A stretch of DNA of 48,840 nucleotides from Gammaproteobacteria bacterium (GTDB lineage Bacteria > Pseudomonadota > Gammaproteobacteria > Pseudomonadales > Porticoccaceae): NCBI GenBank assembly GCA_003235325.1, contig QJWQ01000132.1, forward strand, positions 1-48,840, written 5' to 3'. Of the stretch, positions 1 through 48,840 are shown one piece after another. How positions within the stretch are numbered: the first letter of the stretch is position 1; each line of letters begins with the position of its first letter. The notes under the pieces are model-generated. The model did no database searches. It saw only the letters and a program-made list of their open reading frames with translations, and was not told where the DNA came from. Position numbers and translations under genes: made by a program.

Positions 1-77
1 GCCCCTAGACTTCCCCCACCAATTTAATCTGTCCAGTGTTTCAATAAATCAAATTAACCAATTCATTGGGGGTCTAA

Positions 78-2912
78 ATGAAACAGTTTCAACAAAAGCC
101 GATTGCCGTAACCGTTTCCATGCTGGTGGCGTCGTCCATCGGTATGGCGGTTGTTACCAAGGCCAGCGCCCAGGAAGAAGAAATCCAGGAAGTGGTCATT
201 ACCGGTATCAAGGGCAGCTTGCAACGTGCCCAGGCGGTGAAGATGGACAGTTCATCCGTGGTCGAGGCGATTTCCGCCGAGGATATCGGTAAGCTGCCCG
301 ACTCCAGTATTGCCGAGTCATTGGCACGGTTGCCCGGCCTGGCCGGTGAGCGCCGTAATGGCCGCACCAGTGGACTCTCGGTTCGCGGTTTCCGGGAGGA
401 CTTTGTCGGCACCACCATGAATGGCCGGGAACTGCTCGGCATCGGCGACAACCGCGGCGTCGAGTATGATCTGTATCCCGCGGAAATCATGAGCGGGGCC
501 GTGGTCTACAAGACGCCGGATGCGTCTCTGCCCGTAGTTGGTGTAGGCGGTACGGTAGACCTGAAAACCGCCCGGCCCTTGGATGTGGCTCCGAGCCTGA
601 CCTTCAACGGCTCCTACGAGATGAACGATCTGGAGTCTCATAATCCCGACTTCGACGATACGGGCAATCGCCTGGCCCTTAGTTACGTAGACCAGTTCGC
701 TGAAGGCAAGGTCGGCGTGGCACTGGCGGTTGCAACTACCGAATCGCCCAGCCAGGAAGAACAATTTGGTGCCTGGGGTTATTCCACCGGCCAGATTACT
801 TCAGGCCCCTACGCCGGATATTACTTGCCGGATGGCATGTCGACATTCTCAATTTCCCGTGTACTTGAACGGGATACTTACTCCGGTGTGCTGCAGTTTG
901 CCCCTACAGAGGGGCTGACCGCGACATTGGATTATCTGTACATTGATTTTTCCGATGCCGGCATCATCCGTGGATTTATCGAGCAAATGCCTCATGCTGC
1001 CGATGGTAGCGGCGTCATCAGTGCCGACGATCAGAATAAGGTTGTAACCTCAGCCACCACATCGGGTTTCGCGTCCGTAATGCGTTCCGACCCATCGGAA
1101 AAAACAGGGGAACTGACCAGCTATGGGTTGAACCTCGAGTACGATCTCAGTGATGCGTGGAAAATGACGTTCGATGCCGCCCACAGTGAAACGGATAAAA
1201 GCGATTTACGGGCCGAGAGTTATGCTGGTGTTGGACGCCCTGGACTGCCCACCCAGGGAGCGCCCACATTTCGTACCTGGGAGTTGTCGGATCCGGGTTT
1301 CGTGATAACCAACAGCACCACCGATTTCTCGGACTACGACCTGATTAAATTGTCAGGGCCTCAGGCCTGGGGCGGCAGTCTGGCGCCGTTTGGCCAGGAG
1401 CCGGGCGATCCGCTGTACCCGCAAGCTGCCTATCCGGATGTCGGTTATGCCCAGGCACAGGACGGTTTTGTCAACGAGGCAATTTTTACGGAAGATCTCG
1501 ACACCGCTCGCTTGAGCTTCAAAAAGCAGGTCGAGGACTCTTTTATTACCTCCATTGAATTCGGGGCACGCTACTCAGACCATACCAAGTCAAAAGTCAA
1601 TTTTGGTGCCTTCCTGACGTCTCCGGTATGGCCCCTGGAAGAAGCTATTCCGCAAGATGCTCGCCGGGGCGTGGCTGATATCAACTGGGCGGGGCTGGGT
1701 GATTACGCAGCCTATGATGCACTGGGACTGATCAAGGGTGGCTATTACACGGAATGGGCTGCCGCGGAACTGGAACCGGATCGGTTGGGCGATACCTACG
1801 AGGTCTCCGAGCAGGTCTGGAGCGAGTTTATCAAACTGGATTTTGATATGTCCCTGGGAGGGATCCAGGTGTTCGGTAATTTTGGCCTCCAGGGTATACA
1901 TACCGAACAGGATGCGTCCGGCTTCGCGTCCCTGGTTACCGATACGCTATTTGTCGAGGCTACTCCGGTCAAGGATGGCATTCGCTATTCCAATGTATTA
2001 CCGAGCTTGAACCTGAATTTCGACCTGGGCAACAGCCAGATGGTGCGTTTTGCCGCGGCCAAGGTGATCAGCCGCCCCCGTATCGACGCGCTTGGTCCCG
2101 GCTCTTCCATCAAGTTCCGGAACAATATTTCGGAAGTGCTGGCTACCGATCCCGCCAAGGGTCCCTGGCTTTCCACTTCAGGCAACGCCAAGTTGCTGCC
2201 CTATGAAGCCAATCAGGCCGACCTGTCCTATGAATGGTATTTCAGCGATATAGGCTATGTAGCGATTACTTACTATTGGAAAGATTTGCTTAACTGGCAC
2301 CGTAGAGGCACAGAAGTCATAGATTACTCGTCATACTATATTCCCGGCTACCATGTAGGCGTAGATAGTATGGGCAACATTTATGAACCGGCTATTTTTA
2401 CCGGAGTTAACACCTTCCAGGAAGATGGCTTGACCGGTGAGGTTGACGGTATTGAATTCCAGTTCAATCTGCCGGTTGGCGATTTTGTCGAAGTGTTGGA
2501 TGGACTCGGGTTTGTCTGGAGTTCCTCATTTACCAACGGTGATCTGGATGACGGCACCCGAATTCCGGGCCTGTCCGAGGAAGTGTACTCAGCAACCGTT
2601 TTCTATGAGAAAGCGGGTTTCGAGTTCCGGGTATCCTGGACCAAGCGGAGCGACTTCCTGTCCGAAGACCGTGGTGGCAGCAACACCATCGCCGAGGTTA
2701 CCCGCAACGGTACCGAGTTGATAGATGCCCAAATCAGCTACGACTTTATCGATACCGGCATTCCCTACCTCGAAGGGCTGCGGATTTCTCTGCAGGGACA
2801 AAACCTGACGGACGAGGATGACACCAATATCCTTTCTGATACCGGTTTTGTCTCAAAAAACCAGCACTTTGGAACCAACTACCTCTTATCATTGAACTAC
2901 TCGTTCTGGTAA
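78..2912 (+). CDS. TonB-dependent receptor, carbohydrate type
   Basis: Outer-membrane active transporter of 944 residues. A signal peptide covers about residues 1-31 (hydrophobic stretch, cleavage near KASA-Q). A TonB-box-like segment (EVVITGIKGSLQ) and a plug domain to about residue 165 follow, with RLPGLAGERRNGR and LSVRGF typical of the Xanthomonas/Caulobacter receptor class; the rest is a 22-strand barrel ending in aromatic Trp (LNYSFW). The ATG is preceded by a GGGGG run. Its neighbours are a six-hairpin glycosidase, halogenase-like proteins and GH13 enzymes, so import of alpha-glucan oligosaccharides is the likely role. The substrate is inferred from context only; there is no SusD partner. 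The promoter lies at or before the window edge. Confidence 0.93.
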   Translation: MKQFQQKPIAVTVSMLVASSIGMAVVTKASAQEEEIQEVVITGIKGSLQRAQAVKMDSSSVVEAISAEDIGKLPDSSIAESLARLPGLAGERRNGRTSGLSVRGFREDFVGTTMNGRELLGIGDNRGVEYDLYPAEIMSGAVVYKTPDASLPVVGVGGTVDLKTARPLDVAPSLTFNGSYEMNDLESHNPDFDDTGNRLALSYVDQFAEGKVGVALAVATTESPSQEEQFGAWGYSTGQITSGPYAGYYLPDGMSTFSISRVLERDTYSGVLQFAPTEGLTATLDYLYIDFSDAGIIRGFIEQMPHAADGSGVISADDQNKVVTSATTSGFASVMRSDPSEKTGELTSYGLNLEYDLSDAWKMTFDAAHSETDKSDLRAESYAGVGRPGLPTQGAPTFRTWELSDPGFVITNSTTDFSDYDLIKLSGPQAWGGSLAPFGQEPGDPLYPQAAYPDVGYAQAQDGFVNEAIFTEDLDTARLSFKKQVEDSFITSIEFGARYSDHTKSKVNFGAFLTSPVWPLEEAIPQDARRGVADINWAGLGDYAAYDALGLIKGGYYTEWAAAELEPDRLGDTYEVSEQVWSEFIKLDFDMSLGGIQVFGNFGLQGIHTEQDASGFASLVTDTLFVEATPVKDGIRYSNVLPSLNLNFDLGNSQMVRFAAAKVISRPRIDALGPGSSIKFRNNISEVLATDPAKGPWLSTSGNAKLLPYEANQADLSYEWYFSDIGYVAITYYWKDLLNWHRRGTEVIDYSSYYIPGYHVGVDSMGNIYEPAIFTGVNTFQEDGLTGEVDGIEFQFNLPVGDFVEVLDGLGFVWSSSFTNGDLDDGTRIPGLSEEVYSATVFYEKAGFEFRVSWTKRSDFLSEDRGGSNTIAEVTRNGTELIDAQISYDFIDTGIPYLEGLRISLQGQNLTDEDDTNILSDTGFVSKNQHFGTNYLLSLNYSFW

Positions 2913-2934
2913 GAAAAAAGTTGATTAATAAGAA

Positions 2935-2963
2935 CCCACCGGTATTAGCCGGTGGGTTTTTTT
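2935..2963 (+). terminator. Rho-independent terminator after the first TBDR
   Basis: Perfect 8-bp stem CCCACCGG / CCGGTGGG with a 6-nt loop, followed by seven T residues, 22 bases after the receptor stop codon. It separates the TBDR transcript from the glycosidase gene downstream. Confidence 0.92.
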
Positions 2964-3330
2964 CTGGCCGATGCGAAACAATCGATGACGAACCGAAATA
3001 ACAATGTAACTGCCTTCAGTTGCGCTTTGACTGATTGGAATTCGGACTCGCTTAGGAAAACCTGATGTTTTATGAGTTAGCCAAAATTACCTGAAAGGCA
3101 CCAGTATCTTCGGAGATGTAGGTGCCACGATCCTATCTACGGCGAAATTTAAAACTTTACCGAATCCAGTTGAACTCGGAGCTACTCCAGATTAGTTCTG
3201 ATTGACGACTCTGGAGAAAAAATTACCCATTTCAGTAAAAGTGAATCAACTCCGGAAATCTTCTGGAACTCCTGAAAAAGTCTAGTGCGACTAGCCACAA
3301 ACTTATCAAATTACAAATCAGGGGCTACCC
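2964..3330 (+). other. Intergenic region upstream of the glycosidase
   Basis: No credible gene in this 367-base AT-richer stretch. It has a weak inverted repeat CTCCAGA (3185-3191) / TCTGGAG (3210-3216). At 3273-3292 there is a degenerate relative of the hairpin repeat at 16290 and 33021 (TGAAAAAGTC, then GACT). A promoter for the next gene must lie here, but no convincing -35/-10 pair was picked out. Confidence 0.5.
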
Positions 3331-5928
3331 ATGGTTAAATACCATTTACCAAGAAATACTGTGCTTATAGCATTCGCGCTGGTCTCCCTGTCGCAGGCTT
3401 GTACCGGTGAAGATTCGCCAACAATGGCAGCCGCAATGAAAACCGACAGTGAGCAGTTGCACTTCGGTACCTGGGACGGCAGAACCGAGAGGGTGTCCTT
3501 TGCCATTAGCAATGAGCGGGACGGTCTGCGCACCTACAAACAGACCTCTACCGCGATGCAACGGGACGATGCGCCGTCGACAGGCGCCTATAGTGAAGAT
3601 TCTGCCTGGCCGCGAGTGCGCTCCGGCGACCTCGCCTTTGATGCACTCTTTGCCCTGGCCGTCGACGAGATGAAACTGGACGCGGTCAGCGACATCCGCG
3701 ACGATGCCTATAACGGCGGCCAGGCCATTCCCTGCTCCTGCTTCGAGACCGGCGCCAAGTGGCACTATGTCTGGACCCGGGATCTTTCCTACGCCGCCTG
3801 GCTGAGCCTGGCGATGCTCGACCCGGAACGGGTGCGCAACTCCCTCGAGTTCAAGCTTTCCGGTTACCGGGAAGGTGTCAGCAAACCGCAGGCTGCGGCC
3901 GGCAGCGCTGACGGGCTGCAGATTATCCAGGACACCGGTAGCGGCGGTAGTTGGCCGATCAGTACGGATCGTGTGACCTGGGCTTTCGGTGCCATGGCAG
4001 CGCTCTACAGTCTGCCAACAACCGAACGCAGGGAGTTTGCCGCCGAGGCGCTGAGAGCCATCGCCAACACCCTCGACAATGACCTGCTCGCCGCCTACGA
4101 CCCGGATACCGGTCTCTTTGGCGGCGAGCAGTCCTTCCTCGACTGGCGGGAGCAGACCTATGCCACGTGGATTCCCAATCATCTCTCTTCGATGGCCACC
4201 TCCAAGTCGGTTTCCACCAATGCCGCCTTTTACCAGGCCATGACCCTGGCGGTACAACTGGCAGGGGAACTGGGAGCACAGGAGGTGGCCGCCAAATACC
4301 AGGCCCGCGCCGACGCACTCAAAGCGGCCATCAACAAGCACCTGTGGCTGGAGGATGCCGGCCTCTACAGCAGCCTGACTGCCGGCCACTACGACGGCGT
4401 GCGGATGCACAAGTTTGACTGGCTCGGGCAGGCGCTGACCATTATTACCGGCATCGCCGACGAGGAAAAACGGCGGAAAATCCTGGCCAGCTATCCCCAC
4501 GGCCCCATGGGGGCGCCGGTGATCTTTCCCCAGCAGCCTGGTGTTCCTGTATATCACAATCGGGCCATCTGGCCCTTCGCGACCGCCTACGGCCTCAAGG
4601 CCGCCAAGCTTGGCAATAATGTCGCTGTAGCTGACAGCGCCATGGAATTGCTGATTCGGGGCGCTTCCCTGAACCTGTCCAATATGGAAAACCTGGAGTG
4701 GTTGTCAGCCCAGGCCATGTGGCGCGAACCGGAAAGCCCGGAACTGTCCGGCCCGGTGATCAACTCCAAGCGCCAACTCTGGTCGGTCGGTGCCTACCTG
4801 AGCCTGGTGATCAACGATGTTTTCGGCATCGAGACCACGCCAGATGGGCTGAAGGTTGCACCTTACATTACCAGTCGCCTGCGCAGCCGGTATCTGGGGC
4901 ACTCGGATCGGATCGAGTTGCAGAATCTGTCTTTATGGGGCAAGACCCTGGACGTCAGCATTGAACTGCCGCCAGCAACCGATCAGCCAGGCGTGTACAG
5001 TATCAGCGCGATCAGCCTCAATGGTTCCGCCAGCGACGGGCGGATATCTGCCGGTGACCTGCAAGACAAAAATACAATCCTGATTAAACTGGGAGCAGTC
5101 GTTCCCGGAGATTCGACCATCAACCGGGTGGATTCCACCCCCGGGAAATTCGACGAGGCGGTGTTCGCCCCCTATGAACCGAAAATCAAGGTCGGTAAGG
5201 AAGACGGTAAAGCCACCGTGGCCATTCTTGATGATCGCAACCGGGGCGAGATCGAGTACCGGATTTTTCGCAACGGCATGCCGGTGGCGGCTGGACTGGG
5301 TACCGGCAAGTGGATAGATGAAAACCCCGACCCGGTACAATCCTGCTACGCTGCCGTAGCAATATTTAAATCTTCCGGCAACAGATCCCACCACAGCCAA
5401 CCCCACTGTACCAATCAGGGCCAGTACTTTGCCGCCGATGCCGATAACGTTATCAGCAACCTGGCTGTCGCCAACATAACCGAGGGCAAAAAGTCCAATA
5501 CCATCGGCAGCAGCACACCGGTTATTAAGGACTGGGGACTTCCCGATGACCAATTTGACGTTAGCGACATAGCAATAGACGAGCCCGGCACCTATGCCTT
5601 TCAGATCCGGTATTACAATACCCATCAAACGGTCAATACGGGTATCACCAATGGCATAAAGTGGATGGATGTCACCGACGCTGATGGTAATGTGGTCGGC
5701 GGCGGAGTGGTGCAATTGCCTCACAATTACCCGGAGCAGCAGCCGCTGTTTTCCACCCCGTTGGAGGTTGATCTGGCGGCAGGCGCATACAACCTGAGCC
5801 TGACCGACTTCTACAATATGAGCTACCTGACCAACAACCGGACTTACTCGTCTGCCGGTGGCCACGGAGGCGCAGTCAACCGCTTCGATATCTACGGTGT
5901 GCGGGTGATTCCGCTTAGCCACCCTTAA
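3331..5928 (+). CDS. Secreted six-hairpin glycoside hydrolase with C-terminal beta domains
   Basis: An 865-residue exported protein. The N-terminus is hydrophobic up to LSQAC, a possible but non-ideal lipobox. Residues about 85-530 resemble an (alpha/alpha)6-barrel glycosidase of the glucoamylase/GH63-like superfamily: WHYVWTRDLSYAAW, GSWPISTDRVTWAFGA, FDWLGQALTIITG and HNRAIWPFATAYGLKAA. A beta-rich middle follows. The last 150 residues (DEPGTYAFQIRYYN onward) look like a jelly-roll carbohydrate-binding module. Between them is a Cys- and His-containing segment (SCYAAVAIF, HSQPHC). The exact GH family cannot be fixed by eye. With GH13 neighbours, exo-acting alpha-glucan cleavage at the cell surface or in the periplasm is the best guess. 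Confidence 0.8.
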   Translation: MVKYHLPRNTVLIAFALVSLSQACTGEDSPTMAAAMKTDSEQLHFGTWDGRTERVSFAISNERDGLRTYKQTSTAMQRDDAPSTGAYSEDSAWPRVRSGDLAFDALFALAVDEMKLDAVSDIRDDAYNGGQAIPCSCFETGAKWHYVWTRDLSYAAWLSLAMLDPERVRNSLEFKLSGYREGVSKPQAAAGSADGLQIIQDTGSGGSWPISTDRVTWAFGAMAALYSLPTTERREFAAEALRAIANTLDNDLLAAYDPDTGLFGGEQSFLDWREQTYATWIPNHLSSMATSKSVSTNAAFYQAMTLAVQLAGELGAQEVAAKYQARADALKAAINKHLWLEDAGLYSSLTAGHYDGVRMHKFDWLGQALTIITGIADEEKRRKILASYPHGPMGAPVIFPQQPGVPVYHNRAIWPFATAYGLKAAKLGNNVAVADSAMELLIRGASLNLSNMENLEWLSAQAMWREPESPELSGPVINSKRQLWSVGAYLSLVINDVFGIETTPDGLKVAPYITSRLRSRYLGHSDRIELQNLSLWGKTLDVSIELPPATDQPGVYSISAISLNGSASDGRISAGDLQDKNTILIKLGAVVPGDSTINRVDSTPGKFDEAVFAPYEPKIKVGKEDGKATVAILDDRNRGEIEYRIFRNGMPVAAGLGTGKWIDENPDPVQSCYAAVAIFKSSGNRSHHSQPHCTNQGQYFAADADNVISNLAVANITEGKKSNTIGSSTPVIKDWGLPDDQFDVSDIAIDEPGTYAFQIRYYNTHQTVNTGITNGIKWMDVTDADGNVVGGGVVQLPHNYPEQQPLFSTPLEVDLAAGAYNLSLTDFYNMSYLTNNRTYSSAGGHGGAVNRFDIYGVRVIPLSHP

Positions 5929-6161
5929 CTGGCCAGTCAAATTTGTGCTGCTGGTTAATTTGGTTGTATCGTCGCCTCGGAAAATCCGGGGCAACTAAAT
6001 TGGATTTCTGAAATCGCAAAGTCCAAAATCGAGGACGCCGTAGACGCCGGCTTATCGTAGTTGGTGGTACACCACCCCAGCTACCATCGAGGACATTCTT
6101 ACTCAAAACACAGCAGGTCAGCCTGTTAGTTATTCAGTGGAGGGTATGGCGAGTAGAGGCA

Positions 6162-7661
6162 ATGGAGAACCGAATTAAAAAGGTTGTTGTGGTCGGCGGC
6201 GGCACCGCCGGCTGGATGTCGGCCGCTCTGTTGCGGAAGGTTCTGGGCGCCCAGATGGCTATCGAACTGGTGGAATCCGACGCCATCGGCATTATAGGCG
6301 TCGGCGAGGCGACGATCCCACCGATTCAGAATGTCAACAATGTGCTGGGCTTGGACGAAGCCGAGTTTCTGCGGGAAACCAGGGCAACCATCAAACTGGC
6401 CATCCGTTTTGAAAACTGGCGAGTGCCCGGTGAGAGTTACTACCATACCTTCGGCGCACCCGGCAGAAGCCAGGCCTTTTGTCAGTTCCACCACTACTGG
6501 AACCGGGCCCGGCAGTCCGGTTACCAGTCCAATCTCTGGGAATACGATCTCAATTACCTGTGCGCCGAAGCGGGCAAGTTTGCCCGGATGCAGGTCAAGG
6601 ACCCGATCTGGGAGATGCCCTACGCCTATCACTTCGATTCCGGCCTTTACGGCGCCTATTTACGCAAATACAGTGAACAACACGGGGTGATCCGCACAGA
6701 GGGCCTGATCGAGCAGGTGGGCATTCACCCCGAGAGCGGCCACGTGGAAACCTTGACACTGAAGAACGGCAGGAGGGTCAACGGTGATTTCTTTATCGAC
6801 TGTTCCGGAATGCGCGGCCTGCTTATCCAGCAGCACCTGGGTACCGGTTACGAGGACTGGATTCACTGGTTGCCCTGTGACCGCGCCATGGCGGTACCGT
6901 CGCAGCGATTCGAAAAAACCCTGCCCTTTACCCGCTCCATTGCCCACACCGCCGGCTGGCAGTGGCGGATACCCCTGCAACACCGCAACGGCAATGGCCT
7001 GGTCTATAGTAGTAACCACTACAGCGACGATGAGGCGGCCAGCATCCTGCTAAGCAATCTCGACTCGGAAGCCCTCGGCGAGCCGAAGATCATTCCCTTC
7101 CGTACTGGCCGTGCCCGCAAGCAGTGGAACCGCAATGTGGTTGCCGTCGGTTTGTCCAGCGGCTTCCTGGAGCCGCTGGAATCCACCAGTATTTATCTGA
7201 TCCAATCGGCGATTGTGCGCCTGCTGCACCTGTTTCCCCACGCCGGTGTCACCCCGGAACTGGTGGCCGAATACAATCGTCAGTCCCAAACCGAATACGA
7301 ACTGATCCGGGATTTCATTATCCTGCACTACCATGTCAACGAGCGGGACGACAGCCAGTTCTGGCGGGATCTGCGCAACATGGATATCCCCGATCGCCTC
7401 AGCCAGAGGCTGCAATTGTTCCGCGCCAATGGTGGCCTGTTCCAGGATCAACTGGATATCTTCAAGGATTCATCCTGGCTGCAGGTGATGCTGGGTCAGG
7501 GCATAGTGCCCCGTGATTACCACCCGCTGGCGGACAATCTGACCGATGTCCAGCTCCGGGAAAGTCTGGAAAAGATCAAGAAAATTAAGCGGGAACCGCT
7601 GCCGCAGATGCCCGAGCACGACCAGTTTCTGGAAATGTATTGTCGGGTCAAGGCCGGCTGA
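6162..7661 (+). CDS. Flavin-dependent tryptophan-halogenase family protein (first copy)
   Basis: A 499-residue member of the PrnA-like flavin-dependent halogenase family. Seen: the N-terminal FAD motif VVGGGTAGWMSA; a lysine in TIKLAIRFENW (K78) at the place of the catalytic lysine; the family hallmark WxWxIP as GWQWRIP; and GFLEPLEST, where the catalytic glutamate of characterised enzymes lies. The full active-site set suggests a live enzyme that uses FADH2, oxygen and halide. Family members beside TBDRs in Xanthomonas and Brevundimonas brominate indoles in vitro, but their physiological role is unknown. No flavin reductase is adjacent. The stop overlaps the start of the next gene (TGATG), so the two are translationally coupled. 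Confidence 0.9.
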   Translation: MENRIKKVVVVGGGTAGWMSAALLRKVLGAQMAIELVESDAIGIIGVGEATIPPIQNVNNVLGLDEAEFLRETRATIKLAIRFENWRVPGESYYHTFGAPGRSQAFCQFHHYWNRARQSGYQSNLWEYDLNYLCAEAGKFARMQVKDPIWEMPYAYHFDSGLYGAYLRKYSEQHGVIRTEGLIEQVGIHPESGHVETLTLKNGRRVNGDFFIDCSGMRGLLIQQHLGTGYEDWIHWLPCDRAMAVPSQRFEKTLPFTRSIAHTAGWQWRIPLQHRNGNGLVYSSNHYSDDEAASILLSNLDSEALGEPKIIPFRTGRARKQWNRNVVAVGLSSGFLEPLESTSIYLIQSAIVRLLHLFPHAGVTPELVAEYNRQSQTEYELIRDFIILHYHVNERDDSQFWRDLRNMDIPDRLSQRLQLFRANGGLFQDQLDIFKDSSWLQVMLGQGIVPRDYHPLADNLTDVQLRESLEKIKKIKREPLPQMPEHDQFLEMYCRVKAG

Positions 7662-9175
7662 TGACCCACAGGATTGCCATTCTGGGGGGCGGAACCGCAG
7701 GCTGGATGGCCGCCAACCTGTTCGCCAAAAAATGGGCGCCGGACCAGGTTGCCGTGCAACTGATTGAAGCGCCGGACATCGGCATCATCGGTGTCGGCGA
7801 AGGCTCGACACCAACCCTGAAGCGCTTCTTCCAGATGCTGGAGATCGAGGATGCCGACTGGATGCCGCGCTGCAATGCCACCTACAAGGTCAGCATCCGT
7901 TTTTCCGGCTGGAGCCCGGCATCGGGGGTTGCCGACTACAGCCACCCCTTCCTGTCGCAACTGGATACCTTTACCCAGAACCCGTTTGTACAGAACTGCC
8001 GGAATCGTCGACTGGGTGTCGATGTGCACACCCGGCCGGGTGACTTTTTTATCAATGGCGTGCTGGCGCAACAGGGCAAGGGCCCGAAGACGCCGGACAA
8101 CTTTCCGTTTCGCATGGAATACGGCTATCACTTTGACTCGGGCCTGCTCGGCCAGTACCTGGCGGAACTGGCGGTTACCCGCGGAGTGACCCACAGCAGG
8201 GCCCGTATTGTCGATGTGCAAAGAACCGGGGCGGGCGACATCGCCGCGCTGGTGACCGATGCGGGCGAGCAGATTGAGGCGGACTTCTTTATCGATTGCA
8301 GCGGCTTTGCCTCGGTGCTGATGCAGAAGACGCTCGGGGTCCGGTTCAACAGCTTTAAATCCAACCTGTTTAACGATGCCGCGGTGGTGATGCCCACCCC
8401 CATCGGCGAGGACATTCCGGTGGAAACGTTGTCCACCGCGCTTGCCAACGGCTGGTGCTGGAAAATACCGTTGACCAATCGCTTTGGCAACGGCTACGTC
8501 TACAGCTCGGATTTTATCTCCCCTGACGCCGCCGAGACTGAACTCCGTACCTTGCTCGGCACTCTGGACAGCGAACAGCCGGCCCGGCACCTGAAAATGA
8601 AGGTGGGTCAACTGGAGAAGCACTGGCACCGCAATTGTCTGGCCCTGGGACTGTCCCAGGGGTTTATCGAGCCCCTGGAAGCGACTGCCCTGCACCTGGT
8701 ACAGATTTGCATTGAGCTGTTTATCAGCAAATACCAGGAGGGAAATTTCGGCCCCGCCCTGAGGGACGAATTCAACAGTAAAATCACCGAAAGATTTGAG
8801 CGGGTCCGCGACTATATCGTGGCCCATTACAAATTGAACACCCGCGACGACAGCGACTACTGGAAGGCCAACCGGGACAATATGCAGCTTTCAGACTCGC
8901 TGCGTCATATCCTCGACGTCTGGTATCGCCGCGGTGACCTTACCGGGGAAATAGAGCGGCAAAAAATTGAATCACATTTTGGCACCCTGTCCTGGCATTG
9001 CCTGCTGGCCGGCTACGGCGCATTCCCGCCCTTTAGTAGGGAGCAACCGCCAAACGCGGATTTCTATCGGGACCGGGGGGTTGAGAGTTTTCTCAGGGGC
9101 TGCGGACTCAATTTTGCCAGTCATCGACAGAATCTGGCCAGGCTGGGTGAAGCGCGAAAGCCGGACAAGCGATGA
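7661..9175 (+). CDS. Flavin-dependent tryptophan-halogenase family protein (second copy)
   Basis: A 504-residue paralogue of the preceding halogenase. The start at 7661 is chosen because ATG overlaps the upstream stop (TGATG) and puts the FAD motif ILGGGTAGWMAA at residue 7, as in the family. Also seen: lysine in TYKVSIRFSGW, the WxWxIP hallmark as GWCWKIP, and GFIEPLEAT. All expected catalytic positions are therefore kept in both copies, while overall sequence is clearly divergent, which points to different substrates or a heteromeric arrangement. Its last four bases (ATGA) overlap the next gene. The substrate is unknown. Confidence 0.9.
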   Translation: MTHRIAILGGGTAGWMAANLFAKKWAPDQVAVQLIEAPDIGIIGVGEGSTPTLKRFFQMLEIEDADWMPRCNATYKVSIRFSGWSPASGVADYSHPFLSQLDTFTQNPFVQNCRNRRLGVDVHTRPGDFFINGVLAQQGKGPKTPDNFPFRMEYGYHFDSGLLGQYLAELAVTRGVTHSRARIVDVQRTGAGDIAALVTDAGEQIEADFFIDCSGFASVLMQKTLGVRFNSFKSNLFNDAAVVMPTPIGEDIPVETLSTALANGWCWKIPLTNRFGNGYVYSSDFISPDAAETELRTLLGTLDSEQPARHLKMKVGQLEKHWHRNCLALGLSQGFIEPLEATALHLVQICIELFISKYQEGNFGPALRDEFNSKITERFERVRDYIVAHYKLNTRDDSDYWKANRDNMQLSDSLRHILDVWYRRGDLTGEIERQKIESHFGTLSWHCLLAGYGAFPPFSREQPPNADFYRDRGVESFLRGCGLNFASHRQNLARLGEARKPDKR

Positions 9176-9891
9176 TTCGCCTGAACTCCGACCTGACCTT
9201 GCAGAGGATTCCAATCGATGACCGGCAATTCTGCATCGTTATCGACAATTTTCTGGAAAGCCCGCAGGCGCTGATCGAATTCGCCTGCAACAATGCCGAT
9301 CATTTCTATACGACCCCGGCCGGTTACCCGGGCCCCGTAATGAACCTGAACCCCGGTCTGCTCGATGATTTTCACCGGTTTATCCGCAGCCGAATGAGCA
9401 GGGAGTTTGGATTCCTGCGGGGTGACCCAAGACTCAAGACCGGGCTGACGATGACAACGCTGCCACCCGAACGGCTGGCCAATTTTCAGCGGCTCTGTCA
9501 CATCGACCCGCGGGGCGAACCGGGGCGGCGCAATTATGCGGCTCTGGTGTACCTGTACGACAATGAGAAACTCGGCGGTACCGCCTTCTATCGCTGGAAA
9601 AGGCCCGATATTGTCAACCGGGCGCTGGAGCTGGAACTACTGGACCCGTCGGCTGCAGCGACGTTCCTCGCGGAACATTCTGCGACATTCAGGCAAGCGC
9701 CCCGGTATATGACGGCGTCCAATGAACTGGCTGAACTGCTGACCGACATCCCCCCGCGTTTTAATCGCATGATTTTTTATTCGGGGGAAATTCCCCACAG
9801 CGGCCATATAACATCGCCGGCATTGTTGTCAAACGATTTCAGACTCGGCCGCCTGACACTTAATTGTTTTGCCAGTGTATTACCCAGGTAA
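9172..9891 (+). CDS. DUF6445-type protein, 2-oxoglutarate/Fe oxygenase-like
   Basis: A 239-residue cytoplasmic protein with no signal peptide, coupled to the second halogenase by an ATGA overlap. It resembles the DUF6445 family found beside halogenase-like genes. A possible Fe(II)/2-oxoglutarate dioxygenase triad is visible: HID in RLCHIDPRGE (about residue 111), a distal histidine in EIPHSGHI, then RLTLNCF with a candidate 2-oxoglutarate arginine. The beta-strand LVYLYDNEKLGGTAFY between them is typical of prolyl-hydroxylase-like folds. Function is not established; the fold and metal site are inferences from motif order. Confidence 0.75.
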   Translation: MIRLNSDLTLQRIPIDDRQFCIVIDNFLESPQALIEFACNNADHFYTTPAGYPGPVMNLNPGLLDDFHRFIRSRMSREFGFLRGDPRLKTGLTMTTLPPERLANFQRLCHIDPRGEPGRRNYAALVYLYDNEKLGGTAFYRWKRPDIVNRALELELLDPSAAATFLAEHSATFRQAPRYMTASNELAELLTDIPPRFNRMIFYSGEIPHSGHITSPALLSNDFRLGRLTLNCFASVLPR

Positions 9892-10000
9892 AAGAATAAA
9901 AGCTCAAGCACCCCTGATCAAATCTCTTCTGAAGTGGACCCCGATAGCTGGACAATTTCACCCTTCGGCTTCGCCCTGACCAATAAGCCAGCATTACCCA

Positions 10001-11770
10001 TTATTTCAGGGCAAAAATGACGGCCTGGTAGGGCTCCAGGTTGATAGTTGTGCCGTCAATGCGAACCTGGTCATAGTTATTGATCTGTACATCTCCCAGG
10101 CTTATTTCTTTCGGCAAAGTCGCCACGGCATTTCCGCTAGAAAAATTCAGCAATACCAGCATGCCCTCCTGTGCCAGCTTTCGGGTATAGGCATAAATCT
10201 GCTTATGATCCGGCAGCAGCAACTGGTAATCTCCGTAAACAAGGACCAGATTGTCTTTTCTCAGCCTGACCATTTTGCGGAAATAATTCAGGCAGCTGCT
10301 TTTGTCTCTATTTTCAGTTTCGACATTGATTAGGTCATGATTGCCGTTGACGGGAAGCCAGGGTGTACCGGTGGTAAAGCCGGCATGTTCAGAATCGTCC
10401 CATTGCATGGGAGTCCGGCCATTGTCACGGGACAGGAAATTCAATTTTTTCATGAACAGGTCCATATCCTCGCCGTCGGCCAGGGCCTTTTTATAGCCAT
10501 TGATGGCGGCAATGTCCCGGTACTGGTCGATGCTGTCAAAATTGATGTTGGTCATGCCCAGTTCGTCGCCGTAATAGGCGTATGGCGTGCCGCGCATGCT
10601 GAGAATAAAAGTGTTGAGCATTTTGCCGGAGGGGGCCCGAAATTCCGGGCTGTCGTTGCCGAACCGGGAGACCATGCGGGCCTGATCATGGTTTGCCAGG
10701 AAGATGGAAATCCAGCCTTTTTTGGCAAAGGAGGCATCCCAGTCGGTAAACGACTTTTTCAGGTCCGCCAGTTTATAGCCGCCATAACCGGCAAGATCCA
10801 CGCCCTCGAAATGGTAAGCCATTTGCAATTCCTTTCTATCGGCATCCACCAGGGAGTGAGCGTCCTCAAAGCTGCTGCCGGCACCTTCCGACACGGCAAA
10901 GACATCGTATTTGCTCAGGACTTCGTCATACATCTCCCGCAAGTACTTGTGAAGATTGGGCCCCATGCCGTAATACTTGATGACGTTCCTCACGTCCTTT
11001 TCATAACCTGCCGGCAAAGCCGGGAAGCTGGTGTCTTTTGATACAAACTGGAAGGCGTCGAGGCGAAAACCATCGACGCCCTTCTCTGCCCAGAATTTCA
11101 TGATGTCATAGACTTCCTGGCGCACCTTGGGGTTTTCCCAGTTCAGATCCGGCTGTTTTTGCGAGAAATAGTGCAGGTAGTAGGCATCGGTCTGGGCGTC
11201 ATATTTCCAGGCCTCGCCTTTCTCGTCGAAATAACTCCAGCGGTAAGGTGGCTTGCCTTTTTCCGCCGGCCACCAGTGGTAGTAGTCCCGGTAGGGATTG
11301 TCACGGGAACTGCGCGACTGCCTGAACCATTCGTGCTCGTCACTGGAATGATTGACCACCACGTCCATGACGAACTTGATGCCCCGCTCGTGCATGCCTT
11401 TGAGCATGGCATCGAAATCCTCCATGGTGCCGAACTCTTTCATGATCGCCCGGTAGTCATCGATATCGTAGCCGTTGTCATCGTTGGGTGAACTGTAGAT
11501 CGGATTGAGCCAGACCATATCCACCCCCAGGCTTTTTATGTAGTCGAGCTCCTGGATGATGCCTTTCAAATCACCGATGCCATCGCCATCGGTGTCCTTG
11601 AAGCTGCGGGGATAAATCTGATAGATAACCCCCTCTTTCCACCATTGTCGATCAGTTTTTTGCCGGGATTCACCGCCGATGTCGACGGCAGGATCAGCTT
11701 CGTTATTGGATTTTGAACAGCCAGACATAAAGGCAAGACCGAGAAAGCAGATTAGCGTAAGTACCTTCAT
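10001..11770 (-). CDS. GH13 alpha-glucosidase lipoprotein (copy A)
   Basis: A 589-residue exported alpha-amylase-family enzyme. The N-terminus MKVLTLICFLGLAFMSGC is a lipoprotein signal with lipobox MSGC, so it is membrane-anchored. The catalytic domain carries the GH13 signatures: IYQIYPRSFKDTDGDGIGDL, MDVVVNHSSDEHEW, GVDGFRLDAF (nucleophile Asp), FAVSEG (general acid Glu) and FLANHDQAR (third acid). Length and QPDLNWENP fit the oligo-1,6-glucosidase/alpha-glucosidase subgroup. A C-terminal beta domain ends YQAVIFALK. It is strikingly similar to the enzyme at 19676-21433, so the two are recent paralogues. It converges with the halogenase operon; no terminator was seen in the 109-base gap. 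Confidence 0.93.
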   Translation of the reverse strand: MKVLTLICFLGLAFMSGCSKSNNEADPAVDIGGESRQKTDRQWWKEGVIYQIYPRSFKDTDGDGIGDLKGIIQELDYIKSLGVDMVWLNPIYSSPNDDNGYDIDDYRAIMKEFGTMEDFDAMLKGMHERGIKFVMDVVVNHSSDEHEWFRQSRSSRDNPYRDYYHWWPAEKGKPPYRWSYFDEKGEAWKYDAQTDAYYLHYFSQKQPDLNWENPKVRQEVYDIMKFWAEKGVDGFRLDAFQFVSKDTSFPALPAGYEKDVRNVIKYYGMGPNLHKYLREMYDEVLSKYDVFAVSEGAGSSFEDAHSLVDADRKELQMAYHFEGVDLAGYGGYKLADLKKSFTDWDASFAKKGWISIFLANHDQARMVSRFGNDSPEFRAPSGKMLNTFILSMRGTPYAYYGDELGMTNINFDSIDQYRDIAAINGYKKALADGEDMDLFMKKLNFLSRDNGRTPMQWDDSEHAGFTTGTPWLPVNGNHDLINVETENRDKSSCLNYFRKMVRLRKDNLVLVYGDYQLLLPDHKQIYAYTRKLAQEGMLVLLNFSSGNAVATLPKEISLGDVQINNYDQVRIDGTTINLEPYQAVIFALK

Positions 11771-11916
11771 TAGACGCCACCTGAAGTTGGGCTAATTATT
11801 AAAACGGCAATTGGGGTAGCCGCAATGGTGATAACCCATAATGTTTTGTTGCGCTTTTGCAATGCCACCCCTGCAACCTGGTAATTAAATAAATATAGCA
11901 ACCCACTTATCCACCT

Positions 11917-12005
11917 TCATTGCCAACCCGAAGGGTGGAACAAGTCAATTTACCGCTTGTTAGACAGCTTCTTGTTGGATTGCTTCCCTGTCTTCGCAAT
12001 GACAG
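11917..12005. repeat. Dispersed palindromic repeat, copy 1
   Basis: Ends TCATTGCCAACCC (left) and TTCGCAATGACAG (right) are inverted, and the inner parts read AAGTCAATT and GGATTGCTTCC, giving an imperfect palindrome of about 88 bases. It belongs to the same family as 21454-21534 and 23326-23360. This copy sits in the 387-base gap between two GH13 genes. The rest of that gap (11771-12157) shows no gene; a fragment AGCAATCCGTCATGACA near 12071 may be a further scrap of the repeat. Confidence 0.75.
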
Positions 12006-12157
12006 TTTTTCATCAGAGTGCCACGACATTCCGTGTCCCGGTACGACCAACAAAAAGCTGGCCGATACCACAGCAATCCGTCATGACATTTTGCAGGCCA
12101 GACGATGGCATTGAGAAATGAAGTAATTGCTTCAGATCGGACATGGGCCCACTGCCA

Positions 12158-13888
12158 TCAATCACTCTGGTACAACCGTGCTTCCCAGGGTTTCAGCGCC
12201 AGTTCTCCGGTTGCAATCTGGCTCCTGCTCACTTTCTGATTGGTAATCACCAGTTGGTAATTATTGAAGTCATGCCCCGTTGCGAAATGAACCTCGTCGC
12301 CGGACATGTTCAACACCACCAGGTAAGTTCTGTTCCTGCCGGTGCGGGTGTAGGCGAATATCTGCTCGTGTTCCGGGGCGATGTCGTAGTACTCGCCGTA
12401 AATCAGGTCGAGATTGCCCCGGCGAATATCCAGCAGTTGCCGGTAAAAGTTGAATATCGAATCGGGATTTTTCAGGCTGGCTTCAACATTTACCGTTTTG
12501 TAGTTGGGGTTGACCGCCAGCCAGCTTGAATCGCCGGTGGTGAACCCGCCCAGTGGCGCTGAAGACCACTGCATGGGCGTACGGGCGTGGTCTCGCGAGT
12601 TCTTGTTCAACTCGGCCAGGTATTCCACGGCACTGACGCCACTATCCATTACCTGCTGGTAGTTACCCTTGATTTCCACGTCATCAAACTGGTCGAAAGC
12701 AGTAAATGGATAATTGGTCATGCCGATCTCGTCGCCCTGATAGAGAAACGGAGTGCCCTTCTGAGTCAACAGGAGCATGGCCAGGAGCCTGGCGGAAGCC
12801 ATCCGGTAAGCCGGCGAGTCATCGCCGAATTTGCTGACAGGCCGGGGATTATCGTGATTGGACAAAAAAATTGTCGGCCAATGGTGGCTATCGAGGGCAC
12901 TTGGCATGGTGAACAGGCCCTTTAACTGCGGCAGCGTCCAGTCCCGTTGGTACCAGTTGTCGCGACCGATTCGAACTATATCAAACAGAAAGGCCAGGTC
13001 GATTTCCTGTCGTCTTTCGTCCGTCATGCGCAGTGCCCGAGCCGGGCTGACGCCAAAGGCCTCACCCACGGTCATCACATCGTACCGGGACAGCACCTTG
13101 CGGTTCATTTCATTGAGGAATTCGTGCAACCGGGGCCCCGAAGCATAGACCGTTTCCGGGTGGCGCAGGGTCTCGGCGTCCATGTCGGGAAAATCCTGAT
13201 CCTTGGAAATCAAGGGGATAACGTCCATGCGAAAGCCGTCGACGCCCTTGTCCAGCCAGAAGCGCATCAGGGAATAGACCTCTTCCCGCAGTTTGGGGTT
13301 TTCCCAGTTCAGGTCCGGCTGCTTTCGGTGAAAGTAGTGCAGGTAGTACTCGCCGTCCGGGCCGGCCTGCTGCCAGGCCGAACCGCCAAAAAAGGAGGGC
13401 CAGTTGTTGGGTGGGCCGCCGTCCACACCCGGCCGCCAGATGTAGTAATTCCGGTAGGGGTTGTCCTTTGACGACATGCTCTGCTGGAACCACTCATGCT
13501 CGTCGCTGGAATGGTTGACCACCAGGTCAATGATCAGCTTGATACCCCGCTGCTTGAGCCCGGCCAGCATCTGGTCAAAATCTTCCATGGTGCCAAACTC
13601 AGCCATGACCTTGCGGTAATCGCGAATATCGTAACCGTTATCGGCGTTAGGGGAATCGAAATGGGGACTGAGCCAGACGATATCGACACCCAGCCTGTCC
13701 AGATAATCCAGCTCGGAAATAATACCCTGAATATCACCGATACCGTCACCGTTGGCATCCCTGAAGGACCGGGGATAGATCTGGTAGACCACCTGCTCCT
13801 TCCACCACTCGCGCTTATAGGATTGATATCTGGATAAATCCGATGCTGCCGCCACAGTTTCAGCCGTCTCCGCAAGGGGTGAAAGCAA
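12158..13888 (-). CDS. GH13 alpha-glucosidase with a signal peptide lacking a standard start codon
   Basis: GH13 enzyme close to oligo-1,6-glucosidases: IYQIYPRSFRDANGDGIGDI, IDLVVNHSSDEHEW, VDGFRMDVI (nucleophile Asp), VGEAFG (acid Glu) and FLSNHDNPR. The coordinate given is the first in-frame start-like codon, a TTG at 13888, but it falls inside a good signal peptide. Upstream in frame the sequence reads LKRKKSKHSKLAALVLAGAA before SILLSPLAE, and a Shine-Dalgarno GGAG lies at 13966-13969. No ATG, GTG or TTG occurs between the in-frame stop at 13973-13975 and 13888; only ATC, TTA and CTG codons are present. The true start may be non-canonical, mutated or a sequencing error. The gene is divergent from the sigma factor. 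Confidence 0.88.
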   Translation of the reverse strand: MLSPLAETAETVAAASDLSRYQSYKREWWKEQVVYQIYPRSFRDANGDGIGDIQGIISELDYLDRLGVDIVWLSPHFDSPNADNGYDIRDYRKVMAEFGTMEDFDQMLAGLKQRGIKLIIDLVVNHSSDEHEWFQQSMSSKDNPYRNYYIWRPGVDGGPPNNWPSFFGGSAWQQAGPDGEYYLHYFHRKQPDLNWENPKLREEVYSLMRFWLDKGVDGFRMDVIPLISKDQDFPDMDAETLRHPETVYASGPRLHEFLNEMNRKVLSRYDVMTVGEAFGVSPARALRMTDERRQEIDLAFLFDIVRIGRDNWYQRDWTLPQLKGLFTMPSALDSHHWPTIFLSNHDNPRPVSKFGDDSPAYRMASARLLAMLLLTQKGTPFLYQGDEIGMTNYPFTAFDQFDDVEIKGNYQQVMDSGVSAVEYLAELNKNSRDHARTPMQWSSAPLGGFTTGDSSWLAVNPNYKTVNVEASLKNPDSIFNFYRQLLDIRRGNLDLIYGEYYDIAPEHEQIFAYTRTGRNRTYLVVLNMSGDEVHFATGHDFNNYQLVITNQKVSRSQIATGELALKPWEARLYQSD

Positions 13889-13960
13889 TATGCTGACAGC
13901 AGCGCCCGCCAGAACCAGGGCCGCCAGCTTCGAGTGTTTTGATTTTTTCCGTTTTAATGG

Positions 13961-14428
13961 TGATTCTCCGATTTATCGCTATTCCTGGCGCTTTGATAAT
14001 CTTTCTTTATTTTGCAGTAGCGGACAATGCGATGTATGTCAGGTCAGTAAAAACATCAGAGAGTTTTTTTCATTTTAGCCCGTTGTTCTTTATCATACGC
14101 GACCGACGGTAAATAAGTATAAAACGGGATGCTATCAACGATACTCCGGAAAACATGTGCCAATGGCGCCCCGCCAACACTGCCTGCCAATGAGTATTAA
14201 CAGGTCCTTAAAACAGGCGTTTGATTTTCCTATGCTGGAGGTCCCAAAAAGTGCGTTTTAAGACTCTTCACAGGTATATAGCCATATGCTGGCGTTAGAG
14301 CTTCCGCATCGACACGGCAACGCACATCCGGAATCCGGTGTTCGAATAATATTAAGCGTGCCGCAATCCCCTGTCGAAGCGTGCTGGTTCTGTTGTTTCC
14401 ACGACCTGCCAAACGCCTGCTGCGGACT
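13961..14428. other. Divergent intergenic region between GH13 gene and ECF sigma gene
   Basis: About 470 bases with no convincing gene. It must hold the divergent promoters for the minus-strand glucosidase and the plus-strand sigma factor. TATGCTGG occurs twice (14231 and 14284) but no operator symmetry was recognised. Confidence 0.4.
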
Positions 14429-14959
14429 ATGAGCAAACTCTCGAAAGAGCAGATTTCCGCGCTTTTTCTCGGCAGGAAGGCCGAATTACTGCGGTTTTTG
14501 TCACGACGCCTGCCGGATGAGGACGTCGCCAGGGACCTGGCTCAGGATACCTATCTGCGTATGCTGAAATTTAAAAAGGCAGACCAGATCAGGAATCTCG
14601 AAGCCTATCTGTTTCGCATCGCCGGGAATCTGGTCAGTGAATACTGGTCCAGCAAGAGCAAAAGAGCTGCAGTGGAAGAAGAACCGACAGATTTCGAATC
14701 GTTGCCCGGGGAGCAGACTCCTCCGGATGAGGCCCTCGAGAAGCAGCGGGCGCTGGAGGCATTGCAGAAGGCCATCAGCCTTTTGCCCGAAGTGCAGCAG
14801 CGGGTATTGGTGCTGCATCGCCGCGATGGTTTGACTTACGACGAGATTGCCGACGAACTGGGAATCTCGCGGGATATGGTTAAGAAACACCTTAGCAAGG
14901 CGCTGGTGCGGTGCCGTGAATATCTCAAGCTTGCGCGGGTGGAGCAGACAGATGGCTAA
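14429..14959 (+). CDS. ECF sigma-70 factor, FecI-like
   Basis: A 176-residue extracytoplasmic-function sigma factor. The start at 14429 (ATGAGCAAACTC) gives a normal length; an upstream ATG at 14381 would add an atypical leader. Region 2 runs from about residue 15 to 80 (FLSRRLPDEDVARDLAQDTYLRML, then NLEAYLFRIAGNL). Region 4 is near the C-terminus (LLPEVQQRVLVLHRRDGLTYDEIA, then ISRDMVKKHLSKAL). It overlaps the following fecR-like gene by 8 bases, the usual FecI/FecR arrangement. It probably transcribes the TBDR downstream and perhaps the GH13 genes when the receptor binds ligand. Confidence 0.93.
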   Translation: MSKLSKEQISALFLGRKAELLRFLSRRLPDEDVARDLAQDTYLRMLKFKKADQIRNLEAYLFRIAGNLVSEYWSSKSKRAAVEEEPTDFESLPGEQTPPDEALEKQRALEALQKAISLLPEVQQRVLVLHRRDGLTYDEIADELGISRDMVKKHLSKALVRCREYLKLARVEQTDG

Positions 14960-16178
14960 CGATAACAAAAAGATCGTCGAAGAGGCGGCCAAGTGGTTCG
15001 TGACCTTGCGCGATACCAGGGAGCTGTCGGCGGCGGAAGAGTTGCAATGGCCGCAGGAATTCAGTAACTGGCTCAAGCAGTCAGATGAGCATGTTCACGA
15101 GTACCTGATGATCAGTCAGGTCTGGGGGGATGTCGGCGAACTGGAAACACCCGTCGAGATCGAACAGGTCGGGGCGGACGAAGGCGAGGCTGCCGGCAAG
15201 CCGGGCGCTGATGGCGCAGATAGGGCCCCGGTGTCGGTTGCCAGGGATCACAGCCAGGCTGCGGCAGTTGCAGCATCCCCGGAATCGGCTTCCGCTCCAC
15301 GCCAGCGACGAATTAGATGGCCATATTACGCCGTGGCTGCCGGCTTGCTGCTGGCCCTGTCAGCGCTGTTCTTCTGGCCCTCTCCGGCCCGACTTTATGA
15401 GACCGGGTTAGGGGAGCAGCGCACGGTATCCCTGGCAGATGGCTCTACTGTAAAGCTTAATACCCTGTCTGCAATACGGTTCAGTTTTGAAGACGAAGCG
15501 CGGTGGGTGCAATTGATCCGGGGCGAGGCGTTGTTTTACGTGAAGCCGGACTATCAACGGCCGTTTATCGTTGATACCAGGGTCGCCAGCGGGAGGGCGT
15601 TCGTCAAGGTGCTGGGTACGACATTCAATATCTATCAAAAAGACCGGGAAACCGCCGTAACCGTTCTGGAAGGGAGAGTACTGGTGGCGCCTGGAGCATA
15701 CGACCGGGCTGTGGCGCGACCGACCCCCGAAAAAACCCGGCAGGGCCCGAAAAGTGGAATGGACCAGGGTGGCAAGGACCGTGTTGAAAAGACCGCCTCG
15801 GGTTTACAGCAGGTTGAACTGCAGTCCGGACAGCAGGCAGTCCTGATGGTCGCCGAATCAGATTCGGGCGCCAGAGAGGGGCCGGACAGGCCAATCGATC
15901 TGCAAGTTATCAACGATGTCGATACCACCAGGTTCATTGCCTGGACCGAACGCAGGCTGGTGTTTGACGGCCAATCGCTGGCGTTAATCGCGGAAGAATT
16001 CAATCGTTACAACCCGCGCCAACTGGAAATTGAGTCTGCCGCGCTGGCTTCGCTTCAGCTCAGCGGCGTATTCAGCAGCAGTGATCCCGATTCCCTGATT
16101 TTGTATATCAGTCAAATTCGCGATATAACGGTCACTACGAGAGCCGATGGCGCTCGGGTTATTCGTGAGAAGAAATGA
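14952..16178 (+). CDS. FecR-family anti-sigma regulator
   Basis: A 408-residue transmembrane signalling protein. The start at 14952 (ATGGCTAACG) overlaps the sigma-factor stop and gives the usual N-terminus. The cytoplasmic N-terminal domain (EEAAKWFVTLRD, then EFSNWLKQSDEHVHEYL) binds sigma. An acidic/Ala-rich linker follows. One membrane segment lies near residue 125 (YYAVAAGLLLALSALFFW). The periplasmic FecR domain shows LGEQRTVSLADGSTVKLNT, then IRGEALFYV and a C-terminal STN-like part (FDGQSLALIAEEFNRYN). It relays the signal from the adjacent TBDR to the sigma factor. An unusual charged insert sits at about residues 255-300 (TPEKTRQGPKSGMDQGG). Confidence 0.92.
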   Translation: MANDNKKIVEEAAKWFVTLRDTRELSAAEELQWPQEFSNWLKQSDEHVHEYLMISQVWGDVGELETPVEIEQVGADEGEAAGKPGADGADRAPVSVARDHSQAAAVAASPESASAPRQRRIRWPYYAVAAGLLLALSALFFWPSPARLYETGLGEQRTVSLADGSTVKLNTLSAIRFSFEDEARWVQLIRGEALFYVKPDYQRPFIVDTRVASGRAFVKVLGTTFNIYQKDRETAVTVLEGRVLVAPGAYDRAVARPTPEKTRQGPKSGMDQGGKDRVEKTASGLQQVELQSGQQAVLMVAESDSGAREGPDRPIDLQVINDVDTTRFIAWTERRLVFDGQSLALIAEEFNRYNPRQLEIESAALASLQLSGVFSSSDPDSLILYISQIRDITVTTRADGARVIREKK

Positions 16179-16257
16179 CTTGAAGGACGTCATTCTCCCA
16201 TTCGTAAGCCGCTAATTCCTGAATATTCGCCAGCCGCTCAGCACGGCAATGTTGGGG

Positions 16258-16287
16258 GCAAACGAAAATTCGGATTTTTTCGTTTGC
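16258..16287. other. Perfect 11-bp inverted repeat between fecR and the receptor gene
   Basis: GCAAACGAAAA (16258-16268) pairs perfectly with TTTTCGTTTGC (16277-16287) around an 8-base loop. There is no T-tract after the stem, so it is not an ordinary terminator. It lies 80 bases past the FecR stop and 68 bases before the TBDR start. A regulatory hairpin or a transcript-processing site are possibilities. Confidence 0.7.
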
Positions 16288-16289
16288 GA

Positions 16290-16320
16290 GTTTTGAAAGA
16301 GTCTGGAAGACTTTTTCAAC
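16290..16320. repeat. Hairpin repeat, copy 1
   Basis: Imperfect hairpin with arms TTGAAAGAGTCT (16293-16304) and AGACTTTTTCAA (16308-16319) around GGA. The same layout (TTGAAA, AGTCTGGA, GACT, TTTCAA) recurs at 33021-33052, and degenerately near 3273, so this looks like a dispersed palindromic element. Confidence 0.6.
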
Positions 16321-16354
16321 ACCCTAGCTAATAGAAATCCTCCAGACGTAATAC

Positions 16355-19114
16355 ATGAAGCCATGCCTGCTGGTGCTGAGGCTGATTTGCCTGCTGCCAC
16401 TGATCAACTTCTGTTATGTGCCCCATGCTCAGGGGCAGGACTGGCCGGTGGCAGCCATAAAGGCGCAACCGCTTGCCGACGCACTCAAGGAATTTTCCGC
16501 CAGAACCGGTCTGCAAATCATCTACGAGGCGCAATTGACAGCCGGCGTGACAACTGCCGGAGCCGCCTGGGAATCGGAGACCGGGCCACTGGCACCCGAG
16601 GCCGTACTGTCCCGGTTGCTGGCCGATACCGGCCTTGCCTATAAATTTATCAATGCGCGCACGCTGACCCTGCAAGTGGCGTCGACATCGGCCAAGGCGT
16701 CACCGGCACCCGAAAATCCTCCAGTCAGCGCCGCTGACCGGCTGATGCCGGAAGAAGTAATAGTCACCGGCATCGCCTACAGTTCCAGATTGAACAAATT
16801 TGAGGCTTCCTATGCCCTCAGCACCATTGAAGCTGCAGCCATTGACATCAAATCACCACAGGGACTTGCGGAACTGCTGTCGGAGACGCCGGGCATCTTT
16901 GTCGAAAGCACCGGCGGTACGGTGGGCAATAACGTCTACTTTCGCGGCCTGCCCAACGATAATTTCCGCTATGTGCGCACGCTCGAGGACGGACTGCCCA
17001 CGTTCGAGGAGAACGCGGGCGCCTTTACCAATGCCGATATCTTCAGCCGCATTGACGAGACCATTGAGCGCGTCGAAATCGTTCGCGGTGGCTCGGGAGC
17101 GATTACCGCATCCAATGCGCCCGGCAGCACAGTCAATACCCTGACCCGCAAGGGAACCAGAGTGCAAAAGGGCCTGGTCAAACTGAGCACCAGTGACTAC
17201 GGCCTCTATCGCGCCGACCTGCACCTGTCGGGGCCGGTGACCGACACAGTTCTTTACCATGTAGGTGGCTACCGGGAATCGGACCAGGGGCAACGCGATC
17301 CGGGATTTACGGCCAATAAAGGTGGGCAGGTGCGTGCCGGCCTGAATATTGTGCTGGACCAAACCGAACTGTACCTGGGCCTTAAATCCCTGAATGACAG
17401 CAACACATTTTATACTCCGATGCCGATGGCGGACGCCAAAAGTGGTTTGCCCGGACTCGACCCGGGAACGGCCTCGATGGTATCCGACGATTTTGCCAAC
17501 CTGCTGGTATTCGATGGCAATGGCAACCGCAATAAAATCATCGACCTGGAGGACGGCGTTCGGACCCGGGTCAACACCTGGACTGTTCTGCTCGATCACC
17601 AGCTTGGCGACCACTGGCAGCTCAGCAACGGATTTCGCTACATCAAAGGCGATCTGAACTTTGCATCGGTGTTTTCCGGGGCAGCCAAATTCGATGATCT
17701 GGGCGATGAACTCGGTGCCCTGCAGGCGGAGGATACCAGTACCGTTGACCTGCGCTATCGCTATGTCCACGGCGACGGCATGCTGTTGCGCCTGGATCAG
17801 TTACCCAATGGACTGCTGGTGGACCAGGGCTTGTGGGAAAGCCGCATTACGCTGGAAAACACAATTAACGATTTAAGGTTGAAACGGCGCTTTAATTTGG
17901 GAGAAGAGAGCTACAACGACCTGATGCTGGGTTTTTACTACAGCCAGTTCGACCAGCGGCAGCTCTGGAACTGGCAGGGAATCGTGACGGAGGCCAGACA
18001 TCAACCGCGACTGCTGGATATAGTCGGTATCGACAACCAGGGCCTGGAGACTCTCGCATATACCGACGGCGGCATCTGGAGACATCACAGTAGCCTGCAG
18101 AACTTCCGGGATAATGTCCGCCACCGGGCCCTGTACCTGACCGATGCCTGGCAAGTCAACGAAGCCTGGCGCATCGATGCCGGTGCCCGCTACCAGCAGG
18201 TCACCAAATCGGGCACGGTGGCGCAAACCACCAGTGTCAATTTGGGGGACCCGTCGACCCTTGCCGATGACGACGTTGCGATTTTCACCGGCGCGGTCAC
18301 TCCCTATACCTATGAGGATGCCGAACTGGCCTGGACCCTGGGGCTGAATTACAGGCTGTCGAACAGACTGGCTTTCTTTGGCCGTTACAGCAATGCTTTC
18401 CGGTTCACCGGGGAATTCGCCCAGTGGTTTGACTGTTGCCAGCCAACTGAAGCCGATATCAGCCTGGAGGAATTTGGCATCAAATACGCGGAAACTGACA
18501 TTTCCGCCTATATCGTGTTGTTTGCGTCGGATTTCCCCAGCATTGCCCTGTCCAACCAGCGGGTCGATGAGCGCGGCGGCATTGTTACCGAAACCGCCGA
18601 TGCTGCTTCCAGATCATTGGGTATCGAGTGGGAGCTGGTCTGGCTGCCGATGGCGAATCTGGAGCTGCAATTCTATGGCTTTTACCAGCGCATCAACTAT
18701 CGGGATTTTGTCCAGGCCGAAGTCGATGACGCCGGCCGGGAGTCAGCGGTTTTTGACTTCAGCGGCAACCGGGTGCTTCGGCAGCCGCAAACAGTGGTGA
18801 CTCTGCGCCCCACCCTGTATTTTGGCGGCAGTGACTACAGCCTGTACGCTGCCTGGCAGCGTGTCGGTTCCCGCTACGTGGACGCCGCCAATTCCGTGAA
18901 ACTGCCGTCCTATGCTACCGTCGATCTGGGCCTGACCCGGGATTTCGGTGAATCCGCCAGGCTGCAACTGCTGGCATCGAACCTTACCGATGAGGTCGGA
19001 GTTACCGAAGGTAATGTGCGCAATGGTGTGATTGCAGCCGCACCCTCGGCAGTGTTTTTTGGCCGGCCGATCTTTGGCCGCTCCTTCAGGCTATCTGCCA
19101 CCTTCTTCTTCTAA
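16355..19114 (+). CDS. TonB-dependent transducer with STN signalling domain (FecA-like)
   Basis: A 919-residue outer-membrane receptor and third member of the FecI/FecR/FecA-type trio. The signal peptide ends near AQGQ. A secretin/TonB N-terminal (STN) domain spans about residues 30-105 (QPLADALKEFSARTGLQIIY, then VLSRLLADTGLAYKF). The plug begins at EEVIVTGIAYSS (LLSETPGIFVESTGG, VYFRGLPNDNFRYVRTLEDG), and the barrel ends in SFRLSATFFF. The STN domain is what contacts FecR, so this receptor both imports and signals. Although the best-known such systems handle iron, the genes on both sides are GH13 enzymes, so a glucan oligosaccharide ligand is plausible but inferred. Confidence 0.92.
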   Translation: MKPCLLVLRLICLLPLINFCYVPHAQGQDWPVAAIKAQPLADALKEFSARTGLQIIYEAQLTAGVTTAGAAWESETGPLAPEAVLSRLLADTGLAYKFINARTLTLQVASTSAKASPAPENPPVSAADRLMPEEVIVTGIAYSSRLNKFEASYALSTIEAAAIDIKSPQGLAELLSETPGIFVESTGGTVGNNVYFRGLPNDNFRYVRTLEDGLPTFEENAGAFTNADIFSRIDETIERVEIVRGGSGAITASNAPGSTVNTLTRKGTRVQKGLVKLSTSDYGLYRADLHLSGPVTDTVLYHVGGYRESDQGQRDPGFTANKGGQVRAGLNIVLDQTELYLGLKSLNDSNTFYTPMPMADAKSGLPGLDPGTASMVSDDFANLLVFDGNGNRNKIIDLEDGVRTRVNTWTVLLDHQLGDHWQLSNGFRYIKGDLNFASVFSGAAKFDDLGDELGALQAEDTSTVDLRYRYVHGDGMLLRLDQLPNGLLVDQGLWESRITLENTINDLRLKRRFNLGEESYNDLMLGFYYSQFDQRQLWNWQGIVTEARHQPRLLDIVGIDNQGLETLAYTDGGIWRHHSSLQNFRDNVRHRALYLTDAWQVNEAWRIDAGARYQQVTKSGTVAQTTSVNLGDPSTLADDDVAIFTGAVTPYTYEDAELAWTLGLNYRLSNRLAFFGRYSNAFRFTGEFAQWFDCCQPTEADISLEEFGIKYAETDISAYIVLFASDFPSIALSNQRVDERGGIVTETADAASRSLGIEWELVWLPMANLELQFYGFYQRINYRDFVQAEVDDAGRESAVFDFSGNRVLRQPQTVVTLRPTLYFGGSDYSLYAAWQRVGSRYVDAANSVKLPSYATVDLGLTRDFGESARLQLLASNLTDEVGVTEGNVRNGVIAAAPSAVFFGRPIFGRSFRLSATFFF

Positions 19115-19351
19115 AAGCGGGGTTCTTTTTGCACCAATCGGCTGCTTCTCGCTGTCAACGCGGCGAGCCTAGAGCGTGGTGCCGGATCAGACCGCCAGAG
19201 ACACTGTCTTTCAACAGTCTGTCAGGGTGCCGGGAATGTCCATTGCCGGTGCGCGGCAATAACTCCCGGGTAAGCAATAATCAGCGGTCCCTAAATTCAG
19301 CCCGGCCCCGTCTAATACCTGGTAATCGCATGATTACGATCCCCTGCTTTC

Positions 19352-19403
19352 CCCCCATGCCTACCCATGGGGGTGCTTTTGAGTTAGAGGGCTTTTGAGT
19401 TAG
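19352..19403. other. Hairpin followed by a 13-base direct repeat
   Basis: CCCCCATG (19352-19359) and CATGGGGG (19366-19373) form an 8-bp stem followed by TGCTTTT, a possible weak terminator for the receptor gene. Right after it GCTTTTGAGTTAG occurs twice, at 19375-19387 and 19391-19403. The whole gap 19115-19675 (561 bases) has no credible gene. Confidence 0.5.
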
Positions 19404-19470
19404 TTGGATACAGGGAAATACTGATATCTGATTATCTGAGTGGCCTGAGATGACCAGCCACACACTATGT

Positions 19471-19547
19471 CCAGGGAATCAATGTATTCCGGAATGATGC
19501 TGCATTTTCGAGTACATATCGTTCCGAATATCATCAGGATTCCCTGG
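19471..19547. repeat. 77-base imperfect inverted repeat element
   Basis: The left arm begins CCAGGGAATC (19471) and the right arm ends GATTCCCTGG (to 19547). Similarity continues inward over about 30 bases per arm (TATTCCGGAATGATG against the complement of the CATATCGTTCCGAATA segment), with a 14-base centre. No coding sequence lies inside. It could be a small non-autonomous mobile element or a long regulatory hairpin ahead of the GH13 gene. Confidence 0.6.
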
Positions 19548-19675
19548 GCCCGGGAATTTGACACCCTGGCGAGCCGATCTCCCTGACAACACTTGAACCG
19601 GAATTACTTGAACCGGGAAATAACTCCAGTAATATGATTCGAAAATAATTAGATCTTTACCTGGTAGGAAAATCT

Positions 19676-21433
19676 ATGAAAACAATAAAACTGATTACCA
19701 TCCTTGGCCTTGCCCTGTTGTTTGGCTGTTCCAACGCGAAGCCGGTCAATGCAGATGCAACTGAAGACAAGTCTCAGCTTGATCGGAAATGGTGGAAGGA
19801 AGATGTTATTTACCAGATTTATCCCCGATCCTTCAAGGATTCCAACGGTGACGGTATTGGCGACCTGCGCGGTATTATCCAGGAACTGGACTACATCAAG
19901 AGCCTCGGCATTGACATGGTCTGGCTGAACCCGATCTACAGTTCACCCAATTTCGACAACGGTTACGACATCAGCGACTATCGCAACATCATGACCGATT
20001 TTGGCACTATGGCAGACTTTGATGCCATGGTGAAAGGCATGCATGATCGCGGTATCAAGTTTGTCATGGACGTGGTGGTCAATCACTCCAGCGACGAGCA
20101 CGAGTGGTTCAAGCAGTCCAGAAGCTCAAGGGACAACCCGTACCGGGACTACTACCACTGGTGGCCGGCGGAAAAGGGCAAGCCCCCGCATCGGTTCAGT
20201 TTCTTTGATGAAAAGGCAGACGCCTGGGAATACGACGAGAAGACCAATGCCTACTACCTGCATTATTTCGGCGACAAGCAACCGGACCTGAACTGGGAAA
20301 ATCCCAAGGTGCGCCAGGAAATCTACGACATGATGAAATTCTGGGCGGAAAAAGGCGTAGATGGATTCCGTCTGGATGCATTCCAGTACGTGTCCAAGGA
20401 CATTACCTGGCCGACGTACGAAGAGGGCTATGAAAAAGACATCATGAAGGTAGTGGGATACTACGGCATGGGTCCCCATCTGCACCAATATCTGCAGGAA
20501 ATGCACGATCAGGTCTTCAGTAAATACAATGTTTTTTCCGTGTCTGAAGGCGTCGGCACCACCCTTGAGCACGCCCACTCCCTGGTGGATCCGGAGAGAA
20601 AAGAACTGAACATGGCCTACCACTTCGAGGGGGTGGACATTGCCAAGTACAAGGGCTGGGACTTTTTGTACTTTAAAAACAATTTCACCAAATGGGCCGA
20701 ATCCTTTGAACACAAGGGCTGGATTGCCATTTTTCTGGCCAATCACGATTCGGCCCGCATGGTCTCCCGCTTTGGCAACGACAGCCCGGCATTCAGGGCG
20801 CCTTCCAGCAAGATGCTCAACACCTTTCTGCTGAGCATGAAGGGCACGCCCTATACCTACTACGGTGACGAACTGGGCATGACCAGCATGCATTTTGACA
20901 GTATTGACCAGTTCCGGGATATTGCCGCCATCAATGCCTACAAATTTGCCAAGGCCTCGGGACGCGACATGGACGATTTCATGAAAGAACTCAACTTCAT
21001 GTCCCGGGACAAGGGCCGGACCCCCATGCAGTGGGACGATTCCAAAAATGCCAATTTCACCACAGGAACACCCTGGCTACCGGTCAATCCGAACCATGTC
21101 AAAATCAATGTCGAAGCTGAAAATGCCGACAAGGACAGCTGCCTGAATTACTTCCGCAAAATGGTGCAGTTGCGCAAGGACAACCTGATACTGGTGTATG
21201 GTGATTACGACCTACTACTGCCTGAGGACAAGCAGATTTTCGCTTATACGCGAACGCTGGGTGATGATCGCTGGCTGGTATTGCTGAACTTCTCCACCAC
21301 GGAAGCGGTGGCTGCCTTGCCGAACGAATTCAGCCCTGGCGACATAAAAATCAATAATTACGACACAGTTAGCGTTGATGGCTCTACGGTTACACTGAAG
21401 CCTTACCAGGCGGTAATCTTTGCATTGAAATAA
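19676..21433 (+). CDS. GH13 alpha-glucosidase lipoprotein (copy B)
   Basis: A 585-residue exported GH13 enzyme. The lipoprotein signal is MKTIKLITILGLALLFGC. Signatures: IYQIYPRSFKDSNGDGIGDL, MDVVVNHSSDEHEW, GVDGFRLDAF (nucleophile), FSVSEG (acid), FLANHDSAR (third acid). The start has a good Shine-Dalgarno (TAGGAAAATCTATG). It is nearly collinear with copy A at 10001-11770, including the same C-terminus YQAVIFALK, so one copy arose by duplication. It probably hydrolyses maltodextrins at the periplasmic face of a membrane. Two ACTTGAACCGG direct repeats lie upstream at 19591 and 19606. Confidence 0.94.
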   Translation: MKTIKLITILGLALLFGCSNAKPVNADATEDKSQLDRKWWKEDVIYQIYPRSFKDSNGDGIGDLRGIIQELDYIKSLGIDMVWLNPIYSSPNFDNGYDISDYRNIMTDFGTMADFDAMVKGMHDRGIKFVMDVVVNHSSDEHEWFKQSRSSRDNPYRDYYHWWPAEKGKPPHRFSFFDEKADAWEYDEKTNAYYLHYFGDKQPDLNWENPKVRQEIYDMMKFWAEKGVDGFRLDAFQYVSKDITWPTYEEGYEKDIMKVVGYYGMGPHLHQYLQEMHDQVFSKYNVFSVSEGVGTTLEHAHSLVDPERKELNMAYHFEGVDIAKYKGWDFLYFKNNFTKWAESFEHKGWIAIFLANHDSARMVSRFGNDSPAFRAPSSKMLNTFLLSMKGTPYTYYGDELGMTSMHFDSIDQFRDIAAINAYKFAKASGRDMDDFMKELNFMSRDKGRTPMQWDDSKNANFTTGTPWLPVNPNHVKINVEAENADKDSCLNYFRKMVQLRKDNLILVYGDYDLLLPEDKQIFAYTRTLGDDRWLVLLNFSTTEAVAALPNEFSPGDIKINNYDTVSVDGSTVTLKPYQAVIFALK

Positions 21434-21453
21434 ACTGCTTGAATCAGGCGATT

Positions 21454-21534
21454 CGTCATTGCGAACCCGCAGGGTGAAGCAAGCCAATAAACGGTTAATT
21501 GGATTGCTTCGTCGTAAACTCCTCGCAAAGACGT
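21454..21534. repeat. Dispersed palindromic repeat, copy 2
   Basis: CGTCATTGCGAACCCGCAGG at the left end and an inverted counterpart ending CTCGCAAAGACGT at the right, with GAAGCAAGCCAAT and ATTGGATTGCTTCG facing each other inside. This is the most complete palindrome of the family in this window. It fills most of the 255-base gap between two GH13 genes. Confidence 0.8.
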
Positions 21535-21688
21535 AATTGCTCCAGGGCAGCAGACAACAGTGTTCTGCGACGCTCCCGATAATGGAGCGTTAAGTATTTC
21601 CTTCCAGGGCAATCTCGTGAAGACTGATTTCAACAGGTTTGCTTAACAATAATACAAACGGCTTTCAAGCCGCTTCAGGGGTAAGACC

Positions 21689-23086
21689 ATGTTCCAGATT
21701 CCATTTTCAAAACATATCCATGTGGGCTTTATGCTATTAATGGCAGCCTTGCTGCCAGTCTCTGCCCAGGCAGATGATCCGGCTTACTACCAGCCAACAC
21801 CCTATGTGCAGCTCAAGCATCCTGAGTGGGCTGAAAATGCAATCATATATCAGATCAACACCCGCCAGTTCACCGAGGAAGGCACCTTCCGTGCAGCCGA
21901 GACCCAGCTGCCACGCCTCAGGGAACTCGGCATCGATATTGTCTGGTTGATGCCAGTCCACCCGATCGGTGAAAAGAACCGCAAGGGGGGTCTGGGCAGT
22001 CCCTATTCGATCAAGGATTATTTTGGCGTCAACCCGGAGTTCGGCACCTTCGACGACCTAAAACATTTTGTCGACACCGCCCATGATCTGGGCATGTATG
22101 TGATTCTCGACTGGGTGGCCAACCACACTTCCTGGGACAATCCGATGCACGAGGAGCACCCGGACTGGTACTACAAGGATTACAAGGGGGACAATACGCC
22201 GACCCCCTGGTACGACTGGGACGACGTGATCGATCTGAATTTCGACAATCCGGAACTGCGCCGGTACATGGCCAGTGCCATGAAATTCTGGGTGGAGAAG
22301 GCCGGCGTCGATGGCTACCGCTGCGACGCTGCCGGCATGGTCCCCCTGGATTTCTGGGATGGTGTTCGCGCCGAACTGGACAGCATCAAACCGGTATTCA
22401 TGCTCGCGGAATGGGAGGGACGGGACTTCCACGCCAAGGCCTTTGATGCCACCTATGCCTGGCAATGGTACGAACGCATGCACAAGATTGCCCAGGGGCA
22501 CGGCAATGTCTGGCTGCTGCGCACCTACTATGCCTGGAACACGGGTTATTACCCGTCAGATGCCTACCGCCTGCTCTATGTTGCCAATCACGACTCCAAC
22601 GCCTGGGAAGGCACCATGTTTGAGTCTTTTGGCGACGCCCTGGAGCCGACTATCGTCCTGTCGGTGATCAGTGAAGGCATGCCGATGATTTATAACGGTC
22701 AGGAAGCCGGCAATAACAAGCGCCTGAAGTTCTTTGACAAGGACCCCATCCAGTGGCAGGAACACTGGGTTGGCGATCTCTATCGCAAACTGTTTGACCT
22801 TAAAAAGCAGAACTCGGCCCTGCACACCGGAATCTCCGGCGGCAAGATGCTGCTCGTACCCAACACCAACGAAAGTCAGGTATTCAGCTTTATCCGCGCC
22901 AATGCTCAGGACAAAATCTTTGCGGTTTTCAATCTGGCTGATCACCCCCATACCGTGACTTTCAAGGAAAAGCTGTATCCCGGCACCTATACCGATTTCA
23001 CCACCGGTGAGAAAGTGAAAATAAAAGCAGGTCAGGAAATGAAACTGGAACCCTGGGAGTACCGGGTGTATCTGGGCAAGCCCTGA
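21689..23086 (+). CDS. GH13 alpha-amylase, secreted
   Basis: A 465-residue enzyme with a Sec signal peptide (MFQIPFSKHIHVGFMLLMAA, cleavage near AQA-DD). It belongs to GH13 but to a different subgroup from the other three: YQINTRQFTEEGTF, LGIDIVWLMPVHPIG, LDWVANHTSWDN, VDGYRCDAAG (nucleophile Asp), FMLAEWEG (acid Glu) and VANHDSNAWEG (third acid). It is short for the family, with a compact C-terminal beta domain ending EPWEYRVYLGKP. A likely role is endo-cleavage of maltodextrins to feed the alpha-glucosidases. It is followed by a strong terminator. Confidence 0.93.
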   Translation: MFQIPFSKHIHVGFMLLMAALLPVSAQADDPAYYQPTPYVQLKHPEWAENAIIYQINTRQFTEEGTFRAAETQLPRLRELGIDIVWLMPVHPIGEKNRKGGLGSPYSIKDYFGVNPEFGTFDDLKHFVDTAHDLGMYVILDWVANHTSWDNPMHEEHPDWYYKDYKGDNTPTPWYDWDDVIDLNFDNPELRRYMASAMKFWVEKAGVDGYRCDAAGMVPLDFWDGVRAELDSIKPVFMLAEWEGRDFHAKAFDATYAWQWYERMHKIAQGHGNVWLLRTYYAWNTGYYPSDAYRLLYVANHDSNAWEGTMFESFGDALEPTIVLSVISEGMPMIYNGQEAGNNKRLKFFDKDPIQWQEHWVGDLYRKLFDLKKQNSALHTGISGGKMLLVPNTNESQVFSFIRANAQDKIFAVFNLADHPHTVTFKEKLYPGTYTDFTTGEKVKIKAGQEMKLEPWEYRVYLGKP

Positions 23087-23150
23087 TGGGCATTGCCAGA
23101 TAGTCCGCGCTACAGCCAGATAGCTAACCTTGCCGTATCTACTGCAACAG

Positions 23151-23184
23151 CCTGCCGCCCCCGACAAAACGGGCGGCAGGTTTT
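23151..23184 (+). terminator. Terminator of the alpha-amylase gene
   Basis: Perfect 10-bp GC-rich stem CCTGCCGCCC / GGGCGGCAGG around a 10-base loop, followed by TTTT, 65 bases past the amylase stop. It marks the end of the glucan region. Confidence 0.9.
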
Positions 23185-23325
23185 CATCGGGCATTTGCCA
23201 GAAAGAATAACTTGGCTACTCGCAAGGTTTAGCGTTTTCCACGCCCCTCACCTTGATAATTTGCCGGTTATAGCCGGTTCGTTCGGTAACTGGGTCTACC
23301 AGGGTGAAGCCACTCACCTCATTGC

Positions 23326-23360
23326 CGTCATTGCGAACCCGCAGGGTGAAGCAATCCAAT
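23326..23360. repeat. Dispersed palindromic repeat, copy 3 (half unit)
   Basis: CGTCATTGCGAACCCGCAGG followed by GTGAAGCAATCCAAT is nearly identical to the left half of copy 2, but the right half is missing. The surrounding gap (23185-23505) holds no gene. Confidence 0.75.
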
Positions 23361-23505
23361 AGAACACTTTCAGGATCAAAACAACAAAGGCGTTAACCCA
23401 GACCACTGCGAACCGGTTCGGCTTCCGGGGGGGATCACAATACGACTTCAAGGCTGAAATACGGAGGATCCTATCCAGGGAATGGTCAGTAATCCGGCAA
23501 ATCTG

Positions 23506-23533
23506 TTGACCGGCGGATGCGCACTGCTATAAT
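23506..23533 (+). promoter_or_regulatory. Sigma-70 promoter of tRNA-Leu
   Basis: -35 TTGACC (23506-23511) and a consensus -10 TATAAT (23528-23533) with a 16-base spacer, ending 22 bases before the mature tRNA. Confidence 0.88.
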
Positions 23534-23555
23534 CGCCGGCCTGTACAAATCCGTT

Positions 23556-23642
23556 GCCAGAGTGGTGAAATTGGTAGACACAGGGGATTCAAAATCCCCC
23601 GCCCTTAAAAGCGTGCCGGTTCGAGTCCGGCCTCTGGTACCA
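23556..23642 (+). tRNA. tRNA-Leu (anticodon CAA)
   Basis: An 87-base class II tRNA. Acceptor GCCAGAG pairs with CTCTGGT, the discriminator is A and CCA is encoded. The anticodon arm is GGGGA-TTCAAAA-TCCCC with CAA at 23590-23592, reading UUG. A long variable arm (CGCCCTTAAAAGCG) and the T arm with GGTTCGAGTCC are present. Mobile-element debris follows directly, as is common after tRNA genes. Confidence 0.95.
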
Positions 23643-23768
23643 TAAATATCAATAGCTTATAACTAAAACAAAAATAAAGGACCTACCTGCTAACTTCCTA
23701 TGCCCCGCCAAAGACAGTGCTTTCACGTCCAGGGTATTCGGTCTCGGAGCGGCAGCCAAAAAGGAGAA

Positions 23769-24097
23769 TTACCTCAAAAGTTGCTGCACGAAATAATACA
23801 AACTGTTCCACCAGCGTGTCGCGTCGTTCCCGTTCCCGTCCACATGACAGATGTGCGGCACATCCATTTCTTTCAGATAGGCATGCATGCCTGACTGATG
23901 CGGAACAGGCCGTCCTTGTTACCACAGGAAGGCCAAAGCAGTTTCCCCTGAGCCGTTGCTGCGCTCGGGTCCGGGATCAATTCTGCCGGCAGATTGGTAT
24001 CGGGTGCCGAGGAAAAACCGCTACCCCAGGCAAATGTATTGAGATGTGTCAGCCCAAAATTCAAGGACTGTCCCCTTCCCATTAAAAGGCCCGCCAA
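23769..24097 (-). pseudogene. C-terminal remnant of a CE1-type (feruloyl esterase-like) esterase
   Basis: Two adjoining minus-strand frames rebuild the end of a secreted CE1/esterase-D-type esterase. The first reads GQSLNFGLTHLNTFAWGSGF, then PAELIPDP and LLWPSCGNKDGLFRISQ. After a frameshift near 23890 it continues as MHAYLKEMDVPHICHVDGNG, then a WWNSLYYFVQQLLR end. In intact relatives the last block usually carries GHDATHW with the catalytic His; here it reads GNDATRW. The N-terminal half, with the nucleophile Ser, is gone. The gene is dead and abuts an IS21 remnant. Confidence 0.7.
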
Positions 24098-24114
24098 AGA
24101 GCGATCCTCCCGGT

Positions 24115-24640
24115 TGGTGTAGGTACTCGGTAGTCACGCCTTTGATCAGGACGTAGTCCTCGTTCCAGTCAAACTGAAAGGCTTCGCCTGGGGCAAACGC
24201 CAGCGGTACGACGGTATCCCTGGCGGCGGCGCGCCTGGCATCCTGCTGCTCCTGGCGCCAGGCTCAGGCAAAGGCGGCCACCTTGTCATAGGAACCGGTA
24301 AAGCCCGGTTGCACCCGGTCGCTTTGTAGCTACTTGATGTTCTTGCGCTGCTTTCAATCTCTTCTGGACTCCCGAAAAAATCATTTGGTCAGGGTCAGTT
24401 CGAAATCATCCAGTTTGGAAGGGCTTTTACGCTGCGGGTAGCGGGGTTCCGCGACACCGGTTGCCAGAAAATTGCGGACCATATTACGGCACGATCTTAC
24501 GGCACAGTCCTGTTCGTCTTGTGATCTCCCGGATCGGCGTCCCCTCCCGGAAATGCCAGCATCGGATTACGCTTGATACCGCCACGTCTAACACACCTGC
24601 ATATTCCTGCAATGAGTCGAGGCAGGATGCGTTGTATATA
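24115..24640 (-). pseudogene. Degenerate IS21-family transposase gene (istA)
   Basis: The minus strand translates in pieces as an IstA transposase. The N-terminal HTH reads HFREGTPIREITRRTGLCRK (about 24500-24560). After a frameshift, NMVRNFLATGVAEPRYPQRK and SPSKLDDFELTLTK end in a stop. The last piece is GFTGSYDKVAAFA, an in-frame stop, then AWRQEQQDAR and LAFAPGEAFQFDWNEDYVLI, ending at VTTEY. That last segment is the start of the DDE domain; everything after it, and istB, is missing. At least three stops and one or two frameshifts show an old, inactive relic. Confidence 0.8.
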
Positions 24641-24771
24641 AGTCAAAATTAGATGCAAATCAGGGAGTGGAATGGATCAATTTTGGGTGCAATTAATCAC
24701 CCCTGTCACCCCCATTTGGATTGTCGGCCTAAATGGTGCAGAGACACCAGTCGCAATCTCGCCCTCGTTTG

Positions 24772-25764
24772 CTACAGAAATAGTGATTGCATAACCTGCC
24801 TGGCCAGGGCCTGCCCGCTGAGCCAGGCGCCTTCAACTCGGCCACCATTGAGCCAGTCACCACAGATCCCAAGCTTCAGATCTGGGTCCAGGACACAGCC
24901 ATGGGTCAATGCCGCCTCGGTATCGGCATAGCGCCAGCGATGGGCTGTCCAGGATCGGGGAAGCGGCCCACCCAGGTCTCCAAAGGCCTGCAGCAGGACA
25001 TCGGCTACTGTTTCGGGGCTGGCCTCGAGGTTGACCTGGCTCCAGTCGTGACGGGCATGCAACAACCAGGTTTCACTGTCCGGGCGGCCGGGCTTGCTGT
25101 TATCCCGGGCTATCCAGCGCAGGGGGCCCTCATTGACAAATGCGGCATCAAAAGGCAGGTCGACTGGCCCGGCAAAATGCAATATCAGAGCCCATGACGC
25201 CCGCATGCGCGCTGAAGTCGCCGTGGCAGTCAGCCCCGGTGACACGGGCTGCAACAGGAGTACAGCCTGGGGCGCCGGCAGTGCCAACAGGACCGCGTCG
25301 AAACGGTTGTCCAGCCAACCCTGTTCCTCTGTTTTCAGATACCAGCCTTCGTATTGCCGCTCGATTTGGACAATGGCGGCTCCAAACGAAATTTGCAGGG
25401 TATCGGCCAGGTAGCGGGCCGGCGCCGTCATACGGGGCACACCGACAAATCGATTCAGCGCCGGTTCGGGTTCCTGTTGCAGGGGATTCTGACCAAATAC
25501 TGTCAACCTGGGCGTCCAAACGCCAGCGACACCGGCGCGCTGCCAGCGGCGCACCTCGGTGACAAATGCCGGGTCACGGGCTGTGAAATACTGGGCGCCA
25601 TGATCGCATTGCCAGCCGTCACCCCGTCGGGTGCTCATACGACCCGATGGGCCGCGACTTTTGTCAAAAACCCGGACTAAAAAGCCAGCTCTCTGGAGAG
25701 ATTCGGCACAGGACAGGCCGGCAATACCGGCGCCGACTACGGCAATTTGTGGTGTCTTGATCAA
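24772..25764 (-). CDS. Renalase-like FAD-dependent oxidoreductase
   Basis: A 330-residue soluble flavoprotein. The N-terminal dinucleotide motif is IAVVGAGIAGLSCAESLQRA, followed by FDKSRGPSGRMSTRR and CDHGAQYFTARDP, a pattern shared with bacterial renalases, which re-oxidise misreduced dihydronicotinamides. The C-terminal FAD clamp is LGICGDWLNGGRVEGAWLSG. It has no operon partner; the next minus-strand gene begins about 1.4 kb downstream of its start. Assignment to renalase rather than the broader amine-oxidase family rests on motif resemblance only. Confidence 0.82.
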   Translation of the reverse strand: MIKTPQIAVVGAGIAGLSCAESLQRAGFLVRVFDKSRGPSGRMSTRRGDGWQCDHGAQYFTARDPAFVTEVRRWQRAGVAGVWTPRLTVFGQNPLQQEPEPALNRFVGVPRMTAPARYLADTLQISFGAAIVQIERQYEGWYLKTEEQGWLDNRFDAVLLALPAPQAVLLLQPVSPGLTATATSARMRASWALILHFAGPVDLPFDAAFVNEGPLRWIARDNSKPGRPDSETWLLHARHDWSQVNLEASPETVADVLLQAFGDLGGPLPRSWTAHRWRYADTEAALTHGCVLDPDLKLGICGDWLNGGRVEGAWLSGQALARQVMQSLFL

Positions 25765-25864
25765 GGTTCTCCCGTCGGCAAAGCATTCAGAGAAGGGATT
25801 CCGGGCCTTGAGTCCAAGGAGCCATTCGTGAATCTAATCAGTGTCAACAGGCCCGAATCCAGGC

Positions 25865-26137
25865 TCAGGAATACCGGGTTCGACAGATACTGTCCAGTTT
25901 TTCATTAAAACTCATTAGCGCGCGGCGGCTGGAATAGTCGACAGTAAACTTGTTGTGGAAAAAAACCGTCAGCCTAACCCTGTCGTCATGGATAAACAGC
26001 GTATAGCCATCAAAATCCGAGCTGACAAAGATACCGTCGAGCCGATGCTCTTCGCCTTCCCTGTAACCGTACTGGACCACTTTTTCATAGGCCAGCAGGG
26101 CCTTGCTCACATCAATTTTTGTATCCTGATTGATCAC
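25865..26137 (-). CDS. Small conserved protein, DUF3081-like
   Basis: A 90-residue cytoplasmic protein with no membrane segment or signal. It resembles the gammaproteobacterial DUF3081 family: KIDVSKALLAYEKVVQYGYR, then a beta-rich centre SDFDGYTLFIHDD and FHNKFTVDYSSRRALMSFNE. Function unknown. It stands alone between the renalase-like gene and hsp20, all on the same strand but with gaps of 100 and 255 bases. Confidence 0.75.
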   Translation of the reverse strand: MINQDTKIDVSKALLAYEKVVQYGYREGEEHRLDGIFVSSDFDGYTLFIHDDRVRLTVFFHNKFTVDYSSRRALMSFNEKLDSICRTRYS

Positions 26138-26301
26138 GGATCGTCCCGATTCATAACATCAAACGTCATATTGGCTATACGGGCCGGCCTGACCCGTGGT
26201 TTCAGGCAACTCCTGTGGCAACCAGGGACTATTGCGATAAAAAGTGGCGGGTCGATAAAAATTTCAGCGCCTCAACTGCCGTGGCAGTCGGTTTTGGCAA
26301 T

Positions 26302-26338
26302 AAAAAATCCCGAACCGCCCACAAAAGGCGGATCGGGA
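26302..26338 (-). terminator. Terminator of hsp20
   Basis: On the minus strand TCCCGA-T-CCGCC pairs with GGCGG-T-TCGGGA (one internal mismatch, 7-base loop) and is followed by six T residues. It lies 55 bases past the hsp20 stop. Confidence 0.9.
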
Positions 26339-26392
26339 TATTTAGCTGCTCGTATAAATTGGCGACATGTAGAGGCGCCAATCCCACCCTGT

Positions 26393-26860
26393 TTAGGCCG
26401 CCCGGCCCTCGTCGGATTTGTGTTCCAGCACTTTGTCGCCATCGCCGATGGCAATACTCCTGGGCTTCATGGCCTCCGGTATTTCCTTCTGCAAACTCAC
26501 CGTTAACAGACCGTTTTTCAACTCGGCGCCGGTGACTTCAACGTGATCAGCCAGGTTGAACTTGCGCTCGAAGGTACGGTTGGCAATGCCCTGGTAGAGA
26601 TACCGTCTCTCTTCATTTTTTTCGGCTTTTTTACCACGAATGCTCAGCACGCCTTTTTCAACCTGGATATCCAGTTCGTTGCGCTCGAATCCCGCCACCG
26701 CAACGGTGATGGCATACTGGTTTTCGTCGCGAACCTCGATATCGTAGGGTGGATAACCTGCTGCGGTCTGGTCACTGCGCAGCGCTGAATCCAGAAGAGA
26801 TGCCAGGCGGTCAAAACCGACACTGCTGCGATAAAGCGGGGTTAAATCAATAGTTGCCAT
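26393..26860 (-). CDS. ibpA: Small heat-shock protein Hsp20/IbpA
   Basis: A 155-residue holdase chaperone that binds unfolding proteins for later refolding by DnaK/ClpB. The alpha-crystallin domain spans about residues 37-130: PPYDIEVRDENQYAITVAVA, GVLSIRG, RTFERKFNLADHVEV and the groove strand ELKNGLLTVSLQKEIPE. The N-terminus TPLYRSSVGFDRLASLLD matches IbpA proteins; the C-terminus is charged, with a KPRSIAI motif in place of the usual IXI. It is monocistronic, with its own heat-shock promoter, thermometer and terminator. Confidence 0.95.
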   Translation of the reverse strand: MATIDLTPLYRSSVGFDRLASLLDSALRSDQTAAGYPPYDIEVRDENQYAITVAVAGFERNELDIQVEKGVLSIRGKKAEKNEERRYLYQGIANRTFERKFNLADHVEVTGAELKNGLLTVSLQKEIPEAMKPRSIAIGDGDKVLEHKSDEGRAA

Positions 26861-26864
26861 AAGA

Positions 26865-26885
26865 TATTCTCCTTTAGAAGCAATA
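26865..26885 (-). promoter_or_regulatory. ROSE-like RNA thermometer in the hsp20 leader
   Basis: In the mRNA, UAUUGCUUCU pairs with AGGAGAAUA, burying the Shine-Dalgarno AGGAG (26869-26873) just before the ATG. The UUGCU element with one unpaired G opposite the SD is the hallmark of ROSE thermometers in front of small heat-shock genes. An upstream hairpin (GGCGCCAA with TTGGTGGCC) adds to the usual multi-stem leader. The pairing was read by eye and not folded. Confidence 0.7.
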
Positions 26886-26942
26886 TAAAATTAATGACTT
26901 TACAGGCCACCAATCTTCAAGAGACTTGGCGCCTGTGTAACT

Positions 26943-26970
26943 ATGTAAGGGCGTGAATCCGATTTTCAAG
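26943..26970 (-). promoter_or_regulatory. Sigma-32 heat-shock promoter of hsp20
   Basis: -35 CTTGAAA is a full consensus match (26964-26970), and -10 CCCTTACAT (26943-26951) follows after 12 bases, close to CCCCATNT. It leaves a leader of about 75 bases containing the thermometer. The remainder of the gap to 27278 shows no gene. Confidence 0.75.
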
Positions 26971-27278
26971 GCACGACTTGGCAAATCCTTGGTGGCAGAT
27001 TTCTGGTGGCAGATACCTGTCCGGTACAAGCCGGCGGAAAAGGCCTTTAACAAGAACAGATCGTCGCCTCACTTACCTCTCCTGTTCAATGTCAGGCCAA
27101 AAAATATTTCGAGCGGGCTTTCTCGTTATCTTTAAAACCGATTCAATTTAACAGCTCAGGATATACGACGAAATAGGCATCAAGGTTTCGAGACGACAGC
27201 AAGCCATGGATTGAAACAGTTCAGGAACCTTTAACACGTTTATCGTTATTCAACAGCACTATTATCGCGTCAGCTATT

Positions 27279-27302
27279 AAAAAAAAAGGGGCCAAAGGCC
27301 CC
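27279..27302 (-). terminator. Terminator of the outer-membrane protein gene
   Basis: On the minus strand GGGGCC-TTT-GGCCCC is followed by nine T residues, 65 bases past the stop of the barrel-protein gene. Confidence 0.93.
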
Positions 27303-27366
27303 TTTCTATATTGATCAGTATTCCGGCGGTTTGCGCATTAACAGCATTGATGGTTGGATGTCAGCT

Positions 27367-27945
27367 TTAAAAGTTGAACCGGACGCCAACCCCGGCGCTG
27401 GAGTTATCATTGTCATCCAACGAGGCATCGACCGTAAGACCGATCATATTGGTGAAGTAATAGACGGCGCCGACACTACCGGCAAATCCCTCTGCTTCCT
27501 CGACATCGGCATAGTTGAACTCCAGGGCCAACTCGAATTTGGTCGTCAGGAACGTGCGGGTTCCCATACCCAGTGAGTAGCCATTTCCCCTGTCACTGGA
27601 ATCATCGACGTCGACCTTTACTTCCACATAATCAGCGGCGATATACCAGACTGAAGTTTCACTGACGGCCGCCTTGTAACCCAGTCCCAGGGTAAAGTCC
27701 TGGGACTCGATATCGGTACCATCCAGATCATCCTCCAGATCGGCATAACTGCCCCGGGCAAATGTTGATTCATTGAATGCGTAGGATCCCTTGAGATTGT
27801 AGCCGTCGGGATCAGCATCAATACCATCGAGATTCAGACGCACATAGCCGACTTCGGCATAGGTAAAAGCAGGTTCATCCGCCAGCACCGGTAAAGCCAT
27901 GCCCAACGCAATAATGATGCCCGTTGTTTTTGCAAGAAATTTCAT
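27367..27945 (-). CDS. Small outer-membrane beta-barrel protein
   Basis: A 192-residue exported protein. The signal peptide is MKFLAKTTGIIIALGMALPV with cleavage after LADEP or nearby. The mature part alternates hydrophobic and polar residues in strand-length blocks (TYAEVGYVRLNL, SQDFTLGLGYKAAV, SVWYIAADYVEV, FELALEFNYADV) and ends SAGVGVRFNF with the terminal Phe of outer-membrane proteins. About eight strands fit an OmpA/OmpX-like barrel. Acidic turns (DDLDGTD, DVDDSSD) may bind cations. The specific function is unknown. Its Shine-Dalgarno GGAGG touches the ATG with no spacing; a G-run seven bases further up may serve instead. Confidence 0.85.
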   Translation of the reverse strand: MKFLAKTTGIIIALGMALPVLADEPAFTYAEVGYVRLNLDGIDADPDGYNLKGSYAFNESTFARGSYADLEDDLDGTDIESQDFTLGLGYKAAVSETSVWYIAADYVEVKVDVDDSSDRGNGYSLGMGTRTFLTTKFELALEFNYADVEEAEGFAGSVGAVYYFTNMIGLTVDASLDDNDNSSAGVGVRFNF

Positions 27946-28211
27946 CCTCCAACCCCCCCTTGGTCCATATGATCCGGGTACGGAGCAACGGTTGCTTATT
28001 TCACAGACGCCAAACAGTGCCTACAGATTTCTGACCGTTGATTCTTCCCCGTCCTCCAGCACAATAGTAACAGGCAGACAACGAAGCATCCAGAGTGCGC
28101 CGACTTTAAAACCGTTTCGGAATCGAAACTCGGGGAACCGATCACATTGGCCGAAATTTTTTGCCCGGCAAACACAATTGCCCGGTTGAAATCACGCAGC
28201 AAATCGGCATT

Positions 28212-28970
28212 TCACGGCTGAGCCAGATGCCATAAGTGATCCAGCCAGTACACCAGGGAATAAACCGGCTGAGGACTGCTGGCGATGGGCAATCCGACCC
28301 GAATCCGGTCGATGGCTGGATGGCCTGCAGCGGCATATTCCCAGTCCAGCAGGTAAAGCTGGTCATTATTTTCAATGAGGTTTCCCGGGATCAGGTCGTG
28401 ATGACAGATAACAGGCTGCCAGTTCTGATGCTGAAAATCCGCAAGAAACTGGACAAATACCCGGTATTCCGGCTCCAGCATGGCGGTCTTCCCGGGGTTG
28501 ATTTCCCGGGCCTTTTGCCAGTACTGATCAATATGAATCAAATAATCGAAACGCGGTAAATCCAGTTGCAGCGACTGAACCCGTTGAATCAGAGTTTCCA
28601 GCCGTCGGCGGTTTACCGGGTCACCGAAATCATTTGCCAGCCAGATTCGGCCATCAATGTAATCGGACACCATAAAGCGGTATTCAGGGTCGAGATGAAG
28701 AACTGCAGGCGCCAGCCCTGCCCGGGCCGCAACCGCGAGCACTCTCGCCTCCCGTTGCCTGTCGATGCCGAGAGTGCGAGCATCGACGGCATTAATTCGA
28801 ACCACGGCCCTGCAATCTTTTCCCCTGCGACCATAGATGACCAGGAAAGAAAGATTGGTTTCGCCACCGGTAATCCGGGACAGCAACCGCGGCTTCTCAT
28901 CCGGCGCTGGTGTCCAGTGGCGCCAGCTGTTCAAAGCCTGTTCAAGCAATGGCGGGCAGTTGTTGTTCAT
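28212..28970 (-). CDS. ThiK-like phosphotransferase (probable thiamine kinase)
   Basis: A 252-residue kinase of the aminoglycoside-phosphotransferase/choline-kinase fold. Seen: N-lobe GGETNLSFLV; the catalytic loop VICHHDLIPGNLIEN with the HxDxxxxN pattern; and the metal-binding LLDWEYAAAGHPAIDR. As last gene of a TPP-riboswitch operon it most likely phosphorylates imported thiamine to the monophosphate, trapping it in the cell, as E. coli ThiK does. Its start overlaps the transporter gene by 29 bases. Other APH-type substrates cannot be excluded from sequence alone. Confidence 0.85.
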   Translation of the reverse strand: MNNNCPPLLEQALNSWRHWTPAPDEKPRLLSRITGGETNLSFLVIYGRRGKDCRAVVRINAVDARTLGIDRQREARVLAVAARAGLAPAVLHLDPEYRFMVSDYIDGRIWLANDFGDPVNRRRLETLIQRVQSLQLDLPRFDYLIHIDQYWQKAREINPGKTAMLEPEYRVFVQFLADFQHQNWQPVICHHDLIPGNLIENNDQLYLLDWEYAAAGHPAIDRIRVGLPIASSPQPVYSLVYWLDHLWHLAQP

Positions 28971-29556
28971 GCCGGCGCCAGGCCTGGTAACCGAAGAAAA
29001 CGATAATCACGTAAGCAACAAAAAGCAGTGCCGTCAGGTACAGGCCCCGATCGATATAAAGCCCGATGGAGACGCTGTCGATCACAAACCAGTAAAGCCA
29101 GTTCTCCAGAACTTTTTTTGCAACCATGTAAGTGGTGAGTACACTCGCCCAGGTGGTGAAGGAATCCACATAGGGCCAGGCAGCATGGGTATTTCGATCC
29201 AGCAGGAATCCCGACACCAGGGTCAAACCGGCAATTACCAGCAGAACAAAGCCATGCTGCGACAGTGTCCATCGATGTACCTGAACTCCCTGGTGCTGGT
29301 CTCCACCCTGCTTCCACTGCCACCAGCCGTAGACCGCCATGGCCATATAGTAAACGTTGAGGGCGGATTCCATCAGCAGGCTGACATTCCAGAAAAGAAC
29401 AGTATAGATGGCGGTACTGGCCAGGGCACAGTACCAGCACCAGATGCTCTCCCGTGTCGCCAGGAGCAGGTAGGCCATGGCCAGCACCACGGCCAGTCCC
29501 TCCCAGGGAGACATCTGGCCGATAGCCTTGAGTATTGCCGGCAGAAAGTCGTTCAC
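28942..29556 (-). CDS. pnuT: PnuC-family transporter, probable thiamine transporter PnuT
   Basis: A 204-residue inner-membrane protein with about seven hydrophobic segments. PnuC-family marks: RESIWCWYCALASTAIYTVL and ENWLYWFVIDSVSIGLYIDR, then GLYLTALLFVAYVIIVFFGY. PnuC itself carries nicotinamide riboside. Family members in TPP-controlled operons with TonB receptors are called PnuT and carry thiamine by facilitated diffusion, driven by later phosphorylation. Context here (riboswitch, TBDR, kinase) supports PnuT. It is 19 bases downstream of the YkoF-like gene. Confidence 0.9.
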   Translation of the reverse strand: MNDFLPAILKAIGQMSPWEGLAVVLAMAYLLLATRESIWCWYCALASTAIYTVLFWNVSLLMESALNVYYMAMAVYGWWQWKQGGDQHQGVQVHRWTLSQHGFVLLVIAGLTLVSGFLLDRNTHAAWPYVDSFTTWASVLTTYMVAKKVLENWLYWFVIDSVSIGLYIDRGLYLTALLFVAYVIIVFFGYQAWRRHEQQLPAIA

Positions 29557-29575
29557 AGCGCTTCAACGGGGCGGG

Positions 29576-29824
29576 CTAGAGCGCCTGATAATCCGGGATC
29601 AGCTTGGTGACATAGACCGCCCGGCCGAATTGGTCATAGCAGCGGGCAATCTCTGTCTGCAGGGTCCGGAATACCAGATCGTAGTCACCTGTAACCAGGG
29701 TGCAGGTGGGTGTTGTTTTGACTTTCAGCCCCTCGACCCGGTTAAGCGCGGCAATAAAGCCGTCGATGGCCGGGATATAGTCATCCTGCAGGGGGTACAT
29801 GCTGATTTCAGCAGTTAATAACAC
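29576..29824 (-). CDS. YkoF/DUF77-like thiamine-binding protein
   Basis: An 82-residue ferredoxin-like single-domain protein with no signal peptide. It resembles the YkoF/MTH1187 thiamine-binding families: LTAEISMYPLQDDYIPAIDG near the N-terminus, then TTPTCTLVTGDYDLVFRTLQ and YDQFGRAVYVTKLIPDY. The Bacillus YkoF has two such domains and binds thiamine or its pyrimidine part. Here it lies between a thiamine-type TBDR and PnuT, so a cytoplasmic carrier or buffer for incoming vitamin is suggested (inference). Confidence 0.85.
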   Translation of the reverse strand: MLLTAEISMYPLQDDYIPAIDGFIAALNRVEGLKVKTTPTCTLVTGDYDLVFRTLQTEIARCYDQFGRAVYVTKLIPDYQAL

Positions 29825-29898
29825 AGTAAACTCCAGATTCTGTTTGCGGACAGCAATAAGTCCGGGTGATCCGCGGGGGACATCTCGTCTCCGCGGGA

Positions 29899-32037
29899 TC
29901 AGAAAGTATAACTGGCGCTGACACCATAGGTTCGGGGATCCCCCAGCTGAATGTAGGCCCGGTCATCGGTGTAGAATTCCCTGGGATCGTTGGGAAAATA
30001 GAAGCCGCGAACCGGGTAGTTCTCATCGGTCAGGTTGCGCCCCCAGGCACTGAGTTCGAGAGCATCCAGTCTGTAGGTCAGACGGGCATGCAACAACTCG
30101 TAGCTACCGGACTGCTGATCATGGCTGTCAGAAAAGTAGAAGCTGTCCTTGCCCTCCACCTCTACCAGCGCCACCAGGTTATCCAGCAATGCTATTTCGG
30201 CGCCCAGGTTGAACTGGTAGCCCGGGGCATGGGCCTGATCCCTGCCACTCTTATCCACCAGAGCGTTGCCCACCAGCACCTGGAAGTCCTGAATCTCCGT
30301 TTCCAGCAAACCGATGCCGGCAAACATTGACAGCCGGTCGTTGGCCTGGAAAGCAGTTTCCAGTTCCAGGCCGTAGTTGACGCCACTGGCACCATTGTCG
30401 ATATAGCCGACAAACAGTGGTCCCTCGTTATACCAGCCCTTGAGCTGCACATCGTTGCGGTCCATGTAAAAGGCCGCCAGACGCAATTGCAGCCTGTCAT
30501 CGGCGTACCGGCCCTTGAGCCCCAGTTCCAGGTTATTGGCGGACTCAGTGGCAAAGGTCAAGCGTTGTTCAAGGAAATCAATGACGGTCTGGTCGAAGTC
30601 ATTTTTCTCGGCTTTGCCCAGGGCCTCGCCGTTGACGCCACCGGCCTTGTAGCCGCGAGACAACAGACCGTAGACCATGGTGCGATCACTGACCTGGTAC
30701 CTGAGACTGATTTCACCGCCCCACAGGTTTTCATCGGGGTTGGCCGCCACCGCGCGGCTGTCAGTATAGTCGCCGTCAAACTGTTCAAAGCGTCCACCGA
30801 CTGTCAATTCCAGTTCTTCGGTGAGGGCAGTCTGGATTTGCCCGTAGACCGCCAGGTTATCGGTTTGATATTCACTGGTGAAGATTGCCGGTGCATACAG
30901 GTCCCAGTCGAAAAAATGCCGATCAAGGTCGACATCCATGCCCTGATAATAGACTCCGGCCACCCACTGGCTGTTTCCGAACAGTTCGCCACCCGGTTTT
31001 GATACCAGGCGGATATCCAGCTGGTTCGAGTCCCGGTCCCGAAGGTAATTGTCGGTCGAGGAATAGGCCCAGCCCTCGCAGGCCAGGCCGTCACAGATGG
31101 AGGAGTACGTCCAGTCCTCATCGTAACCGTAAGCCAGGTTGGACTGTTCGCGACTGGCGGTAATTTCCAGGGTGGCGACATCGAGACCGTCCCAGACAGT
31201 TTTCAGGGACACCACGCCGGTCTCCTGCCGGTCGCGACCCGGCTCATCGGACAGGGTCTCCCGGGTGTTATCCAGCGAAAAAGCGTCGTAGCCGTTGTCA
31301 ACATTCACATAAAACAGGGTGGCATCGACGCTGAGGTCGTCGCTGGCCAGCCAGCGCAGCTTGCCCCTGGCGCTGAATTCATCCCGGTCGTTGGTGTCAT
31401 CCCTGCCCAGATAGGTATTTTCGATAAAGCCGTCGCTGCGATTTTGCTGGACTGCCAGTCTCCCCAGCAGGCCTTCTGTCAATGGCCCGCTGATGACCGC
31501 CCCGGTATTCCAGGTGTCGTAATTGCCATAACCGCTGCTGATCCTGGCTTCGAAGCTGTCGGTGGGGACCTTGCTGCGCATGTTGACCATGCCCGCCAGG
31601 GCGCTGGCGCCAAAGCGGGTGCCCTGGGGTCCCCGGAGAATTTCCACCTGGTCGATATCAAAAAGCATGCCGGCGTTGCCGATGGCACTGAAATCGACAT
31701 CGTCGATGGTGACGCCCACGGAGGGATTGATGGGATCGACGAACTGGCTGCGCTCGCCAATACCCCTGATCTGCAGGAAACGTCCCCGTGAAGCCCCGGC
31801 GGCAAAATTAACGTTGGGTGCGATATTGAGGATTTCCTCCAGGTGCTGGGCGGCCCGATCGGCGATGCGCTGATCATCCACGACCGTCAGGCTGGCGGGC
31901 ATGGACATCACCGGCAAGCCGCGAAAATCGGCACTGACAATGATTTCCTGAAGTTCCGTGGCCATTGCACCGGTGACAAACGAAGCGGTCCCGGCGAAAA
32001 CGGATAGGGATATTAAACGGGAAGATAAACTGTTCAT
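29899..32037 (-). CDS. TonB-dependent receptor for thiamine (TPP-riboswitch controlled)
   Basis: A 712-residue outer-membrane transporter. The signal peptide ends near GAMATE, TonB-box-like ELQEIIVSA follows, and the plug spans about residues 30-150 (LEEILNIAPNVNFAAGAS, FLQIRGIGERSQF, VEILRGPQGTRFGASALAG). The barrel ends in GVSASYTF. The start ATG has a GGAGG Shine-Dalgarno. The TPP riboswitch directly upstream and the downstream YkoF/PnuT/kinase genes identify the cargo as thiamine or a phosphate ester of it, by analogy with the THI-regulated receptors described in Alteromonas and Shewanella relatives. It is the first gene of the four-gene operon. Confidence 0.92.
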   Translation of the reverse strand: MNSLSSRLISLSVFAGTASFVTGAMATELQEIIVSADFRGLPVMSMPASLTVVDDQRIADRAAQHLEEILNIAPNVNFAAGASRGRFLQIRGIGERSQFVDPINPSVGVTIDDVDFSAIGNAGMLFDIDQVEILRGPQGTRFGASALAGMVNMRSKVPTDSFEARISSGYGNYDTWNTGAVISGPLTEGLLGRLAVQQNRSDGFIENTYLGRDDTNDRDEFSARGKLRWLASDDLSVDATLFYVNVDNGYDAFSLDNTRETLSDEPGRDRQETGVVSLKTVWDGLDVATLEITASREQSNLAYGYDEDWTYSSICDGLACEGWAYSSTDNYLRDRDSNQLDIRLVSKPGGELFGNSQWVAGVYYQGMDVDLDRHFFDWDLYAPAIFTSEYQTDNLAVYGQIQTALTEELELTVGGRFEQFDGDYTDSRAVAANPDENLWGGEISLRYQVSDRTMVYGLLSRGYKAGGVNGEALGKAEKNDFDQTVIDFLEQRLTFATESANNLELGLKGRYADDRLQLRLAAFYMDRNDVQLKGWYNEGPLFVGYIDNGASGVNYGLELETAFQANDRLSMFAGIGLLETEIQDFQVLVGNALVDKSGRDQAHAPGYQFNLGAEIALLDNLVALVEVEGKDSFYFSDSHDQQSGSYELLHARLTYRLDALELSAWGRNLTDENYPVRGFYFPNDPREFYTDDRAYIQLGDPRTYGVSASYTF

Positions 32038-32105
32038 TGAGCCTCCGTAACAGCTTGAAGTTAGGGAGACCCGGCTGGGGGCGTGTGGAAGTATTAATCG
32101 GAAAT

Positions 32106-32203
32106 ACCTATTCCTACGCCGGCATTAACCGGATCAGGTTCAAAGGGTTCACTCTAGAGAGCATCTCAGGCCTTCCGGTGAAGGAACGGACCACCCCTAA
32201 GGT
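32106..32203 (-). promoter_or_regulatory. TPP riboswitch (THI element)
   Basis: On the minus strand the conserved blocks appear in order: TTAGGGGTGG, then GGCCTGAGATGCTC, then GAACCCTTTGAACCTGATCC and GGTTAATGCCGGCGTAGGAA. These are the pyrimidine-sensing (CTGAGA) and pyrophosphate-sensing (ACCTGATCTGG-type, GCGTAGGA) parts of the TPP aptamer. It lies about 70 bases upstream of the TBDR start, so it should repress the operon when TPP is plentiful. Whether it acts on transcription or translation is not clear by eye. Confidence 0.96.
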
Positions 32204-32367
32204 TTGTCACGTCACTGGGTGACGGCAGGCATTGTAGCGCCGGCACAGTAAAAGATAAATGCCGGGCAACAAAGTCCGGCATCAATGTCATTTTTCGATT
32301 TTGCCTTATGCACTGAACTCGCGAGCCCGGGAAAGCACTTTGCTGGTCATGGTCTTGGCGTCAAGGG

Positions 32368-32373
32368 TATAAT
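32368..32373 (+). promoter_or_regulatory. Probable -10 element of ppa
   Basis: A perfect TATAAT 52 bases before the ppa start codon. The -35 is poor (TGGTCA at 18 bases). The rest of the 387-base gap to 32038 is taken up by the divergent TPP riboswitch leader. Confidence 0.55.
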
Positions 32374-32424
32374 GCCCGGCCATTATTCGATAACAAATCC
32401 AACATTTGATCCAGAGGATATGCC

Positions 32425-32961
32425 ATGAGCTACAACAGTATTCCGGCTGGCAAGGACCTGCCTGACGACATCTATGTCATCATCGAGATTCCGGCCAATC
32501 ACGACCCCATCAAATACGAGATCGAGAAGGACTACGACGCCATCTTCGTCGACCGTTTTGTCGCCACCCCCATGTTCTACCCGGCCAATTACGGTTACAT
32601 TCCCGGCACCCTGTCGGAAGACGGTGATCCCCTGGACGTGCTGGTGGTTTCCCCCTATCCGGTAATGCCCGGTTCCGTGATTCGCAGCCGCCCGGTGGGC
32701 GTGCTCAACATGACCGACGAGTCCGGCCCGGATGCCAAGCTGATCGCGGTTCCCCACAGCAAGCTGACCCGGCTTTATGACAATGTCCAGGAATGCAGTG
32801 ACCTGCCGGATCTGCTGATCAAGCAGATCGGCCATTATTTTGAAAATTACAAGGCCCTGGAGGCCGGCAAATGGGTCAAGGTCCAGGGCTGGGACAATGC
32901 CGATGCCGCCCGGGCCGAAATCATGGCCTCGCGGGAACGCTACCTGGCCGAGCACGCCTGA
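32425..32961 (+). CDS. ppa: Inorganic pyrophosphatase
   Basis: A 178-residue family I soluble pyrophosphatase, which hydrolyses PPi to drive biosynthetic reactions. The signature DGDPLDVLV (about residues 66-74) carries the metal-binding aspartates. [39 protein letters not shown] and [20 protein letters not shown] match the E. coli enzyme along its whole length. The gene stands alone with its own terminator. Shine-Dalgarno AGAGGA lies 8 bases before the ATG. Confidence 0.97.
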
Positions 32962-32990
32962 CGACTGGCGGTGGCTGAACCAGAACATAA

Positions 32991-33015
32991 AACCCGGCAA
33001 CCGCCGGGTTTTTTT
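32991..33015 (+). terminator. Terminator of ppa
   Basis: Perfect 8-bp stem AACCCGGC / GCCGGGTT with loop AACC, continuing into a T-tract (33009-33015), 30 bases past the stop. Confidence 0.94.
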
Positions 33016-33020
33016 ATGGA

Positions 33021-33052
33021 GGTTTGAAAAGTCTGGATGACTGTTTCAAACC
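33021..33052. repeat. Hairpin repeat, copy 2
   Basis: GGTTTGAAA (33021-33029) pairs with TTTCAAACC (33044-33052), continued inside by AGTC / GACT with one bulged G. It shares order and sequence with the element at 16290-16320. The rest of the gap to 33272 holds no credible gene. Confidence 0.6.
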
Positions 33053-33272
33053 CCTGTTAGAGCCAACCTCAGCAATACTGTCGTTGCCAAAAGTGGCTGG
33101 TAATCCGCCAAAAAGACCTGCGATTGGCTTATTATTTCTTACCTTGATCCTGGTGAGGCTCAAGGCCCGCCAGACAGAGCAAGAAATTGAAGACGTTATC
33201 TCTGCCAAATGACGTCTTTAATTATTTTCAAGAAACGAAACAACAGGATGACAACCCATTACAATTGACGCC

Positions 33273-34145
33273 ATGAGTTCACCAACGGTCCGTCCTGCCA
33301 CGCACCCGGATCCGGAGTCATTGCTGGACTTCTGCCTTCGCTTTCCCCGGCTGTTGGCTATCACCGGCGCCGGTTGCAGCACCGGCTCCAACATACCTGA
33401 CTATAGGGATGAGCAGGGGGACTGGAAACGCAATCCGCCGGTTATGTACCAGGATTTCATTCACCGGGAAGCGACGCGAAAGCGCTACTGGGGCCGAAGC
33501 ATGGTGGGCTGGCAATATTTTTCCCGGGCAAGACCCAACGCCGGTCATCGGGCCCTGGCGGACCTGGAGGCCATGGGCCGCCTGACCTGCCTGGTGACCC
33601 AGAACGTCGACAACCTGCACCAGCGCGCTGGCAGCCGCCAGATCATTGCCCTTCACGGCAGCCTGGACACACTGTCCTGCCAGCAGTGTGCCTGGATCCA
33701 GGACCGGTACCATTTCCAGTCCTGTCTGGCGGCGATGAACCCGGCCTTCACCAGCCTCTCGGGACCGAGAGCCCCCGACGGCGACGCCGATATCGACAAC
33801 ATCGACTTCAATGCCGTGCAGGTGCCGGAATGCGATCTCTGCGGTGGCGTCCTGAAGCCGGATGTGGTCTTTTACGGGGAATCGGTGCCCCGACAACGCT
33901 ACCGGGATGCTGAATCTGCCCTGCGAGCCGCGGACGCCGTACTGGTGGCGGGTTCCTCGCTGATGGTCTACTCCGGCTTTCGCCTGGTAAAGATGGCGGC
34001 TGACCTGGGCAAGCCCATCGCTGCCGTCAACCTGGGCAAAACCCGGGCAGACGACCTGCTGGCTTTAAAAGTCAGCCAGCCCTGTGAACAGGTATTGCCT
34101 CGACTGGTGGCGGATCTCAGGGTGGCGTGCGCCGATTGCCTTTGA
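33273..34145 (+). CDS. Sir2-family NAD-dependent protein deacylase
   Basis: A 290-residue sirtuin. Seen in order: the NAD-binding ITGAGCSTGSNIPDYRDEQG, the catalytic TQNVDNLHQRAGS and IALHGSLD (catalytic His), a four-Cys zinc module made of CQQC and CDLCGG separated by a 50-residue insert, then PDVVFYGESVP, VAGSSLMVYSG and AAVNLGKT. Reaction: NAD-dependent removal of acyl groups from lysines. Acetyl-CoA synthetase, a classic sirtuin substrate, is encoded 3.6 kb away on the other strand, but the link is only suggestive. It is monocistronic and convergent with the next TBDR. Confidence 0.93.
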   Translation: MSSPTVRPATHPDPESLLDFCLRFPRLLAITGAGCSTGSNIPDYRDEQGDWKRNPPVMYQDFIHREATRKRYWGRSMVGWQYFSRARPNAGHRALADLEAMGRLTCLVTQNVDNLHQRAGSRQIIALHGSLDTLSCQQCAWIQDRYHFQSCLAAMNPAFTSLSGPRAPDGDADIDNIDFNAVQVPECDLCGGVLKPDVVFYGESVPRQRYRDAESALRAADAVLVAGSSLMVYSGFRLVKMAADLGKPIAAVNLGKTRADDLLALKVSQPCEQVLPRLVADLRVACADCL

Positions 34146-34179
34146 ACTGGCTGCCGCGATCATCGGTTAAGGGTGATCG

Positions 34180-36675
34180 TTAAAAACTGTAATTCAGATC
34201 CAGACCAAAGCGACGAGGCTCCAGTGGCCAGGCAGTCAGTGAACCGATGGTCTGCCCCATGTCAGCAAAATCGCCAATGATATTGTCATCCAGCAGGTTG
34301 CGGGCCCAGACTGCCAGTTCCCAATGGCGGGCTGGGGAGATCAGGCTGATGCGACCACTCCACAATCCGTAGCCTTTCACCTTGCGAAACGGATCCTGTT
34401 CATCGCTGTTTACCCGGGCGCTGAGCCGATGGCCAATGTAGGTATAGTCCAGTCGATAGGCGATGGTGCCCAGGTTCGTCAATGCCTGGTTGAAGATCAT
34501 GGACAGGTTCACCTTGTTCCTCGGCGTACCGGAACGGGGCTTGCCCGTCTTGTCGTCGGCGGCCGTCTCGCCGATGGCCTCGATGATCTGGTAATCGGTG
34601 TATCGGGTTTCCAGGTAACTGTAATTGCCCATCAGGGTCAGCCGCTCTCCCGGCGCCCAGATAAAATCCAGCTCGAGGCCACTGCCCTCGGCGTCGGCAT
34701 TGCGAATGTTATAGTGAGGGATGGGCACCCCCACCAGGTCCAGCTCCTGCAGATCCTGATACTGATAGAAGAATGCAGCTCCGTTCAGGCGCAGGCTGTG
34801 ATCAAGAAAATCACCCTTCATTCCGATTTCGTAGTTGACCAGTTCCTCGCTGTCGTAAGCGGTCTGTACTCCCGGGCCGTAATTGAGGCTGTTGAAGCCG
34901 CCGGATTTGAATCCCGTGGCAATGCTGGCATAAGCCAGTCGATCGGTATCCAGTTTGTATCCCAACACCAGCCGGCCCGAGAGCGCATCCCAGTCATCCG
35001 ATTCGCGGCTATCCAGCAACGGCAAGCCCTTGTTGTGAAAAACGATGCCAATAGGCATTCCCAGCAGGCTATTCTGGTAGGCGCTGAAGATCGTAAAAGT
35101 TTTTCTATCCTCGGTATAGCGCAGCCCGGCGGTGAGATCGACCCGGTCGTTCAGGGACCAGGTGACATCACCGTAGAGTGCCCTGCTTTCAAAGGTGCCG
35201 GTGTTACGCACCGTCTCCGTCCAGGGGTCCATATTCAGCAACTCCTGCTGTACCGCAGGCAAGATCAATTGGGCGCAGGTGTCGACCGGTACCCCAACAC
35301 CACAGGGTTGCACCAGTTGCGAGACAAAGCTGGCAACGGCGATGCCATCGAGTCCCTCGACCCGGTTTTGCGCTCGAAGGTAGGGCAACTGTTCGGCAAT
35401 CTGTGATTCGGTCAGACCCGCAGGCAGCAATTGCGCCTTGGCTGCTTCCCAGAGGGCGAAGGTTTCCAGGGTCGTCCGGCGCAACTCTCCCAGGCTCAGG
35501 CGGTCGATATGCTCCCGGGCAAAAACCGCTCCCAGGGTCCATTTCAGTGTTTCCGTGTCGCCATTCCAGCGCAACTCCTGGGAAAACTGGTCGTCATCGG
35601 TCTGCAGCAGGCTATTGAAGGTGTAATCGACATTGGCGGAGCCGTCCTCGTCCTGCCAGAAATCGGTGTTGAAATTACGCCAGCCGGTAATCGAAGTGAA
35701 GGTGAACGCCTCGTAATCCCGAGTGATATGCAGCGAGGTAGTGAACAGGTCCCGCTGTTCCAGGTTGCGACCGTCAATGGCCACCGGACCAAAGGGGTCG
35801 GCACGGTCCTGGGACGGATTGCCAAAGACGCTGACGGCATCGGTAATGGTGGGAATCGTGCCGCTGTACTGGTCCCTGACATCGTAACTGGCGCGCCAGA
35901 TCAAATGCAGGTCATCGTCCGGTGTCCAGCCCAGGGCCAGTCTGAAAGCCTGGTTGTCCTCCTGATTCTGGTCGGACCCGGCAATATTCTCCATCCAGCC
36001 GTCGTGACGATGGCTGGCAGCACTCAGGCGCAACGCCAGGGATTCGTTCAGAGGCTGGTTCCAGACAACCTCGGCGTCCCGGCCGCCGAGATTGCTCACC
36101 GAAGTGTGCATGCCGGCCGCCTGAATCGGTCCCGGTTCACGGGTAACGATGTGTATGGCGCCACCTATGGCATTGCGACCCAGCAGAGTTCCCTGCGGTC
36201 CCTTGAGGATTTCCACCCGATCGATATCGGACAGGGGGATTTCGGCCCCGGCATCCCGGGAAGCGTAGATGCCGTCCACGTAGACCGCGACCGTGGGATC
36301 GGAACCGGCGGTAAAATCAAAAGTCTGGATGCCGCGAATACTGTAGGTCGGTTGCGAGCAGTCGGCATTGAGCATCTCGACCCCGGAAGTGTGGCTGCCG
36401 AGGTCGGTGAGGTTGCGCACGCCCAGTTCCTCCAGATTGTCACCGGAGTAAGCCGAGATGGACATGGGCACATCCTGGATAAGTTCTTCCCGCTTCTGGG
36501 CAGTGACGATAATTTCCCGGATCATGTCCGCCTGGACCACCGGCATCGCCAGAAGGACACAGCAACCCGCCAGGCCACAGCATGCCGCCCTTGATGTCAG
36601 GTTCCTGCCGGTTTGGATGACCGGCGGATGTGGTTCAGTTTCAGCAGCCCGGTCCAGTTTCCCGTGGATTATCAT
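34180..36675 (-). CDS. TonB-dependent receptor of unknown substrate
   Basis: Outer-membrane receptor, 831 residues from the ATG at 36675. That start is chosen because AGGAG lies 10 bases upstream; the frame stays open to 36819 but would cross a large palindrome. The signal segment is AACCGLAGCCVLLAMPVVQA. Next are EIIVTAQKREELIQDVPMSI, plug motifs TYSIRGIQTFDFTAGSDPTV and DRVEILKGPQGTLLGRNAIG, and a barrel ending RRFGLDLNYSF. The class is the one abundant in sphingomonads and marine gammaproteobacteria. An insert with two cysteines (QPCGVGVPVDTCAQL) sits in an extracellular-loop position. No neighbour hints at its cargo. Confidence 0.92.
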   Translation of the reverse strand: MIIHGKLDRAAETEPHPPVIQTGRNLTSRAACCGLAGCCVLLAMPVVQADMIREIIVTAQKREELIQDVPMSISAYSGDNLEELGVRNLTDLGSHTSGVEMLNADCSQPTYSIRGIQTFDFTAGSDPTVAVYVDGIYASRDAGAEIPLSDIDRVEILKGPQGTLLGRNAIGGAIHIVTREPGPIQAAGMHTSVSNLGGRDAEVVWNQPLNESLALRLSAASHRHDGWMENIAGSDQNQEDNQAFRLALGWTPDDDLHLIWRASYDVRDQYSGTIPTITDAVSVFGNPSQDRADPFGPVAIDGRNLEQRDLFTTSLHITRDYEAFTFTSITGWRNFNTDFWQDEDGSANVDYTFNSLLQTDDDQFSQELRWNGDTETLKWTLGAVFAREHIDRLSLGELRRTTLETFALWEAAKAQLLPAGLTESQIAEQLPYLRAQNRVEGLDGIAVASFVSQLVQPCGVGVPVDTCAQLILPAVQQELLNMDPWTETVRNTGTFESRALYGDVTWSLNDRVDLTAGLRYTEDRKTFTIFSAYQNSLLGMPIGIVFHNKGLPLLDSRESDDWDALSGRLVLGYKLDTDRLAYASIATGFKSGGFNSLNYGPGVQTAYDSEELVNYEIGMKGDFLDHSLRLNGAAFFYQYQDLQELDLVGVPIPHYNIRNADAEGSGLELDFIWAPGERLTLMGNYSYLETRYTDYQIIEAIGETAADDKTGKPRSGTPRNKVNLSMIFNQALTNLGTIAYRLDYTYIGHRLSARVNSDEQDPFRKVKGYGLWSGRISLISPARHWELAVWARNLLDDNIIGDFADMGQTIGSLTAWPLEPRRFGLDLNYSF

Positions 36676-36764
36676 GCCGAGTCGACTCCTGCACTTGACT
36701 GTTTTCTCGCCGGCCTTTGTATCGTCAATGACATCACTCAGGCATTTATTGTTAAATCGGGTCC

Positions 36765-36819
36765 ATGTCTGCCCGGTCCCTGTGCTCGGGATCCGGTCAC
36801 AGGGACCGGACGCAGACAT
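36765..36819. repeat. Large palindrome upstream of the TBDR
   Basis: ATGTCTGC + CCGGTCCCTGTG (36765-36784) pairs with CACAGGGACCGG + GCAGACAT (36798-36819) with only a 2-base bulge (36810-36811) and a 13-base loop: a 20-bp stem. No T-tract on either side, so it is not a standard terminator. It sits 90 bases before the chosen TBDR start. The rest of the gap 36676-37019 shows no gene. Confidence 0.85.
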
Positions 36820-37019
36820 TAACCGTTTCCGTACCGTATATCCATCCCGGCGCTATCCAGGCTGCGCCAACAGGAGATTAAAGAATTCCCGGGGCCGGAA
36901 ATTTTTGAATGGTTCACAATATGGCGCGGTCCCGGGTTTGATCAAATTGTCCGAGTGATCATCTGCGAAGACCGGGCGCCACTGGCCAGCGGCAGTGCCG
37001 ACTGACGTTGTGCTGATGT

Positions 37020-37703
37020 TCAAACCGTATAGGCCAGTATGCGGCTGATCTCCGCCAGCGACCGCCCGGATTCCTGCTGCAAGCGGTTAAAAACCGCCTG
37101 CACATTGAGCAGGTCCCGTTTGGCATTGACGCTGAGACTGTCCACCAGCTTGTGCCTGAGCAGCGCCGCCTGAACATCGCCGGAGAGGATAAAAGTATCC
37201 TTGCCTACGGTTCGCAGCACCATTGGGCCGGTATTGCCGCCGAGCCGGCTGCCCCGCCGCTTCAGTTCCAGCCAGAGGCCGACGATATTATCCACGGGCC
37301 AATCGGCAACATAGCGAGCGAAACCATGTTCGCCGTTCTGGGGCTGTTGACGCTGGACCTCACAGATAAAGACGGCATTGTCCCTGACAGCCCTGATCTT
37401 GCCCAGGTGCCGGACAATGGTGGTATCCGCAGCCAGTTGTTCGAGTTTGTCATCGGAGAAATGGGCTACCGCCGGGGGGATGAAGCCGGAAAAAGCGCGC
37501 TCGAACGCCGGCCATTTGTCCTCGATGACTTTCCAGGAAAATCCGGCCCGAAATACGCAGAGAGCCATGGCGGAGAGGAAGCGGTCCTCGGCCACCGTCG
37601 CCAGCTGTTCGGGCGGTAGCGACCGGGGTAGCGAGGCCTCGAGACTGTCGGCGCCACCCCGGTTGCGGGTCGCAATTGCCAGCAATTGTTCAAAGCCAAT
37701 CAT
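37020..37703 (-). CDS. DNA-3-methyladenine glycosylase I family protein
   Basis: A 227-residue helix-hairpin-helix-type base-excision protein (from the ATG at 37703). The centre matches Tag-like enzymes: FRAGFSWKVIEDKWPAFERA, then VRHLGKIRAVRDNAVFI and a helical C-terminus. The N-terminal RCxW zinc motif of E. coli Tag is absent and the chain is about 40 residues longer, so it is a divergent subgroup. Expected role: removal of alkylated bases. It is downstream of acs on the same strand after an 87-base gap. Confidence 0.8.
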   Translation of the reverse strand: MIGFEQLLAIATRNRGGADSLEASLPRSLPPEQLATVAEDRFLSAMALCVFRAGFSWKVIEDKWPAFERAFSGFIPPAVAHFSDDKLEQLAADTTIVRHLGKIRAVRDNAVFICEVQRQQPQNGEHGFARYVADWPVDNIVGLWLELKRRGSRLGGNTGPMVLRTVGKDTFILSGDVQAALLRHKLVDSLSVNAKRDLLNVQAVFNRLQQESGRSLAEISRILAYTV

Positions 37704-37790
37704 GACCGAATCCCCCGCCACCGGTTAACAGCTTTTTGTTCAGAGGCCTTCCATATCTTTCAGCACTGGAGATGCAAACCGGACACGGGA

Positions 37791-39728
37791 TCAACGATTG
37801 GCGCGATTCTCGATAAGGTCGTCCACCACCGAGGGGTCCGCCAGCGTCGAGGTATCCCCGAGGGTGTCCAGTTCATTGGCAGCCACCTTGCGCAAAATGC
37901 GGCGCATGATCTTGCCGGAGCGGGTCTTGGGCAGACCCGGAGCCCACTGAATGATGTCCGGCTTGGCAATGGGCCCGATCTCCTGAACACAGATATCGAT
38001 CAGGGCCTTGCGCAGTTCCTCCGAGGGTTGCTCCCCGTTCATCAGGGTCACATAGGCGTAAATGCCCTGACCCTTGACGGAGTGGGGATAGCCCACCACC
38101 GCGGCCTCGGCAACGCTGGGATGCAGCACCAGGGCACTCTCCACTTCCGCGGTTCCCATGCGGTGCCCCGAGACATTGAGGACATCGTCGACCCGGCCGG
38201 TGATCCAGTAATAGCCGTCCTTGTCTCGCCGGGCCCCGTCACCGGTAAAGTAGTAGCCCGGGTAGGTGCTGTAATAGGTATCAATCAACCGCTGGTGGTC
38301 ACCGTAAACGGTGCGGATCTGGGACGGCCACGAGGCCTTGATCACCAGGTTGCCCTCCCCCGGCCCCTCGATTTCCCGGCCCTCCGTGTCCACCAGAGCC
38401 GGCTGCACACCAAAAAACGGTACGGTGGCGGAGCCGGGCTTCAGGTCTATGGCCCCTGGCAGGGGCGTCAGCATATGGGCGCCGGTCTCGGTCTGCCACC
38501 AGGTATCCATGATCGGGCAGCGGGACTTGCCGACCACACGGAAGTACCATTCCCAGGCCTCGGGATTGATCGGTTCGCCGACCGTACCCAGTAATTTCAG
38601 AGAATCGAGGGAACAACAGCTGACGAACTGGTCGCCCTGCCCCATCAGGGCCCGGATGGCCGTGGGTGCCGTGTAAAACTGGTTGACCCGGTGCTTGTCC
38701 ACCACCTGCCAGAATCGGGAGGCATCGGGATAGGTGGGCACTCCCTCAAACATCAGGCTGATAGCGCCGTTGCACAGGGGTCCGTAGACGATATAGCTGT
38801 GGCCGGTCACCCAACCGACATCGGCTGTGCACCAGTAGACGTCGCCTTCCTTGTAGTCAAACACGTACTTGTGGGTCATGGCTGACTGCAACAGGTAACC
38901 GGCGGTGGTGTGCAACACACCCTTGGGCTTGCCGGTGGAACCGGAGGTATAAAGGATGAACAGCGGGTCCTCGGCGTCCATCGGCTCCGGCTCGCAGTCG
39001 GCACCGACAGCAGCAGTGGCCTCGTCGTACCACAGATCCCGCCCTTCATGCCAGGGGATCTCGCCACCGGTGCGGCGCACTACCAGGCAGGTATGGACAT
39101 TGGGGCAGTGAGACAGGGCCTTGTCGGCGTTGCGTTTCATGGGCGTCGATTTGCCGCCTCGAACACTTTCGTCGGAGGTGATCACGACCTGGCAATCGGA
39201 GTTAAGAATCCGGTCTTTGAGGGCGTCCGGCGAAAAGCCGCCGAAGACCACCGAATGCACGGCGCCGATGCGGCTGCAGGCGAGCATGGCAAAGGCGGCC
39301 TCGGGAATCATCGGCAGGTAAATGCAGACCCGGTCGCCCTTGTTGACCCCCCGCTGCTTCAGGACATTGGCCAGCCGGCAGACCTGCTCATGCAATTGCC
39401 GGTAACTGATCTTGCTGTCGACGGAGGGGTCATCCGCCTCCCAGATCAGTGCGGTCTGGTCGCCGCGACGCTCCAGGTGCCGGTCGATGCAGTTAAAGCT
39501 GACATTGAGCTTGCCGCCGGCAAACCATTCGGCCTTGCCCTGGTGCATGTCATAGTCGCAGACCCGGTCCCAGGGCTGATACCAGTCGAGAAACGTCTCC
39601 GCCTGCTCCGCCCAGAAGCTATCCGGGGACTCCACGGACTGCCGGTACATTTCCCGGTAGCTCTGGCTGTCGATGTAGGCGCTGGTGCGCCAGGATTCCG
39701 GTACAGGATGAACGGGAAATTCTGACAT
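37791..39728 (-). CDS. acs: Acetyl-CoA synthetase
   Basis: A 645-residue AMP-forming ligase that turns acetate, ATP and CoA into acetyl-CoA. Seen: [20 protein letters not shown], the P-loop-like [50 protein letters not shown], the hinge [19 protein letters not shown] and [18 protein letters not shown]. The C-terminal [13 protein letters not shown] holds the lysine (K606) that acetylation inactivates and sirtuins reactivate. Length and motif set are complete. It is single-gene, on the same strand as pan genes upstream. Confidence 0.98.
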
Positions 39729-39853
39729 GTTTCGACTCCTTTCCTTTTTCTTTGGCCGAATGTTTCTGTGGCCGAAAGACTACTGCAAGTTTGCCGCAAC
39801 CGCAAAGACTGTAATCCGCAACAAATGACCAGGGTCAAGGCAGTGCAAAAAAC

Positions 39854-40237
39854 TCAGCTAACCGCCTGAACGGGTATGGTGTTGGCGGTGCGATCAACGG
39901 CATTACCCTGTTTCAGGTAGACCAGTTTCGGCTTGTGATGGGCGAGTTCGGCTTCGTTGTACTGGCCGTAGGCGGCAATGATGACCCGGTCGCCCACCTG
40001 TACTTTGCGGGCAGCGGCACCGTTCATGGAGATAGTGCGGGACCCGGCCTCGGCGCGGATGATGTAAGTGGTGAATCGCTCACCGTTATCGACGTTGTAG
40101 ATGTCGATCTGCTCGAACTCCCGCAATCCGGCCAGTTCTATCAATTCGGAATCGATGGCGCAGGAACCGTCGTACCACAACTCGGCCTGGGTAACCACCG
40201 CCATGTGCAGTTTTCCCTTTAACATATTACTCAGCAT
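39854..40237 (-). CDS. panD: Aspartate 1-decarboxylase
   Basis: A 127-residue pyruvoyl enzyme making beta-alanine for pantothenate. The start at 40237 ([20 protein letters not shown]) is chosen because it puts the self-cleavage site GSC at Gly24-Ser25, as in E. coli. ITYIIR-like and [20 protein letters not shown] complete the family pattern. It overlaps panC by 11 bases, so the two steps that make and join beta-alanine are translationally coupled. Confidence 0.97.
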
Positions 40238-41102
40238 CGGCTTTTCCTCTTGTATCAAGGGTGAGGGATAGATTGTCGATGAGTCGTGCGTTGCGGGTGT
40301 ACATGGCACCGAGCACGGTCACCTCTTGGTCATCGACAGCAGCGGCTTCCAGATTCCGGCTATTACAGACAGCCAGGTAATCCACTCTGAATCCTGCAGA
40401 GCCGATCTGCTGTTTTCCTTCCACTTCAAGAAGGGAGAAATCCCTCCTGCCCTGCTTTATCTGATCCGCAATCCATTGCAGGGTGTTATAGAGTTGACCG
40501 GCCCTTGGCCGTTCGTCGGCGGTAATATAGCTATTACGCGAACTCATTGCCAGCCCATCGGCTTCGCGATGGATGGGCGCGGCGACAATCCTGGTTGCCA
40601 TGCAAAGATCCTGCGCCATACGTCGAATCACCGCCAGTTGCTGATAATCCTTGAGACCGAAGACTGCCTCGTCCGGCTGCACGATATTGAGCAGCTTGGT
40701 GACCACGGTGGTTACACCCTCGAAATGGCCGGGCCGGCTGGCGCCGCAGAGGATATCGGTCATGGTCGGACAGACGACCCGGGTCTGGCTATCGAGACCA
40801 TTGGGATACATTTCGCTATCGGCGGGGTGAAACAGGTAGTCGCAGCCGATGGACTGGAGCTTCTCCATGTCCGCGTCAAGGGTCCGGGGATACCGGTCCC
40901 AGTCCTCATTGAGGCCGAACTGCAGGGCGTTGACGAAAATCGAGCAGACCACCACATGGCAGCTTTCCCGGGCCTGTTGCAACAGCGCCAGGTGTCCGTC
41001 GTGGAGGTTGCCCATGGTGGGCACGAAGCCTATCCGCCTGCCTGCAAGGCGCTCTGCGCCGAGGGCCTCGCGAAGGCCTTGAATGGTGTGAAATAGCTGC
41101 AT
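40227..41102 (-). CDS. panC: Pantothenate synthetase
   Basis: A 291-residue ligase joining pantoate and beta-alanine with ATP. Nucleotidyltransferase marks are [20 protein letters not shown] (HIGH-type) and [10 protein letters not shown] (KMSKS-type). [19 protein letters not shown] and [20 protein letters not shown] are also typical. panB is not in the window. Confidence 0.97.
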
Positions 41103-41219
41103 TACTATAATCTCAAATCAGGATATCAAACCAGGATCTCGAAGTTTGATCTCAGGGCTCGCTTACAGAGTGCCTGTACCCGGGTGACGTCATTCCGGGA
41201 TCAAATCAGAATCGGGGAC

Positions 41220-42647
41220 TCAATGGGAGTCCGCAAAATAATCCTTGGCCAGGTTTTCAAAACGGGTGTACTTGCCCAGGAAGGCCAGGCGCGAGGTGCC
41301 GATGGGGCCGTTGCGCTGCTTGCCAATGATAATTTCGGCAATACCCTTGTCGGCCGTGTCCTCGTTATAAACCTCGTCCCGGTAAATAAAAACGATGACG
41401 TCGGCATCCTGCTCAATAGCGCCGGACTCCCGCAAATCGGAATTCACCGGTCGCTTGTTGGGACGCTGCTCGACATTCCTGCTGAGCTGGGACAGGGCGA
41501 TCACAGGGCATTCAAACTCCCGGGCTATGATTTTCAGGTCCCGGGAAATCTGCGAAATTTCCTGCACTCTGCCGTCCCCGGGAATACTGGCACTCATCAA
41601 CTGCAGGTAGTCGACCATGATCAGGGCCGGGTTGCTGTGACTGTCCAGTTGCTCGACGCCCAGGGGCACATCGGCCTGACGCAGTTGTTCCCGCCGTTCC
41701 CGGACCTGTTGACGTATCCGGTTGCGCATTTCCATGGGCGATATACCCGGGGTGTCGTCGATGTAAAGGGCGCGGTCCTTGAGTCGCTGGGCGGCGGTGG
41801 TCAGTCTCGGCCAGTCGTCCTCGGCAAGGTCCCCCGAGCGCATGCGGGTCTGGTCGATCCTGGCCAGGGAGGACAGCATGCGAATCATCAGTTGGCTTGC
41901 GGGCATTTCAAGGCTGAAGACCAGCACCGGGCCGTTCTGGTGCAATACCGCATGTTCCACCATGTTCATGGCAAAAGAGGTCTTGCCCATGGACGGCCGA
42001 CCGGCAACGATGACCAGATCGGCCCTCTGCCAGCCGGATGTCTGCTGGTCCAGGTCGGTATAGCCGGTGCTGAGACCGGTGATATCGGCATCGCTGTTGA
42101 ACAGCTCGTCGATGCGATCCACCGCCTCCTTGAGCAGGGTATTGACGTGGTGAAAACCGCCTTTCTTGGGACGGTTTTCGGTGATCTCCATCAACCGCTT
42201 TTCGGCTTCAGCAAGGAGCTTGCCGCTGTCCCAGCCCAGGGGATTGAAGCCTTTGCGGGCAATATCACTGGCAGCAGTAATCAGTTGCCGGACGATGGAG
42301 CGCTCAAGAACTATCTGGGCATAGGCCTGAATATTGGCGGCACTGGGAGTGTTCTGGGCCAGTTCCACCAGGTAGGCGTCGCCGCCGATCTGATCCAGCT
42401 CGCCATTTTCCTTGAGGGTTTCCGAGAGGGTGATGGCATCCAGGGGCTGATTTCGGGAAGCCAGCTGCTGCATGGTAGTGAAGATCAGCCGGTGATCATG
42501 GCTGAAAAAATCCGCTTCCCGGATCAGGGCGGCGACGCTGTCAAAGGACTCGTTGGCCAGCATCAGGCCGCCCAAAACGGCCTGTTCCGCTTCCAGGGAA
42601 TGGGGCAGTTGCTGCGCCACTCCCGGCTGACTGATCATGTCATTCAT
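41220..42647 (-). CDS. dnaB: Replicative DNA helicase
   Basis: Hexameric 5'-3' helicase of the replication fork. The N-terminal primase-interacting domain starts at LPHSLEAEQAVLGGLMLANE. The RecA-like domain has Walker A AGRPSMGKTSFAMN, Walker B ALIMVDYLQLM, ALSQLSRNVEQRPNKRP and RESGAIEQDADVIVFIYRDE. The start is uncertain: ATG at 42647 is used; 42638 (ATG) and 42692 (GTG) are alternatives. Near-normal length of about 475 residues. It lies downstream of rplI in the classic ribosomal-protein/dnaB order. Confidence 0.96.
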   Translation of the reverse strand: MNDMISQPGVAQQLPHSLEAEQAVLGGLMLANESFDSVAALIREADFFSHDHRLIFTTMQQLASRNQPLDAITLSETLKENGELDQIGGDAYLVELAQNTPSAANIQAYAQIVLERSIVRQLITAASDIARKGFNPLGWDSGKLLAEAEKRLMEITENRPKKGGFHHVNTLLKEAVDRIDELFNSDADITGLSTGYTDLDQQTSGWQRADLVIVAGRPSMGKTSFAMNMVEHAVLHQNGPVLVFSLEMPASQLMIRMLSSLARIDQTRMRSGDLAEDDWPRLTTAAQRLKDRALYIDDTPGISPMEMRNRIRQQVRERREQLRQADVPLGVEQLDSHSNPALIMVDYLQLMSASIPGDGRVQEISQISRDLKIIAREFECPVIALSQLSRNVEQRPNKRPVNSDLRESGAIEQDADVIVFIYRDEVYNEDTADKGIAEIIIGKQRNGPIGTSRLAFLGKYTRFENLAKDYFADSH

Positions 42648-42755
42648 CGCAGAGATCGGCCGTTGAGCGGCATTCCCGGTCAATACCGCCACTTCCCTTA
42701 AACACCATCCGCAAGGGCCATCACTGCCAGGGTTCGAGGTCTCGGCAAAGAAGGA

Positions 42756-43205
42756 TTATTCTGCGACGATTGACAGATTCAGGGTGGCCATGACATCGGC
42801 ATGGAGCTGGATATCCACCTCGAACTGGCCCAGTTCCCGAATCGCGCCCTCGGGCATCTTGACCTCGCTCTTGTGCAGTTCAACACCGGCATCGGTGACA
42901 GCCGCGGCGATATCGCGGGGTCCGACAGAGCCAAACAGCTTGCCCTCGTCGCCGGCATTGGCGCCGATGGTGATGGTTCCCAGGTCAGCCAGGCTGGCGG
43001 CACGGGCCTCGGCTGCCGTTTTCTTGTCGGCTGCCGCCTGTTCCAGTTCGGAGCGGCGCTGCTCGAACTCGGCAATGTTATGGGGCGTGGCAAAGATTGC
43101 CTTGCCGCCGGGAATCAGGTAGTTGCGGCCATAGCCGGCCTTGACACTGACTTTTTCTCCGATGTTGCCCAGTTTGCCAACCTTTTCCAGCAAAATAACT
43201 TCCAT
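42756..43205 (-). CDS. rplI: 50S ribosomal protein L9
   Basis: 149 residues, normal length. The N-terminal RNA-binding domain [20 protein letters not shown], then [16 protein letters not shown], is joined by a long helix ([20 protein letters not shown]) to the C-terminal domain ([15 protein letters not shown]). Confidence 0.98.
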
Positions 43206-43231
43206 CTCGGTTACCTCTTGTTTCTAATCAT

Positions 43232-44158
43232 TTATTTCAGATCATTGTGCCCGGAATCGCCGCGTGAGGCAGCCAGACGGGGGCGTAAGTTTAATATACT
43301 GTCGAGAAAACCAATCCCGACCACCACCAGACTCAGGGGGCTCAACAGCAACAGCCCGATATACACCGAGGCGACCCAGAAACCGCTTTTGTGCAGGAAC
43401 GCCACCGCGAAGTGGATCAGGCCCAGGCCCGCCAGCAGCAGCGGCATACCCATCAGGCTGGCCCAGTGGGCGTATTCGCCGGAGAGCAGATAGCACAGGA
43501 CAATGCCTGCCACCAGGACCACGGCTATGTTTCGGTCCAGCCTCAAGCCGTGAAATTCTTGCCGAAATCCCCCGGGGTTGTACAACATCGCCTGCCACCA
43601 GCGGGCCAGTAACAGGCTACTGACTACCTGGGCCTCGGTCAGCCAGGCCAGGAAACCGAGCACAAAGGTGCTGCTTATCTGCTGCACACCAAGATTCTGC
43701 GCGGTCACCGCCATCAGCCTGTGGAATATGGAAGCTGGAGCCTCCATGTCTTCCCTGGACAGGGACGTCACCACAGTCTGAACCTCGGCCGCCAGCGCCC
43801 GAGTATCTTCCCCCAGCAGAGAACCGACGATTGCCACGCCCAGACCACAGATGGCGGCAACCAGAATCAGCGTCTGCGGCCAGGACAGGGTTCGCCGCAA
43901 ATATTCGGCCCCGGCGACAATTGCCAACAGACTCGCCACCGAGATGCCAATGATCAGCGGGTTCATGGCACTGATGTAAAAAGCAACAAACGACGGCAGG
44001 GCCGCCCACAGCATCACCAGGAAACCTTCAGACAGATTGCGCCGCAGTGTTACCAGGGCAACCGCAGCCGGGCTGATCAGGGGCAACAGGTTACCAAACA
44101 GTGCCACCAGCGCCGCCTGAAAGCGCCCGCGCATTATAAACTCGGCAAGTGCGCGCAT
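43232..44158 (-). CDS. Polytopic membrane protein, DUF2232/YybS-like
   Basis: About 308 residues from the ATG at 44158 (AGGAA lies 8 bases upstream; an ATG six bases earlier is too close). Eight or so hydrophobic segments, for instance ALVALFGNLLPLISPAAVAL, AALPSFVAFYISA and IAVVLVAGIVLCYLLSG. No catalytic motif was recognised. Proteins of this type sit between rpsR and rplI in many gammaproteobacteria, and the location is the best evidence that it is real and co-transcribed. Function unknown. Confidence 0.85.
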   Translation of the reverse strand: MRALAEFIMRGRFQAALVALFGNLLPLISPAAVALVTLRRNLSEGFLVMLWAALPSFVAFYISAMNPLIIGISVASLLAIVAGAEYLRRTLSWPQTLILVAAICGLGVAIVGSLLGEDTRALAAEVQTVVTSLSREDMEAPASIFHRLMAVTAQNLGVQQISSTFVLGFLAWLTEAQVVSSLLLARWWQAMLYNPGGFRQEFHGLRLDRNIAVVLVAGIVLCYLLSGEYAHWASLMGMPLLLAGLGLIHFAVAFLHKSGFWVASVYIGLLLLSPLSLVVVGIGFLDSILNLRPRLAASRGDSGHNDLK

Positions 44159-44281
44159 CGGCATGTTTCCTGAAGTGTCAGTACCGGCAGGGTCGCTTTC
44201 TGAACCAAGAGTTCACGGAGTACCCCTGCCCGGGTGCCCCGACCCGGGACCGTCATAGTCTCAAGTCGAGGGCAGGTAATG

Positions 44282-44509
44282 CTACTGATGGCTGTCGGTG
44301 TAAGGCAGCAATGCCAGGAAACGGGCGCGCTTGATCTCGGTGGCCAGTTGCCGCTGGTAGCGGGCATTGGTGCCGGTAATCCGGCTTGGAACGATCTTGC
44401 CGGTTTCGGAGACATAACCTTTCAGGGTCTCGAGATCCTTGTAATCGATGGCGGGAGCGCCCTCGACGGAAAACCGGCAAAACTTGCGACGGCGAACAAA
44501 ACGGGCCAT
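44282..44509 (-). CDS. rpsR: 30S ribosomal protein S18
   Basis: 75 residues: [12 protein letters not shown], then [40 protein letters not shown] and [13 protein letters not shown]. Complete and typical. It forms a heterodimer with S6 on the 30S platform and begins two bases after the rpsF stop. Confidence 0.98.
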
Positions 44510-44511
44510 GG

Positions 44512-44982
44512 TTATTTCTCCTCTCCAGCACTGTCTTCAGAATCCATCTCTTCATCCTCGTCAGCCTCGTCCTCGGTCTCCGACTCAGCGGCTGCCTTGG
44601 CGGCACGGTCGGCGTCACGGCGTTCGCGGCTTTCTTTCTCGGCCTTGTCGGCACGCTCGGATTTCATGATCAGGGTTTCTTCGGTGACCGGGCCGTCCCG
44701 CTTGATCACCAGATTGCGCAGCACGGCATCGTTGTAACGGAAATTCGAGGTCAGTTCGTCGAGCGCCTGCTGGCCGCACTCGACATTCATCAGGACGTAA
44801 TGGGCCTTGTGCATATCCTGGATCGGGTAAGCGAGCTGGCGGCGACCCCAGTCTTCGAGGCGGTGGATCTTGCCCTGGCTGCCGTCTTCACCCTGGACGA
44901 TCTTGCCGTAACGCTCGATCATGCCGGGAACCTGCTCGCTCTGGTCCGGGTGGACCATGAATACTATTTCGTAGTGGCGCAT
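44512..44982 (-). CDS. rpsF: 30S ribosomal protein S6 with long acidic tail
   Basis: 156 residues. The S6 core is residues 1-100: [40 protein letters not shown] and [20 protein letters not shown]. The last 45 residues are an extended charged tail, first basic/alanine-rich and then strongly acidic ([19 protein letters not shown]). E. coli S6 has a short tail lengthened after translation by RimK; here acidity is written into the gene. First gene of the operon. Confidence 0.97.
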
Positions 44983-45004
44983 TGTGCCTCCTTACGGGTT
45001 GAAG

Positions 45005-45062
45005 CCATCCGCTGATCGGTATGGCAAGGAGTAACCGAAACGGGCATCCCCGTTTCGGATGG
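45005..45062 (-). promoter_or_regulatory. Candidate S6:S18 autoregulatory leader
   Basis: In the rpsF leader a perfect 10-bp hairpin CCGAAACGGG / CCCGTTTCGG (45035-45058) overlaps a second possible pairing, CCATCCG (45056-45062) with CGGATGG (45005-45011). S6:S18 complexes are known to bind leader RNAs with a CCG element in front of rpsF. Position and alternate pairings fit, but the motif was not checked against a covariance model. Confidence 0.5.
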
Positions 45063-45076
45063 ATTAAGGGCGCGAG

Positions 45077-45105
45077 ATTCTAGGGTATGGCCGCTACGTA
45101 TGCAA
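45077..45105 (-). promoter_or_regulatory. Sigma-70 promoter of the rpsF operon
   Basis: On the minus strand -35 TTGCAT (45100-45105) and -10 TAGAAT (45077-45082) with an ideal 17-base spacer, about 95 bases upstream of the rpsF start. Confidence 0.8.
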
Positions 45106-45183
45106 CTGTCTTTGCCCGCAGAGGCCGAAAAAGCTGCATCCTGCTGCCATTAAGGTATTGGGCCTGGCGAACTGACAGGAAAC

Positions 45184-46629
45184 CTAACCGCTGCCCTGTA
45201 GCGCCATCACCATTTCCCTGACCAGGGCCGACCGGGTTTTGGGCCCGGAAAAACCGGCATCGGGCTGCAAAAGCTCACTGGACGCCGATCGCACTGCGGC
45301 CTGCAATCCCGCTTCGATGGAGTCAATCGGGCCGTTGCCGACTGACAACGTCGACCAGTCGGGATGGGCGCGTAACAGCTTGATCCAGACCGGCCAGGCA
45401 TCGGGCATGGCTGGCATCTGCTCCGGCTTGATGGCCAGCGCCCGCTGGCTGGCGTGACCCCGGGTATCCAGGGTTTCCAGCAACCATCGCTGCCGCAGCC
45501 AGATGGCCCGCAGCGTCGGTTCGTCGACACAGAGAAACCGGTGACCCCGCAACCGGGCAGCCAGATCACTGCCGTGCCGGCGTGCGGCACCCCAGGTGGC
45601 GCCGACCAGTGCGCCAAGCCCCGTGGCCAGACCCAGGCTCATGCCGCCTACCATCAGGTCTATACCGGCGCCGATGGCCGCACCTTTTGCGGCACCGGCA
45701 CCAACATCAACCCCCAGTTGCTTCAGTGTGTTCGGATCAAACAGATCCAGGGTCCAGAGGCCGTTGCTGACCGGCAACACCTCACCGGTCAGCTTCTGGT
45801 CGGCGAAGCGAAACAGGGCCAGCAGCGACCGGGCACAGTTATTTTCAGCCCGCCGCACCCGGTTCTGCAGTTGTTCTGCCATTTGCTGCTGCAAGCCCGC
45901 GTCTGCCCTGACCCGCAGGGCGCCGACCTCGACCAGCAGCCGGGCAATGTGTTCGGCACCGCCTCGACGCCGTTGCTGCCAGTCCTGTTCACGCTCGTCG
46001 ATCAGGCGCTGGATACTGTCGTAGTGGGGCTCCAGCAGAGTCTGTATTTTCTGGTAGAGGCGCTTCTCCCCTTCCCGGTCATAGACCACAGTGTCAAATG
46101 CGACCACGGCGTGGAGACCCAGGCGGGCAAACTGGCGGCGCCAGGCATCCTGGTAGTGTCCCTGCTCAATGAAATTCAGCACCGGCACCACCGGCCTGGC
46201 GGCCAGGGCCAGAATAGCCAGTTCATCCAGGTACTTGCCCAGCAGCGGTTCCCGGGCATCAACCAGATAGAACATGAGGTCGCAGGCCAGAAGCTGTCGC
46301 AGCACCTTGGCCTCCTGGGCCAGTTGGGGGTAGTCGCCAGCCGACGCCAGGAAGCGGCGAATGGACTCGATTCCGGCCCCCTGTGGCCTGCCGCCGAGTT
46401 CCTCCAGCAGGGACAGCAGGCCCATGGAGTCCTCCAGCCCCGGCGTGTCGAAGAGGGTGATTACCGGCACGCCGGCCGCCAGTATTTCCGCAGCCTCCAC
46501 GTGGCGGGTGGTGCCGGGACGACTGGAAATCTCACCAAATTCACTATCCCGCAGCAGGGTTCTCAACAGGGACGTTTTACCGGTGTTGGTATGGCCGACA
46601 ACGGCGATCCGCACCCCTTTCGCAGACAT
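45184..46629 (-). CDS. DUF3482-type GTPase
   Basis: About 481 residues from the ATG at 46629, chosen for the AAGGAG nine bases upstream. The N-terminal Era/TrmE-like G domain shows G1 VVGHTNTGKTSLLR, G2 SSRPGTTRHV, G3 LFDTPGLED; the usual NKxD is replaced by VLNFIEQ. The C-terminal half has a Gly/Ala-rich hairpin (AGAAKGAAIGAGIDLMVGGM, then LGLATGLGALVGATWG) that may insert into membranes. It is found paired with a DUF2868 membrane protein, here just upstream with stop and ribosome site overlapping. Function unknown. Confidence 0.88.
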   Translation of the reverse strand: MSAKGVRIAVVGHTNTGKTSLLRTLLRDSEFGEISSRPGTTRHVEAAEILAAGVPVITLFDTPGLEDSMGLLSLLEELGGRPQGAGIESIRRFLASAGDYPQLAQEAKVLRQLLACDLMFYLVDAREPLLGKYLDELAILALAARPVVPVLNFIEQGHYQDAWRRQFARLGLHAVVAFDTVVYDREGEKRLYQKIQTLLEPHYDSIQRLIDEREQDWQQRRRGGAEHIARLLVEVGALRVRADAGLQQQMAEQLQNRVRRAENNCARSLLALFRFADQKLTGEVLPVSNGLWTLDLFDPNTLKQLGVDVGAGAAKGAAIGAGIDLMVGGMSLGLATGLGALVGATWGAARRHGSDLAARLRGHRFLCVDEPTLRAIWLRQRWLLETLDTRGHASQRALAIKPEQMPAMPDAWPVWIKLLRAHPDWSTLSVGNGPIDSIEAGLQAAVRSASSELLQPDAGFSGPKTRSALVREMVMALQGSG

Positions 46630-46643
46630 GACGGCGGACTCCT

Positions 46644-48098
46644 TCACAGCAACCCGGTTTCACCCCGACTCGGGGGCTCCAGGTGGATGATGTGATCGGC
46701 GGCGATCCCGGCTTCACCGGCCAGACGATGCCAGTCCCAGATTCGCTGCTCGACATCCGGGCCGGTAAGCTGCCCCGCCAACTGTTCCCGACCGGAAAGC
46801 GCCAGCCAGGTCTGGGACGGGTCCCGCTTTTCCAGCAGGCGTTGCAGATACCGGCCAATGCCGCGATCCGGAGAACAGGACAACAGCACTTCCACCACCA
46901 GGGGTCCGGCATCCAGTTCTCGCACCCGTTGCAGTGCAATTTCCCTTGAAGCCCTGTCACTGGCGACACCGACCTGTCGCGGTTCCGGGTAGTTGGCCGG
47001 TGGCCAGCCCCGCTGTTCCTCCGGCAGATCCAGCCCCAACCAGGCTATCTTTTCACCAGATGGCGGCATAAAGGCCGGTGTGTTCACCATCACGTCGGCG
47101 GACCCGGGGGGAGCGTCATCGGCATCGACTACACCCAGTTGCCGTGACAGCGGGTGCAGTCGTTGCTGCAGGGTGATGAAGTAGGGTTCGAACAGGTCCA
47201 GCCGATACCGCGCCTCGGCCCGGCGCAGCCGCCACCCGCACAGCAGCAGCAACAGCAGCCGGGGCAGGAGGCCGTAACAGACCAGGCTCGCCAGTAGCAG
47301 TGCCGCCCACTGGCTCCTGACCGAGGCCAGCATCTCGGGATTTGTCCCGAGCCGGCTGCCGGCGACCTGCTCCGGCGACAGGCTGTCAAACCCGAAAATG
47401 GCCGGCACCGAGGCCAGCCAGGAGGTCAGGCCGATAAAGGCCTGATCGCCGAGCAGGGTGGTCTCCCAGACAAAATCGAACTGTCGGCTGAGCAATTGCA
47501 GCAACACCATCAGCACGCCGCCCGACAGGTAGGCGAGCCAGATCCCCTGGACCAGGGAACCCAGGAACCAGCGCAGCAGCGGCTCCGTGGTGTAGACCCG
47601 GAACCAGGCTGCCAGCGCATGGGGTTCGGCGCCATGCGGCAGAAACCGGCGCAACCCGGCGAACACCAGCGCCGCGAGGGAACTGCCCTGGGCCGTCGCC
47701 GGGCGCAGCACCATGACCAGGGACCAGAGGAGCAGTGCCAGCAGGTTAATACCCAGCAGGGACAGCAACAGCCAGAAAAAATTGACCGTGCCATCCGGCG
47801 ACCGGACAAAGGCCTGGCTCACCGCCAGCGCGCCCGCCAACAGCATCACCACCAGGGCAATGATCACCAGCCAGCGAACCCGTTTTCTCAATTGCTCAAG
47901 GGCCGCTTTCAGTCCAGGCGCCAGGTCCAGTTGCCCGGCACGGTAAACAATCCGGGTCTCCAGACTGTCCTCAGCGGTAGCCAGCTGGTTTTCGAGGGGA
48001 GCAGCGGCCGCCGAGAATCCCTCCCGTTCCTCGACATTGCGCACCGCCTGGGTGAGCAGTCGCTGGTCAAAGGTGGGCCGGGGGTGCACGCCGGTCAC
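46644..48098 (-). CDS. DUF2868-type membrane protein
   Basis: 484 residues, starting at a GTG (48098). Four or so membrane segments: VRWLVIIALVVMLLAGALAV, FFWLLLSLLGINLLALLLW, WLAYLSGGVLMVLLQLL and ASLVCYGLLPRLLLLLLCGW. The soluble C-terminal half contains EVLLSCSPDRGIGRYLQRLL. The gene pair with the DUF3482 GTPase is conserved in proteobacteria, which suggests a membrane-linked GTPase complex (inference). Confidence 0.87.
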   Translation of the reverse strand: MTGVHPRPTFDQRLLTQAVRNVEEREGFSAAAAPLENQLATAEDSLETRIVYRAGQLDLAPGLKAALEQLRKRVRWLVIIALVVMLLAGALAVSQAFVRSPDGTVNFFWLLLSLLGINLLALLLWSLVMVLRPATAQGSSLAALVFAGLRRFLPHGAEPHALAAWFRVYTTEPLLRWFLGSLVQGIWLAYLSGGVLMVLLQLLSRQFDFVWETTLLGDQAFIGLTSWLASVPAIFGFDSLSPEQVAGSRLGTNPEMLASVRSQWAALLLASLVCYGLLPRLLLLLLCGWRLRRAEARYRLDLFEPYFITLQQRLHPLSRQLGVVDADDAPPGSADVMVNTPAFMPPSGEKIAWLGLDLPEEQRGWPPANYPEPRQVGVASDRASREIALQRVRELDAGPLVVEVLLSCSPDRGIGRYLQRLLEKRDPSQTWLALSGREQLAGQLTGPDVEQRIWDWHRLAGEAGIAADHIIHLEPPSRGETGLL

Positions 48099-48126
48099 TG
48101 GTCAGCCACCCTGTAGCAATCGGCCA

Positions 48127-48798
48127 TCAAATGTTGTTGTTCTCGGCGGACTCTGCCTTTTGATGTTCCCGACGAGCAATTGCCAGTGCTCTGCGAAGGC
48201 TGGAAACATTGCTTTGCCAATGGGGCAGAACCACCGTAATCAACAGCTGTTCGAGGGCCACCAGCAGGTAAAAAACCAATACCAGTCTGAATGGCAGGGA
48301 GAAATCCCAGATGGTGGCAATAAAATAGCAGGGGGTCAGACACAGGGCCGCGAGTTTGGCCCCCAGCGTGTGGAAACTGGGAAATTTGCGAAATCGCGCC
48401 AGGCAAACCAGCAGTGGCACCAGCCAGCCGCTGAAAGCAAACAGCAGGTAGATGTCTTCCCGCGCGAAGATCTCGGGCCACAGCTTCCAGAGACCGAGCA
48501 GCATCACAGCATAGATGATCAGGTCCGCCCAGCTGTCCAGCTGGGCACCAAGTTCGGTCACCTGATTGAAGCGCCGGGCCAGGTAACCGTCGATGGCGTC
48601 GGTAAAGATCGACAGGGCCAGCACCATCAGAAAGAAATCACCCCGGCCCTTAAAGGCCAGCCAGATCAGCACCGGCGCCAGGCCCATGCGCAACGCACTG
48701 ATGACGTTGGGCAGGTTGACAATGACATTTTCCCTGACCGCTTCCGTACTGTCCCGGACTTTCTGTTCCAGGTTCTCTCGTGTCAAGTGACACCCCAT
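48127..48798 (-). CDS. CDP-alcohol phosphatidyltransferase family protein
   Basis: A 223-residue integral membrane enzyme. It contains the full family motif DAIDGYLARRF, then G (8 residues on) and the two final aspartates in LGAQLDSWAD, which bind Mg and CDP-diacylglycerol. About six hydrophobic segments. PgsA-like enzymes make phosphatidylglycerol phosphate, but the acceptor alcohol cannot be told from sequence alone. It lies upstream of the DUF2868/DUF3482 pair on the same strand, 28 bases away. Confidence 0.9.
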   Translation of the reverse strand: MGCHLTRENLEQKVRDSTEAVRENVIVNLPNVISALRMGLAPVLIWLAFKGRGDFFLMVLALSIFTDAIDGYLARRFNQVTELGAQLDSWADLIIYAVMLLGLWKLWPEIFAREDIYLLFAFSGWLVPLLVCLARFRKFPSFHTLGAKLAALCLTPCYFIATIWDFSLPFRLVLVFYLLVALEQLLITVVLPHWQSNVSSLRRALAIARREHQKAESAENNNI

Positions 48799-48840
48799 AT
48801 ATTATAAAGAACATCAAATATTGTTCTTAACATATTGTTT

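Follow-up and report, generated by a model that had tools for sequence, protein, structure and literature searches.

Two flavin-dependent halogenase genes and a DUF6445 gene beside a TonB-Xanth-Caul receptor in a Porticoccaceae genome

Halogenases of the BrvH type are widespread among Gram-negative genomes and under development as biocatalysts. The locus described here raises the question of what two halogenase-like genes and a gene for a DUF6445 protein might do between a TonB-dependent receptor (TBDR) and a series of GH13 genes, and on which substrate the three products could act. ORFs of the window, i.e. of the entire 48,840 nt stretch of gammaproteobacterial DNA that was analysed, were searched with profiles and compared with loci collected from other genomes.

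Layout of the locus and the two halogenases

The genes for the flavin-dependent halogenases (FDHs), FDH-A (6162..7661; PF04820, 614.7 bits) and FDH-B (7661..9175; PF04820, 417.4 bits), and for the DUF6445 protein (9172..9891; PF20043, 170.1 bits, E 8.8e-50) lie on the plus strand. The FDH-B start overlaps the FDH-A stop in a TGATG (7659..7663) and the DUF6445 start overlaps the FDH-B stop in an ATGA (9172..9175), as read in the plus-strand sequence. Upstream on the same strand are a TBDR of the TonB-Xanth-Caul subfamily (78..2912; TIGR01782, 500.7 bits) and a gene for an (alpha/alpha)6-type glycosidase-like (6-hairpin) protein (3331..5928; matches to PF22422, PF17389 and PF01204), probably a lipoprotein judging by eye from its LSQAC motif. 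Downstream, two minus-strand GH13 genes (10001-11770 and 12158-13888; PF00128, 493 and 498 bits for the pair) converge with the three-gene cassette, and the third and fourth GH13 genes of the window follow on the plus strand (19676-21433 and 21689-23086). The three overlapping genes, their position between a TBDR/glycosidase pair and four GH13 genes and the lack of reductase or biosynthetic partners had all been described in a first-pass annotation, with which the sequence and the profile matches agree. With the glycosidase gene and gaps of 418 and 233 bp separating the receptor from FDH-A, a single transcript is no more than a possibility; a scan for promoters and terminators returned sites no commoner than in shuffled sequences.

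Both halogenases are, from their sequences, intact members of a known family to which they add new representatives. They contain the GxGxxG motif (GGGTAG in both), the catalytic lysine (ATIKLAI in FDH-A and ATYKVSI in FDH-B) and WxWxIP (GWQWRIP and GWCWKIP), as had been noticed before, and in addition the glutamate corresponding to Glu346 of PrnA (FLEPLEST and FIEPLEAT). These features are shared with the free tryptophan halogenases PrnA, RebH, Thal and PyrH, which are nevertheless distant from the window enzymes (at most 286 bits for FDH-A and about 299 bits for FDH-B). By sequence, FDH-A is a member of the BrvH/Xcc4156 group, with scores of 579 bits against 9luq, 513 against Xcc4156 (PDB 6y1w) and 464 against BrvH (PDB 6frl), compared with 286 bits against PrnA. 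FDH-B, in contrast, scores only 264 bits against BrvH and 263 against Xcc4156, several tryptophan halogenases scoring higher; it is roughly equidistant from all solved halogenases and falls in a separate clade of 11 rows with a support of 100 in the FDH tree. The brvH gene is itself adjoined by a second FDH gene, 42.7% identical (PMC5945002).

Unlike the free tryptophan halogenases, the window enzymes are accompanied by no flavin reductase, NRPS/PKS or other biosynthetic-cluster gene among the window ORFs scanned, and the three Flavin_Reduct genes of the source genome, an assembly of 189 contigs, are all on other contigs. The missing reductase partner might indicate that halogenation is not the activity of these enzymes in vivo, and that they instead work as flavin monooxygenases or generate hypohalous acid, peroxide or redox signals; uncoupled flavin chemistry is indeed common in this family. 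We consider this improbable, given that FDH-A is near the active BrvH and that the lysine required for halogenation, together with the glutamate, is retained in 119 of the 122 FDHs of the loci collected here.

The DUF6445 protein

A search of the DUF6445 sequence against the PDB returned no relatives, and the predicted structure was more informative. The AF2 model (pLDDT 94.2, pTM 0.90) has a double-stranded beta-helix of the P4H-like fold, and its structural matches, among which are both protein hydroxylases and antibiotic-tailoring enzymes, are led by OGFOD1 (Foldseek E 6e-6; Z 15.7 over 179 residues). As in OGFOD1, Tpa1, PHD2, LH3 and PolD, the modelled fold combines an HxD...H site with a basic residue for 2-oxoglutarate, although identity to P4H-like oxygenases is about 10-17%. 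The metal triad and the distal arginine of the 2OG/Fe(II) oxygenases correspond to H110, D112, H209 and R227, which are invariant in the 23 sequences aligned. Because this invariant HxD...H...R pattern coincides with a confident model matching OGFOD1, the protein is best read as a predicted 2-oxoglutarate/Fe(II) oxygenase. The first-pass annotation had suggested an Fe/2-oxoglutarate enzyme with a double-stranded beta-helix in 9172-9891, and both the site and the fold on which that suggestion depended were found (pLDDT 94); the structural assignment, a prediction, is new to this analysis. The window protein and its two nearest relatives have the sequence GGTAFYRW where the other aligned members mostly have GGTxFYR[HQ] (the L165 protein was compared by identity only). 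A search of the open literature, with subscription papers outside its scope, found no paper naming DUF6445 and no description of a receptor-halogenase module.

Linkage to the receptors

Eighty DUF6445 loci plus about forty from further genomes were gathered. Most were picked for DUF6445, many of them via a pattern favouring GGTxFYR[HQ]. The loci are not independent of one another phylogenetically and a few of them overlap; since, in addition, their genes were called from ORFs and home-made HMMs, the following counts are only indicative. An FDH gene is directly followed by DUF6445 in 45 pairs from 44 loci, with a median spacing of -4 nt and 34 pairs at 10 nt or less, and for the 25 cases of neighbouring FDH genes the median is -1 nt. 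Within 9 kb, an FDH is present near 76 of the 128 DUF6445 genes (and absent from 52) and a TBDR near 83. By a hand count from tables, a strong FDH is encoded in 28 of the 30 genomes with DUF6445, whereas the figure for all genomes is 63 of 398. A recurring gene order is TBDR-(FDH)-SapC-Cupin_8-FDH-DUF6445: the cassette often also holds SapC, for which a confident structural model gave no fold matches, and a JmjC-type Cupin_8 protein, a second 2OG-type enzyme whose members in these operons have HxD and mostly WWH.

From the side of the halogenases, 40 FDH loci were taken from a phylum survey, 20 of them BrvH-like and 20 lower-scoring. A TBDR is nearby in 31 (18 of the BrvH-like and 13 of the lower-scoring loci), which bears out the earlier statement that halogenase-like genes recur beside TBDRs; DUF6445 occurs in none of the 40. 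Of the proposed association of halogenases with both partners, the receptor part thus stands, while DUF6445 must be regarded as an accessory and not an obligate partner: it leans on FDH/TBDR loci, but the FDHs do not need it. From the side of the receptors, the loci around the TonB-Xanth-Caul receptors of five genomes contain 65 TBDRs, 21 of which have module genes within 7.5 kb. Linkage to FDHs is clustered on the receptor tree, requiring 11 changes compared with 33.5 after shuffling (0 of 500), and the similarities of TBDRs and FDHs across genomes are correlated (r 0.51). The main text of the BrvH paper mentions neither TonB nor a receptor (PMC5945002).

Orthologous TBDR-FDH-A-FDH-B units were found in four other genomes (L270, L285, L307 and L308), confirming that the halogenase pair is recurrent. 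As regards the heteromeric enzyme suggested in the first-pass annotation, the two FDHs thus prove to be inherited together and their genes to be coupled, and the proteins may form a complex. Identity to the window is 63-68% for FDH-A, 59-70% for FDH-B and 45-53% for the receptor; synonymous sites are near saturation, and the FDHs, at 0.21-0.29 non-synonymous changes per site, are more conserved than the receptor, at 0.31-0.37. The stretches fetched around all four units include GH13 genes, which in L285 are separated from the unit by a second receptor. The gap between TBDR and FDH-A is empty in all four, which makes the glycosidase gene at 3331-5928 specific to the window in this comparison, and their fetched stretches contain no DUF6445. 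In the window, a divergent DUF6445 protein is thus added to a conserved receptor/FDH pair of the alpha-glucan type, and we regard this three-gene, receptor-coupled form as new. The association as a whole is real, conserved and only partly explained.

That the genes are mere passengers whose adjacency has no functional meaning appears highly improbable. Such an explanation can appeal to the computational nature of the support and to the fragmentation of the window genome into 189 contigs. However, it has to accommodate four orthologous units whose FDHs are still 59-70% identical with synonymous sites near saturation, overlaps repeated across loci, and the genome co-occurrence of DUF6445 and FDH (28/30 versus 63/398). 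Recurrence as orthologous units, together with the overlap of FDH and DUF6445 genes in dozens of loci, places the pairing beyond chance.

Candidate substrates of the cassette

In the receptor tree the window TBDR belongs to a clade with those of L270, L238, L252 and others, and all ten other members of this clade have FDH and GH13 genes; it thus groups with GH13-associated receptors, as expected for an alpha-glucan (MalA-like) locus. In the MalA-type maltodextrin TBDR loci of Caulobacter, a TonB-Xanth-Caul receptor likewise lies beside GH13 genes. The likeness is one of gene content, and the window differs in having no LacI gene among the ORFs scanned and in the addition of the FDH pair and DUF6445. 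The first-pass annotation had implied a tie to glucan or to a sugar-linked aromatic. In that case a small aromatic compound, e.g. an aromatic glycoside, would be imported by the receptor with the alpha-glucan, halogenated by the FDHs and hydroxylated by the DUF6445 protein. The GH13 and FDH genes of the receptor clade are in line with this, as is the bromination of indole by BrvH in vitro, although the activity of BrvH on indole is low and the authors of that work are doubtful about indole as the natural substrate (PMC5945002). Across the collected loci the tie found no support. FDH-linked TBDRs adjoin GH95, agarase-type, CBM15, GH115/GH43, GH81 or GH13 genes, thus including xylan-, agar- and laminarin-type genes, and others have peptidase, DsbD or aldolase genes as neighbours, some without any glycosidase. 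An imported small aromatic is therefore rather unlikely in our view, even though the window's own receptor nonetheless sits in a GH13-associated clade.

The cassette tracks the TBDR family and not glucan or any one sugar, and its substrate is therefore most likely common to the receptor systems. Our best explanation, to which we assign a probability of about 0.5, is that the three genes form an oxidative-tailoring cassette that works in the cytoplasm for the adjacent TonB-Xanth-Caul receptor system, on a substrate shared by such systems. FDH-A, FDH-B and DUF6445 would be co-translated as soluble enzymes, located in the cytoplasm since their sequences lack a signal peptide. The two FDHs would take FADH2 from a reductase encoded elsewhere, plus O2 and halide, and use them to halogenate (or oxygenate) some aromatic group that is rich in electrons; DUF6445, with Fe(II) and 2-oxoglutarate, would add a hydroxyl group to that substrate or to a partner. 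The gene structure, the intact catalytic residues, the predicted DUF6445 fold with its conserved metal-site residues and the conservation of linkage are results, whereas we infer the catalysis, the sharing of a substrate and the nature of that substrate, for which a polypeptide, or some other molecule common to the receptor systems, is more likely than a glucan or a glucan-linked aromatic. Recurrence with a nutrient-uptake receptor and not with one sugar narrows the search for the role of these unexplained, widespread halogenases, and the receptor link speaks against a search for the substrate that is directed at sugars or at secondary metabolites. The link to one receptor family, to DUF6445 and to SapC/Cupin_8 provides a defined, testable system for the natural role of BrvH-type enzymes.

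A more specific proposal, which we put forward tentatively and hold to be rather unlikely, is that tandem halogenases and JmjC-type/P4H-type hydroxylases (together with SapC) are dedicated to the post-translational modification of TonB receptors, or of peptides that partner them, such that a polypeptide made with the receptor would be halogenated and hydroxylated. If true, flavin halogenases would here have a function that lies outside secondary metabolism. There is little room for a separate precursor peptide gene between receptor and FDH, the TBDR-FDH gaps being too short as a rule: for 57 linked TBDRs the distance to the start of the next FDH, SapC or Cupin_8 gene is mostly no more than about 300 bp.

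Taken furthest, the polypeptide reading, itself a special case of the tailoring cassette, would have the receptor precursor as the substrate, with the FDHs and 2OG enzymes modifying TBDR residues before export. Consistent with it, FDHs follow immediately after some of the paralogous receptors, this linkage is clustered on the receptor tree, and protein hydroxylases are among the closest folds of DUF6445. However, comparison of linked and unlinked receptors revealed no conserved target residue: no aromatic column separates the two well enough for a common target, the most enriched tryptophan columns reaching 61% and 72% of linked receptors with Ala and Lys at these positions in the window receptor. 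Co-variation of TBDR and FDH, present across genomes, lacked significance within them (10 and 6 pairs). We thus consider modification of the receptor itself quite unlikely. A precedent is nevertheless provided by QhpG, a flavoprotein that dihydroxylates peptidyl tryptophan in the cytoplasm before export and whose substrate channel has been compared with the HOCl tunnel found in FDHs (PMC7876137). QhpG differs in that it hydroxylates and does not halogenate, and in being part of the qhp operon; FDH-B matches the QhpG model weakly, with 31 bits compared to a cut-off of 240.

Receptor, first halogenase and signalling genes

In the trees, the closest relatives of the TonB-dependent receptor (TBDR) and of FDH-A, the first of the two flavin-dependent halogenases (FDHs), both within window 78-7661, are their counterparts in L270, a locus from a genome of another order, which lie nearer to the window proteins than do those of the same-order genomes sampled. 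Horizontal transfer of the receptor and FDH-A is a possible reading of these phylogenies. The GH13 region encloses genes (14381-19114) for an ECF sigma factor, a FecR-like protein and an STN-domain TBDR, which, judged by their domains, are a cell-surface signalling trio.

DUF6445 proteins with and without a halogenase

Contig C132 of the window genome (L037) carries another window-like DUF6445 gene (16204-16947; 45% identical), which adjoins an FDH truncated where the contig stops; this contig also has a Flavin_Reduct gene (11546-11950). Both proteins share the variant GGTAFYRW, encoded at 9574-9597 in the window, while most other DUF6445 proteins in the alignment have GGTxFYR[HQ]. In Pelomonas/Roseateles-type genomes (L061, L062, L064, L072, L077, L078, L081 and L086), DUF6445 adjoins a TBDR and a GH3 gene, with no FDH within 9 kb of it.

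SapC and halogenases lacking the catalytic lysine

Among the collected loci, FDHs of this type are often adjoined by SapC (PF07277). The AF2 model of the SapC on contig C7 of the window genome (L220:6902-7690) is confident (pLDDT 92.6) and gave no significant match to PDB folds; the modelled fold is possibly one unsolved so far. Tandem arrays of intact FDHs also enclose copies whose catalytic lysine has been lost (L040:15769-17205, L227:11886-13346 and L256:11855-13270), which are perhaps non-catalytic partners.
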